A stretch of 64,000 nucleotides of DNA, taken from positions 11,219,250 to 11,283,249 of the forward strand of contig OZ022584.1 of the NCBI GenBank assembly GCA_963669155.1, written 5' to 3'. The position numbers were made by a program, and so were the translations under genes. Source of the DNA: Arbacia lixula. Its lineage: Eukaryota; Echinodermata; Echinoidea; Arbacioida; Arbaciidae. This document shows, piece after piece, positions 1 to 64,000 of the stretch (the stretch's first letter is position 1; every line of letters starts with the position of its first letter). The notes under the pieces are model-generated. The model was given only the letters and a program-made list of their open reading frames with translations. It was not told the origin of the DNA and ran no database searches.

Positions 1-223
1 CACACATGCATAATAACCACATAGATACTGTAACAAAGACTAATACTTTTTTCGTAGTACGAAAAAAGTCGGTTTGAAATTTAACGGCTGAAATATTTAC
101 ATATACAGAAAGCTTCAACATGCTATATTCTTAGAAATGGTCTTGAATCACACTTTCTTCAATTTACGATCGTGATAGACGATATGAAATTTTAAGCTTG
201 CAAAAGGGACGGACAATCTTTAA
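1..223 (-). repeat. TTAA-type MITE, copy 1 (cut by window edge)
   Basis: This stretch matches 13085-13293 closely and the reverse complement of 54924-55140. It carries the short palindrome ACTTTTTTCGTAGTACGAAAA near 46-66 and ends in GGGACGGACAATCTTTAA. The other two copies are full length (about 530-550 bp) with imperfect inverted ends, so this is the right-hand part of a third copy. It has no coding capacity. Confidence 0.8.
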
Positions 224-3200
224 CAAAAGCTCAGATAGGTTCAACTTTCATGTAGGTATGCTCTTATATGTTGATCAAAAACAGTTTGCAAATGGTACAA
301 GTAAAAACATTTTGTGATTGGTGTTCATACCAGGTGAACTCAACACTACTGTAGCAATAGCCCTGTCTAAGCCTACTGTAGTCTGCACCAAATATGGTTA
401 GTACAGCTGAAAGCAAACGGCCCTTTACCGCGTTCCACGCTTCTGCACACAAGGAAGCTTAATTTGTTTCTTCCATTTTAAATGTTCCACTTCCTTGCAC
501 TTTTTCCCATTTCCTTCAAACTAAAACTTTACATGTATACAGTATCATTCAGACCTCCAAACAAGTATTCTTCATGTCCTGTATCCATGCACATGTACTA
601 CATATATTGTATGGTATCTACTTTTTCCTGGTTAGAACAAAATGGGGAAAAGAAATAAGTTTGCCCCTTCAAAACATCACTTGCCCCAAATGATGTACCG
701 GTACATGTAAATTGCAAACAGCTCTACTATAAAGAATCTTGCATTTTATCACTACGTCCTTGGAGAAATCAATGTGTCAAAAAATGGATGCATTCAAGGT
801 CAATCAGAATCAGACACAGGTTGACAAAATACATGTACTGTCGTGCTTTTCTTCCTAATGAAATAATACCAAAATAGCAAACATGCATGTTGTACACCCT
901 GCCTAACGATGTCAGCACCAATTATTCATTGCGCTGTGCACTCTCACTTTTATTACACTTTTGCTTTAATCCAAAATTCCAATTGAAAAGAATTACCTTT
1001 TAAATGTATATGTCCCTGGAACTCAAATGCACAATTGTAGAAAACAGTACAAAAATATTTTTTTTTACAAAAAATGGCTGTACATACACTATGATTATGA
1101 TGAAATAACAGCACAACTTGATTAGTCATCAGGCAAGGAAGCCCTTTCACAGTATCTGGCCAACAAGTCTCGGCAAGTACACTGTAGCGTCCACATCCTT
1201 CATGGTACAGTGTACAGTGCATGTGTAGAGCACACAGCACATGTGCGGTCCAGATGTACATTATGCATAATCGTGACTTGCACTTTTTTAATTCAATTGT
1301 ACAATGTATATAATGAACGCATACAGTACTGCGTAAATGTAGTATCTACATGTAGGCCTACAGCACAGGTAGACATTACACAATACACAAAAATTAAGAA
1401 ACTAACTGTACATGTAGAGTACTAAGTTCTGAATTGTACACATTTATAACAGAGTGGAAGAGACCACCATACACATTATCAGATGTGACAGGATTCATGT
1501 CCAGTATGACAAGCCCATGTGTACATGTACACAATACTGAAGTACTCTATGTACTGCCCCTACTGCACACCATACATTAACATCTTACTAGCCTGGCTTC
1601 AGGCTGATAGGCATTTCTAATCCGAACTATTCAATAAACAAGTCTGGTTGCATTAGATGAATACATGTACCGATACATGCACATGACATATAGTGTTTTT
1701 TGTTTTTATTTAAAATGTCAAACAACATGGAAGTTAGACTAAAGTCTTACATGTTCAGTACATGTACATGTATGGATTTCTCACATCATTTTCAAGCCTT
1801 GCAGGAAGACTAGAGAACTGCCGTGTGTCTCATGGATACACAGTAAAAAGGAAAGCACAAATGTGATCTCTCATGTACACACATGCCCTTTGCTTCCTTT
1901 CTAAAATGGTTCCTGGTTTATCCAGGTTTACATGTATCTACTGAACTAGTAACTTACAATTGGAAGACAAATCTGTCCAATACTGAAGGTTCATACATCC
2001 TTGATACAAAATGAGCATGCACAGTGCGTCTAGTGTAAGAACAAATAATTAATGCTCTTTCAGTGACAAGTTCCAAAAGTCACTTCAAATTTATAGTGTA
2101 ATAAATAAACTTTGAGTAAAATATGGCATTTCACTAACTATTTTTCATTGAAAAGTACTGATCATTTTCTTCTTTACATGTATGTACTTTCAGTACTTTA
2201 TGTAAAACATCTAGGATTTAACAATACTTAATCTTAGTTGACATGTACTTGCTGTATGCACATTTTATTCACTCTCAAAACTATCAAGCAAAGAAAAAGT
2301 GACTTTTGTGATGCCAAATCATTATTATCAAACATACACACAGGGAGAAACAGGCATGAGCTGATTGCTTGCCAACCATCTTGATGAGATGTACATCAAT
2401 TGTAAAAAAAAAAGTACACATCATTGTTATAGTACAAATCTAAATGCTTCCAAAGCTGAATGATCATTAGGCTACAGTGTATATCATTAGGTGATGTTTA
2501 TATCAGCTTTGTTTTATTCAATTGTTTAAATGTGTTGAAGTGTCTACTTTTTTCCCAATAGTCATTACATATTATCAATTGATATGGATTGATCAGCTTT
2601 TTAAATATGTAATTGTTGTGCTTTGTTTGCTTGCTTGTTGTTTTGTTTCGTTTTGTTACGGGTTTGTTCAGATTTCTGTAGGTTTGTGTGTGAATGTGCG
2701 TCATTGCAAAATCACTCTGAAATAATTATGAAATTTCACAATTACTGTACTGAAAGGGGAAAAAATAAAAAAGAACAAAAGGAAACCATGCCCTAAACTT
2801 TAAGGTCAAATCAACACACAAACTTCCTGTGCCAACGACATTGCTTTTGCGTGTCAAGTTTTGCATGATACATTTAGCTTTGTAGGCAACAGCTTTCACC
2901 TTTGCCAAGAGACACAGAGAATAATGGAGGCCTTGAATTACACTGCACCTTGTGTTTGGGGCTTGTCTGAAATAACATCTCAATGGCAATCATCCCCCTT
3001 GACAATGCCCTTGGCAAGCCTAAAACATGTCTTAAACTTGCTTCTCACTGCAGCTGATCATACAGATGGCATTCACCTGTGATTTGGCACGCTTACATCA
3101 TGTATCTGTTAGATTTGCAGGTTCAGAATATCATTCACTATGCAGGGAAAACAACACGTGCTGTAGAAAATTAATTCCATTCCTTACCAAAGAACTTGTG

Positions 3201-3771
3201 ATGCATGCATTGTAATGTGCCTCTATGGGGCTCATAAAAGTCATTGTTTAAATTGCTGCGGTTTTACATTCCATTCCGCTTACAAACTCTTCAGACAAAT
3301 GTTTCCAGGCCTGTATTATTACCCCAGTTACTTGTTCACAGGATCTACTACATCATTATTTTCTTCTTCTTCTTTTTTTTTTTTTTTTTTTTTTTTTTGG
3401 GGGGGGGGGGGTGTATTTGTGTTTATATCATGGTATTGAAGTGAATGCCAAAAGCTTATTGCACAGCTCAGACACTCGGATTGATTTTGTTGACACAGAA
3501 TTTTGAACAGCATTTTCAGACACAAAACACTGAATACACAAGTAGAGTCATACATATATACTGTGATGTCACAGATGTAGATAAAGGAGCGTACCATTCA
3601 AGATACTATACCCATCTGTGGCAGAAGGAGGGTTCACTGCAAAACTTAAAACATTCAGCTTGATTTTGTTAAAATAACTTTTGTGTACATTCAGTGTTCA
3701 AGCTACTACAGCTATTCTGTACGGGATGTTAGGCTAGGTTATCTAGGCCAAGAATAGGATAGTTTCCGTAC
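224..3771. other. KIAA0232 intron 1 (part); no coding exon recognised
   Basis: This is AT-rich sequence with many ACATGTAC/GTACATGT words and a long T-tract running directly into a G-tract at about 3368-3412. It lies 3' of the splice donor of the KIAA0232-like exon on the minus strand, so it should be intron. None of the short open frames has coding character or resembles the next part of KIAA0232. Further exons must lie before position 1. Confidence 0.6.
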
Positions 3772-4383
3772 CTTTTCTGTGACAGACTGGAGGCACTTGA
3801 CCACGGCATCCTTCTTGAGGTCTTCCGGAGTCTGCCATCGGAGGTGCTGGTTCTTGGCCTTGCCTCGGCCACGCCCTTTCTCCTTCCTCGCAGATAGAGC
3901 CTTGTGCTGTTGCTGGTGGTGGTGGTGGTGGTAGTAATGCGGATTGTTGCCACCAATGATGCTACTCTTGCCACCACCAATGTTGTTGCTACCACTGCCA
4001 TCGCCACCAACTTTCACTGGCTGCTGCGGCTGATGTGGGTGATGCTGCTGCTGCTGTTGTTGTTGCTGATGGTGGTGGTGGTGGATGTGGGTGTGGCTAT
4101 GAGAGTGGTTGAAGCTGCCACCACTGCCGCCGCCCCCGGGAGGGGGAGGAGGGCCACCATCGGGGGCGTGGCCCAGGGCGTCGGCCGACAGCTCGGGGTC
4201 CTGCTCCAGGTCGAAACTGTCCTGCTGAAAGATGCTGAGGATGTAGCGGGTGTAGACAACGGCGTCCACGCCCCGCGTCTCCAGCTCCTGCCCCAGCCAC
4301 GTCTGGACGGACGACGACGACGCAGCCGTTGATGCCATCATCTTCACAGGAGCGGCCGAGGGACTGGGACTTTGAATGATCAT
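3772..4383 (-). CDS. KIAA0232: KIAA0232-like protein, first coding exon
   Basis: This exon encodes 204 residues. Residues about 29-57 (VQTWLGQELETRGVDAVVYT and the following RYILSIFQQDSFD) closely match the N-terminal block of vertebrate KIAA0232, and residues about 177-195 (W-T-P-E-DLKKDAVVKCLQS) match its next conserved block. Between them lies a long Gly/Pro, His and Gln low-complexity insert that the vertebrate protein lacks. The start is the ATG at 4383: an in-frame TAA lies 9 bases upstream. The exon ends at AAAAG followed by GTACGG (donor at 3771/3770), so the frame reading on to 3739 is intron. The molecular function of KIAA0232 is not established. Only this exon is in the window. Confidence 0.8.
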
Positions 4384-7300
4384 TGGAGGTTATTTAGCGG
4401 GCCTCTTTGCCACCCTCATGTAAAACAAAGACATACATGCTTTTGTACCTTTGCTGTCTCAGATCTGTCTGACGTAGAATCAATCAAGCTACATAGCCAA
4501 CAATATTTCAATCATTAGCGTTTGTCCTCTGAATAATCTACTGCAACATAAAGGCAACTTTCAAAATATCAATAACACTTGATTTCTTTTGAAATACGTT
4601 ATTTTACAATGGTACAATCAATGAACATCTATACTTTTTTTGTCTTTTTTTTTTGTTGGGTTTTGGCGTCTCTTTTTGTGGTAAGAGAGGGGGGAAGGTT
4701 GCTAGCGAGAGAAGTCAGAGCTCATGGTGTGCCTTGGCATACAAGAGAGTGCCCCCTGCACACGGTTGGTAGAAGCCCCCTAGTCTACTCCATGATTGGT
4801 GTCTTGGTAGCGACAGGGGCATGCACAATGTGTGAGATCATCTCTTGGAAGATAGGACAGCCAAGTGTGTTGAATGCAGCTTCCTGGAATAGGTGGGGTA
4901 AGAGGGGGGTGAAAAGAAAACACAATATCTGTCAATTATATATTGAGCAGAAAAGTATTGTTTGTCCTTCAAAGAATAAGAGGTCTTTTTGGAAGTGTGC
5001 CTAAAATGCAACACAATTCTGAAGGGATCAAGAGGTTCTGAAAGGGAAGGCAACAATTGTTTTCATTGGGAAAAACTAATCACTATTAGTGTTGAAACAA
5101 ATATTGGATTCAAGTACAAACAACCTTCTTTTGTTAATTGACACGCACAATGCATGTTTCCCCCCATTTTGGCATATCATTGGCAAATGTTACCAAGATA
5201 AAGGCTAAATTTTCTTATTAATCACTGTGTAAAAGTGGATTTTGCCTTTTTTCTCAAAAAAAAATCTTGTTTGGCCAATGGTTTAAAATCGTACACAAAA
5301 AGCTCCTTACATAAATAGAAGATATGCATATTAAGCTGTCGGTCATGTATTTAAACTGATTTATTAATTGCACAATATACATCTTTGAACTTACCACTGA
5401 TATTTGAATGACAATAAATGACATAATTTAATAAAAAGGCTACATAGTACAGCACTTCCATGGACCCAAGAATATTTTTTCATAGCATGAGCAATACTAC
5501 AGTTTGCCATCTGTTGCTATCTACTACATTGTCAAATCATAATGTTGACTTCATACTCGCCCAAAAATTTAGAACAATCCCATGCTCAGTGGGCCTTATC
5601 GAAGGTTGGATGCGCGATTTATTGTGTATTTACGCATTAGTAAACAAAATGCACAAATTTTAGAAGCAAAATTGGACAAAATGAGCACATATTTGACAAT
5701 TGCACATTTTTGTTCGAAATATCTCAGCTTTTCAATTTGCGTTTGTACTTCCATGATTTACTCGTCGATCGCTGAAACTTTCCAGTCAATTTTCCACTGC
5801 ACTGGAATGAGCATGATCGAAACGCAATACTGGTAAAATGTCAGCCCTACTTGTCAGATTGACGGAGATATAGCACATTATCGGTAGGGGCCGGTTTCAA
5901 GGTTCAGTCATGTCAGTGATGTGACTGTGCGAGTTTTACCAACCGATATTCGAAGCGCAATTTCCCCGAAAGTTAATCTTCAATCCAAGAATATATTTTT
6001 TAAAAGAATTATTTTGCTGACTTTGTGATTGAAATTTCAGTATTTTACCTGTTTTATTTTGGTATGAAAAATTCAAAAGAAAACAAGGGGGTGGGTTTAA
6101 ACGTCTTTGAGGCACCCGCATCATACATATTACTCACTTAGTAAACAGTTAACTATTCATGCTATTGGATCTATGGAGAAGTCAAATTCTACAAGTTAGT
6201 CATTAGCATCCTTTCTTGATCTTACACACAAATGTTGAACTTGTCCGACTCTGTTTGAGTATCTCGTGACAGACACTGACATCTCGTGACAGACACTGAC
6301 ACTCCAGTCATGACAGGGAGATGCAAAGTTACTTTCTTTTGTCAGTAAAAAAAAAAAAAAGAGTAGGCCTAGGGCCTAGATTAACTCAGTAAGACTTCAA
6401 ACATGTCAAGTTCTGTGTTGTATACTAGTTTTAAATCTACTACTAGTGTAGTGCATCTTTGCCAACACATATGCAAAATCTAAGTCATCAAGCGGATTAT
6501 TTCGGTAGATCATACAAATAAATTAGGTTCGAGGTAATCAGTTTTTCACACCATCTAATAATTCTAACCGCTGCACCACCAGGCACCCACCACATCATAC
6601 ACGCGTAGCAATCGTCGATGCAGCACAGGCCAGGCAGAGCGATTCTAACAGTAACAGGCTTCTAACGTTTACATGTACGTTGATTCGTTAGACCACCGGT
6701 AACCGGCGGAAAAAAAGGTCCGTCTACCATTTGAAAAAGTGGCTTATTAAACGACATTGAGCTCCCGTATGATTTTCTAAAATTCAAAAATAGTATTTGT
6801 GAAATACATACCATCATGTAACTTCAAAACGACGAGTAAGTTCAGTCAATCTTTGAAGTTTAGTGACTGGCAAGCCGAATTTCAGCGTACATTCACATAC
6901 ACTTCGCAGCCATTGAGAGACTGACTACAAATTTGCACGGAGGTCATAGTTCACGATGATGTAACACCGTCGAAAGGAAATGCATAGACTCTCTATGTGA
7001 GCTGCAAATTACAGAGTAGCAGCGAAATTCGATTGATGGGTTTTTTGGTTCCGTCGAAGGCGAGAATTTTACGCGCGCAAATTAAATACAAAGCTCGCGA
7101 GTACACAGTACGGGGAAGGGGTGTCGAATTTCGATGGGAAGGGGATCAGTATATACCTGGTATGGAAGAGACCAAGGTGTAGTATATTGTGATGGTTGGA
7201 CTGGCCTAGGCCTACTTAGGCACTTACGTTGCATTGTATAAAAATCATACACCGTCCGGATTTTAACGACTCTTTCACTGGAATTCATTCCCAACTCTTT

Positions 7301-7680
7301 AATTGTTACTCAAAGGAGATCGCTAAACACGAGATGTATATGATTTGTCTTACAATAGTGACATGGCATCGATTCTCCCTTCAACTGACAAAATCCATGA
7401 CTGGAGTGAATCTGAGAAAAGACGTTAATTTATCAATACTTCTCAGTGTTCACTTTTAAGAGCATTTTGGCACTTTCAAACTTGGAAGAACCAGTGGAAT
7501 GAGCAAAACTAGAGAAGCGCGAACCAATGAAAGTTTGATATGGAGGCACGATTTGAGAAAATCGGCGCAATAGGTATACGCCTGACATGTACTTTGAGGC
7601 CTAAGGGATTTGTAGATCTTACTTTTGGAGCTCAGTGCTAGCAACCTACAGGACTACTCGTACCAACACAAGTAGGCCTA
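4384..7680. other. Upstream region of KIAA0232-like gene; no confident gene
   Basis: About 3.3 kb between the KIAA0232-like start codon and a MITE. It should hold the promoter and any non-coding first exon, but no core promoter element can be fixed by eye. A possible minus-strand exon with a strong polypyrimidine tract (4785-4883) is described among the findings. A tandem duplication of about 20 bp (ATCTCGTGACAGACACTGAC) sits at 6261-6300, and an A-run at about 6347-6360. Confidence 0.4.
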
Positions 7681-8203
7681 CTAGGTGTTTGAAAAACACT
7701 TTTCGAAAAATAATTAAAAATCAGGACACATCAAACTGAAATTGACATCATAAAGTCAAGGAATTTTTAGGGACAGATTTTGTGACATTTCATCGATTAG
7801 GCCTACTGTTCTTGTAATAATCCTTGAACTATTTAATGAGATCTTCAATTTTGGACAAAACTGGAACTAAAAATCAGATAATTGATTCAAAACACAACAA
7901 TGGTCATTGTGCATCACACATATCAACCGGCACAACTCCGGTTCTGCCAGAAGCAGGCATGCATTATCACTGACACTGTAGTTGCTAGTGGATTAATAGA
8001 TGTGAATCAATTATCTATGAATCAATTACCTAAAAAAGAATGTCCAAAATTGAAAATCTCATTAAATATTGGAAGGATTATTACAACTTGAAGATATATT
8101 GAAAATACTTGACTTTACGATGTGTCAATTCCAGCGTGATTTGATTACAAGCTGATTCGTAATTATTTTTTAAAAGCGTCAAAAGTTTTTTGTTAACACC
8201 TAG
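7681..8203. repeat. MITE with CTAGGTGTT / AACACCTAG ends
   Basis: The 523-bp element begins CTAGGTGTT and ends AACACCTAG. The sequence inside the ends is also imperfectly palindromic: AAATTGACATCATAAAGTCAAG near 7739 mirrors CTTGACTTTACGATGTGTC near 8110. A diverged relative occupies about 61480-62012 inside an FDX1 intron and ends in the same AACACCTAG. It has no open frame of note, so it is a non-autonomous DNA transposon. Confidence 0.7.
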
Positions 8204-8520
8204 GACAATAATAGGACTATGAGTCATTCAAACTAATTATATATTATTGAATCATGGATCTCCTTTCGAGAGGACTACAACAAACTTTATTGTTTGTACA
8301 AAGCTCTTCTCAACCGTGAGATCATAATCCTGACTTCCTTTTCCGTTTTTATTCCTTTGTTAGTCAATACATGAAACTAGACATAACGAAACATCTTCCT
8401 TTCGCGAATGTGCTCGAACAGACCAAGTGCTACTTTTTTATCTGAAAAATGCCCTCTGCGATGACAACTTGTATAAATCCCGTTACAATAATCCATTTTT
8501 AGTGTCATTTATTCTTAACT

Positions 8521-8529
8521 CCCCCCCCC

Positions 8530-8591
<62 letters not shown>

Positions 8592-8791
8592 GTGTCTCTC
8601 TGTCTCTGTCTGCTGGCTGTATATCGGTCTGTCTCTCCGTCTCTCCCTGTCTGTCGTTCTCTCTGTCTCTGTCTGATAGTGTATGTGCGTCTGTCTGTCT
8701 CTTCTCAGTCTTTCATCTCTTGACTTCCTTGAAGGCCCATTCCCTTCTACTCCCCTATATGCTTAGTATTTTTTTTCATAACCGCCCCCCC

Positions 8792-8835
<44 letters not shown>

Positions 8836-8850
8836 TACACACATACACAC
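8521..8850. repeat. (TC)n and (CA)n microsatellites
   Basis: A C-run leads into about 27 TC units (8533-8587), a degraded TCTG/TCTC tract to about 8715, then a second C-run and (CA)n at about 8786-8850. The open frames crossing this tract are artefacts of the dinucleotide repeat. Confidence 0.9.
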
Positions 8851-9062
8851 ACAATGATTTTTTTTCTCCAGTATTTCATTTGTATTTCATTCAAACAAAA
8901 TTATTACATCACCTGAAGTATACAAAGTATTTCATTTCTAACTATATATGATTATCAATAAATTGACAACAAAATTACATTCATGATGAACAATAATTTG
9001 AAATTACATGCTCAATGACAATACAAATTATGCCAAAGCGAAAAAAAGGAAAGAATGAAATC
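8851..9062 (-). mobile_element. LINE 3' end fragment followed by poly(A)-(GT)n
   Basis: Read on the minus strand this AT-rich piece ends in a short A-run and then (GT)n, the same arrangement as the 3' end of the LINE copy at 9165-10560. It has no coding sequence. It is probably a severely 5'-truncated 3' UTR of a related element. Confidence 0.4.
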
Positions 9063-9164
9063 AATTAATAAAAAATATTAGACCCCCCCCCCCCCGTGCA
9101 ACTAACTAAAACTACCCAAACCCAAGTGCAAACACACACACAAACACACACACACACACACACT

Positions 9165-10560
9165 TTTTTTTCATAATGTTTTTATTGGGGATTTCATTCA
9201 AAATAAGCATTAATACATCCGTATATAAATCAATATAAGCAAAATAATATAGTACAAGTCTTCATTTTGTTTCTACAGCATAATTTATTTTGATAAAACA
9301 TCAGTTAATGAGCAAAACAAGGAAGAATGAAACCCCTTATATACACATATATATGAAAAAAAAAGACATGCATGCACACATAAACCTTTATCACCCCGAC
9401 CCGACCCCCCCCCCCCCCCCAAAAAAAAAAAAAAAAAAAAAAAAATACATCTGCACACACATCCATCGACCACACGACACACACCCACACACACCAGCAC
9501 CCACCGACTGCTTTCAGTCTTGATGAATTGAATCTGAAGATAAATGTCTTGACACTGGTTGTAATTTAATACTTCCCATTTTTGTAGATGTTTACATAGT
9601 TTGTTTCTTTTTATAGCCAACTCTTTTTCCTCATCCTTATATTCCAATATTATTTTAAACAATCTATCTAACTTAGGAACTGCACCCTCTGACCTTGATC
9701 GATATATGATATACTTAATTGTAAAAATGAACGTATTGCAGCACTTAATCCTAAATGAGTTTCCCAGTATTCCAACATGAACATTTTCCCACTTTACGTT
9801 TTGTAGTTCTACAAGCCCAAATCTTTCAATCACTCCGAGGGGCTTGACATATACACAGTCCCAAAATAAATGCAAATATGACTCCGTCATTTGTTTACAG
9901 AAAGAACACTGGTCGTCTTCAACAAAACCAAATCTTAATAGATGTTCTTTTGTATAAATTGCTCCGTGGAGTAATTTGTACTGAAATTCCTTAATCTTTA
10001 ACAAAAGCGTTGTGATTCTGGGTTTTATAAATATATCTTTAGTTTCCTTTTCAAAATCATTTTGACCATCCCGAATTATTAAAGTGTATAAACGTTGCAA
10101 ATCTGTTATAAAATGATCGTAGACCTTTCTTGATGTTAGGTCTCTCAAAAGGATCGTATTTTCTGATATCTTTAAAGTAATATTAAAATCTCGTACATCT
10201 ACTGAGTAGTATTTGTCTGGCCTCCCATCAAATTTCCCGTTCTTTAAAATAACATTGCACATTTCCCAAATCTTAGCTATGTTATCACTACATAAACCTA
10301 AATTCTGAAAGTATGCTAGTGGTCTGATTTGATTCTTATTGAGAATGTGATCAACTAAATAAATATTTTTCTTATACAATTCTTCATGAAAAATCATTTT
10401 GTTTTTATGAAGGTAGTTTTTATTATTAAAAATTATTGGATTAGTTTTCCCTTCTTGAAAATTCCTACAGCTCTCCATATCCTGCCATGCTTTTAACATT
10501 TCTAAATAAAATATTGGTGCTTTGACTGTAAGTAGTTTCATATCATAATTGCAAAGGGAA
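9165..10560 (-). mobile_element. LINE (L1-like) ORF2 C-terminal fragment with 3' UTR
   Basis: The minus strand carries an open frame (genuine part about 10560-9530) whose product has the post-reverse-transcriptase region of L1-type elements: F-Q-Y-K-L-L-H-G..., then a CSFCKQ-MTESYLHLFWDC zinc-binding motif (C-x2-C-x7-H-x4-C) at about 9900-9850, followed by a Lys-rich tail. Its 3' UTR ends in AATAAAAA, an A-run and (GT)n near 9165. The catalytic reverse transcriptase core is missing, so this is a 5'-truncated dead copy. The frame's N-terminal and C-terminal extensions are translated microsatellite. Confidence 0.8.
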
Positions 10561-10674
10561 ACAAATCTCCCCCCCCCCCACACACACACACATAAACACA
10601 CATCCAACACCAACACACACAACGTACACATAAACACACTCATATAAACACAATACGGTTACCCGCTGACATTC

Positions 10675-11055
10675 AAATTTGAACTGCAATGTTTTCAGAC
10701 CTCAATTTGTAAAGTTTCCCATTTCTGTAGGTGGATCTGCAATCTGCCCGCTTTAATTGCCAAATTCTTCTCCTCCTCTATAAAATCGCTTATAATTTGA
10801 CATATCTTAACCCTTGGAGGTAAGTTGCTTGTTCTGCACATAAAATAGAATATTTCAGTAAAATTATGAGTGCATTCACATAATTGATTCTATTCAAGTT
10901 ACCTAACAACCCCAAACATATGTCTTGCCACTTCGTGTTGCTGATTTCAACTAATTTAAAATGTTCAATAATATATTGCCATAATTGCTTAACCTTCGCA
11001 CAATGTAGGAATAAGTGTGGGTACGTTTCAGGTTCTTTATTACAGAAGGGACATG
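10675..11055 (-). mobile_element. LINE (L1-like) fragment, second copy
   Basis: The minus-strand translation gives CPFCNKEPETYPHLFLHC (C-x2-C-x7-H-x4-C), W-Q-x-I-x-LGLLGN and a Lys-rich C-terminus ending near 10690. It parallels the copy at 9165-10560 block by block but is diverged, so it is a separate family member. It is truncated at the zinc motif, where (CA)n-rich sequence begins. Confidence 0.75.
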
Positions 11056-11107
11056 ATAAGGACAATGATAAACGCACACACGACTCACGCACACACACAC
11101 TGACACT

Positions 11108-11300
11108 GAGACACACTTTTTTGTTTTCAATTATATTTATTCTTGATTCCATAAACAAATAAGAGTCAAACAATCTTTTTGAATGTGGTAACAAAAACAA
11201 ACATGCAATATATTTAGATTTAAGTACAAAGTAAGATAAATTAAGTAACAATATCTTACATAATTTATTGAGCAGTAAATCAGATAACATTTAATCATGC
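11108..11300 (-). mobile_element. LINE 3' UTR fragment with poly(A)-(GT)n tail
   Basis: The minus strand reads AT-rich sequence, AATAAATATAA, an A-run and then GT-rich sequence, as at the other LINE 3' ends nearby. It shows no coding capacity. The open frame crossing it into the neighbouring fragment is fortuitous. Confidence 0.4.
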
Positions 11301-12234
11301 AAGGTGAACGAATAGTTATGGAATCTTTTGATTAAAAACGTTTAATCCCTCCACCCATTTTTCTTCCCATGCACATTCCCCCTACCTAATCCTAAGCCCT
11401 CCCAACCGACCCTTCACTCCCCCCCCCCCCTATTTATAACTTCCCAACCCAATCTACTCTACATTACCTACCCCCACACATGCATATATCCAACTACATT
11501 ATGCGCGCACCCCCCCCCCCCCCCACACACACACACTCTTCCTCTTAGATCTCACCTCTTCAAGTCACTCCCTTTTATTCTTCTGTAGGCATATCTCTTT
11601 AAACTTCTCTCCTTCTCAGCCACTCACCTCTCTTTTGTGCTTATAACATAAGCATTCTTATACATTTTGAATTACATAAAGCATTTGAACAATTATGTAA
11701 TTTTGATTTAATAAATATCTTAATCAGAGTTTACAGGAGTATACAAGTGGTGCTACGTAAGTTTTAGAAAAAAAATTACGACATAAATATAAATATTAAC
11801 AATGAAGTGCGGTGTAATAAAAGCAATGACAGTATAAATAAAAGGGTGCACGCAATCATAACACGACAATGTGCATTACGCTATATACAATTATGATTTA
11901 TTGCTTTTGACTTGATTTCACTGAAATTTCATGTGGAAGAATATGGTGTATTGGGCCTAATACTCTCAATAACAATTTAACACGACAATGTGCATTACAC
12001 TTCATACAATATCTCATGCTCATGACTTGAAAACCCTAGCATTGCTTAGTGAAAGTTCTTTCAAGTGAAAGATCATGGGGATAAAAAATTGCGCTAAGCA
12101 AAAATATGCTCTCTAGCATTTTACATAAATTTGTATTAAGCCTCTGAATCGATGATAGTCTCATGATGATTATATAGCACCATTAATTCCCCATGGGACT
12201 GGATCAAAATAATGCAGGGATGGCGGCTGGCTTG
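11301..12234. other. Prominin 3' flank with C-runs and pyrimidine-rich repeat
   Basis: C10-C14 tracts followed by CA repeats occur at about 11420 and 11510-11537, followed by AT-rich sequence. The part next to the prominin stop codon (about 11890-12234) is the likely 3' UTR. No other gene is visible. Confidence 0.4.
11897..11902 (-). terminator. Candidate polyadenylation signal for prominin
   Basis: AATAAA on the minus strand, about 330 bases past the inferred stop codon at 12235. It is a plausible cleavage signal, but AATAAA words are frequent in this AT-rich DNA. Confidence 0.35.
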
Positions 12235-12364
12235 TTAATGTTCGGCGTAGGCTGGTTTGCCACCCAGGTGCAGCCGGGCGGCCAAGCCACTCGGTAGGTG
12301 GACGTTGTTAACTAGGCTCTCACTCAAACGGCGCTTCAGGCTTGTGAGAGTGGGCGGGGCGCCA
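12235..12364 (-). CDS. prom: Prominin exon: C-terminal cytoplasmic tail and stop
   Basis: Acceptor CTTATCTCTCCAG precedes the exon. Entered in phase 2, as required by the donor at 13446, it reads 42 residues without a stop and ends ...KPAYAEH-TAA. GC content and codon use differ from the AT-rich flanks. The alternative is termination at the TGA inside the previous donor (CCG-TGA), which would leave a tail of only about 23 residues. Assigned from splice signals and phase; invertebrate tails are too diverged to match by eye. Confidence 0.65.
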
Positions 12365-12549
12365 CTGGAGAGATAAGGCAAAGGTTGTGATTATGGTTCA
12401 ATCCTTCCTGTAGCAGATTAATGGTCTTCTATGGGATTAATGTGCATTGAATGAATGGTTTAAATTAAATGGCAGAAACATAAATAAAACATAATAGTGA
12501 ATGTATGACGAAAAACGGTCCAAGGAAAAGAAAGACTAGTTATTTGATT

Positions 12550-12765
12550 TTAAAGTGTTGATTTTGTGACATCACGTGCGAGGTGCTCTCCCATTATGTT
12601 GTGTACGTTTGATATATCATTAGACACATGTTTTCACACACATATCGCTATGAAAAGAATTTATTCCTTCATCAAAGAATATAAAAAAAGGCAATTTCAG
12701 GAAAAAGTAGTACACAACATCATGGGAGAGCACCTCGCACATGACGTCACAAAATCAAAACTTAA
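12550..12765. repeat. TTAA-flanked MITE with 55-bp inverted ends
   Basis: The left end TTAAAGTGTTGATTTTGTGA and on (12550-12607) is mirrored by the right end at 12708-12765; the shared core includes GAGGTGCTCTCCCAT and GTTGTGTAC. A second copy lies at about 22418-22670. TTAA stands at both edges. It is non-coding; the open frame across it is fortuitous. Confidence 0.75.
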
Positions 12766-13293
12766 AGACAGCCAGTCCCTTTTTCAGATCACCACAAAAC
12801 CATCGAAACATTGGCAAAACATATAGAGAAGTGTTAGCAAGGTCTATATCCACAATTTGAAACTGATACGTAGTGTAAAATTCAAATAATGCACCCCCAC
12901 AACGTATGATTAATAGTCTTTACCTCAGGCTCTTAGCAGTTTGTGTTGAAATATCTGCTTTATTGATTAATCTGTTTATTAAATTATAAAACGCATTATG
13001 AAAAAAAAAATGTTCTATGGAAGGAAGCATGTCATAAAATTACTCATAAAGTTACTCATAAAATTAGGATTTCACACACGCACAACCACATAGATACTGT
13101 AACAAAGACTAATACTTTTTTCGTAGTACGAAAAAAGTCGGTTTGAAATTTAACGGCTGAAATTTTTTACATATACAGAAAGCTCCAACATGCTATATTC
13201 TTAGAAATGGCCTTGAATCACACTTTCTTCAATTTACGATCGTGATAGACGATTTCAAATTTTAAGTTTGCAAAAGGGACGGACAATCTTTAA
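12762..13293 (-). repeat. TTAA-flanked MITE, full copy
   Basis: Ends are TTAAAGACAGCCAGTCCC and GGGACGGACAATCTTTAA, an imperfect inverted pair bounded by TTAA. The element shares its left TTAA with the MITE at 12550-12765, so the two abut exactly. It matches 54924-55470 in the opposite orientation and 1-223 in part. Confidence 0.75.
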
Positions 13294-13400
13294 GCTTAAG
13301 TACCTTTGACCAATTTTCATCAAACCTTCACGAATATGTTGCTTTCATGTGTCTCCTCTTTTTGAAACCAAAGTAATTTCAGGATGAACTATCCCACTAC
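13294..13400. repeat. Short repeat adjoining the prominin TM5 exon
   Basis: The segment containing ACGAATATGTT, CATGTGTCTC and AATTTCAGGATGAACTATCC recurs at about 22690-22780, next to another prominin exon and again next to a TTAA MITE. It is presumably part of a larger diverged composite repeat. Confidence 0.5.
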
Positions 13401-13445
13401 CTTACTGTTCATTCTTGTTTGATAGGTCTAAACTGCTATACTCAC

Positions 13446-13603
13446 GGAGGAAAGACGGCTACCCCTTGCAGCTGCAGCGCCTGCCTGGCCGGGCTGGATG
13501 ATCGGTGGGTGGGGCTTCGAAGATACTTGGCAAGGCAAACGTTTAAGATGATACTCGGGATGAGAGCGAAAGAGATGACAGCCAGTGCAAACCAAAATAC
13601 GTT
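13446..13603 (-). CDS. prom: Prominin exon: fifth transmembrane segment
   Basis: The product begins NVFWFALAVISFALIPSIIL and continues NVCLAKYLRS. It aligns with the last membrane helix of vertebrate prominins (FWF...LLPALIFAVKLAKYYRR). Acceptor TTTTTCAG; donor CC|GTGAGT in phase 2. The tail after the helix is Ser/Pro/Arg-rich. Confidence 0.9.
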
Positions 13604-13897
13604 CTGAAAAATGAAAGTGATTTGTAGTAAAAAATGAGGATGACGAGCGCTCGATTTCCTAAAAGAGATCTCAAGATGTTTTGGATGGACATCATTCAAG
13701 GAAAGTAACGGAAGATTGAGTCCTTTAAAAATGAAGAAAGTGTGATGTTTAATAGTGATCGTGTTATCGTTATCATGTGGGTATTGATTGGCCATTAAAA
13801 TATTATTAAAAGAAAGTATTTACATCTTGTACCAGCAAGATTGAGATTTACCAATAATTTTACAATTAAGATGGACATTGGGTATATATGTTTTGTT

Positions 13898-13914
13898 TGT
13901 TTTGTTTGTTTGTT

Positions 13915-13969
<55 letters not shown>

Positions 13970-13983
13970 TTGTTTTGCTTGTT

Positions 13984-14019
<36 letters not shown>

Positions 14020-14031
14020 GGGGGGGGGGGG
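13898..14031. repeat. (GT)n microsatellite and T-run/G-run
   Basis: TTTG units and about 18 GT repeats precede a run of about 31 T that changes without interruption into 12 G (13987-14030). Predicted proteins in all frames here are low-complexity artefacts. Confidence 0.9.
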
Positions 14032-14097
14032 TGTTTTTGTGGGGGTGCGGTTGAATACAGGGATGACAAACAAAATAATTATTAATTTTTCTCTTAC

Positions 14098-14187
14098 CAG
14101 ACCCGGTAGGAAGTAGAGACACAATGACCCGGTCACCGCGTCATAGACGTTTCGTACAATGCCACATCGTCCGATATCTTCTCGGAT
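14098..14187 (-). CDS. prom: Prominin exon: end of second extracellular loop
   Basis: Thirty residues (IREDIGRCGIVRNVYDAVTG and SLCLYFLPGL) with two cysteines spaced as in the vertebrate segment between SCKPV and FLCSY just before TM5. Phase 0 at both ends; acceptor TTGACAG, donor CTG|GTAAGA. Confidence 0.85.
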
Positions 14188-14559
14188 CTGTCAAGGACAC
14201 GTCAAGATATTGCATTGAGAGAACAGTCAACATCAGAAAACTCAGTATCAATGGTTGTGTAACATATAAGCAAGAATAATTGTATAGGCGGGAGAGTTTC
14301 ATTGGGGAGACTTTTGTTGCTGCATTGAAGCTTGCTGATTCTCATTTCTTAAAACGTCATGGCAGGAAACAAAAAAAAAACATTACCATTATATTTTTTC
14401 CGCAACAGTGTTCTTTTTCCCATAGCGAGTATGCGTATATAACTATTATCATTGTTATGCAGAGTATGTAAGAATATGTGAGAGAAAGTTGAAGGTGAAG
14501 AGCATACGTAGGAGAAAATAAACTAAGCATTGGGAGGTGTGCGATATGCGTCGATTAGG

Positions 14560-14739
14560 CTGCGCTTTAGCCAATTGATTTGTACAAAATATTTTTACTC
14601 CTTCTTCCCAAGGAGAATCTGAATATGGAACCACCTGCCTGGCGACGTTGTACACAAAACAGGACTACCAGCATTCAAAGAGGCTGCACTCCCCATTTTT
14701 AGAAATCTGCAGTCTCTGACTGGATCTGTTGATCTTTAA
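14560..14739 (+). mobile_element. LINE remnant, C-terminus of reverse transcriptase ORF
   Basis: The plus frame reads ...FFPRRI, a stop, IWNHLPGDVVHKTGLPAFKE and on to a stop at 14737-14739. The PR-I-x-WN-x-LP-x-x-VV...FK ending is typical of the last residues of CR1/L2/Jockey-type LINE polymerases. Only this tail is recognisable, inside a prominin intron. Confidence 0.55.
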
Positions 14740-14923
14740 GGTGTATCCAGAATTTCACTTGCACAATGCACTCTCCTTTTATTGTAAAATAGGGAGATTC
14801 AATCTTCACGACATATTGCTAAGTTCATTCCAGTTTAGCTCTTTGGCGCTGCAAAAGGAATTATTTTACCAAGACGGTATCAAGTATAGCAATATTTGAT
14901 GAGATGATAATGATTGTGCTTAC

Positions 14924-14992
14924 CCTTCGTACCACTTCGTCAATAAACTGGTCCGCTAGAGAGAGTATCGACTCGATGTATGCATCCAGTGA
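14924..14992 (-). CDS. prom: Prominin exon, second extracellular loop
   Basis: Twenty-three residues, beginning SLDAYIESILSLADQFIDEV, align with the GYFEHYLQWIEFSISEKV region before the paired cysteines. Acceptor ATCCTGCAG, donor AGG|GTAAGC, phase 0 to 0. Confidence 0.85.
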
Positions 14993-15490
14993 CTGCAGGA
15001 TATGATAGAGGTCATTATCACTATAAGTTTATACACATTCATCACTGGTATCCCATAATAAAACATTGTCTGACTTTCATCAAGTATTTCACACATACCC
15101 CATAAAGCAAGATTTTATCTGGCACACAGGGGTTAATCAAATTGCTCCTAACATAAAGTACGAGGATAGGCATGTCGAAAATTTAACGTTTATAATGCAC
15201 GCCATGGCAAAGGTGTGAAATGGGGCTCTTGAGGTCAATAATCGCAAGGTCGGCAAAGATTAGGCATGTTCAATTCCTCGGAATGAACACATATGCATTT
15301 GGGGTACCTTAAAATTGCTAAGTGAAGAAAAATACACATTTACACATGAAACATGCATATGAAGTTTAATGGGTCAAAATGCAAAAGCATACATTTTGCG
15401 GAAAAACGTCTCAAGGTCATAGAAGTTAAAACATTTTCATTCCTTGGAGTTATACTGGTATCAAAACATCTTCTTAACAAATGAAATACA

Positions 15491-15795
15491 CATTTACCAA
15501 TGAAATGCACAATTTTATTGACGTTAGCAGGTGCTAAATTGGAAAAACATGATTTTGACGTCAATGACCTTTCAAGGTCACCAGAGGTCAAGTACAAAGT
15601 GGTTCCATAGCTTAAACTGAAGCTGAGGTCACAACGATGACGTTTACCAAAGAATTATACAATTTTGATGAAGTTAATAGCTGGTGCTAAATTGGAAAAA
15701 ACATGATTTTGACGTCAATGACCTTTCAAGGTCACCAGAGGTCAGGTACAAAGTGGTTCCATAGCTTAAATCGAAGCTTAGGTCATAACAATGAT
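15491..15795. repeat. Two tandem units of about 150 bp
   Basis: The units share AATTGGAAAAA(A)CATGATTT, GACGTCAATGACCTTTCAAG and GTACAAAGTGGTTCCATAGC in the same order. A more diverged partial unit precedes them at about 15340-15480. Each full unit holds three AGGTCA half-sites (see findings). It is intronic. Confidence 0.8.
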
Positions 15796-15799
15796 ATGG

Positions 15800-17350
15800 T
15801 GAAAATTTCATGCTTCAGTCATTAAGTGCACAATTCCGCCGATATATTGAACTTAACCGCCCCACTATGTACTCCTGTTGTAGTTTCAATGAGAGAAAGT
15901 TTTATTGTCGGAATGCTGAGGGGGTCACTAATACAGTGGCAACTCCATTGTGCTTCATTTATTGTCTATCTGATAGTATACAATTTCCATGGCAATGGCT
16001 TATCAACACCAATGTAGTGATAGCATCATTACTATGTACGTACTTTGTAAAAAAATCCTTCAACTGTTTGTTCATACTGCATGTATTAGTTTTTCCTCTA
16101 CAGACAACTTTCTTTGAACCTTCCAAGGTATAAATTCCGGAGGATACGTAGGATTTTTACAATGCTATTTTTGTTTAATTGTGAAAACTTAAAACTTGAC
16201 AAGACAAGAACCGTAAACAAACATGAACATCATCAACATAAGGATGACTGTGTCAGTTTATATTGTCATATAAGCCACTTCGTAACTGCAATTTGCGCAT
16301 GAGCAGATTATTACTGGTACAAGTGATCTCGGGCCAATTGACCGGTTTGGATGTTTCTTCCCTCGGGGCCTAGTAACGAGTTACTCCATTAACCTGTACA
16401 CTTTGAATACAATAGTTGTCCTTACATCCATCATCCAACCAAGGATATGAAAAAAAAAAAAAAACATTCTCTCTTTGAGCCCATGCGTGGTACCGCCGAA
16501 AATTATGTAGTCTCAGCATGTTCTTTTCACGTGTTTTAACAATATCGAACAGGATTGCCTCGCAAAGGTTTTTTTTTTAGAGACAACAAAAGAAATATAG
16601 AGTCTTATGTCGCTTGTCGACTTCTGTTGGATTTCATCAATACTTTTGTGAATAAAAATAAAGTATATTTAGTAAAATACTTCAGCTGCACGCAAATGAA
16701 AATAAACAGCTTAATATATCATTTTGATAATGATTGAATCCGACATTTCCGGAAATCTCCGGAAAGTGAAGATTTTTTTAAATTTTTAATTATGTAAGTA
16801 TAATAAGAACATTATCTTATATCTCCGTTTGTGCATCATTTGACAATTATTTAGAAGAAAAACGAATACAGGAACTTTCGTGATGTTGCCCTTAATTTTC
16901 TTGAAAATTACAAAAAAAATGTGATAAGAAACACAGCTTCGATAAACAAAACAGGGAATTAAAGATATTGCTTTCCAAGTTGACGGCAGCAAAATGACGG
17001 TGCAGCGCATGGGACTTCAAAGCATTGCAGTGATTGTGGAAAGCTTTTCACATTCATTAGCACACTCTGGTATCCATACAGATGTTTGAATATATTGTGC
17101 TCGAGTTGTTTCTCCTTCCTAACACATCCCTGATCCAACACAGCTTCATGAAAAAAAATCCCAGTCAGCAGTCTCGTAGCATATATTCAGTAGATTTCCT
17201 GACCATGATTGCTTTGAGATGGTAATGGAATGGTCAATCATAGACGATTGCTCTTTCGAACGAGACACGTTAAATTAGTTTATGGATCACAATGGGAATT
17301 TCTATGAATACAATTATAGAAAGAGAGATGAATGACTGGAAAGGGGGAAA
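15800..17350. other. Prominin intron, no recognised feature
   Basis: AT-rich sequence with short A-runs (about 16450) and nothing that resembles an exon, RNA gene or repeat seen elsewhere in the window. Confidence 0.4.
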
Positions 17351-17361
17351 AGTAAAAGTAC

Positions 17362-17442
17362 CTGAACAAGAAGTGACCCAGCATTGTTAGTGATAAAATC
17401 ACCCAAAGTAGACACCGAGTCAGATACCTGGGCAGAGATGAT
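17362..17442 (-). CDS. prom: Prominin exon, second extracellular loop
   Basis: Twenty-seven helical residues (IISAQVSDSVSTLGDFITNN and on), similar in place and character to the ...ASLDFAQNFITNN stretch of prominin-1, including the FITNN match. Acceptor TTCTTCTAG, donor CAG|GTACTT, phase 0 to 0. Confidence 0.85.
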
Positions 17443-18188
17443 CTAGAAGAATATAGGAGAGATTGAGGTACAAATCACTGATAAACTGTAAGCCAATTAA
17501 CTATGCATGACCCCATGATAATCACACAGTTGTTGTTTAATGAAGGGCCAATAAATAAAGCTGGTGATTTACTCTTTTGATTTATATATTATATATTCAT
17601 ATTTTATATTATATTTTTATAGGAGCATTGAGGGTATAATGTCATTATCACTATGTAGTTCATAACAGAACTTTTAATACATCTTTATCTAACACACAAA
17701 TTCAATGACAATAAGATGATGATGGTAATGATGGTGCTGGCGATGATGATGATGACGATTATAACATGATTTATTAACAGCACCAAGAACAGAAGTACTT
17801 GTACAGCATTATGAATACTTAACAATGTAAAACCAAAAAATTGATCAAAGATACTTTTGAATATCGATATACTTATACAAATAATGTACAGGGCACATCC
17901 GTTGCTAATGAGGACCAAAAATAGCAAAAGTGCTTGTCGAGGCTGGCTCACAGATAAATAGAAGAATAATCATCATTTCAATATCCTATGCAAATACCAT
18001 TGGTCCAATTATAAGTTTGTTCTCACTTCTGACTGGCTGCTCTCCAATATATCATTCCCAATACATTATTGTATTGTCCGTTTAATTACACGAAACTGCG
18101 GGAGATTCAATTATGTTCCTTGTCCCTGCAGTCACGCGATGTCGCCCTTGACTTAGGAAAGTTAAGTTTTGTTTATTGTTTTACTTAC

Positions 18189-18242
18189 CTCAATACCTTG
18201 AATCGACACGTTAAGTCTTGAGACTTCTTCCGAGAGTGATAC
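18189..18242 (-). CDS. prom: Prominin exon, second extracellular loop (54 nt)
   Basis: A short symmetric exon encoding VSLSEEVSRLNVSIQGIE, with an NVS glycosylation sequon. Acceptor TTGATAATAG, donor GAG|GTAAGT, phase 0 to 0. It is identified from splice sites and position in the chain; 18 residues are too few for a match by themselves. Confidence 0.7.
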
Positions 18243-18371
18243 CTATTATCAAATTTTATATGATGAAAATAATGCAAATGTGCAATTTAAACATAAATTA
18301 GACGTTATCTTTAATTGTACCAACCAATATTTTTTGAAGTTAATTTTCGTAGTACTATATGAAAGTGACTG

Positions 18372-18460
18372 GACTGAGGAATACGATAGGATCAAGTAGG
18401 ATAGGATAGGGTAGGGTAGGATAACACAAGATAGGATGAGGATAGGATAAGAATTATGTG
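18372..18460. repeat. GGATA/GGGTA minisatellite
   Basis: About ten imperfect copies of AGGATAGGATAG-type units. Confidence 0.7.
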
Positions 18461-18527
18461 TTCGTATGTAGCCTATATCCAAGTATGAGTAGTCATGTGA
18501 AATATCATCCCTCCATATTTTTTTTTG

Positions 18528-18705
18528 GCCCATTTGGCCCATATGGGCCCCAGACGAGGTGTACGGTGCAAAATATAGATGGGTCCCAGATGGGCGAAAT
18601 GGGACCATATGAGCCCAGATGCTGCCCACATGGGGCCCATATCCAGGCCCAGATCAACCCATATCTAGCCCATATGGGCCCAGATATTTTGCTATCTGGG
18701 TTTCC
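18528..18705. repeat. GGGCCCATATGGGCCC-rich repeat
   Basis: At least eight imperfect copies of GCCCATATGGGCCCAGAT-like words occur, several of them self-palindromic. The tract is GC-richer than its surroundings and is not coding on either strand. Confidence 0.65.
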
Positions 18706-18904
18706 TCAATGACATTGCCGTACACAATTTGCTATAACTAATAGTACTGAAATAGCAATTACCTTGAGCACAATGAGGGATGAAGGTGCATTGGGTCTTT
18801 GTCTAACATGTTTTTTTTTTGGCCTATATGCAAACTCATGAAAAGTGACACATAATTATTCATGTCATATACGAATTAAGTATTGACTTATGGTCACAAG
18901 AGGG

Positions 18905-19209
18905 GAAGGGGATAGGTATAAATAACTTTTAAAATTAATATTCACCATACACGTACATGTATTCAACATCCATCCCTCAAAATGATTTAGATGTTTGTGT
19001 GTGTGTGGGGGGGGGGGGGGCGGTTAAGGCAGTGATCTAACTAATTTAACATTCTATAAGCTCATACTGTCCTCTCGAGTCAGTCATCACACAAAGTCAA
19101 GCATGTATAATGACTGTTCGGTGACTAATGATATATGTATTGTGACTCATTTAATATGAACGAGAGATGGCGCCGATGTACTTTTTACATCCACATTCGA
19201 AGCATCGAA
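18905..19209 (+). repeat. tRNA-Lys upstream unit, copy 1
   Basis: This 5' flank of the tRNA-Lys gene is repeated at 19655-19930 with about 85% identity by eye (shared CAGTCATCACACAAAGTC, GAACGAGAGATGGCGCCGAT). It includes a GT-run and G-run. It marks a local tandem duplication of the tRNA unit. Confidence 0.75.
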
Positions 19210-19282
19210 GCCCGGTTAGCTCAGTCGGTAGAGCATGGGACTCTTAATCCCAGGGTCGTGGGTTCGAGCCCCACATTGGGCG
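19210..19282 (+). tRNA. tRNA-Lys (anticodon CTT)
   Basis: A 73-nt cloverleaf: acceptor GCCCGGT paired with ATTGGGC, D-arm A box TAGCTCAGTCGG, anticodon loop ACTCTTAAT with anticodon CTT, and T-arm GGGTTCGAGCCCC (B box). The sequence is nearly that of metazoan tRNA-Lys-CTT. It sits inside a prominin intron on the opposite strand. An identical 73-nt copy is at 37289. Confidence 0.95.
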
Positions 19283-19654
19283 ACCATATTTTTGCTTGCC
19301 TTTCTCTTCACATTAATATGGATCATAATCCTATAAGCAACATTGTCTGATTATAATTTTGAATATTTTGTTTGTCAATTTTGTGGATTTTCTCCATTCT
19401 TGTCAGCCCAACATGATTAAGAAGTCAATAGCTATTACCGTTACCACAACTAATGTCTTGCTTGTCGTTTGAATCACCTAAACCCATTTTCACGATGAGC
19501 AAATAGCGTTTTATAATATTGCATAATATTGTATTTGTTAAGGTTTTACGTCAAGTTTTAAGAACATTTCACAATGTCTTGAGTATAAAGACTTCAAAAG
19601 TCAAAGAGAAAACAAACATATTCGGCGTCATTTCTGGTGCACCCCGCTTTAGAC

Positions 19655-19935
19655 GATAGGTATGAATAACTGAAATTAATATTCGACATTCATGTATTCA
19701 ACATTAACCCCTCAAAATGGTCTGTATATGTGTGTGTGTGTGTGTGTGGGGCGGGGTTAAGGCAGTAAACGCTAATCTATCATTTCATAAGCCCATACTG
19801 TCTTCTCGTGTCAGTCATCACACAAAGTCGAGCATGTATAATGTGACTGGTCGGTGACTAATAATATTGTGACTCATTATGAACGAGAGATGGCGCCGAT
19901 GTATTTCAAACATACACACAAGCAGCAACGAAGCC
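19655..19935 (+). repeat. tRNA-Lys upstream unit, copy 2, with truncated tRNA
   Basis: This repeats 18905-19216 but stops after GAAGCCCGGTCAG, so only the first nine or so bases of the tRNA remain. It is a broken tandem duplicate. Confidence 0.7.
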
Positions 19936-20547
19936 CGGTCAGACTCTCGAATCTCGATAAATCTCGATAGCGAGTTAGCCAATCAGCGCCACTAGCGCTA
20001 TCGACATTTATCAAGAATTGACCAATAGAACGTCAGGGTCCTATCGCGGGACCAGCTGATCATATCTACGCAGCCTGTTCGCGATCACTGTTCATCACTC
20101 ATCTATGTGAAGTGAGAGAGTGAACAACTCTCTCTCTCTCTCTCTCCCGAAAAGTTGTTAAAATCTGGTATTATACTTATCTAGATTGTGTTATCTTGCC
20201 GTTTTGCATAATTTTGCAGAACAGACCTCACTGACTAAGCCCTACACGTCTTTAGTAAATATCAAATCATTCATAACTCTACCTATACAAGCTCATAGTG
20301 TCCCACACATCCATTTCTGTGTTAGTTCACAACAATTGAGATAGGAGCAGCGTCGCTTAACACTATATATTTTATGCTATGTTATTTTACAGCCAGATGG
20401 ATTGTTGTCTACCATGACAACCTTACTCAATTAGAGAGTGGAATCGGGGCAGACTTCGTCAGCTGGATGACTTTTACAAGTTCAACACTATAATATCTTA
20501 ATGCTAAATATGTTATAATACTATAATATCTTATTTACATCCCGTCT

Positions 20548-21895
20548 AGACTTTTACGCGACTTTTCGCTTGAGCTCGCAGTCCCCCTCGCACTAATTAT
20601 CAACATATCTCTACTTGATGGTATTGTCCCTGATAAATGGAAGCGAGCAATCGTCATACCTATTCCCAAAGCCAACCCCCCTAGTCTCGATAAATTTCGC
20701 CCTGTGTCCCTAACTGATCACTTTGCGAAAATTGCTGAGTGGTTTGTGGCAACATGGACGATGAATGATATTGAGCAAAACCTTGACCCCATACAGTTTG
20801 GAAATCGGAAAAAATGTCCACATCCCATTGTATTATAAACGTTTTGCACAGTGCATAATAAACGCAGATACTCCGAAATCGTCGACAACTAATCTTATTC
20901 CTAGCCATGATCAACGACGCACAATCCCCCGATGGCATCAAATCATATAAGTATGTTGATGACATGACCATGGTTGAATGCCGTATATTTAATCAACCAA
21001 CTTACATGCCAACAGCCATAGCCAACCTTGCAACATGTTCAACTGAAAACAATATGAAACTGAATCCTGCTAAATGTACGCGAATGGAGGTCAGTTCCAT
21101 GCGGTCTACTCCCATTCCTACGCCCATCATGCTTGCTAACCACAACCTGGAGCTGGTGAGGCGTCACAATCCAAAATGATCTGAAATGGGACCTATGAAT
21201 GACATTAGCAAACGAGCAAATGGCAAACTACATATACTCCGTTTGCTGAAACGTTTTTCTTTACCAATACGTGATTTATTGATGATATATGAGGGCTACA
21301 AGCATGAGAGGTTATTGAGTATGGGGCCCCAGTATGGAACTATGGCAATACCCAGAACCAATCCTCTGACCTAGAGAAAATACAAAAACGTGCTTTACGG
21401 ATCATATTAAGAAGGCAATATATTTCATACGAGAGAGCACGTTTATCATTTCAATTACAGAGTCTAGATAGCAGGAGACAAAATTTGTGTGTGAAATTCG
21501 CTCAAAACACCTTTAAAAATAGTATGCAATTCAGAAACTTCCTTCCCCAAACACTTCAGCATGAACGAAATCTAAGACGGCAACATAAACTCCCGGAACT
21601 CAGTTTTAGAACAAACCGTATGAAATACAGCCCAATTCCATCACTGGTGCGCCTGTACAACTCAAATTAAAATGAGTTCGCCATTGTACCGTGTTCATAT
21701 TGCATATTACGCTATACCCACTTGGAGTAAAATAACTTTTTACTCCAATATGTCACCAAAACAGTCATTCTCTGTAATCACTATTACGATACTTGAAGTA
21801 GCTACCAATTTCTCACACCAAATTAATGTCTGTCCTTGCATCAGCCTGTACAATTTATAATGTATAATGTATAATAATTTAATAAAAAATAACAC
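20548..21895 (+). pseudogene. Decayed non-LTR retrotransposon (CR1/Jockey-type RT)
   Basis: Successive plus frames give reverse-transcriptase blocks in order: LDGIVPDKWKRAIVIPIPKA and KFRPVSLTDHFAKIAEWFV (about 20615-20760), SYKYVDDMTMVE with the YVDD active site (about 20944-20980), MKLNPAKC (about 21056), LEKIQKRALRIIL (about 21374), and the C-terminal helix region ending near 21670. Frameshifts and stops interrupt it at least three times. A repetitive TAATGTATAATGTATAATAA tail at 21858-21885 marks the 3' end. It is a dead element inside a prominin intron. Confidence 0.8.
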
Positions 21896-22417
21896 ATGTA
21901 CATGTATATATAAAATGACTGATATAGGGCTTGGGACGTTTCTTTTTTGGGTGTGTGTGTGGTAAGAAGTTATATTGTACGTATTACAGGTATAGTCATC
22001 ATTGGAGAAACAAGATAAAAGAATTATGGCAGGTCATTTGATTGTTCAATATTTACCCTTTATTCATGTCTACCCTTTAATCCTGAAGTAATAATTCCGT
22101 CCAAAATCATGTGCATAATTTGTGTTTTTTTTATCATATATATCTTAAGTTAGTAATAGTGGGATAAACGCAAAGGGATAAAAAAAAAATGTGGCAGTTT
22201 GTTTAATTGTTCTATGCTTACCCTTAAAAATATGTTTATGTTTACCCTTTATTCTTGAAATAATGATTTCCGTACAAAAATCATGTGCACAATTTGAAGC
22301 TTTTTTTTCTTTTTCTTTAATAATCAAAGAGGGTTTTCAACCTGAAATTAAATTGGTTTCAATAAAATAAAGGTTTGACGTGAATCCGTCAAATGATAGG
22401 AAGGTTATGATCATTTT

Positions 22418-22670
22418 GAAATTTCAATATTGTGACGAGGTGCAAGGTGCTCTCCCGTAATTGGGTTGTGTACTGTATGATTCCATAAAAAAGACAAATC
22501 AGTTTTTGACGACGGAATGGTATTTTTATAGACGTTTGTGTGTGAAAACGTATTTCTAATGATGTATCAAATGCACAAGTAAAAGGATGCATATGAAAAA
22601 AAATTGTACACAACATATGGGAGAGCAACTCGCACGTGCAGACGTCACAAAATCAACATCTTCAAAGATC
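22418..22670. repeat. TTAA-family MITE, second copy of the 12550 element
   Basis: Inverted ends ATATTGTGACGAGGTGCAAG and GACGTCACAAAATCAACATC with the GGTGCTCTCCC core seen at 12550-12765. The edges are eroded (TCAAAG instead of TTAAAG). Confidence 0.65.
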
Positions 22671-22796
22671 ATTACTTTCTTATCCTTTGGCGGATAATCA
22701 AAACTTTACGAATATGTTTCTTTGATGTGTCTGCTTTTATTGAAGCCAACTTAATTTCAGGGTGAACTATCCTTTTAAGTTAATTTGATTACTTAC

Positions 22797-22880
22797 AGTT
22801 AGATTCACTGTTACTTCAAGCTCTTGTTCGTCGATAGCTATCAAGTCGTCAGCCAGATTGCGAAGATCTGTCGCCATCGC
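22797..22880 (-). CDS. prom: Prominin exon, second extracellular loop
   Basis: Twenty-eight residues, AMATDLRNLADDLIAIDEQE and on to VNLT, resembling the [22 protein letters not shown] helix of prominin-1. Acceptor AATTTTCAG, donor ACT|GTAAGT, phase 0 to 0. Confidence 0.8.
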
Positions 22881-23019
22881 CTGAAAATTGCAAATGAATA
22901 ATTTAGAATTATGATGCACAGGTCGATTGGTACCGTTCAATGTTTTATGAGGTTGATATAGATGCAGGGAGAGAACCTTGAGGGTGTACATTAATGAAAG
23001 AAAAATGCGCGGGAGAGAA

Positions 23020-23200
23020 GGAGAGGCAGAGAGAGAGAGAGAGAGGGGGGGGGGCAAGAGAGAGAGAGGAAGACCGACATACAGAGAGGAACAGAGCCCC
23101 CCCCCCCCGCCCCCCCCCCCCCCCCCAAAAAAAAAAAGACACACACACGCACACACATACACACACATACACACAACAACAACAACAACAACAACAATAA
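23020..23200. repeat. Compound microsatellite (GA, C-run/A-run, CA, AAC)
   Basis: GAGAG repeats, a C-rich run ending in an A-run (about 23097-23137), CACA repeats and about eight AAC units follow each other directly. All overlapping open frames are low-complexity. Confidence 0.9.
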
Positions 23201-23289
23201 CGATCTATATACATGCACCAGTATCCAGTATGGTATTCTTTCTTCCGAATTGTATAGGCATATGCCAAACGGTACTTAATGCCACAAAC

Positions 23290-23290
23290 G

Positions 23291-23338
<48 letters not shown>
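23290..23338. repeat. (AT)n microsatellite
   Basis: About 24 TA units next to the 3' end of the inverted SINE copy. Confidence 0.95.
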
Positions 23339-23341
<3 letters not shown>

Positions 23342-23451
23342 GAAAGAAATGGATGAAGAGAACAATGGTAGGCGTAGCTTAAATCAAGGTTCCCCAGAGC
23401 TATCTACCCTTTGGAAAAATTGGCAATGCCGAAAAAATGTCTCTGCCGGTA
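23339..23451 (-). mobile_element. tRNA-headed SINE, 5'-truncated copy (inverted)
   Basis: The 111-bp segment is an apparently exact reverse complement of 23707-23817. Read on the minus strand it begins inside the tRNA head at CCGGCAGAGAC, so it is a 5'-truncated SINE facing away from the complete copy, with its 3' end against an (AT)n tract. Confidence 0.75.
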
Positions 23452-23646
23452 TAATTTCTCACATTTATATACTTTCTCCCATACGTGTACTGCATCAAAG
23501 TAATAGCTTTGATCCAGCTGAGGCATGGCGGCTTGTCATTGTTCAAATCCCAACTACACCCGACAAAGGAAATTATAATTGGTATTGTGTCGAGAATTTG
23601 TCAATCTGACGGTCAATCGGATCGGGGTCGCCTTAGCCACTAACCC

Positions 23647-23820
23647 GTCTCTGTGGTCTAGTGGTTAAGGCACCGGCGTTCAAAGCTGGGGGCCCGGGTT
23701 CGATTCCCGGCAGAGACATTTTTTCGGCATTGCCAATTTTTCCAAAGGGTAGATAGCTCTGGGGAACCTTGATTTAAGCTACGCCTACCATTGTTCTCTT
23801 CATCCATTTCTTTCACAAAA
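23647..23820 (+). mobile_element. tRNA-derived SINE with UCA-anticodon tRNA head
   Basis: Positions 23647-23718 fold as a complete tRNA: acceptor GTCTCTG/CAGAGAC, A box TGGTCTAGTGG, anticodon stem CCGGC/GCTGG with loop GTTCAAA (anticodon TCA), T-arm CCGGGTTCGATTCCCGG. It is followed by a tail of about 100 bp ending TTTCTTTCACAAAATA. The same tail occurs inverted at 23339-23451, which argues for a mobile SINE whose Pol III promoter is the tRNA head. Length and arm sizes exclude a selenocysteine tRNA. It could still be transcribed. Confidence 0.7.
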
Positions 23821-23865
23821 TATTTAAATAAAAGAGTTGCCGAAGCTGTTGTATATGTATAATTT

Positions 23866-23873
23866 CTCACATT

Positions 23874-23950
<77 letters not shown>
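23866..23950. repeat. (AT)n microsatellite
   Basis: More than 30 TA units; the open frames on both strands are artefacts. Confidence 0.95.
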
Positions 23951-23953
<3 letters not shown>

Positions 23954-24038
23954 TTTATATGCATACAGAGGGTGCTTGCCCATCTTTCAGCAATAATGAC
24001 AAAGATTGTTTTTAGCAAACAATTTTAATCACACTTAC

Positions 24039-24125
24039 TGGAAATGACCCATCTACAGCATCAGCAATATCGTTCAGACCTTGACTGAGATTGGTCAGGA
24101 GAATCTGGTCCAACCCACTTTGAAC
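24039..24125 (-). CDS. prom: Prominin exon, second extracellular loop
   Basis: Twenty-nine residues (VQSGLDQILLTNLSQGLNDI and on) with an NLS sequon. Acceptor CTTATGCAG, donor CCA|GTAAGT, phase 0 to 0. Confidence 0.8.
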
Positions 24126-24401
24126 CTGCATAAGACGAGATAAAGGTAATTATGATATGATATAAAGGCACTGGTTGGAATTGAATATAAAATATAATAA
24201 ATAGACCGTCTGGAAGAATACAAATAACTTTGAATAATATATACCTCAGAGACTTGTTTATGTTAATCATTCTGATCACTACAATACATACTATCTAGTT
24301 CATCTATAGAACAAAAGAGTTGCATCTTGTATTAGATATTGTTGTTAGTCAAGTTAAGAAAATCGAAAATCAGCAAGCGCGGTCCCTATAAAATCATTTA
24401 C

Positions 24402-24548
24402 CTGGCTGACCGCGGTTGAAATATTTTGAGGCGAGAGCTGATTGGTTACTTGGCCCAATAGATCGTCTGCTTCACTGCTTGGGAGAATTTCCATTGACGA
24501 CACGGTATCGTTGACCGTGTCGAAAAGACTGTCGAAGCTTGGTAACAT
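24402..24548 (-). CDS. prom: Prominin exon, second extracellular loop
   Basis: Forty-nine residues starting MLPSFDSLFDTVNDTVSSME, with NDT and NIS sequons. The ATG is internal, just after acceptor ATGTAG, and is not a start. Donor CAG|GTAAAT, phase 0 to 0. It is helical like the Leu-rich loop segments of prominins. Confidence 0.8.
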
Positions 24549-24599
24549 CTACATACGAAACACGAGAAGATGAAGAAGTTGAATGCCAGCATGGCAACA

Positions 24600-24828
24600 A
24601 TTATGAAGGAGGTATATGAGGAAAGACTGAAGACGAAATAGGAACGACAACAATGAATAGAATTAAGAGAAAATAAACAACAAAACGAACAGGAATAAGA
24701 AAAAGACGAAAGAAGAGAACAAGAAGGGGAACAACAGCAGAAGGAGAAACAGGGCCGGTGCAAATGAAAGACAGCGATAGAAGGTAGAAAGAGAACAAGA
24801 AAAGAAAAATAAGACGAAGAAGAAGAAA

Positions 24829-24866
<38 letters not shown>

Positions 24867-24930
24867 AATGATAATGAAGGTGGTGTTAGTGTTAGTGGTG
24901 GTGGTGGTGATGACAATGATGATGATGATC
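24600..24930. repeat. Purine-rich tract with (GAT)n
   Basis: A long GAA/AGAA-rich purine strand followed by about 12 GAT units (24832-24866) and GGTGGT/GATGAT units. The minus-strand Ser-rich open frame is an artefact. Confidence 0.85.
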
Positions 24931-25163
24931 CCGGCTTATAGACAGTTCCAATAATAGCAATGTTTTTTTTTTTGTTTCAATGATAAAAAAAAATCACCCC
25001 CACCCCAACACTTTTGGTGGTTAACAATAACATTTTCGGTGGAGGCTTACAATGATAACGTTTTTCGAGATCGTTGTACATCACAGCAGAATGTTGCATC
25101 ATTAAGGATTCTCCTATTATTTGGTAATGATTTTAAAGTGAGTTCGTTTCCATGGAAACCTAC

Positions 25164-25254
25164 CTCTCTGAGGTCCAGGCTGAGCACGATGTCTAGGAAG
25201 CCAGAAGACTCCAAATCCAAGACATTAAATAGCGTCTCATCTTCTTTGCAGTCT
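25164..25254 (-). CDS. prom: Prominin exon, second extracellular loop
   Basis: Encodes E-DCKEDETLFNVLDLESSGF and on to SLDLRE. The DCK...T.... block aligns with VYSDCKKNRGTYGTLHL of prominin-1, including the conserved cysteine. Acceptor TTCTTAACAG, donor GAG|GTAGGT, phase 2 in, 0 out. Confidence 0.85.
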
Positions 25255-25416
25255 CTGTTAAGAAAAAGGGGGGGGGGGGGTGGTTGAAGTGTAATTTGTT
25301 AAAAAAAATATATACATTATGGTTGCGCATTCTCGCTTGCGTATGAATAAAACCGTGTGGAAATTTGACAGAAGGCAGTACTTTGAAGTGAATAAAAGAG
25401 GAATCTGTGTACTCAC

Positions 25417-25514
25417 TCCAGAATTTGGTAGATGGTAACGTTGAACGTCGCATTTCCAAAAGAGACTTGCTCGGTGAGTGAGACCCCGCCCCACGTGGCT
25501 GGATCGTCAACAAC
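25417..25514 (-). CDS. prom: Prominin exon after TM4
   Basis: Thirty-two residues (VVDDPATWGGVSLTEQVSFG, then NATFNVTIYQIL) matching the LDTPYLLN...LFNKSKMKLTFEQVYSD region that follows TM4; NAT and NVT sequons are present. Acceptor TATCATAG, donor GGA|GTGAGT, phase 0 in, 2 out. Confidence 0.85.
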
Positions 25515-25942
25515 CTATGATATTTTATTGAAAGAGAAGTAAGCAGGAAAAAAGTGATTATGATCTATTGCCCTTTCAAGACTGATCCCTTCACCCCTCC
25601 ATCATCATGATCAGGAATAAATTGTACATTAATTTGTTTTCTGCTGTGTATTATTCGAATGGATCATTCCGACCACCACCGTAATCCTCTTTTAAAGATG
25701 TGTCGCTGCTTCATGAAATGGTTGCTTTATATCATTCTTAAAGATTTGGTACATTCGTTGACCATTACAATGAAGTATGAAATAAGTGATTATTATACTT
25801 GTCTATTATGTCTATACAAACCGAAGCTATAGAAATATTGCAAAGAGTTTTTTTAAACTTGAAAGACTAGTCAGTATACGCCTTGAGGAGACGAAAAAAA
25901 ATCCTCCGTTTTCTTTAAATGCACCCCTTATCACTCCACACC

Positions 25943-25977
<35 letters not shown>

Positions 25978-26020
25978 AAACAGGGGAAAAGAAAAGGTAA
26001 CAAGTCAGTTAGATGGCTAC

Positions 26021-26144
26021 CTCTCTGATGATTGACATATCAAGGAGCGAATCACAGACGATGGTGAAAGTGGACCCCACGATAAGAGCGATAGCAGCTA
26101 GAAGACACAGGAAGAAGGAGACAGAGAAGGACCAGCAGACCGAC
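26021..26144 (-). CDS. prom: Prominin exon: fourth transmembrane segment
   Basis: Encodes SVCWSFSVSFFLCLLAAIAL followed by IVGSTFTIVCDSLLDMSIIRE. It aligns with [22 protein letters not shown]...LICEP of prominin-1: one long hydrophobic helix then a cysteine at the start of the second loop. Acceptor GGTAACACAG, donor GAG|GTAGCC, phase 2 in, 0 out. Confidence 0.9.
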
Positions 26145-26418
26145 CTGTGTTACCATGGAAACGGATGAAAAAGAAGAACAATATTGTTATAATCTTTCCC
26201 ATTACGTTACGACTTTTCATGAATTCTTCTTCTCACTGCAACCTTGTTTGTAAGCATCGTGTTTAGTTATTATTTTGTTGTTTATGTGGCAATAAACTTA
26301 AATCAAATTGAGGTCAACATTTTTCTTTATCTGTTTATAGCATCGGCTGAGTCTAATATCAACGAACAACCAGACATTGACGACGGCAATGATGGGGATG
26401 ACGGCGACGTCAACTCAC

Positions 26419-26574
26419 CCCATTAGCATCCGACCACCGCAGTCGCAGCAGCATCCCCGCTGTTCGCCCGGGCCGTCGCACGACCTCAACCCGCACAACG
26501 AGAAGAGTAGGCCGAGTACGGTGATGATGACCGTGAAGGCAAAGACCACCGGCAAACCAGACGTGATGATGTCG
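26419..26574 (-). CDS. prom: Prominin exon: third transmembrane segment and Cys-rich turn
   Basis: Encodes a helix (SGLPVVFAFTVIITVLGLLF) then SLCGLRSCDGPGEQRGCCCD and CGGRMLM. This matches the LGLLCGVCGY...TRRGCVSNTGGVFLM arrangement of prominins, the Cys-rich cytoplasmic hairpin between TM3 and TM4. Acceptor CCCTATGCAG, donor GG|GTGAGT, phase 2 to 2. Confidence 0.9.
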
Positions 26575-26689
26575 CTGCATAGGGAAAGGGAGGGGGAGGC
26601 GGCGATTATCGTCTTCATTCGCTTTTCATTTGTCACGACCATGATATAACCTATATTTACATCTATTTATAGAATTTATTTGATATCAT

Positions 26690-26780
26690 CGGATATATAG
26701 AGTGATAGATCGAGAGGTAGCTCGAATGATAGCTCGATAGATCGATATATAGACAGGTAGACAGATAAATAGATACGAGA
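26690..26780. repeat. Degenerate (GATA)n tract
   Basis: GATA/GATC/GACA-type tetranucleotide units, interrupted. No other feature. Confidence 0.7.
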
Positions 26781-26999
26781 GAACTAATTCGTAGAAAGTC
26801 ATTCTTTTATTATTTTTTGGAGGCATGATGTTATACGTAAATGACAACCTAAGGTAGATTAAAAGAATGAATGAGGAAAAACAATTACAACAATTAATCT
26901 CCATGAAATAATGTCTTGTAGTGTTAGCGTTAATGTTACCATAAGGCAGAACGAAATAAAAACTACATGAATGTGAAGTGATAAGAAGAAATCTCTTAC

Positions 27000-27079
27000 A
27001 TATGGCTCTGCTGAAGCGAAACTTGAATTGTGTCGCTGACTGTTTCCTTCATTGAATCAAGGTTGAGGTTCTCAAAAAT
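27000..27079 (-). CDS. prom: Prominin exon before TM3
   Basis: Encodes IFENLNLDSMKETVSDTIQV and SLQQSH, the end of the first extracellular loop. Acceptor ACATATTCAG, donor AT|GTAAGA, phase 0 in, 2 out, fitting the TM3 exon. Confidence 0.75.
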
Positions 27080-27406
27080 CTGAATATGTGAAACAAATTA
27101 TTAATTTGTGGTCATTGTAGTCACGGTACAACTTACGAATAATTGCGGGCCCCAATATCACCCCACCCCCTCCCAGAAAAAAGCAACAACAAAAAAAAAG
27201 CAAACGAAAAAAAAAACACAAACAGCAACAACAACAAATACTCTGTAGGCATGTACTACAGTATACTGAGTGCAATAAAAACTTGACTATGGATGACAAA
27301 GCAAGAGCAAACGCAAAAAGCAGTATTATAATTGCAAGTCGTCTTTATGTACAGTAGTAGTAATAGTGGGCATTATAGCAGTTTATAAGAAGTAGTAGCA
27401 ACCTAC

Positions 27407-27483
27407 GTCATCGAGCGATGCTGAAGTGCTGTTTAAAAGCTCCTGTATCATCTGTTGGAGCTCGCCTGTGACGTTGTGGATGC
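27407..27483 (-). CDS. prom: Prominin exon, first extracellular loop
   Basis: Encodes GIHNVTGELQQMIQELLNST and SASLDD, similar to [20 protein letters not shown] of prominin-1, including the NVT sequon. Acceptor TTTTCACCAG, donor GAC|GTAGGT, phase 1 in, 0 out. Confidence 0.8.
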
Positions 27484-28186
27484 CTGGTGAAAAGTGTAAA
27501 AGTGTAAAAGGCTTCATATACTAAAAGGTGCATGCAATTAGCTTTACATTTGTCAGTAAGTTGGCTAAGGTATTTAAACCATATTCCTATCACCATGATC
27601 ACTAGAAGAAGTAGCGTTAGTGACTTTGACAACAATACCAGTACAAATAGAGTATACAAAGGTAGGCCGAGTAACAGTAACATCAATGAAAATCATTATC
27701 AAATAAACAGTAATATAAACGAGACATACTTGTGGACAAGTATAAGGTGGTCTGTATTGACAATTTCGTGCACAGACATGGGCTGGTATGCACGGTGACC
27801 ATCTATTCCAGGTGATCTATTCAATAGAAATCAGAGGCAACGCTCAAAATAACACATAGCACACCTACAACATACTAACATTTTCGAGACTTGCCGAAAT
27901 GATCACATATTTATGCTAACAGCATGTAAACAATACTCAATGAAGATAAAGGGGCGAGAGGAAAAAAATGGGAAAAATATCTCAAAGAGATTGACAAAGT
28001 GAGGGATTGAACAGAAGAAATTCTCAAAAATCACTTCGCAAAATGAATGAAAAATTGAATCTACCTACACCACGATTCGAACAGGGGGCCTCGCGTTCTT
28101 AAAACAGCGCCTTACCCGTTGAAGCACAAATCTTCCCATTCACTTAACACGTGCAAGCACAGCTGGAGCTAGAATGATTTATAGTA

Positions 28187-29660
28187 GACTGTGGGCTACC
28201 TAGACCCCCCATCCCTCCCCTTAGCCACAATTTTCTTTTGGGTTTTTATTCTAGCCAGGACCCTCAGCTATCAGAATCTGCCTGTTTGCCATTGTGCTTC
28301 TGGTGGGTGTGGCCTACAGAGCCGTTGCCATGGGAACGCATCAGTGAAATATTGGAATTTCAGAAATTGCCATCCTTCTCTCAAATGTTAACACAAAAAT
28401 ATGAAATTAGTGTCTAACTATACATTTTACAGGTTACCCAGTTGATTCTGACAGGAATCTAAGCCATTTAAGGCCACTATCAAGCGTAAAAAATGGTTAT
28501 TGCCATGGAAACGGTCACAAAAAAATGCATTTTTTAGTAAATATTTCAAATATATGTTAATAGGCAACTCAAAGCCAAATCCCGGGTCCTAAAAGTATAA
28601 ATATTAAGATATCACATTCATATCAATGAAGACTGAGGTATTTTTAAGTCCGAACAGTCATGCATAAGAGCAAGGTTGCTATGACAACACCATGGTGCAA
28701 GAAATACTGAAATTACAGAAAAATAAGAAATTGCCATACATTTATCAAATGGCGACCTAAAAACACAAAATTAGTGTTCAAGTATACATTAATTAAGGTG
28801 TCCACTTGATTCAGATTGGAATTTAAGTCATAACAGATCATGAGGATGCCTAAAAATGGTAGTTGCCATGGAAACGATATGAACCAAAAAGGCAATTTTG
28901 TTAGAAAACCATACAAATATATGTAGATACACAGCAAAAAACCTAACCCTAGTTTATAGTTTTATGCATATTTAGTTAACAGAATAGTAGCAATCAAGAT
29001 TAAGTCATTTCTAAGTGATAACTATCACCCATAAGATGACTGCTGCTATGACAACACCATGGTACCAAAAATAATGAACTCACAGAAATATAAGAAAGTG
29101 CAATATATTTCTCAAATGGTAACATAAAAACACAATATTAGCGTCTAAGTATACATTTATCAAGGTGCCCAGTTGATTCTGATTAGAATCTAAGTCATGT
29201 AAGGTCATGATCATACCTAGAAATCGTTGTTGCCATGGAAACGATATATAAAAAAATATTTTCTTTCAGAAAACCATTAAAATATATGAAATTACGCAGC
29301 AAAAACCTAATCCTAGTTTATAGTTTGATGTATATTTAGATGCCACAATAGTAGCAAATCAAGCTTGAGTCATTTCTAAGTGATAACTGTCATTTATAAG
29401 ATGACTGTTGCTATGACAACGCCATGGTACTGAAAATATTGAACTTTCAGAAATATAAGAAAGTGCCATATATTTCTCAAATGGTAACATAAAAATACAA
29501 TATTAGCATCTAAGTATATATTTTGCAAGGTGCCCAGTTGATGCTGATTGAAATCTTGATAATTTAAGGTCAAGTTCATGGTCAAAATATGTATATTTCT
29601 ATGGAAACGATATGAAAAAAGGGTGATTTTAGTGCAAAAAAGGTAGCACAAAACTTAATC
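28187..29660 (+). repeat. Foldback left arm: tandem units of about 365 bp
   Basis: Successive units share CTAAGTATACATT, CAGTTGATTCTGA, TTGCCATGGAAACG, AATATATG and CTATGACAACACCATGGT in that order, diverged from one another by roughly 15-25% by eye. Confidence 0.75.
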
Positions 29661-30489
29661 CCAGTTGGCAGTATTATGATGGCTTATATTCTCAAATGAT
29701 ATGAATCAATATCATTGAATTCTTAGGTATTTATGGTCATGCCTATCTTGTAATCAATGTGAACTACTTGGTTTTAAGCATACGCAATGTATCATCTCAC
29801 CCCTTTAGCACCAAAAGACACACTGAAAGTGTATAGAGCTATGCATTCCAAGCTTTCCAGACGAATGCCTTCATGATTTGTTGTAAATTATGGTCCTCGT
29901 CATGACAAATATTGATGCTTTAGCAAGAACATAACAAAAATACAAATTATTAGAGAATTTAACCTAGGAAACACCACAAAACATATAAAAAGTAACAAGG
30001 TACATGTATATGACTTTTGTAACTGTGCTTCTGATTGTACATAAGATCCCGAAATTCAAGATTGTCGAGGTCATGCATAATTGACAGTTACGATGTCAAT
30101 ACACTGCTGCACACCATTGAATGTATTATGCCAGAATATCATGTATTATGCTACATTAATGTTATATACATACACATATGTAGTTTTATAAACTCAATAG
30201 TAAAGTGAAAACATTATACCATACAATTTAATTTCATTGTCACCTTCATCGCTGTCACCATCTACAGACTCTTCCTGCACATTGTAAAGCATGTATCTTA
30301 GCATGCTGGACATCCTCATCCTGAGCATGCAACATATATTTACAATGGTGGGATACCATGACAATGGCCTAAAACCAACATCCAAAACCAGTTGAAAAGA
30401 AAACACACAGGTAACGAGATACATTCGCCAAGGCGATAAGAAAGCAAAAGAGATGAAAGTGCCTCACATCACCTTGGTATCACTTTGTA

Positions 30490-32867
30490 TGTTCTTAGGA
30501 TATCAATTTTATATTTGCCGCCATAGTGTTGCCATAGCAACAGTCATTCGAGCTATGACCATTATTACTTAGAAATAATTCGATCATGATTACTACCATT
30601 CTGGCACGTAAATATTCATAACACTATAAACTAGGATTACGTTTTAGGCGATGTATTTACATATATTTGAATGCTTTCTAACAAAATTGCCTTTTTGGTT
30701 CATATAGTTTCCATGGTAACTACCATTTTTAGTCATCATCGTGATCTGTTATAACTTAAATTCCAATCTGAACCAACTGGGCACCTTAATAAATGTATAC
30801 TCGAACACTAATTTTGTGCTTTTAGGTCGTCATATGATAGATATATGGCAATTTTATATAGTTCTGTAATTTTACTTTTTCTGGCACCATGGTGATGTCA
30901 TAGCAACGGTGCTCTTATGCATGATTATTCTCCTTAAAAATACCTCAGTCTTTATTGATCATGAGTCTGATATCTTAATATTTACATTTTTAAAAGCCGG
31001 GATTTGGCTTTGAGTTGCCTATTTACATATATGTGAATTGTTAACTAAAAATTCCCTTTTCTGATCGTTTCCAAGGCAATACCCCTTTTTTACGCATGAT
31101 CTTTTCATTAAATGGCTTAGATTCCTATCAAAATCAACTGTGCAAGTTGTGAAATGTATACTTAGACTCAAATTTTGGTTTTTTATGTTCATATTTTAGA
31201 AATATATGGCAATTTTGTAACTTCCTCAAATTCCAAAATTTCATTGACACGTTACCATGGTAACAGCCCTGGAGGCCGCACCCGCCGCCAGTGCAATGGC
31301 AAACAGGCAGATTCTGACAGCTGAGGGTCCTGCCTAACATAAAAACATGGTTTAAGATTGTGGCTAAGGGGGGGGGGGGGACCTTTTCAGTTTTCGGCCC
31401 ATGGCCTACATATATTTGAATGTTTTCCTTACAAAATTGCCTTTTTTATTCACAGCATTTCTATGGCAACAACCATTTTTGGCACAATTGTGATCTCTAA
31501 TGAATGATTACAATCAGAACCAACTGTGCACTACGGTAAATGTATACCTAGACACATATTTTCTGTTTTTAAGTTACCATATGATAAATATATGACACTT
31601 TCTTATAATTCAGTAATTTCGGTATTTTTGACATCATGGTGTTGTCATAGCAATGGTATTTTCTTACACGACAGTTAGTGCATATAAATGACTTAAGCTT
31701 TTTTGCAACTATTCTGGCATGTAAGTATTCATCAAACCTTAAAGAAGAACTAGGTTTTGTGTTGTGAATTCACAGATATTTGAATACTTCTCTAACAAAA
31801 ATGCCTTTTTTACACGTCGTTTCCATGGTAACGACTATTTTAGGTATGATAATGACCTTACATGACTTAGATTCTGATCAGAATCAACAGGGCGCCTTGA
31901 TAAATGTATACTTAGACGCTAATATTGTGTTTTTATGCTAACATTTGAGAAATAATTGCAACTTTCTTATATTTCTGTAAGTTCAATATTTTTGGTACCA
32001 TGGTGTTGTCATAGCAACAGTCATCTTATGGGTTACAGTTATCACTTACAAATGACTCAATCTTCATTGCTACTATTCTGGCAACTAAATATTCATAAAA
32101 CTATAAACTTTGATTAGTTATTTTGCTGTGTATTTACATATATTTGAATAGTTTTCTAACAAAATTGCCTTTTTGGTTCATATCGTTTCCATGGCAACTG
32201 CTCTTTTTTGGCATCATCGTGATCTGTTATGACTGAAATTCTAATCTAAATCAACTGGGCACCTTAATAAATGTATAATGTATTTTAGGTCGCCATATGA
32301 TAAATGTATGGCAATTTCTTATTTTTCTGTAATTTCAGTATTTCGTGCACCATGGTGTTGTCATAGCAACGGTGCTCTTACGCATGACTGTTCGCACTTA
32401 AAAATACCTCATTCTTCATCGATATGAGTCTGATATCTTAATATTTACACTTTTTGAAGCGGCGATTTGACTTTCAGTTGCCTATTAGCATATATTTGAA
32501 ATGTTAACTAAAAAAATGCATTTTTTGTGATCCTTTCCATGGCAATAACCATTTTTTACGCATGATAGTGGCCTTAAATGGCTTAGATTCCTATCAGAAT
32601 CAACTGGGCAACTTCTGAAACATATACTTAGACACCAATTTTGTCTTAGTATGTTACTATTTAAGAAATATATGCCAATTTTGTAACTTCCTCAAATTCC
32701 AAAATTTCACTGACATGTTACCATGGCAACAGCCCTGGAGGCCACACCCACCACCAGCGCAATGGCAAACAGGCAGATTCTGACAGCCGAGGGTCCTGCC
32801 TAACATAAAAACATGGTTTGAAATTGTGGCTAAGGGGAGGGACCTTTTCGGTTTCTGGCCCATGGCC
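30490..32867 (-). repeat. Foldback right arm: six inverted units, two termini
   Basis: These are reverse complements of the left-arm units. Terminus-like sequence (GGTCCTGCCTAACATAAAAA and GGCCCATGGCCTA) appears twice, at about 31325-31408 and at 32786-32867, so the arm contains an internal end. Confidence 0.7.
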
Positions 32868-33206
32868 TATAGTAAGTCGATATTCAAGCTGAAATTCGGC
32901 CATGGTCCCGACACCTGGGGGGCATTTCATCAAAGGACTTGTCGGACGTTTTATCCGACAAACTGTTATAAGCTACTAAAATGCTTGCATCTTATTGGCC
33001 GAGAGCAAATATAAACGGAGGTGACGACCCCAAAAGCTAGAAAACTGAGCTACAGCATACTAAATTACAGAATAAAAGATCCAAACATAAGCGACATACC
33101 GCTCCTAAAAGATCGTCATGTCAATTCATGATTTCAAATAAGTGAATTTCCCATTGACACTACACGTACATACGACCGATTAATGCCTATAATCAAATTT
33201 ACACCT

Positions 33207-33573
33207 TTTTTTTTTTTTTTTTTTTTTTAATGGTATAGAGGGTCTTTCCCATCGCAGTCCGAAGACTGAATTAAGAGGGATGTTACAATGTGAGCCCTGG
33301 TCGCTGGATACAAGAACATATCATGCACACGTATGTGCACCATCTCCACTCCCTGGGGAGTATTCCTTGCCCGCTGCACGATATCGGCGCTGGGTCAAGA
33401 TCATTCACATAATCGTCCACCTCCTACCAGGTACCCATTTATACTCCTGGGTGGAGAGCAGCAATGTGGATGAAGTATCTTGCTGAAGGACACAAGTGCC
33501 ATGAGTGGGATTGAACCTGGGACCTTGAGGTCTTCAGTCACAGTACACAACCACCACACCATGATACCATGAC
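33207..33573 (-). mobile_element. SINE with poly(A) tail and tRNA-like head
   Basis: On the minus strand the element has a B-box-like GGTTCAATCCCA, then CATGGCACTTGTGTCCTTCA, a GGTACCTGG word, GCGCCGATATCGTGCAGCGG and a 3' A-run (T-run at 33207-33229 on the plus strand). The same order recurs on the plus strand at 58848-59206. It is inserted in block A of the duplication; block B lacks it. Confidence 0.75.
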
Positions 33574-33607
33574 ACCTCCACCTCCATCTCCACCTCCACC
33601 TCCACCT
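33559..33607. repeat. (CACCTC)n minisatellite
   Basis: About seven CACCTC/CATCTC units at the 5' edge of the SINE. Confidence 0.8.
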
Positions 33608-34537
33608 TGAAGGCGTATTAAAAATGAAAAATAAAGGCAACCCTACCATAGAGCAATGTCTTAGGCACAACGTACTGAAATTTGGGAGAAAACTGATCAA
33701 GAATTACTGAGATACGCAAAAACGAGTAAAAAAGTCCGTGACGTCATACATGAACATTCATTTTTTTTATTCATATGGCAATACCATGACGTCACGATGT
33801 ACTTAACAGTAAAATGACATATAAAATCACATCTACATTTCATACTCTTTCCGAATATTAAAAAAATGGGGGTCACCGGCCAGTCTGAGGAGCTATGGCC
33901 GATTAAAGACAGTCACGTTTTTTGCAATATTTGCACACAAAAGCGTATTGACGCACGCGCAGACTTTCAACTTTGACGTACCCGCACGGCCTTGTTATTG
34001 CATAGAAATAGCTCAAAATTGCAGGATGTGATGTTTGTAGTGTCAAAAACATGAAACCAGTGAAAAAACGGAATTTTGAGGCTGCGTACCTGTTACGCAC
34101 GGAAAATCGCGCGACCACGCGCGCACGCGCAGAAATTGTTGAAATGCCTGAAATGGCCTGAAGCATATGCAAAACAATTTTTAGTTGATTTTGAGCATTT
34201 TAAAATTTTGCGCGCGCATTATTGCACTAACGTACGCGAACGCGCGCGTTTTTATTCATTGAAATCAATTGGCACGTCATTAATTTCATGCATATTAAAA
34301 TTCATTTCATATACATGATTAGTTCTAGAGATATATCCAATAATAGATTTTCATTAAATTGATCGTGCATGACGTCACGATTACGTAATGACCGTGAAAT
34401 CTAGGAATTGATAGGTTCACATACTTATGCCTATACATGATGAGCATTTGATATAACATGGTACATGCATTGCTGAGATATAGATGACACAAAAAAGTGG
34501 GGGGTAATAAAAAGAAGAAAGAAAATTCAAACGAAAC

Positions 34538-36217
34538 GAGACATACTTGTGGACAAGTATAAGGTGGTCTGCATTGGCAAATTTGTGTACAGACATGGTA
34601 TGGTAAATGCACGGTGACACCATCGTCTTTCCATGGTGGCACGATCTATTTATTAGAAATCAGAGGCAACGCTCAAGAAAACTCATCAAGCCACGTACAA
34701 TATACTAACATTTTAGAGACTTGACAAATTGGTCACATGTCTCTGCTAATAACATGTAATTAATATCATGTAAGATAAAGGGGCGAGAAGAAGAAAAATG
34801 GGAAAGAAAATCTCAAATAAAATGACGATGTGAGGGATTGAACAGAAGAAGGTCGCAAAATAAACATTGCAAAAGGAATGAAAAACTGACCCTACCCACA
34901 CCAGGATTCGAACCGGGAGCCTCACGTTCTTATAATAAAACGTCGCCTGACCCATTGAGCCACAAATCTTCGCATTCACTTAACACGTAATGCCCAGCAG
35001 TGTCTAGAATGATTTAGAAATCGATATTCAAGCTGAAATTTTGCCATGATCCCGATATCTAATGAAAAATGGAGACCACGTCGCCGAAAGCTAGTAGATT
35101 AAGCTACAACATACTAAAATTTCAGAGTAAAAGATCGTAACATAGGAAAAGATATAGCTCCTAAAAGATTGTCATGTCATTTCATGATTTCAAATAAATG
35201 ACCCTCCCATTGACATTACACGTAGAAACGTCCGGCTTTAACATTAATGCCTATGATTATTTACACCTTGAAGACGTTATCAAAATGAAAAATTAAGGTA
35301 CTCCTGCCATAGAACAATGTCTTAGGCACAACATACTAAAATTTGGGAGAAAATTGATGAAGGATTTCTGAGATATGCAAAAGTGGGTAAAAAAGTTCAT
35401 GACGTCATAATTGAAAATTCATTTTTCCAATTCATATGGCAATATGATGACGTCACAATGTACTTACCGGTAAAATGGCACATGAAATCACATTTGCATT
35501 TCATACTCTTTCGAAATATTAAAAAAAATGGGGGTCACGGGCCATTCTGAAGAGCTATGGCCGATTGAAGACCGTCATATTTTTTGCAATATTTGCACAC
35601 AAAAACGTATTGACGCACGCACGGACTTTGAACTTTGACGCTCCCGCATGACCTTGTTATTGCATGGAAATGACCCAAAATTGCAGGATGTGATGTTTGT
35701 AGTGTCAGAAACATGAAACCATTGAACAAAATGGAATTTTGACGTTTCGTTCGCGTCACGCACGGAAAAACGCGCGAACGCGCGCGCACGCGTGGAAATT
35801 TTCGAAATGCTCAAATTGTCCTGAAACATATGCAAAACAATTTTTAGCTGATTTGGAGCATTTTTAAATTTTGCAAGCGCGTTCTTGCACTAACGTACGC
35901 GTACGCGCGCGTTTTTATTCATTGAAATTAATTGTCTTGTCATTAATTACATACATGTCAAATATCATTACATAGAGATGACTGGTTTTAGAGCGACATG
36001 AAATAATAGATTTTCATCAAATTGCTCGTGCATGACGTCACGATTACGTAATGACATTGAAAATTTTCCTGTAACATGTCCACATATATACCTATACATG
36101 GTGAACATTTGATAAAACATGGCCCATGCTTTGTTGAGATATCAATTCACAAAAAATATGAATAAAGATAAATAAATAAATAATAATAAATAATAAAGAA
36201 AGAAAATTCCGACGAAA
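34538..36217. repeat. Tandem duplication, block B (uninterrupted)
   Basis: This repeats block A from GAGACATACTTGTGGACAAG to the final GAAAGAAAATTC. It contains a minus-strand tRNA-like stretch (about 34887-34973) with B box GGTTCGAATCC and A box TGGCTCAATGGGT, also present in block A near 28060-28135, so the unit includes a tRNA-derived sequence. A CpG- and GCGC-rich patch lies at 35755-35910, the counterpart of 34110-34250. Confidence 0.8.
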
Positions 36218-36222
36218 ACAAG

Positions 36223-36290
36223 AGGTGATCTGCCATGGCATGGCAAACCACCTTATTAGAAGGTGATCTGTCGGTTATGACAGACCACCT
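36223..36290. repeat. Two consecutive short hairpins
   Basis: AGGTGATCTGCC...GGCAAACCACCT (36223-36253) and AGGTGATCTGTC...GACAGACCACCT (36261-36290) are imperfect palindromes with the same outer six bases. Confidence 0.6.
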
Positions 36291-36396
36291 AATTATCACA
36301 GTATGATTACATTCATTATGTAACCCTGATGATAAATATGACTTAATGTTAATATCAAAATATGCAAATAATAAGATGTAATAGTCAATGCATTAC

Positions 36397-36460
36397 CAGA
36401 TATTGATAGTCTACTCGTGTTCACAATCATTTCCGGAACGTCTTGTAGGCTCCCATTACC
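36397..36460 (-). CDS. prom: Prominin exon, first extracellular loop (64 nt)
   Basis: Encodes GNGSLQDVPEMIVNTSRLSI; QDVPEMI resembles the N-DIPDRV motif of prominin-1, and NGS and NTS are sequons. Acceptor TATTTTCACAG, donor TCTG|GTAATG, phase 0 in, 1 out. The next exon lies about 8.9 kb away, across the duplicated and foldback region. Confidence 0.75.
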
Positions 36461-37288
36461 CTGTGAAAATACAAATATAGTTGTACAACATATTAATGTA
36501 TTACTTAACACAAATTGCCATCATGTAAACACAACCATACTGTATTGCGCTTTTAACAACAATAGTAACCTCAATTCTGTTTAAAAGCAAATATTGTCCG
36601 GCAAGTAAATAAGGAGCTGCAGAATCATTTGATTGTATGAGGCAGCTAAAATAAAATACCTCCATAAAGAACTAACAAAAATCGTAATTGCAATCTTTGA
36701 AATTAGACCAGGAAAGTGCCAAATGTAAAAGTCTGAGAGTGTAGACTATGGATCGAGAACCATTGCAGCGATGTGATTGGCTGTTACGCTGAATGAATGG
36801 ATGGCACGTCGGCGCGCGTGTGTATTGTACGTTGATTCGACCCGATACACACGAATACACACATGCTTGTGTATAGCACAATAGGGCCACGTTCGCACAA
36901 TGTATGCGTCATAGAGCTATATATGGTATGCGGACAGAACAAGACTGGACTCAATCCAACGTATTCGATTTGGCGGGAAAATTGACGGCGCGCTCAGACC
37001 CTCACGTGGGGACGAACTCATAGGTTCATGCAAGGGCATTTGTTTTCGGCGAAAAATCTCAACCTAAATTCCATATCTTACCCGACAATTTATGATTATT
37101 GTGTGAATACATATGTTCATCAATTCAACATGAACAATGCATGTCATCAGTTCAAAGTCCAAAAGATATCTGAGATTATTGCGACCATTGCGTATTTAAG
37201 CAGACGACACTGTACATAGAGTTGTGTACAGAGCGAAAAGAATTTGGGGAACGAATCTGGCCTTTTCAACAAACATACTACTAAGAAT

Positions 37289-37361
37289 GCCCGGTTAGCT
37301 CAGTCGGTAGAGCATGGGACTCTTAATCCCAGGGTCGTGGGTTCGAGCCCCACATTGGGCG
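37289..37361 (+). tRNA. tRNA-Lys (anticodon CTT), second copy
   Basis: Base for base the same 73 nt as 19210-19282, with complete A and B boxes and anticodon CTT, but with unrelated flanks. A run of five T follows within a few bases (CACTTTTTG), a good Pol III terminator. Confidence 0.95.
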
Positions 37362-37953
37362 CACTTTTTGAAATTATTTGTCATGATGATCATTTTCATA
37401 TTCACAATTAAATATCTGCGAAAATTTATTTTGGTTTTTATCTTATTTCATTTGAAATCTAATTTTATCAAGGAAACCGTGATGTGAATTGTAAATGCAA
37501 ACTTTATTTCAACCCAGGCTACCCCTCATCTTATTTCTAATAATTTATAACTCTACATCAAAAAAATATTTTTGTTGTAGGTCCTACACTTGCCATCAAA
37601 CGATATTTGAATCAAACCAAGAGATACAATACCATACCGTAACTAATATGGACACGTGAGTGGGCTACAACGGACTTCAGCTTACTTTTAATTGTAATGC
37701 TACATTTTCGAATCAAATTAAAGTTACCCATCTTGTGTGTTTGCACGACGGTGCGTGCATAATAATCATTACTTAATATGAATTTGTAAATCATATCGTT
37801 TTTTTTTTATTGTGTTTAAAGTGATTTTTTTATAGATATCACATTGCAGTGCTCTATTTCTTGACTAAACAAAAATAGAAAAAATAGGAAGAAAAAAAAA
37901 ATAGGCATATATTCATAGAGCAAACGGAAGGCTTGATGTTATGTTACAAATAT

Positions 37954-38634
37954 GGGGGGTATTCCGAAAACGAACTTGGGAAAATTGTTATTGTATCTCA
38001 GGGACTTAGGAAAAATTTTATCTTTTGGTATTCCGAAAAGCCATCTTACAATAAAAGATAACAATTTTATTCAAATGAGCCAGAGATAAAAAACGAGCCT
38101 CCGAGATAAAAATTTTATGCAATTGAGCTAAATCGGTATTCTGAAACGTACTTAGGAAAAAAGTTAGAAAGAAAGATAAAACTGCTCCCAAGCAATTTTA
38201 TCTCCAGACGTACGCGCCTAGGCCCATAGCATTACGTGCAAAAATCTGTGGATTTTCGGAGGGGGGGGGGGGGGGTATTCCGAAAATCCACAGAGATAAA
38301 AATGTTATCTCCCCTAAGATACAATGTCCTTAAATTATTTACCTTTTAGTATTCCGAAAAGCCAACTTACAATGAAAAATATTTTTTTTTATTCAAATGA
38401 GCGAGAGATAAAATTTTTATGTAAATGAGCCTCCGAGATAAAATTTTGATGCAAATGATCTCAATCGGTATTCTGAAACGCACTTAGGAAAAAAAAGTTA
38501 GGATGAAAGATAAAACTGCTCCCAAGCTATTTTATCTCCAGACCTACGCGCAATAGACATGAAAGATAACATTTTTTCTAAGTCCCTGAGATACAATAAC
38601 ATTTTTCCTAAGTTCGTTTTCGGAATACCGCCCC
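37954..38634. repeat. Palindromic MITE with GGTATTCCGAAAACGAACTT ends
   Basis: The left end GGTATTCCGAAAACGAACTT is mirrored by AAGTTCGTTTTCGGAATACC at the right end. Internally a unit containing GGTATTCTGAAACG and AAAACTGCTCCCAAGC occurs twice, and a central G-run (38260-38275) separates the halves. Non-coding. Confidence 0.75.
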
Positions 38635-38671
38635 AGAATTTTAAGTAGGCCTATTGTTACAATAATTTTGT

Positions 38672-38672
38672 C

Positions 38673-38700
<28 letters not shown>
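38672..38700. repeat. (AT)n microsatellite
   Basis: About 14 TA units beside a prominin exon. Confidence 0.9.
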
Positions 38701-38703
<3 letters not shown>

Positions 38704-38722
38704 ATAGGTAACCATATCTCAC

Positions 38723-38806
38723 CGTCCGAACCAAGTCTCGGATGGTTGTTAGCGCAGACTGCATCTCGCTTCGCACAGTATCGAGGTCCAGTTGGTCCGT
38801 CTCGAG
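38723..38806 (-). CDS. prom: Prominin exon, first extracellular loop
   Basis: Twenty-eight residues (LETDQLDLDTVRSEMQSALT and TIRDLVRT). Acceptor TTTTGTTTCAG, donor ACG|GTGAGA, phase 0 to 0. Similar in place to the VDAELDNVNNVLRTDL segment of prominin-1. Confidence 0.75.
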
Positions 38807-39386
38807 CTGAAACAAAATAATAAAATCATTAATACAAATACTGAAATTGATATTGCCCAAAATTATATTGCGGAGGTATAATAAAAACAAGAAGAATTTT
38901 TAAAGAAATGGTTTCGTCTGGGAAATGTGTTTAATAAAAATTTTAGTTGTTCATGTGAAGTACGAATTTTGTCTATACGGGATAGCTTCCTTTGAAAAAA
39001 TATGCATGATTTATGCATGCTTGTAAATATCGAATTGTTTTGTTATTGAATTTCAAGGTAAAAAGTCCCTGAAGAGGAGAAAATTAATTATAGGCCTATA
39101 ATATTTAATTTTTTTTTTAATAAACTATGTTCGGCCGTGAACATGTATAAATAATATTTCTCAATGACATTTTTTATTTTCCGCATTTGAATAATGACAA
39201 TTCAAAACGTTTACTATTGTTTATATTCCACTTTGATATTTAAAAGGGCGGAATAGAGTGAAGAATAGCAAACCTCTACATAGTCTGAGCATGTTTCAAA
39301 CATAAATGGTGTTGGTGTTTGTTTGTTTGTTTGTTTGTTTGTTTTTTTATTAGAGGATGTTAGGATGGTCCCCTATGTTTCCTTAC

Positions 39387-39613
39387 CGTGCTCAAATCGA
39401 AACTGGTATCGAGAATGCTGGGATCGGGAATGGCATCACAGGCCCCAGCCGCATTACGAGGCCCGTCAGCGAGGCAATCGTCTCTTATTGTGGTCAATGT
39501 TCCCTTGGCCGTGCTTAAAACGCTTTCAAGCGACTGGCCAGCCGAGACTAAGTCGGCGGTCGTGTTGAGTACAATGTCTAGGGTCGATCCGTCTGCTGTC
39601 AGAGATGTTAGAC
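39387..39613 (-). CDS. prom: Prominin exon, first extracellular loop (5'-most supported)
   Basis: Seventy-five residues including STLDIVLNTTADLVSAGQSL and TIRDDCLADGPRNAAGACDA. The two cysteines and the helix before them align with [20 protein letters not shown]...SETCNSIR of prominin-1. Acceptor TTCCCGACAG, donor ACG|GTAAGG, phase 1 in, 0 out. A preceding exon ending in phase 1 must exist. Confidence 0.8.
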
Positions 39614-39634
39614 CTGTCGGGAAAGAGAAGAATA

Positions 39635-40530
39635 GTAATGAATTGCAAGGCATAAGCAGGAGAGAAAGTGAGAAGGGGAGATAAAAGAGAGGAAATAAAT
39701 AAAGAAAGAATACTGCCGTGTTTTATTTTGAAAGTTGAACACGATCCACATGTACATGTGGGACCTGCAACTCACCTTTTCTTCTTTTTCTGTCTCTTTT
39801 TCTGTCATTTACCAGCTTGTAATGAATCCTCACTCCCGGGCCTCACTCTCTCTCTCTCCCACCCAGCCCTATACCCTTTTATATCTTCATGTATGTTGTT
39901 TTTCCCCACTTTTCCCACCTTCTTTTGTAAATTTGCGTCTTCTCCCCACCATTTTCATTGATTTAGTTAACCATGTTAATATCTAAAGTTTTTTAGTTAT
40001 TTGTTTTAGTACTCAAGTGTCTTTGTGTTCTACCTAAAAAGATATTTATTGTATTCATGTTTGTACTACATGTATTAAATCAGACCGGTCGTTTTTAATA
40101 TGTTATTGCCATGACGGACCTGACTTTAACAAGCTATGCTTTCATAAGGTCTCCTCGTCTTTCTATCTTCTCTCTGATGCAACATTTAAACTTGTTCCAT
40201 TTTATACTGTTTCTTTATGTACAATGTCACTCGTTGTTAATCTGTAAAATTTTATCTGAAGAAAGACAAATAAACTTGAAATTTGAAACTTGAATAAAAC
40301 AGAGAGAACAGAGAAAGAACAACTAGGAATGAATAGCAAGGCATAAACAGGAGAGAAAGTAAGAAGCGATAAATGAGAGCAAATCAAAGAAAGAAAGAAA
40401 GAAAATAGAGAAAAACAGAGAGAAAGAACAAATAGGAATGAAAAGCAAGGCATTAACAGGAGAGAAAGTGAAAAGGAGAGAGTAAAGAGAGCAATTCAAA
40501 AAAGAAAGAAAGAAAGAAGACAATAGAGAT
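39635..40530. repeat. Purine-rich 110-bp units interrupted by a LINE end
   Basis: A unit with GAATGAATAGCAAGGCATAA and ACAGGAGAGAAAGT occurs at about 39640, 40325 and 40433. Between the first and second lies the LINE-like segment at 39735-40293. All overlapping open frames are simple-sequence artefacts. Confidence 0.65.
39735..40293 (+). mobile_element. Probable CR1/L2-type LINE 3' end
   Basis: T-rich non-coding sequence ending ATAAACTTGAAATTTGAAAC. Short TTGAAATTTGAAA-type tails without poly(A) are usual for CR1/L2 retrotransposon 3' ends. It interrupts a purine-rich repeat. No coding part remains. Confidence 0.5.
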
Positions 40531-41200
40531 ATACCCGGATGAACTTACGTTCAAGCCAGGATATTAAAAATATTAGCCTCATCCCACTCCTTGTTTCGTA
40601 CAGTGCAGTAACACTTTGCTATTTCTTCATTTTCTTTGTTCGTTACATTTGACTTTTTTCACAATGGGCCTAACACATACAATTCCAATTGAGCAACACA
40701 AAAGGTTATAGAATATTAGTATGAAATACAGTTTGGCATTCAGTGGTCTTGCCAATCAATGTTTGTTGATGTATGAAGACATTTTGCACGAGATACGAAT
40801 AGTATCCTGTTTTCTGACAGGATCTGCTGGCTGTTATGGGAGCTGCTGCTGCGTGATAAAATAACATAATGATAAACACATCTTCCAACATGGAAGAAAC
40901 ATAGTCATATATCTGTGTCAATGTTGTCCCGGAATGGGCAATAATTAGGCCTACAGACATCGTATGTAGTGGGCCTATAATTTGATACGATTTCTTTAAA
41001 ATCTGACTTTTTTTAACTGCTTTAAATATCGAAAGCTTTCTAAATCACAACACCAACTGGCTGACGGGGCAGGGAACATTGCAGGATGAAAAGCAATTTT
41101 TAATGTTTTCATTGGTTTTCTAAATTCATATATTTTTTTTAATCTGCCCATTTTCAACCAGTTCTCTCAGTGATCCTCATTTATCAATTTCAATTAAATG

Positions 41201-41202
<2 letters not shown>

Positions 41203-41236
<34 letters not shown>
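41203..41236. repeat. (AT)n microsatellite
   Basis: About 17 AT units. The flanking 40.6-42.1 kb is AT-rich and shows no confident exon. Confidence 0.9.
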
Positions 41237-41240
<4 letters not shown>

Positions 41241-42243
41241 ATCTTACTACAAAGCTCCATTTAGATAAAATTATTAAAAAGAAACAGTGATAAAATAATA
41301 ACATTAATATATCAAAGATTTTTAAAGATAATCATCATGTTCTTTTTGGTGAAAAAGAAAATGGATGGGTTCTGGGTTAGCTTTTTCATCTCTCACATTT
41401 TTTTGTTTTGTTTTGTTCTGCATATGTTTGTGTTTTGTGTGTTATTATGTTTTATATATAAAATCTTTATTCAGATGTATCTTTTAAGGCAAAAAAGAAA
41501 TGGCATGTATTTACGGTTTTTGATTATTTGTGTACGAATAGTTATGTAACAATGTACATTATTTTCATTCCTTTTTTATAATGATGTTTACTTCATTAGG
41601 TATAAGCACTTAATTATGTCATAAGTTTTGTACGGAAAACGAAGTCAAGATGTACATTATTTACATTACTTTAATATATTGATGATTGATGTATATTTAA
41701 GTATGTATAACTATTTTATTTACCATGTATGAGAAAATGTATTATTATTTTCTGAATGAAGGCTAAAAAGCATTTTAAAAAAAAATAACATGTGATCATT
41801 GATTTTCAGTGCAGCTTAGCTTATGCGGTTCTAGTCATAAGACTATCGCACGCATACAATAACTACCATATTAGGGCATGCCCTGTTTGAATGAACGAAT
41901 TCCTCACCAAAACTAGTAGACCGCGGGCCGAGGTGCTTTTTTCTTTCGTTTCGTGCCTCAAATCATGTATCTAGCCACAACTTACTCAACTTATGTAAAA
42001 AATAATTTTAAAATCATCTGTGAAACTCGTCAGAGACAAAACCTGCACATTAATTTAAAAAAATGAAAAAATCACACAAAACCTGCCAAGATTTTCTAGT
42101 TTCATCGGTGGAAAAAAACAATCACATTACCGCACTCATAGCGTGATTTGCGGACTGACTGGCTGATAACCAATCAGGGTCTTTGTTTCATACGCACGAA
42201 TTTTCGGTCAGCCACACTGCACGGGCACCATGAGCTGAGATTG

Positions 42244-42536
42244 ATGATGGCAACTTCATCTGATGATTCCAGCGCAACGGAGAGTTTCGAGCCCACCGAA
42301 TCCATTTTTTGTGCTATACATGTCACCAACAATAAGAGCAAAGTCACATCTTTTACTAATAAAAGTCATCAGAAGTGTAGAGAGTGTGCAGCTAAGTGGA
42401 TCGGCGTGGAAGACTGTGTAGAATGCACAGTTGCCGAGAAGTTTCTCGACCACTTACACAGAAGTGAAGGTGTGGGACCCGGACAAAGTATTCGTGAAGA
42501 TGCAGCTGCAGTTGACTTTACATCGAGAAGTGGCAG
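42244..42536 (+). CDS. Zinc-cluster / FEN-like nuclease gene, exon 1
   Basis: Begins ATGATGGCAACTTCATCTGA; either ATG may start translation (the nearest upstream ATG opens a 2-codon frame). It encodes about 97 residues: an acidic Ser-rich N-terminus, then a Cys/His cluster (H-Q-K-C-R-E-C...ED-C-V-E-C). The exon ends AG|GTAAGT in phase 2. I infer that it belongs to the 1505-codon exon at 49857 because the phases close through exon 2 and because Cys-cluster N-termini with a G-Y-H-x-x-C-Y motif precede such proteins in other invertebrates. No known name. Confidence 0.7.
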
Positions 42537-43049
42537 GTAAGTTTCATGAATTCTGATGATAGAGCTGATTTGTTATGAAAAAGAATGCTCCACATATTGC
42601 CCTAACTTTCCAAATTTTACTTCAATTACTTCCTGCACATGTAGTAGTACTACTAGTACTAATAGTAGTCTGACTGACAGTGAAGCATTTATGTCGACTT
42701 TATGACCATGCTGATGCAGGTCAGATTTTTGTACACTGAACACGATATTAACAAATATCTTTATTTCATGAGTTGATCAATTTTATTGTGAGGTGTCAGA
42801 CATTAAACGCATTGAATTTGTTGATTGCTCTTGTAGAGTGCTTTCTCATCGTCTCAAAAGTCTCTGAATGTCATGGTGTACATGTATGCACTGTGTGCAA
42901 TTTACGGTGCAGTGCTTCCAGTGTTTTTGTTTTGTTTAGATGGCTTCAAAAATATTTTGAGACACTGTATTAATAAATTTTCTATGGCTTACACTACTGT
43001 TGTATTTTTGAATGAATTTCTTATATGTTTGTACATGTTCTTTCACCAG

Positions 43050-43093
43050 GAATCACCAAACTGCTCTTGGGGGATACCATGCAGAGTGCTATC
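43050..43093 (+). pseudogene. Exon 2, left part, cut by gypsy insertion
   Basis: Acceptor TTCTTTCACCAG at 43049. Entered in phase 2 it encodes NHQTALGGYHAECY and then meets the 5' LTR, where the frame stops at a TGA within two codons. The final CTATC is the 5' copy of the target-site duplication. The remainder of the exon is at 48882-48946. Confidence 0.75.
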
Positions 43094-43327
43094 TGTGATG
43101 TATTGCTTTTGCATATGTCTCATGCATGCCTATATGAGACACCCGCTCAGGAATGCCACCACCAGATTTGTTTATGTAATCCTGCACCCTCACTGATAAG
43201 GACCGGAAAGCCCAACTGGCCAGTCCTAATAAAACCTCACTTCTGTCCCGTACACAGCTTGAGTAAGAGGTCCTCCTTGTCTCCTCTCCTCGTGTGTTTG
43301 ACTGATTGCATGTACGAGAATATCACA
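43094..43327 (+). repeat. 5' LTR (234 bp)
   Basis: TG...CA ends within the short inverted repeat TGTGAT/ATCACA. It contains an AATAAAA polyadenylation-like word at about 43229. Identical by eye to 48648-48881. Confidence 0.95.
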
Positions 43328-43344
43328 TGGTGTCAGAAGTCACG
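43328..43344 (+). promoter_or_regulatory. Primer-binding site (minus-strand priming)
   Basis: TGGTGTCAGAAGTCACG starts directly after the LTR; TGG matches the complement of a tRNA CCA end. The tRNA species cannot be assigned by eye. Confidence 0.8.
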
Positions 43345-43367
43345 AATCTTAATTCTGCTCAAGGAAA

Positions 43368-46300
43368 ATGGCAGGATTAAAGCCTCCAGGTCCATTAAGC
43401 TTCCAAGGAAATGTTGCTACCAATTGGAAGGACTGGTTAACGTCATACGAGCTGTATGAAACAGCTACTGAACTGCTGAAAAAAGGAGACGAGGTGCGGT
43501 ATGCCACGTTTCTTCATGTGGCGGGAGCCACAGCTCAACGCATAGCCAAGACGTTCGAATTCACGTCGGAAGAAAGCGGAAAAGTCAACGCCCTGAAAAA
43601 GAAGTTTGCTGCCTACTGCCAGCCGAGGAAAAACTTATCAGTTCTGCGATACATGTTCAATTCAAGGAACCAACGAGCCGATGAAAGTTTTAGCGCTTAC
43701 TTCACCGACTTAAAAGCACTGGCAGGAGACTGTGAATTCAAAACTCTCGAAGACGAGATGTTAAGAGACAGAATTGTATGTGGAATACATGAGCATGCAT
43801 TACGAGAGCAACTTCTACAAATCGAAAGCCTAAGTCTGCAGAAATGCATAGACACATGCACCATCAGAGAGAGCAGCGCCCAGCAAATGGAGCAGCTACG
43901 AAACGGCGCAGGAGCTGATATTCATTATATTAAAGAACGATCCCGACCACGACCACGACCAGACAGTACCCCAAACGACCGCAGCCGCAACGACCGCCCA
44001 TTCACATCCCAATCACATAACGCTGACAAGACCTGTGTGAATTGCACATATGTGCACCGTTGGCCAGACTATTGCCCTGCCGCAAAGGCAAGGTGCAGAA
44101 ACTGCGGGATGATGGGACATTTCGAAAAATCAACACGATGTCGGAGAAAGCATACCGTCACCAGCCAACCGACTCGACGAGACAACCGCAGAGATGATCT
44201 CCGAGGAGATCGTGGATACGACCGCCGATACGACCGCCGGAACGACCAGCGTGAAGTCAAGGACATTGGCGCAGACGACACGCAATACTCAGACGACGAC
44301 ACCGACCGAGCCAACGATGACGAGCATCGCCACGTATTCATCGACTTAGTGGTCGATAATGTGGACGCAATGGAGTGGACGAGACAATGTATGATTGATG
44401 GACTGAACGTCAAATTCAAATTGGACACGGGAGCCCAGGTCAACATTTTACCTGAGGAAATCTTCCACAAGACAAAACTGAGTTTGGATAAATCTAACAT
44501 TACTCTTCGATCATACTCAGGTCATGCAATGAAACCCCTAGGACAGACAAAGTGCAACGTGATGGTCGGTAAGTCTGAATATTTTCTCACTTTTCAAGTG
44601 GTTGGAGGTGGTGTAAAACCAATTCTTGGGATGAGAGCTTGTGAGCGCATGAAGTTGATAAAGAGATGCATGATTGATGACGTGGCAAACGCAGCACAGC
44701 AAAATGCGCCTCGCACAAGCGACCCCAAAATGGCGACGGCGAGGCCCCCACCCCAATCCCGAACCCCAATGTCTCGCGCAAGCGCAGAAAGCGCAGCTAA
44801 ACGCGACCCCACCGGGGGGATGAGCGATCCGCTAGATGCTCATGCTGATCTGTTCGCCGGTCTTGGCCGATTACGCAATCACGAGTACGATATATCCGTC
44901 AGAGATGACGTTGCACCCGTGAAGTGCCCGCCTCGTTCGATACCACACACATTGCGCGACAAAGTGAAAGCCGAACTCGAGCGCATGGAATCGATGGGGG
45001 TAATTGAGCGAGTAGATGGCCCCACCGACTGGGTAAGCGCGATGACTGTAGTCCACAAGCCGGATGGACGAGTCAGAATTTGCCTAGACCCCCGCGGGTT
45101 GAATACGGCAATCCGAAGAGAGCATTACCCAATGCCTACTTTCGAGCAAATTTCCGCACGCATGCCTAATGCTCGAGTATTCTCGAAATTCGATGCCACA
45201 AGTGGGTATTGGCAATTACCACTGACAAACAAAAGCTCATTTCTCACGACATTCAACACCCAGTTCGGCCGTTATCGATACAAGGTAATGCCATTCGGCA
45301 TCTCGTCGGCCAGCGAGATATGGCAACGCGCTATGATAGATGAGTTTGGCCAGCTGGAGGGTGTTGAAGTAGTCGCAGATGACATTCTGATATGGGGCGA
45401 AAATGTTACGCAACACGACGCCCGTCTGGCTGCTCTTCTTGATAAGGTCCGTTCGAGTGGCCTGAAACTGAACAAGTCAAAGTCAATCATCCGCGCGAGC
45501 GAACTCGAGTACGTAGGCCATGTAATCAGTAGCGATGGCGTAAAACCCAGCAATGACAGAATCGAAGCGATTTCAAAGCTACCATATCCAGAGTCTAGAA
45601 AGGAAGTTGAAACCTTCCTTGGAATGGTCACCTACCTGGGAAAATTCATCCCTAACCTATCAGATGTAACTTCACCCCTACGTGAACTGACGAAAAAAGA
45701 TGTTGCCTGGCACTGGGAGCCTGAGCACGCCCGCGCCGTAGATTCATTAAAGAACATGATCACATCTGCGCCTGTACTAAAACTCTATGATGCAACGAAG
45801 CCGGTTGCCCTAGCAACAGACGCATCCAATGCCGGATTTGGAGCCGTGCTCATGCAAGATAACAATCCGATCGCCTATGCTTCGCGACGAGTCAACGATG
45901 CCGAGAGCAACTATGCACCAATAGAAAAGGAGATGTGTGCCATACTATTCGCGTGTAATAGATTCCATGACTATGTGTACGGACAACGAGTAACGATACA
46001 CACCGATCACAAGCCGCTGATTGGCATAGCCGCAAAGCCGCTACACAAGTTAAGCCCTCGTCTACAGCGCATGCGCCTACATCTACTGGCTTACGACATC
46101 CAGCTCCACTGGAAGCCTGGGAAAGAGATGTTCGTACCGGACGCTTTAAGCCGCTTGCTGCCAGCGAGCACTCAGCGCGTGCAAACAGAGCCTCTTATCA
46201 AAGTAGAGATCGACACAGTCGAAAGCGCTATGCATATGTCCTCTCGCAGATTAGAGCAATTCAGGAAAGAGACTGAACGCGACCCTGTTCTCAGTAAGAT

Positions 46301-47552
46301 TCGCGCGTGCATACGCAGTGAATGGCCGGAAGATAAGAGAGAAATGCCGCATGAATTGAAGCCCTATCATTCATTTCGCGATGAACTGGTAGAAGTGGAT
46401 GGACTAATAATGAAGGACACGAGAATAGTAGTCCCCACAAGTCTACAAAAGGAAATGCTGAACATCCTCCATGAATCTCACATAGGGGTAGTCAAACTCA
46501 AAATGAGAGCCCGGAATATCTTCTTTTGGCCAGGAATGAATGCTCAAATCGAAGACAAAGTTGCACGGTGTGCAACCTGCCAAATAACTAGAAACAAACA
46601 GCAATCTGAGCCTCTCATCCCACATGAGATACCGGACAGACCATGGTCCAAATTGGGAATAGACATATTTCATCTTGATGGGATCAATTACCTGCTAGCT
46701 GTAGACTACTACTCCAAATTCCCCGAAGTCCAAGCCCTACAAGAAATGACAGCATATCATGTCATAAATGAGCTCAAAAATATGTTTGCCCGCAACGGAA
46801 GCCCCGACGAAATAATCACAGACAATGCCAGACAGTTTGCCTGTGCGGAATTCGAAACGTTCACACGGGAATGGGAAATCGAACACAAAACATCTAGCCC
46901 GATCTACCCACAAAGCAATGGGCAAGCAGAAAGACATGTTCAGACGGTGAAAACCCTCATGAAGCGAGCAAAGATGAGCAACTGCGACCCGATGTATGCT
47001 CTACTAGAGTATAGGAACACACCGATAGACGGCTTAGATGGGTATGCCCCTGCTCAACTTCTCAATGGACGGCTATTGAGGAGTCGTGTGCCCACCCCGC
47101 TAACCCTCCTCAAACCCCACATCGTGCCCCCCATGCACGACAACCTCGTGGCTCGGCAGAAACTACAGCAAAAACACTTCAATGCGAGAGCGCACCCCAC
47201 CCCCCTTTCCCCGCTGCCAACCAACCAAGAGGTAGTTTTTCGCGCCAATGCTAACTCGTGGAAAACCGGCCACGTTGCAAAGTCCGCCCATGCGCCCCGC
47301 AGCTACGTGGTAAGGAACGAGCAAGGCCGCGAATACAGACGAAATCGGAAAGACATCCGACCCATTCCTCCCCCACCCCCTCCCGCACCCCAGCCAGCCC
47401 CAGCGAACATCATGCGTGTCCCCGCTGCTGCGAACGCGCCACGTCACATTCGCTCTCAACCACAACGTTATCGCACAATCACGCTCTCTCAACCAACGAC
47501 CACTCGAAGTGGGAGAGTATCCAGCCCACCAAAACGTCTTGACTTGTCTTAA
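43368..47552 (+). CDS. Gag-Pol polyprotein of Ty3/gypsy retrotransposon
   Basis: One uninterrupted frame of 1394 codons, 24 bases after the primer-binding site. Gag: capsid-like region (residues about 1-160), Arg/Asp-rich linker and two zinc-knuckle-like Cys clusters (CVNC...C, CRNCGMMGHF...C; about 223-258). Pol: aspartic protease LDTGAQ (about 352); reverse transcriptase with RICLDPRGLN and the active-site variant VADD instead of YxDD (about 668-671); RNase H starting ATDASNAGFG (about 816); integrase with an HHCC zinc domain (H-x-x-x-H...CATC, about 1033-1065) and D-D-E core (GIDIF, ITDNARQF, SNGQAE). The C-terminus is Pro-rich. Gag and Pol share one frame, so no frameshift is needed. All catalytic motifs are present, so it may be active. 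Confidence 0.95.
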   Translation: MAGLKPPGPLSFQGNVATNWKDWLTSYELYETATELLKKGDEVRYATFLHVAGATAQRIAKTFEFTSEESGKVNALKKKFAAYCQPRKNLSVLRYMFNSRNQRADESFSAYFTDLKALAGDCEFKTLEDEMLRDRIVCGIHEHALREQLLQIESLSLQKCIDTCTIRESSAQQMEQLRNGAGADIHYIKERSRPRPRPDSTPNDRSRNDRPFTSQSHNADKTCVNCTYVHRWPDYCPAAKARCRNCGMMGHFEKSTRCRRKHTVTSQPTRRDNRRDDLRGDRGYDRRYDRRNDQREVKDIGADDTQYSDDDTDRANDDEHRHVFIDLVVDNVDAMEWTRQCMIDGLNVKFKLDTGAQVNILPEEIFHKTKLSLDKSNITLRSYSGHAMKPLGQTKCNVMVGKSEYFLTFQVVGGGVKPILGMRACERMKLIKRCMIDDVANAAQQNAPRTSDPKMATARPPPQSRTPMSRASAESAAKRDPTGGMSDPLDAHADLFAGLGRLRNHEYDISVRDDVAPVKCPPRSIPHTLRDKVKAELERMESMGVIERVDGPTDWVSAMTVVHKPDGRVRICLDPRGLNTAIRREHYPMPTFEQISARMPNARVFSKFDATSGYWQLPLTNKSSFLTTFNTQFGRYRYKVMPFGISSASEIWQRAMIDEFGQLEGVEVVADDILIWGENVTQHDARLAALLDKVRSSGLKLNKSKSIIRASELEYVGHVISSDGVKPSNDRIEAISKLPYPESRKEVETFLGMVTYLGKFIPNLSDVTSPLRELTKKDVAWHWEPEHARAVDSLKNMITSAPVLKLYDATKPVALATDASNAGFGAVLMQDNNPIAYASRRVNDAESNYAPIEKEMCAILFACNRFHDYVYGQRVTIHTDHKPLIGIAAKPLHKLSPRLQRMRLHLLAYDIQLHWKPGKEMFVPDALSRLLPASTQRVQTEPLIKVEIDTVESAMHMSSRRLEQFRKETERDPVLSKIRACIRSEWPEDKREMPHELKPYHSFRDELVEVDGLIMKDTRIVVPTSLQKEMLNILHESHIGVVKLKMRARNIFFWPGMNAQIEDKVARCATCQITRNKQQSEPLIPHEIPDRPWSKLGIDIFHLDGINYLLAVDYYSKFPEVQALQEMTAYHVINELKNMFARNGSPDEIITDNARQFACAEFETFTREWEIEHKTSSPIYPQSNGQAERHVQTVKTLMKRAKMSNCDPMYALLEYRNTPIDGLDGYAPAQLLNGRLLRSRVPTPLTLLKPHIVPPMHDNLVARQKLQQKHFNARAHPTPLSPLPTNQEVVFRANANSWKTGHVAKSAHAPRSYVVRNEQGREYRRNRKDIRPIPPPPPPAPQPAPANIMRVPAAANAPRHIRSQPQRYRTITLSQPTTTRSGRVSSPPKRLDLS

Positions 47553-48636
47553 TTAGCAAGTAATTGTAATGTAATTGTAATGTAATGCATTGTAATTAAT
47601 ACACACCCTATGGTTTTGTAAAATAGCTTATGACTGCAAGTATTCTGAAAAGAAACATCATACATTTTATTATTTGTTTACTTCCTATACTGACTTTTTA
47701 GCCCCTCCACTTTTCTATCTAATTTTAATTCCTATCTATTTTTCTAATTGTCTTAATCTCTGTTATTCATGAGTACACACAAATTACCTTGTGCTGATAA
47801 TGTTCACCTAATTGATGCATTGACTATCTACTATCATTAGACATTATACATATATATGTATGCCATTTTATTGTTTTCCTCTCACATTCTGGCCCATATT
47901 AAACAAACAAAACAAAAGCAACAAATAATAACAAGTTGTATCGATAATAATTCATGTACATGTAATATAAAATCCAGCAGATCACACATTTTGTGATATT
48001 TAATGCTGATAACTAATAATTATGTTATCATATTTCAACTATCACTCGCATTTATGATTTCTTCACAAAATATCATATGAAAACAAGTGACACACTGTGA
48101 AGATTGAATATCACTATCATTGATTAGCTGATTGATTGAAAGATGTAATGTATTATATATGATTAAATTTGTGCAATCGTATTTCAATGTATATAAATAT
48201 TGAGTGGAAAGACACCACAAACGAAAAAAAAATGAATAAAAGATGGTTAAAATATATCTGTATATTATGATGAAAGTGGAAAGAGAACCACAAACAAAAA
48301 CATGAAACTGATTATTTTGTAACGAAACTAAGCAAGAAGTAAGACATAAACCTGAATGCACTGAACAAGAAAACACTAGAAAAATTGCACCATTATGATC
48401 ATGAAGTTTTGGAAAATGCTTTGGCTTATTTGTTTGATATTAATGATCAAAATAATATGGTTTTGGAAAATGTCCATCGATTATGATTAATCGTTTCATT
48501 TATAACGTAGCAGTCACCTGTATTCATCCTATCACCTATGTAACATTGTAATAAATGTAATGACTAAAATAATGATTTTGTTAAGTCAGTTAAGACCTCC
48601 ATAATTAAGTTATGTCTCACAATAATTACTTCCATT
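47553..48636 (+). other. Gypsy element 3' non-coding region
   Basis: About 1.1 kb of AT-rich sequence between the pol stop and the polypurine tract, with short TGTAATGTAATTG repeats just after the stop. No envelope or other frame of note. Confidence 0.7.
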
Positions 48637-48647
48637 AAAGGGGAAGA
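48637..48647 (+). promoter_or_regulatory. Polypurine tract (plus-strand priming)
   Basis: AAAGGGGAAGA immediately before the 3' LTR. Confidence 0.85.
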
Positions 48648-48881
48648 TGTGATGTATTGCTTTTGCATATGTCTCATGCATGCCTATATGAGACACCCGC
48701 TCAGGAATGCCACCACCAGATTTGTTTATGTAATCCTGCACCCTCACTGATAAGGACCGGAAAGCCCAACTGGCCAGTCCTAATAAAACCTCACTTCTGT
48801 CCCGTACACAGCTTGAGTAAGAGGTCCTCCTTGTCTCCTCTCCTCGTGTGTTTGACTGATTGCATGTACGAGAATATCACA
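48648..48881 (+). repeat. 3' LTR (234 bp)
   Basis: Same length and, by eye, same sequence as the 5' LTR. Followed by target duplication CTATC. Confidence 0.95.
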
Positions 48882-48946
48882 CTATCGACACTTCTGCAAC
48901 ATAACCACGATCAGCAGGGCATTAGCAAGATTTCAGAAGAAGAAAG
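48882..48946 (+). pseudogene. Exon 2, right part, after gypsy insertion
   Basis: After discounting one CTATC copy, the frame from 43093 continues into a Cys/His-containing segment (H-F-C-N) and a basic helix ending Q-K-K-K, then donor AAAG|GTAATC in phase 1, exactly what the exon at 49857 needs. With the left part it forms a G-Y-H-x-x-C-Y-x-x-F motif resembling R-Y-H-K-S-C-Y-Y-H-Y in exon 3. Confidence 0.75.
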
Positions 48947-49856
48947 GTAATCATACAAAATAAGGCCCTTGTTAACTTGTCGAACTAGGCTGGCATTCAC
49001 ATTTATTTATTCCTTTCTATTTTTTTTAGGAAATATAGTCATATATATATATGTACATTTCCCGAATCAATGATGGAAGAAATGGAGGACTAAAGCAAAA
49101 AACCACGAAGAATTTATGTCAAGAAAAAACTGGCATGACCAAAAAGTGGGTCAACTCGTAAGAATGGAACGGGATTGCCGTGAACATGGGAAATCTACGA
49201 TCAGAAATGGACCTTTTTTCTCTCATTTGTTAGAGTTTTTCCTAATTCTTTGGTATACATGATGTGAAATATACATTTTTCGAACCATTTATGAAAGAAA
49301 ATCAGGTATAAAGCTAAACAATTGTGAGAATTCGTGAGTTGGTCATGGTGCGAGTTGGTCGTGGTGCGAGCTGACATGGAGTACAATTTGCATTACATGT
49401 AAATAGATGAATTTGTGTTCATGCAGATGAAAACAGCAGCAGGTGTACAGTTGTCCACCGTCTACAGATGCATTTTCCATCAGTCTCAAAAGAGAAAGTA
49501 ACTTGTAATCTATATTTGCTACAGTTTTGTAATTGGAGTTACATGTACCATAGCATCAATTCCAGTGATTTCTCTGTCTTTTCTTCTTCTTTTTTTTAGG
49601 GGGTGGAGGGGGGGGGGGGTGGGGAGAGGGTGTGGTGATTATTAAATGAAGGTGTATAAAAGCTACTAGTACATTACCGACAGTACCTTTGCCATGCATG
49701 TTGAGTTTCCTGTGTAAAATAAATAAAATAATGGTTTATTTTATACAAGAAATGACTTTTGGGAAATTAGTTTTATTCTGTGCTGTATTTTTACCCATGC
49801 TTTTTTTTTTCTTCATCTTTTTCTTCCTTTTCCTTTTCTGTTTGTAATTCCCTCAG

Positions 49857-52800
49857 ATGCTGAGAAGGACCAGTCATTGGCTCAGGAACCCCAGGAAGAG
49901 TCAACTGGTGAGGATGCCCCTCCACCCAAGAGACTGCTTCGGTCAAGCACCGCCGATCATCTGCATCGACCTTCTACCAGCCAGGACTTTGACAGGCCGC
50001 ATGTACTACCTGTTCAATGCATCATATGTAAAGGAACTAAGTATGTACGTGAGCAGTCTACTGCCAAACGAAAAGTAGAAAGATTAGTTCTGTCCGAAAG
50101 AAAAGATGGGGGGTATCTGTTAGATGCTGCTTTGTTAAAGCAAGATGAAAAGATGCTTCTAAACATACAGGGGAAAGATCTTGTTGCTATAGAAGTCAGG
50201 TACCATAAATCATGCTACTACCACTATACCAAAGTTGTGCGCGTGTCAAAAGCTAGCAAGCCTGATTCTCAACCAACCGCCATATATGAGAAGTCATACA
50301 CTAGTTTCTGCAAGAAGATCATTGAAGGCAGAATAATGAAAAACATGGAGATACTCCGCCTGACCAAACTCAACAAACTCTTCATTAAAGAAGTCAGAGA
50401 AGTTGAAGGATTGGATGCCTCCTCATTCAAGACCTACAGATTGAAAGCAAGACTGAAATCTTCTTACCCTGCTCTTTGCTTCGTTAGCCCCTCTAGAAAG
50501 GTGGAAAGTGACATTGTTTTCACTGAGAATCTGTCGGTGGAGGAAGTCGTAGAGGATGTGGTCAGAGACTTTACGAGTGAAGAGAGTGAGAGTAGCGAAC
50601 TTGAGAATGATGGCCATCCACATCAGGAGTTGTCCGGAGCTCATCATCTCCGAGATATGTTTCATGCTGCCCAGGTTGTGAAACAGAGCATCGTTACGGC
50701 ATCCAACCCAATTGAGTGGCCTCCCACTGCTGATGACTCGACTTTAGACAAAGCAGATGAAATTGTGCCTACGGAACTTTATAATTTCATTGCATGGACA
50801 ACGGGGGCAAGTTCCGATCCAAGAGCCTCCAGAAAGGTTGAGGTGCCTGATGAACTCCATCCCCGTATACTTTCAGTTGCCCAGGATATCATGTTCTTGA
50901 AAGCAAAAGGAAGGATCCTTCTTCCCAAACATTCCTCCCTCTCGATGGCAGTTCGTCACTTAACAGGATCTGCTAAGCTGATTGGTCTGCTGAATGGATT
51001 TGGCCATTGCTCTTCCAATTCTTTTGCTTTGGAACATGATACTGCATTGGCAAAGAGGCAGATTGAACAGGGCATTGACGCACTTCCATCTGGAAAAAGC
51101 AACACTTTCACAACTCTAGTGTGGGACAATAACGACTTTGGTGAGGAAACAGTTAGTGGGAAAGGAACCACCCACAATACTAATGGTATTCTCATACAGT
51201 TCCATCCATCTCCAACTTCAGAACCAACCTCACATTCATCAGATGGTGGACAAACGGGCAGAGACAGACGTCGCTCAGTGCCACCCCCTTCTCCAAACAT
51301 CAAGAAGTATTTTGGAAGCAAGAGGATTGGGCCTACGGCTTGTGGAGAAAGTGTAGATCTTCAGGAAAGACGGTGTCGAGCAGTCCAAATCCTGCCCAGA
51401 AAGCTTGATCTAGCTCTTCGTGTGATGAAATTGGGGGATACATCAGAACAAATTTTCCCCGGCTGGACGGGCTGCAACACCTTACTACAGACCCAAGTTC
51501 CAGGAATGAGCAGCGTCACGTACCTTCCCATCATCGATGCAAGTCCAACTGAATATGATACAGTGTATACGATTCTTGAGAGATCTTTGCAATATGCAGA
51601 TAACCTGAAGCAAGAAGAGGTAGCTGTCGTGTTTGACCAAGCCATTTATGCGAAAGCCCAGCAAATCAGGTGGAATAATGAGAGATTCTCTAAGCGAATA
51701 GTCATTCGCCTTGGTGCATTTCACACGTCCATGGCCATGCTATCCTGCATTGGCAAACGCTTCAGGGATGCAGGACTGGAGACTTTGGTTGTAGAATCAG
51801 GGATCATTGCCTTAGGATCTTTGAATGGGGTAATGAATGGCCACCATTACAACAGAAGCATCCGTGTTCACAAATGTGTAGCAGAGGCAATGGAGCGCCT
51901 GAGGTGGCAGAGCTTCCTTGACTCATTGTCAGAAGTCGAGAGACTGCAGGCTCAAGAGGTAGTGAATCAGTTGAGTTCAGCTTTTCCTGAAGAGGCATTC
52001 GTAGAACTTGCAACATCCAATGAGTTTGACAAAATTGTTTCATTGTATGATGACTTTGTGACTCATCAGGGGGAGAAGTATCCTACTTTCCGTGTATGGT
52101 CATCTTACATAGAAATGGTTCAAGTGATGCTTCTTTTCATTCGAGCGACCAGAGAGGGAAATTGGAACTTGCATCTGTCTGCAGTGAGGTCATTTCTGCC
52201 ATGGCTCTTTGCATACAATCATATCAATTACGCTCGTTACCTACCTGCCTACTGGCTTGAAATGTGTCAACTCTCCTCAACCCATCCAGCAGTCCATGAA
52301 GAATTCATGAAGGGCCACTTTGCAGTTCAGAGGCAGACTGATCATGGATTTTCAAAGGTAGCATGTGACCAAACGATTGAACAAACATGCAATCGAGACA
52401 CCAAAACAAAGGGAGGCATGGTTGGTTTCACTACACAGAAAGGGGCAGTGTCCAGATGGATCTTGTCACAACCAGAAAGAGCAGCAATTACAAAGAGTTG
52501 TGAGGAAATGGCTGGCAAGACTGAGAGGACAAGCTCCCGCAAGGATTTGGAACAATCTCGCATTCAGAGGGATGAAGAGAGTGTTTGCAATGTGAAAGCA
52601 GTACTTGAAGCAATGATCAATCCATTTGAAGAGACCGATGATACTTTGCTTCATATATCATCTGGCGCTGTGGCATCAAAGGACATTTGTGATGATTATC
52701 TCAGTGCGAGAGAGAGGGGAGATACAGCCTTCATGCAATATAGCAAGGAACGTCTTCAAGGCGAGGATGATATGTTCAAGACACTCAAATTAGTCAGAGT

Positions 52801-54394
52801 CAAGACCTTCCAGTCTATGAATAAGACTTCTCGATCGAAAGTGAAAGGAAAGGAAATGGTATTGAAGGCTGACAGAAATCTCTTCCAAAGGCTTGTCATC
52901 ATCGGAAATGTTCGTCAGCTTGATATCCACCACATGCTGACATACAACTTGGGTCCCCTGCCCCTTTCGATTGCTAATCCGGATGGATCACTAGCCAAGA
53001 CAGCCAAATCAACATTGCTCCATTGCATTGAAACTCACGTACAGCCATCTCCACAAGCTGATATTCTGCCAGGGAGCGTTTGGATTATTGATGGTATGGC
53101 GATGATACAAGAAATGTCCCCCAAAAGTATTCCATCAACATTTGGGAAATTGGCTGAATTCCTTCTCAGACAATTAGTCGAGCTGGCTCTCAGTGTGCGC
53201 AGCGATGTTATCCACTTTGTAGTTGATACCTACAGGAAAGAAAGTATCAAGAATGCTGAAAGAGGAAGACGCTCAACCAGTGGAAGTGTCATCACCAGAA
53301 TCTTCAGCAAAGAACAGCAGGTACCACATCAGTGGAAGAAGTTCCTTGCGTGTGGGGAAAATAAGTCAGAGCTGATCAGATTTCTCTTTCAGACATGGAG
53401 CAAATTGCCATCTAGCATTCTGAAGAATGTCACCGTGTTTGCTGCTCATGATTCGGAGTGCCATGAATTAACAAGAGAGGACGAGCAGATAAATGCTCGC
53501 TTGGTACCAGAATTAGCTTGCAACCATGAAGAAGCTGATACCAGACTCTTTCTTCATTGCAGCTATGCTGCTATACACCAGCCCTCATGCTCTTCAGGCC
53601 CACGCCCTGTCCTCATCAAGAGTCCAGACACTGACGTTTTCATCATTGGCATTGCTATGGCAGCACAAATTGAAGCAGAAGTGCTTTTTCACACAGGAAG
53701 AGGCAATAGTAGAAGAACTTTGAGCCTGTCAAAGATAAGTCAGCATCTAGGGCCGGAAGTAAGCAGAGCTTTGATACCCTTCCATTGTTTCACAGGTTGT
53801 GATACAGTAAGCTCATTTCATGGAAAGTCGAAATCCAAAGCTTTCAAGCTGCTTGTGAGTGACAGTGAAACTCATGCCGTGTTTCATGAGATTGGAACTT
53901 CATTTGTTGTCACTGATGAGTTAATCAGAAATGCAGAGAAGTTTGTGTGCAAGTTGTATGGGCAAACCTGTGATGCAGTAAATGAAGCTAGATATAAGCT
54001 ATTCATGTTAACGAAATCAGAAATGCAACTTCTTCCCACAGCAGATGCTCTCAAAAAGCACCTAATGAGGGCAAACTATCAAGCTGCTATTCATCTGAAA
54101 TGCCTTGAACAGTTCCCAGAATGTCCTAGTCCAAATGGTCATGGGTGGAAGCTCATGGACAATGAGCTAACTATTGACTGGGGTGATTTACCCCCAGCTC
54201 CCAGCAGCTTGCTGGAATTGACAAACTGCTCATGTAAGAAAACTAGCTGTGAGAAATCAGCTTCTGGGAAAGGACGTTGCTCATGTCAGCAGCATGGTGT
54301 TCCATGTACAGAGTTATGTAGATGTGCCAACTGCAAAAATTCAATCTCTGCACAGGATCCTGAATCAGATGAAGAAGATTCAGATGGGGAGTAA
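49857..54394 (+). CDS. Large Cys-cluster / FEN1-like nuclease / CXC protein, main exon
   Basis: Entered after acceptor TTCCCTCAG in phase 1, this exon encodes about 1512 residues with no intron. Numbered from 49877: a Cys/His cluster (CIIC-x-GTK...RYHKSCYYHY, about 52-114); a long region with no recognised domain; a nuclease-like region about 1065-1330 with acidic residues spaced as in FEN1/XPG enzymes (IIDGMAM D1072; VVDTYRK D1117 followed by ERGRR; NHEEADTR 1218-1221; SPDTDVFIIG D1251 and D1253; FTGCDTVSSF D1309); and a CXC (tesmin/TSO1-type) cluster (CSCKKTSC...CSCQQHGVPC...CRCANC, about 1451-1486); acidic end. Similar large uncharacterised proteins are multicopy in marine invertebrates. 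Nuclease function is inference. The upstream exon is broken here, so this allele is probably not expressed whole. Confidence 0.8.
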
Positions 54395-54538
54395 GAGTAG
54401 TGGAAGTGGGGAGTAAGAGTAGCGGAAGTGAAAATTCATATATTAAATGAGTCATCCTTTTTTTTTTATTGAAATATGATTCGGTTTTCAATATTTTGAT
54501 CATAGCATGCTTCTTTATGAAGTTATAGCAAAAATTAA

Positions 54539-54544
54539 AATAAA
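54539..54544 (+). terminator. Candidate polyadenylation signal of the nuclease-like gene
   Basis: AATAAA 145 bases after the stop codon, followed by mixed sequence. Good spacing for a short 3' UTR. Confidence 0.5.
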
Positions 54545-54923
54545 GACATACATGGGAAGAAACTTGTGTAACTACATGTAATGACACTTTTCTCAAAATC
54601 ATAAACGCACCAACTTTTCACTTTTACATGTCTTTTACGGTCTATTCAGTATGAAACAGCTGGTATTCACAATGCAATTTTGGTCCTTTCTCATTACTCT
54701 AATTTACCTTAAATGCAATTCCTCTGTAAATAAGGGCAATTTTGTTTTGTTTATAAATGTCTCTTATAAAGTTCTTGTAAGTCACTGTTAGCTCATATTA
54801 TTCTCATGTGCAGTGCTACAAGAAGCAAAAATGAAGTTTTGCTTCTGCATACATGTATGTATGGGGAGAGTTCTAAAAAACAATTTACCAAACTGGAAAC
54901 AAAGGAAGCTTTTAACACTACAT

Positions 54924-55470
54924 TTAAAGATTGTCCGTCCCTTTTGCAAGCTTAAAATTTGAAATCGTCTATCACGATCGTAAATTTAAGAAAGTGTGAT
55001 TCAAGATCATTTCTAAGAATATAGCAGGTTGAAGCTTTCTGTATATGTAAAAAATTTCAGCCGTTAAATTCAAACCGACTTTTTTCGTACTACGAAAAAA
55101 GTATTAGTCTTTGTTACAGTATCTATGTGGTTATTATGCATGTGTGAAATCCTCATTTTATGAGTAACTACCAAACTTTTGAGATGATTCCTTCCATAGA
55201 ACAATTTTTTTCATAATGCGTTTTTTAATTTGATAAACAGATTAATCAATAAAGCACATATTTCAACAAAAACTGCTAAGAGCCTGAGGTAAAGACTATT
55301 AATCAGACGTTGTTTACGTGCATTATTTGAATGTTACACTACATGTACGTATCAGTTTCACATTATTAATATACATTGTGAATATAGAGCTTGCTAACAC
55401 TTCCCTATATGTTTTGCCAATGTTTCGATGGTTTTGTGGTGATCTGAAAAAGGGACTAGCTGTCTTTCAA
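54924..55470 (+). repeat. TTAA-type MITE, full copy in reverse orientation
   Basis: TTAAAGATTGTCCGTCCC at the left and GGGACTAGCTGTCTTTCAA at the right; the body matches the reverse complement of 12762-13293. Its right edge is eroded. Confidence 0.75.
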
Positions 55471-55635
55471 ATTAGGTACTTAAGTAGCAATAAATATCAG
55501 TTATAAGCTGTGTCAGATTGAAAAAAAAAATCTTTTGTAATACACATCAAGCTAAGCTGCATGTTTTATCCTTTGGGTGAAAAGCAAACAAACTCATTAT
55601 GCTTTTTACTGCTTATTATGTATTACACGTATTTT

Positions 55636-55905
55636 TATGCCTCCGCCACAGAGTGGCTGGAGGCATTATGTTTTCGGGTGTCTTTACGTCCGTCCGTAAG
55701 TCTCGTTCTCTTTATTGCATCTCAAGAACCGACCAGTGGAGGCTCATCATGGGGTTACGATGAAGTGATTAAATGTTGAGGTCATGAGTTTAAAGGTGAA
55801 TATCACAGAGTTCATATATCCAAAAACAGATTGATGGGTTCTCACAAATTACATATGATTTGAAATTGCATTACGGCAGAGGCATAATTTCGACTGCGCA
55901 GTTGA
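55636..55905 (+). repeat. MITE with TATGCCTCCGCC / GGCAGAGGCATA ends
   Basis: The left end also forms a hairpin, ATGCCTCCGCC...GGCTGGAGGCAT (55637-55667). The right end is at about 55875-55886, followed by AATTTCGACTGCGCAGTTGAA. Repeats opening with ATGCCTCCGCCAC and closing GGCGGAGGCATAATTTCG are familiar in marine invertebrate genomes. Non-coding. Confidence 0.65.
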
Positions 55906-58311
55906 AAGATCCATCAAGTTAGAACATGTGATTTGCAATAAACTGTTATTTATTTTAAAATAAAAAGGAAGAAGAAAAAACTTCATAACAGTCATGTAGG
56001 TTGCTATGTATCCAACCATTCTTATAACTAAAATTTTCACCACAAGCCTTTGTCTTCTTTAGTATTCACTTCACGCAATGTTTGGGTCTTCTTCGGTGTT
56101 CTGCATAACAATGAAGAAGAGCGAAGGTTGAGGCAGAAAGTTGTAATAACTAAAAAAAAAAAATGACTGTTTTGAAGATTTTTCTTCTTGTTTAAATGAG
56201 TTATAGGCTCGACATATTTTACCGCAAGTTATTTTGACCCTGTCTCTCATTTAATAAAATGAGAATAGATACACCTGTATTGGCAAAGTGAGATACATGT
56301 ACATGTACATCTGTGCAATTCAACAATGATTGTTTAATAGAATATTGTACACCTACATTCAGTGTTACATTATGAAGCAGACCATTATAGTTTATGTTTT
56401 CATGTAACAACATGCAAAGTTTTAAATCTTAACAGTGAAGAATTACAAAAATGTGTATGTGTACAGGTAAATACATGTATATTTCATTTTCATGCTATCA
56501 AACTGTATGTTGTTTTGTAGATATGTTTACTGTGGAAATTCTATCTGAGCAAATGGCTCTGAATCAGTTTCATGAGATTTGATTGTGGAGTAAGCACTTA
56601 ACAATGCAATTACTTTTCTTGTAGAATGAAGGAAGAACAGATGTTGCCCAATTTGACTACAGTATGTACAATTTCACGGAGAAAAAAAATATGTACTCTC
56701 AATATTCATTTTCACATTCCTCGTGAGCCATTACAGTATGTCTAATTGTAAGTTATGAAAGGCAAATGTACAATGAAGAGAAAATGTGTATTATGTGCTG
56801 TAAAGAAATTACGTTATCTTTTATGTGTGTTCATTGCAGAAATTCTACCTCTAGAAAGGAGACTGATATCACTTCACAAATACAGAATCGTATGGTTCTA
56901 TGGGGCTTTTAAAAAGCTTTGTGAGATGCACTTGTAATATTCCACATTTATCTCATGATTATTGCAATAGTGATGACTATTTTCTTTTCTTCCCAACAGT
57001 GAGTCTACTTCACACTATGCATAACTTCAACTACTTCGTATTCCCTTATACCGAAAGTTCCAGTGTACAGCAGTGTATCTTACATATGAAAGACAATAAC
57101 TGGTAACTGAATGTGAAATTTCTGTCTTCTGACAACCGATTGAAAGATAGCCATGTCAATCACTTTGGTGTGAAAATTAAAAGCATTGTCTGGATGAACT
57201 GTATATCTTTTGTAATGTATTTATACACTGTATAATTCATTCCTGATTGTGTGTGTGATGTTGCATGTTTGTGACAGTGAGAGTAGGAGGATGGGCCTTC
57301 AGTTCCTGTGTGTAGTCATTCTTAAAAATGAAATGAAATCCTGAAACTTTAAAGACCAAGCCACTTAAATTGACACCATCATAACACATCAAATGAAAAA
57401 GACAAAAACAAAGACTTCCACACTAACTGATACATGCATCAAAAGTGCACAGATGAGATGATAGAAAAGGCCTATGGCAACATAAGGTATGTAGACAGTC
57501 ATTGTACCCTTTGGCACAAAACACCGAGTGTGTGTGTGTGTGGGTGGATGTATCAGTGTGTGTTTTGTTTTTCGGGGGGGGGGGGGGGGCTGGGGTGTAA
57601 TTGCTGAGATGCTAAGTTGTTACACGGCCTGGATACAGGTCTTATAAAACCATATAAATGGGCACAAATTGGTTCACCCACAACAAATTCTCTTTATTCA
57701 CTTATCATTAGTTGGGGGCGGGGGGGGGGGGGGGGGGGGAATGGGGGGGATGTAAATCGAATGAAAGTCCATCCTGAAGTTAGAGTTCATGTGGAAAGGA
57801 AAACAAAGAGGGTACATGTATCCAGGATACGTTATCAACATGTTTTTGTCAATGATTAATCATAAAATCAAGAAATTCATAGCTTTCATATTTACAATTT
57901 AATTAGGAATAAGAGTGTTAACCCTTTAAATTGTTAGTACACTGTACATTCCGTCCACGACAGTGCGGGAAACACACACGTACCTCTAAAGCAAGTCTTT
58001 TATGAAGTTTTATCTAACAGTAACCCATAGAGGCAGTACAGGTATAACAGCTTGAACACAAGAGGGCGCTGTAGATTTTAACATTTGAATAATTAATTAA
58101 TGTGCAACTTTTGACACTGACGAGTTATGAATTCATGATCAGTGATTTTTTCTTTAAAATGTGACAAAAATTCAGGTAGATACAAGAGTTGGGTCACGAA
58201 AATGACAAACGAGACACATATTCAATGTATGGCCCGCGGTCTATAGCGTAGTTTACAGACACACAAAGCTCGTCAGTCATTAATGCATTTAAAACTGCAA
58301 AAACTAGCTCC
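55906..58311. other. Intergenic region, no gene seen
   Basis: AT-rich sequence with ACATGTAC words, GT-runs and long G-runs (57575-57590, 57719-57740). None of the short frames has coding character. It may hold distal 3' sequence of neither flanking gene. Confidence 0.4.
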
Positions 58312-58590
58312 ATTTCAGAAACTCCTTGAAAGTTTGCCCCCAAATGATCCACATTTGGAGTAATTGGTGATTAAATCACAAATCTTCAAAATGTTTGGTC
58401 CAAACACTCTGAGGATTTGTGATTTAATCACTAATTATTCCAATTGTTGATCATTTGAGGGCAAATAACTCTCAGCAAGGTTCTAAAATGGACAATACAT
58501 GAATTTAAGACCATTGGCAAGCAGATTGCTCACGATCACCCTCTTGAAGGCTTTTTGTCTTCCCAGTACAGTATATTCTCTTTTATATGA
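58312..58590. repeat. Palindromic MITE, copy 1 of 3
   Basis: The arms GTGATTAAATCACAAATCTT and the mirrored GAGGATTTGTGATTTAATCA meet near 58400. The left arm is shortened. The right arm ends GAAGGCTTTTTGTCTTCCCA. Same family as 59230-59592 and 62715-63066. Confidence 0.8.
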
Positions 58591-58847
58591 ACACCATATC
58601 CTACATACAGACAAATCTAAAAAAGAAAAGAAAAATACAAATCTTGTTGTGAAACATATATTCACTCTAACATCATGTGGTGTTGATTTGATGCTAATGC
58701 AAGTGACACATTTTACTCATTTGCAAGAATGGGCCCTTTTGTTTCTTGTTCTCTTTTGTGAAAATAGGGCAGTATACCCCTGCATCATGCATCATGCTTT
58801 CAGAGCAAACTAGCACCACCACTCTCATTCCTTCCTTCTCTTTATGG

Positions 58848-59206
58848 TGATGTGATATACCAGTAGTGGTTGGAAACTGTGATGGAAGACCTTGAGGTCG
58901 GAGGCTCAAGCCCACCCATGGCACTTGTGTCCTTCAGCAAGCTATCAACATTGCTGCTCTCAACCCAGGAGTATAAATGGGTACGTGGTAGGGGGGGGGG
59001 CGATTTTGTGAATGACTTTGATCCAGCGCTGATATCGTGCAGCGGGTAAGGAATACTCCTCAGGGATTGGAGATGGTGCACATATTGTATGTGTGCATGA
59101 TATGTTCTTGCATCCAGCAATCAGGGCTCTAATGGTAACATCCCTCATAATTTAGTCTGTGGAGTGTGGACTGCAAAATGGGAAAGGCCCTCTCCATCAT
59201 TAAAAA
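58848..59206 (+). mobile_element. SINE, plus-strand copy
   Basis: Same element as 33207-33573 in the opposite orientation: B-box-like GGCTCAAGCCCA, CATGGCACTTGTGTCCTTCA, GAGTATAAATGGGTACGTGG, GATATCGTGCAGCGGGTAAG, and a short 3' A-run. A G-run interrupts it at 58991. Confidence 0.75.
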
Positions 59207-59229
59207 AACATCTTTAAAAACACCTTTAA

Positions 59230-59592
59230 AGGGCATATACTGTACTGGCAAGGCAAAAAAGCCTTCAGTGTGTAATTGTTCGCAATCTTCTTGCCAATGG
59301 TCTTAAATTCACGTATTGTTTATTTTAGAAGCTTGCTGACAGTTATTTGCCCTCAAATGATCCACGTTTGGAGGAATGAGTGATAAAACCACAAATCCTC
59401 AAAATGTTCGGGCCGAACATTTTGAGGATTTAATAATTAATTACTCCATATGTGGATTATTTGTGGGCAAATAACTTTCAGCAAGCTTCTAAAATAGACA
59501 ATACATGAAGTTAAGACCATTGGCAAGAAGATTGCTAACAATTACATTCTGAAGGCTTTTTTGCCTTCCCAGTACAGTATATGCTCTTTAAA
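59230..59592. repeat. Palindromic MITE, copy 2 of 3 (near-complete hairpin)
   Basis: Almost the whole 363 bp is self-complementary around AATGTTCGGGCCGAACATT (59404-59422). Outer ends are ATATACTGTACTGG...AAGGCAAAAAAGCCTTC and the mirrored GAAGGCTTTTTTGCCTTCCC...GTACAGTATAT. Confidence 0.85.
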
Positions 59593-59615
59593 AAAATAAT
59601 GCCCCCATTGTTCCA

Positions 59616-59621
59616 TTTATT
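59616..59621 (-). terminator. Candidate polyadenylation signal of FDX1
   Basis: AATAAA on the minus strand, about 146 bases past the FDX1 stop codon. Confidence 0.5.
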
Positions 59622-59766
59622 ACATGTTTTTCTATAAGCCTATCATCTTCTATTGATTCATTTTTACACAAGAAAACACACATCAATCCCATAGAGCCAT
59701 GATCGTTCTGGTACTTTAAGGGTTAAAAGGCAAAGTTCTTGTTACATATTCATTCTGGAGGCTTTG

Positions 59767-59860
59767 TCACGCATCTCTGGCATCGTTGATACCTTCAGGA
59801 ACACTCACGACCATGTTGTCCATCTCTTTGGTGAGGTAGATTTGGCATCCAAGCCTTGAC
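59767..59860 (-). CDS. FDX1: FDX1 exon 4: C-terminus and stop
   Basis: Encodes [20 protein letters not shown] and [13 protein letters not shown]. It contains the fourth cluster cysteine (SRLGC). Acceptor CTGTTTACAG, phase 2 in. The C-terminal tail is a little shorter than in human FDX1. Confidence 0.95.
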
Positions 59861-61046
59861 CTGTAAACAGGCCATAAAAGAAACAAACATGATACAAAAC
59901 TATAAACATACTGCAGTGTACTCCAATTATAACAAGTATACAATAAGATTTCAATATAACGAGGCAATTCTCCTGGTCTCGGTGTTAAATCTGTGCACAT
60001 GTGTCTACGTTCATTTATGTTCAGTTTAACTAGATTTTGTTATACATATTTATTTTTTAGTCCCTGGCACCTTGATAAAGCAGAGTGAACTGTAGCTTAT
60101 GACTAGCTCACAACTTGTATCCGAGCCTCTCCTTCTATTCATATTTCATCTCATTTACTTATAGTTTTAATACTGAAATTTGAAGTTAAACAAGTCTTGC
60201 CTACTAAACTGTTTATAAAGAAAAATGCCTTTACCTCTTTATTTTTTCCACCCCAGTAGTGGAACAAATATTGCAAAATAACAAAAGCACATTGTGTTAA
60301 CAAAGATCGTATGTTCTAATAATATTCATTAATACTATATACACACATTAACAAAGCAAATATACAGATATTTGTGCAAACTGATACCAAATCATGAATT
60401 TGAGGTACACTGTATTTTGTTTTCATTTACTCGCATTGAGTATGCTGCAAAGTTCATTCATGTGCATGTGTACATCTGTGATGGTGCCATCTGCAAAAGA
60501 TCAACTCCTGTTCTGAAAATGCAAATTCACTAGTTAGTGAGGCAAGAATAAAATAAGTATGCAAGCATGATGATCAACCGTACTTTAACAGTTATGTTAT
60601 ATTTGACATATTTGACATACATGTATTGTTAAAACTTTGATACACTGAAAGAAAAGGGGGAGAGGTGGTAATGGTCACAGCCCATAGCCCTGGTAGAACT
60701 CTTCTGTCATATTTCAAGAATTTTGAGAAAATTCCTTCCAGTTATCCTGAAATCAAACTAGAATTGGACTCATGGTAGGATGGCATTTCATTGCAACAGA
60801 TTTTGTGGTCTTAACCAGCACAGCTCCTTACTTATTATGTCAGAGTGTTGATTTATATACTGATTATATTGGAAATGCAATTCAATTCTACATGTACAAT
60901 CTGGTGACACAGGCATAAACCATTTTCACTGCTCACATATTCAACTTTGTTTTCTTGAATCTATATGTTCTTTAATTAAATAGTTGTACCCATTACATTG
61001 TCTAATTGCCTTACAGAGAAAGTGCACACACTGATGTGGAACTTAC

Positions 61047-61176
61047 GTGTCTTCAAGACCATAGGCCAGGTCCAGCATGTCTTCTTCTTCATCCAACTTC
61101 TCTGGCAGCATCTCAAATATTTCCTCATCAAATACCAGATGGCACGTGGAGCATGCTAACGTGCCTTCACATGCTC
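61047..61176 (-). CDS. FDX1: FDX1 exon 3: [2Fe-2S] cluster loop
   Basis: Encodes [20 protein letters not shown] and on to [14 protein letters not shown]. Three of the four cluster cysteines are in [11 protein letters not shown], and the acidic helix [12 protein letters not shown] is the interaction surface for reductase and P450. Acceptor TGCATTAG, donor ACAC|GTAAGT, phase 1 in, 2 out. Confidence 0.97.
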
Positions 61177-61479
61177 CTAATGCAGGGAAAAGGAATCAAA
61201 ACATCTTCATAAATATCCAGATCATCATGAGTAGAAGATTTGCAGTGAGGAAAAACAGATAAAAAGCATAGTCAGCTTCCCTTGCCTTGCTATCTTACGA
61301 AGGAATACCACTGTGCTCAAGTAATGATCTGGGCATTGTCTGAAATGCACCGTGCAAAGGAAAAATCAACCATGCACATACCTTGTACGTGTTATATACA
61401 CCTGTATATCGCACATGGACCGTGTAGAACTGTGCCTACTTTTGAGAGTTACTGATCCAAAATCAGATGTGAATTTTTT

Positions 61480-62012
61480 TTTGACAGTTCTGAAAAGTAA
61501 TTTTTAACATGTTTCAACTTGAATCAAGCTGAAATTGGCACATCATAAAGACAAGGGATGTCATTTTTTTTTTTAAAGAAAGCAGGCTTTGTTACATTAA
61601 TAATTCTATGGATATTTTCACTTTGAGACAAATTTGGATCTAAAAATATGTGTGTAAGCAATGGCCATGGCATTGTGCATCACACGTGTCAACCCACAAC
61701 TTCTTTTCTGACAGAAACAGTATACAATATCAATGATACCATGATGGCAGTTGCTAGTGGATTGACAGATGTGATACACAATGGATTTTGATGTACACGT
61801 ATATTGTATTCTGAATTAAAGATCTGATACACACACGTTGTTAGGTCCAAATTGTCCAAAAGTCAAAATCTCATTAAATATTTACAAAATTAATACGAGA
61901 ATGATAATTGATGAAGCATCACAAAGCCTGCTTTGCTTGACATCCATTAACTTTAGGATGTGTCAATTTCAACATGATTTGAGTTGTAACTTATTTTTAA
62001 TTAACACCTAGT
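61480..62012. repeat. MITE in FDX1 intron 2, relative of 7681-8203
   Basis: Shares CATTGTGCATCACACRTRTC, GTTGCTAGTGGATTRAYAGA, AAAATCTCATTAAATATT and the AACACCTAG end with the copy at 7681. The left end is eroded. Confidence 0.65.
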
Positions 62013-62133
62013 ACTTTGTTAAAATATGCATGGGTGTTCTCCCTTTCCCTGATCATCTTTCTACAATGAAGCTTGATATTAGCTGTTATGGATATAAACA
62101 GTGCAGGCTCTTGAGTCGTGTTGTCGAACATAC

Positions 62134-62246
62134 CAAATCCATCAATATCCACGTCGTTGTCTATGACAGTGTCCAAGAGACTCTCGCCAACCTTGCCCTT
62201 CACCGTCATCGTCTCTCCATCTCGATTTAGGAAGTTGACTGTGATT
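62134..62246 (-). CDS. FDX1: FDX1 exon 2: N-terminal part of ferredoxin fold
   Basis: Encodes [20 protein letters not shown] and [17 protein letters not shown], close to [20 protein letters not shown]...NLDIDGFG of human FDX1. Acceptor TTTTTGCCTCAG, donor TTTG|GTATGT, phase 2 in, 1 out. Confidence 0.97.
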
Positions 62247-62714
62247 CTGAGGCAAAAAGCAAACATGCAAACAATTACGACTTGATGGAACAAAAGTTGT
62301 ATGTGGGCTCATTAGGGACAACCAAGTAATGCATCACCATGTATTTTATTGGTGGACATTAAAGATTGGGAACCCTGCACCTCTGACAAATCGTTGTACA
62401 TGAAGCCACTGAACATCAGATTATTATTTCCTTTTGGACCAGCTTAGTGAAAAAAGGCTTGGTTGAAATTAAAAAAATATTAGCCAATAGTATAGTCTAC
62501 ACGCCCCACCGATACTGACGCACGTCTACAAACTGTGTGTGACTGACAGGTATTTTTTTTATTGCCAATGTCATGACTCAAAGTCACAAGGTTTACTGTC
62601 GGACTCTCACTGACCAGCTGACACTGTGCCAAAATCTGTGATGTAGACGGGTGGTCTATTGTCTATATCTATGTATGTACATGTATGGTAAGTTTCGACG
62701 ACGACGGTTTCTTA

Positions 62715-63066
62715 AAGGGTGAACTGGGAAAGGCAAAAAAGCCTTCAAAATGTCATTGTTAGCAATCTTCTTGCCAAGCAATGGTCTGAAATTCATGTAT
62801 TGTCTATTTTAGAAGCTTGCTGAAAGTTATTTGCCCTAAAATGATCCACATTATGGAGTAATTAATGATTAAATCCTCAAAATGTTCTGCCCGAACATTT
62901 TTATGATTTGTGATTTAATCACTCATAACATAAATACTCCAAATGTAGATCATTTGAGGGCAAACAACTTTCAGCAAGCTTCTAAAATAGACAATACAGT
63001 GTATACAAATTTAAAACCATTGGCGAGAAGATTGCTAACAATTACATTTTGAAGGCTTTTCTGCTT
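62715..63066. repeat. Palindromic MITE, copy 3 of 3, in FDX1 intron 1
   Basis: The hairpin centres near 62890 (AATGTTCTGCCCGAACATT). The arms carry AGGCAAAAAAGCCTTC, GCTTGCTGAAAGTTATTTGC and their mirror images. Confidence 0.85.
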
Positions 63067-63156
63067 ATCTTTATCCACATGATCCACTTAAAAGTAAATA
63101 TTGCGCCCGATACATGTAATGACTAGCGCCGGGTGAGATGGCGGGGTGAGCTGTGC

Positions 63157-63186
63157 AGTGGCGGGGGGGGGGGGGGGGGGGGGGGA
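63157..63186. repeat. G-run next to FDX1 exon 1 donor
   Basis: A nearly pure run of about 24 G at 63162-63185, 24 bases inside intron 1 (C-run on the coding strand). Confidence 0.9.
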
Positions 63187-63209
63187 ATGGTGGGGATTCA
63201 ATTACTTAC

Positions 63210-63508
63210 TCTTCTTTTTTATGTTTCTGAGATGTTATGCTGAAATTTCTTCTTTGGTTTCGACAACTGCAATTGCAACCTACGACCGCTACCGCTGCCG
63301 CTGGCGATGTGGCAAACTTGTGAAAAATGCTGTTAACGTGTGTCCCATACGTATGAAAATTTGTTGGATGCTTTAAGACACAAGATGAAACTCCTCTTTG
63401 GGGTAATTCAGACACATTTCTGCTTAACTGTGCGTTAATTCCGTTGTTGAATCGTAGAAGTTGACGGCTAAGTAACCTCCAATATCCAATTGCCGATTGA
63501 CATTGCAT
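63210..63508 (-). CDS. FDX1: FDX1 exon 1: mitochondrial presequence
   Basis: Encodes 99 residues starting MQCQSAIGYWRLLSRQLLRF, Arg-rich and nearly free of acidic residues, as expected for mitochondrial import, and ending RNFSITSQKHKKE. The ATG at 63508 has A at -3 and gives a typical presequence; an in-frame ATG at 63571 would add 21 residues with a poorer context. Donor GA|GTAAGT, phase 2 out, fitting exon 2. Confidence 0.85.
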
Positions 63509-64000
63509 GTTTCTAGCTAAATCAGTCGTCTCTTTCGGAAGAATAAAAAAATATATCACGCAATCACTCACTCATCTAGCTTAGCCCGACAATTTGATCT
63601 GACCTTTGACATTTTGCAACAGCGCCAGCTGCGTTAGAATCTAAACAACAATTTACGGCAATGTTGCCATGACGGCACTATTTATCTCATTAGCTTATAA
63701 TGAGCACTCCGCAACTAGAAAATGTAACTCCGCTACACTAGTAAAGTCCGTATACATTTCAATAATAACTTTTCTTATTTGTTGTTTATGCTTGATTTTA
63801 TTAGTCTTCAATACTTTAAAATGTGTATATCCTTGAAAAATAGAAATTGTTAAGTGGTAATATCACAGAAACAGTTGCGAAAGTAGTTCACATTTCCATT
63901 TAATATCAATGCGTGCAGTGAAGCATTCCTGTTGCGAACCTAAACAACGAGCCGTAGCTCCTGGCGCTAGCGATAACAACGTGTGTGTACGCCGTGTGTG
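63509..64000. other. FDX1 upstream region
   Basis: The expected FDX1 promoter and 5' UTR. It has scattered CpGs and the palindromes CGCCAGCTGCG (63624) and GGCGCTAGCG (63962), but no TATA box or other element I can assign firmly. No other gene is seen up to the window edge. Confidence 0.4.

What the first reader, a model, noticed from the sequence alone, without database searches (positions are those of the whole stretch)
43050..48946. Gypsy retrotransposon splits a coding exon, and the host frame closes across it
Sequence shows CTATC on both sides of a complete LTR element. The left flank (acceptor at 43049) and right flank (donor at 48947), with one CTATC discounted, form one exon of 104 nt. 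Its phases fit the donor at 42536 and the acceptor at 49856, and its product has a Cys/His motif like one in the following exon. Reading instead into the LTR meets TGA within two codons. This looks like a recent knock-out, possibly polymorphic, of a host or host-like gene.
Basis: partly seen in the sequence, partly recalled or inferred. Interest (0 to 1): 0.75.

Follow-up and report, generated by a model that had tools for sequence, protein, structure and literature searches.

The report
Retrotransposon nested in another transposon's gene
A young Gypsy retrotransposon has landed in the transposase gene of a second mobile element, a large cut-and-paste DNA transposon, so what looked like a broken host gene is one genomic parasite interrupting another.

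Summary
A complete Gypsy element (43094-48881) has two identical 234-nt LTRs and a CTATC target duplication, and it splits a 104-nt coding exon. With one CTATC discounted, the frame closes across three exons (42244-42536, 43050-43093 + 48887-48946, 49857-54394).

Relatives confirm the empty site. L031, another copy in the same genome, carries the 104-nt exon with a single CTATC. Two full-length relatives have the exon uninterrupted, and a sea urchin protein carries the same motif.

The interpretation needs correcting: the gene is not a host gene. It lies inside a DNA transposon, 41917-58243, with inverted repeats starting TAGACCGCGGGCC and a 3-bp TAG duplication. Three internally deleted copies have the same 13-nt ends, each with its own 3-bp duplication. 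The protein models as a DDE transposase core followed by a FEN1/EXO1/XPG-like nuclease. That fits the AcademX lineage, reported to make 3-4 bp duplications (PMC10045372, passages).

This is therefore a recent nested insertion, TE into TE. In one search this copy is the only full-length member of its subfamily found in the assembly. Polymorphism was not testable.

The parts
41914..41916 (.). 3-bp target site duplication of the DNA transposon, left (TAG)
   Evidence: five other elements in the genome also have 3-bp duplications (TAC, TTG, TTT, CTT, TGT)
41917..42076 (+). left terminal inverted repeat of the DNA transposon, starting TAGACCGCGGGCC (imperfect, gapped)
   Evidence: BLASTN of 41949-42073 against 58074-58201 (inverted) E 3e-9, 67% identity; gapped local alignment 41910-42076 / 58070-58254 score 50 against a maximum of 26 in 200 single-letter shuffles; 13-nt end shared by 3 deletion copies
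42244..42536 (+). exon 1 of the transposase gene (293 nt, ends in phase 2)
   Evidence: homologous exon 1 in L029, L030, L031 and in both full-length relatives
43050..43093 (+). left part of exon 2 (44 nt), ending in CTATC
   Evidence: empty-site alignment
43089..43093 (.). Gypsy target site duplication, left copy (CTATC)
43094..43327 (+). 5' LTR, 234 nt
   Evidence: 100% identical to the 3' LTR
43353..47552 (+). Gypsy gag-pol open frame (stop to stop; 43368-47549 was scanned in three pieces)
   Evidence: Pfam on three separate pieces: PF13975 protease, PF00078 RT, PF17917/PF17919 RNase H, PF17921 and PF00665 integrase above cut-off; PF15288 zinc knuckle and PF03732 Gag below cut-off
48648..48881 (+). 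3' LTR, 234 nt
48882..48886 (.). Gypsy target site duplication, right copy (CTATC)
48887..48946 (+). right part of exon 2 (60 nt), followed by donor GTAATC
49857..54394 (+). exon 3: DDE-type transposase core, FEN1/XPG-like nuclease, C-terminal CXC-like cysteine-rich segment (Pfam TCR, below cut-off)
50849..52864 (+). transposase core modelled; D (51125-51127), D (51635-51637) and E (52379-52381) are among the columns listed as invariant in the 38-sequence alignment; that they are the catalytic triad is inferred
52865..54391 (+). FEN1/EXO1/XPG-like nuclease domain with conserved acidic residues (EE.D, D.D, D), plus the cysteine-rich tail
58070..58243 (-). right terminal inverted repeat of the DNA transposon
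58244..58246 (.). 3-bp target site duplication of the DNA transposon, right (TAG)

Best explanation
The locus is a nested insertion. A DNA transposon (41917-58243; about 10.5 kb without the insert) inserted earlier, duplicating TAG. Its gene has three exons and encodes a DDE-type transposase with an added FEN1/XPG-type nuclease, most likely of the AcademX lineage. Later a Ty3/Gypsy retrotransposon integrated by its own integrase into exon 2, duplicating CTATC. Shown from sequence: the anatomy, the closing frame, the empty-site copies and both sets of target duplications. Inferred: a transcript from the transposase promoter now runs into LTR sequence and meets an in-frame TGA two codons in, so the full-length transposase is not made from this copy. 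Skipping exon 2 would shift the frame (phase 2 into phase 1). A product started at the first ATG in exon 3 (residue 99 of its 1511) could keep the catalytic domains but would lose the N-terminal Cys/His segments. Also inferred: deletion copies of this subfamily may have lost their in-trans source in this haplotype.
Confidence: 0.93

Rival explanations
1. The interrupted gene is a true host gene (or a domesticated transposase) knocked out by Gypsy.
For: Open 1644-codon frame with introns and purifying selection. Databases name relatives as predicted cellular genes, e.g. 'Tesmin/TSO1-like CXC domain-containing'.
Against: The gene sits inside TIRs with a 3-bp duplication. Three internally deleted copies with the same 13-nt ends lie on other contigs (C20, C10, C15) with different duplications. 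Two full-length relatives at 62% and 56% amino-acid identity have their own TIRs and duplications. A domesticated gene would not be expected to keep these.
Confidence: 0.04
2. The gene still works: the Gypsy insert is spliced out or bypassed (cryptic splice sites, an LTR-driven transcript starting inside exon 3, or exon skipping), giving a shortened but active transposase.
For: Exon 3 alone carries both catalytic domains and is fully open. At least one annotated relative's model begins in the exon 3 part (P0006: its residue 5 aligns with residue 156 of the joined frame).
Against: Exon skipping shifts the frame (phase 2 to phase 1). The N-terminal Cys/His segments would be lost. There is no expression evidence either way.
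Confidence: 0.12
3. The insertion is fixed and old rather than recent.
For: None found; the LTRs are short, so 0 of 234 differences still allows roughly 1% divergence (3/234, a rule-of-three estimate made here).
Against: Identical LTRs, perfect duplication, intact gag-pol frame.
Confidence: 0.1

Closest known systems
AcademX lineage of Academ DNA transposons (passages of PMC10045372; the primary paper, Kojima 2020, is not held)
   Same: Nuclease-bearing element with a DDE-type core and 3-bp target duplications (AcademX reported at 3 or 4 bp); 3-bp duplications in 6 of 6 elements here; FEN1/XPG-like nuclease fold.
   Different: No direct sequence comparison with a named Academ element was possible. 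The native length of about 10.5 kb exceeds the 5565-bp mean that PMC10294476 reports for curated Academ elements of bivalves (passage).
Ty3/Gypsy LTR retrotransposons
   Same: LTR-PR-RT-RNaseH-IN-LTR order, TG..CA ends, 5-bp duplication, PBS-like and purine tracts.
   Different: Nothing unusual seen. The clade within Gypsy was not determined.
P-element / ISCth4 (IS256 family, recalled) / hAT Hermes / RAG1 DDE transposases
   Same: Closest solved folds to the middle domain.
   Different: Sequence identity of these rows is 5-12% only. The nuclease that follows was found by a separate search with its own model.

Membership tests
Ty3/Gypsy LTR retrotransposon | Two LTRs with TG..CA ends and a short target duplication | tested here: met
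   234/234 identical, CTATC duplicated
Ty3/Gypsy LTR retrotransposon | Domain order PR-RT-RNaseH-IN (integrase last) | tested here: met
   three consecutive pieces
Ty3/Gypsy LTR retrotransposon | RT phylogenetic placement among Gypsy clades | not tested
   no tree was built
AcademX DNA transposon | Terminal inverted repeats with 3-4 bp target duplications | tested here: met
   6 of 6 elements have 3 bp (four labelled by the script; F62 read from its printed flanks, F56 read by eye from the printed end sequences, where the script's alignment ran past the ends)
AcademX DNA transposon | DDE transposase | tested here: inconclusive
AcademX DNA transposon | Encodes a nuclease (XPG-type, recalled) rather than a helicase | tested here: met
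   XRN/EXO1/FEN1/XPG matches; Pfam at E <= 1 lists only the CXC domain in exon 3, no helicase
AcademX DNA transposon | Sequence homology to a named Academ transposase | not testable with these tools
   no Repbase library; the Kojima 2020 paper is not held
Host (cellular) gene | Not bounded by transposon termini; single locus | tested here: not met

The most novel reading that the evidence does not exclude
In this haplotype a Gypsy insertion hit the only full-length member of an AcademX-like subfamily (window copy 100%, next relative 62%). That would leave at least three deletion copies, with identical 13-nt termini, without their own transposase: one transposon family silenced by another, and possibly still segregating in the population. 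The transposase family (DDE-type core joined to a FEN-type nuclease, called DUF6589/CXC host proteins in databases) may also be wider than the Academ elements so far described.
Probability: 0.3. Interest if true: 0.45.

Novelty: new member of a known kind. Interest (0 to 1): 0.3.

Why it matters
Nested transposons are common, so the event itself is ordinary. It is useful for two reasons. It shows that a large intron-bearing gene whose relatives are annotated as 'Tesmin/TSO1-like CXC domain' or DUF6589 host proteins belongs, in the elements examined here, to DNA transposons. It also gives a clean, testable case of one element disabling what may be the last source copy of another.

Tried and rejected
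Host gene: rejected once the TIRs, the 3-bp duplications and the deletion copies were found. Pfam gave only a sub-threshold CXC match for exon 3 and nothing for exon 1, and a PDB sequence search of exon 3 gave nothing, so folds were used instead. No match to exon 3 in the phage collection. The inverted-repeat search in the repeat finder did not show the TIRs among the 25 longest of its 162 pairs; they appeared only when the two gene flanks were compared directly. A reading of the transposon ends as TA duplications with GACC termini is also consistent with the copies, because the TIR itself begins TA; it was set aside because it leaves the further matching 3-bp flanks (TAG, TAC, TTG, TTT) unexplained. 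Copy number of the TIR and of the LTR in the genome was wanted but did not complete: the genome search was busy in 27 tries; only searches were answered. Eight paper searches: DUF6589 with transposon (0 papers); AcademX or XPG nuclease (58 papers, AcademX in none of the 15 listed); Academ with XPG (1 paper, not relevant); Gypsy and SURL in sea urchin (listing only); AcademH (7 papers, 5 listed); Academ with DDE transposase (2 papers, listing only); Academ with Novosib, Kolobok (12 listed); nested elements in echinoderms (listing only). Passages, not whole papers, were seen of PMC10045372, PMC9587614, PMC10294476 and PMC10799480.

Full report
The observation. The element at 43094-48881 is a complete LTR retrotransposon. 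Its two 234-nt LTRs are identical, start TGTGAT and end ATCACA, and are flanked by CTATC at 43089-43093 and 48882-48886. A PBS-like sequence follows the first LTR, and a purine tract precedes the second (read; the labels are from recall). Three consecutive pieces of its single long frame matched a retropepsin-type aspartic protease, reverse transcriptase, RNase H and integrase in Ty3/Gypsy order; the Gag match (E 0.02) and the zinc-knuckle match were below their cut-offs.

The split exon. The left flank has an acceptor ending at 43049 and the right flank a donor starting at 48947. With one CTATC discounted they make 104 nt. Exon 1 from the ATG at 42244 to 42536 is 293 nt (phase 2), exon 1+2 is 397 nt (phase 1), and the long exon at 49857-54394 needs exactly one upstream nucleotide. 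The joined frame has 1644 codons and then a stop, with no internal stop. Reading straight into the LTR gives one codon (L) and then TGA.

Independent support for the empty site. Nineteen residues that span the insertion point match residues 107-125 of the S. purpuratus protein XP_011676157.1 at 79% identity. In the same genome, L031 carries the exon with a single CTATC and the same 104-nt length. L029 and L030 carry it with 8-nt and 14-nt insertions; the one in L030 is at or beside the bases where Gypsy landed. Two full-length relatives, F62 (L032+L033) and F56 (L034+L035), carry an uninterrupted exon 2 (GYHAECYRHFCNITEINRA and GYHPDCYRHYCNVTTIKRA). In-frame splice models with the window's phases (2 and 1) and exon 2 lengths of 101 and 110 nt exist for them; the script found 31 and 20 possible in-frame combinations, so these are the models that fit the window, not the only ones.

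The interrupted gene is a transposon gene. Comparing the flanks of the gene (36000-42243 against 54395-64000) showed one inverted match with E below 1: 41949-42073 against 58074-58201, BLASTN E 3e-9, 67% identity. A gapped local alignment extends it to 41910-42076 / 58070-58254, score 50 against at most 26 in 200 single-letter shuffles. A search of the window's own 607-Mb genome with exon 3 gave 31 scored matches (of 168 candidates). Only the window copy is full length at 100%; the next long ones are 62%, 56%, 48% (partial, one stop) and 30% (one stop). Three shorter matches at 88-99% proved to be internally deleted copies, L029, L030 and L031. All three have TAGACCGCGGGCC at the left end and GGCCCGCGGTCTA at the right end, and their alignment to the window stops within 5 bp of these. 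The target duplications are TAG (window), TAC (L029), TTG (L030), TTT (L031), CTT (F62) and TGT (F56): 6 of 6 are 3 bp (four labelled by the script, F62 read from its printed flanks, F56 read by eye from the printed ends). The window element is 16,327 bp, of which 5,793 bp are the Gypsy element and one CTATC.

Name. PMC10045372 (passages only) says that AcademX elements make 3- or 4-bp duplications and AcademH elements 9- or 10-bp ones, and relates this to the nuclease or helicase they carry. The element here has the nuclease and the 3-bp duplication, and Pfam lists no helicase in exon 3, so AcademX is the best name. This is a match of features, not a sequence test.

Mechanism and age. Shown: the order of events (DNA transposon first, Gypsy second) and the intact structure of Gypsy. 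Inferred: loss of the full-length transposase from this copy, because the frame ends in the LTR and skipping exon 2 breaks the frame. A protein started within exon 3 could keep both catalytic domains, so complete loss of activity is not proved. Identical LTRs and an open gag-pol frame point to a recent insertion; polymorphism is untested.

Verdict. A well-described and correct observation. The interpretation changes from host gene knock-out to a nested TE insertion. The event is ordinary in kind. The added interest is that the disrupted copy is the only full-length member of its subfamily found, and that this widely annotated 'CXC domain' gene family belongs to transposons in the six elements examined.

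Noticed in passing
48997-49336: A 340-bp stretch of intron 2 lies in the opposite orientation in all three deletion copies (L029, L030, L031). In L031 it is bordered by inverted repeats of about 34 bp, so the window copy looks inverted by recombination, with loss of about 500 bp relative to L031.
   Followed up: partly
L030 3616-3780 and L029 3903-4064: Small insertions in exon 2 look like footprints of excised elements: 14 nt with a repeated TGCTAT at or beside the bases where Gypsy sits in the window, and 8 nt with a repeated CATAAC.
   Followed up: no
42244-42536: Exon 1 of the window copy lacks a stretch of about 27 nt that all three deletion copies carry; the window frame stays open without it.
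   Followed up: no
G000 C6, C2, C7, C8, C13, C14, C20 (L025-L028 and others): Eight matches at 27% identity with nearly equal scores and open frames of 1589-1818 aa suggest a second, recently multiplied family related to residues 732-1333; the copies were not compared with each other.
   Followed up: no
19210-19282 and 37289-37361: Two tRNA-Lys genes (CTT) with the same score, and a tRNA called selenocysteine (TCA) at 23647-23718.
   Followed up: no
databases: Some relatives of this transposase are named as cellular 'Tesmin/TSO1-like CXC domain' proteins or carry DUF6589; these look like transposon genes annotated as host genes.
   Followed up: partly
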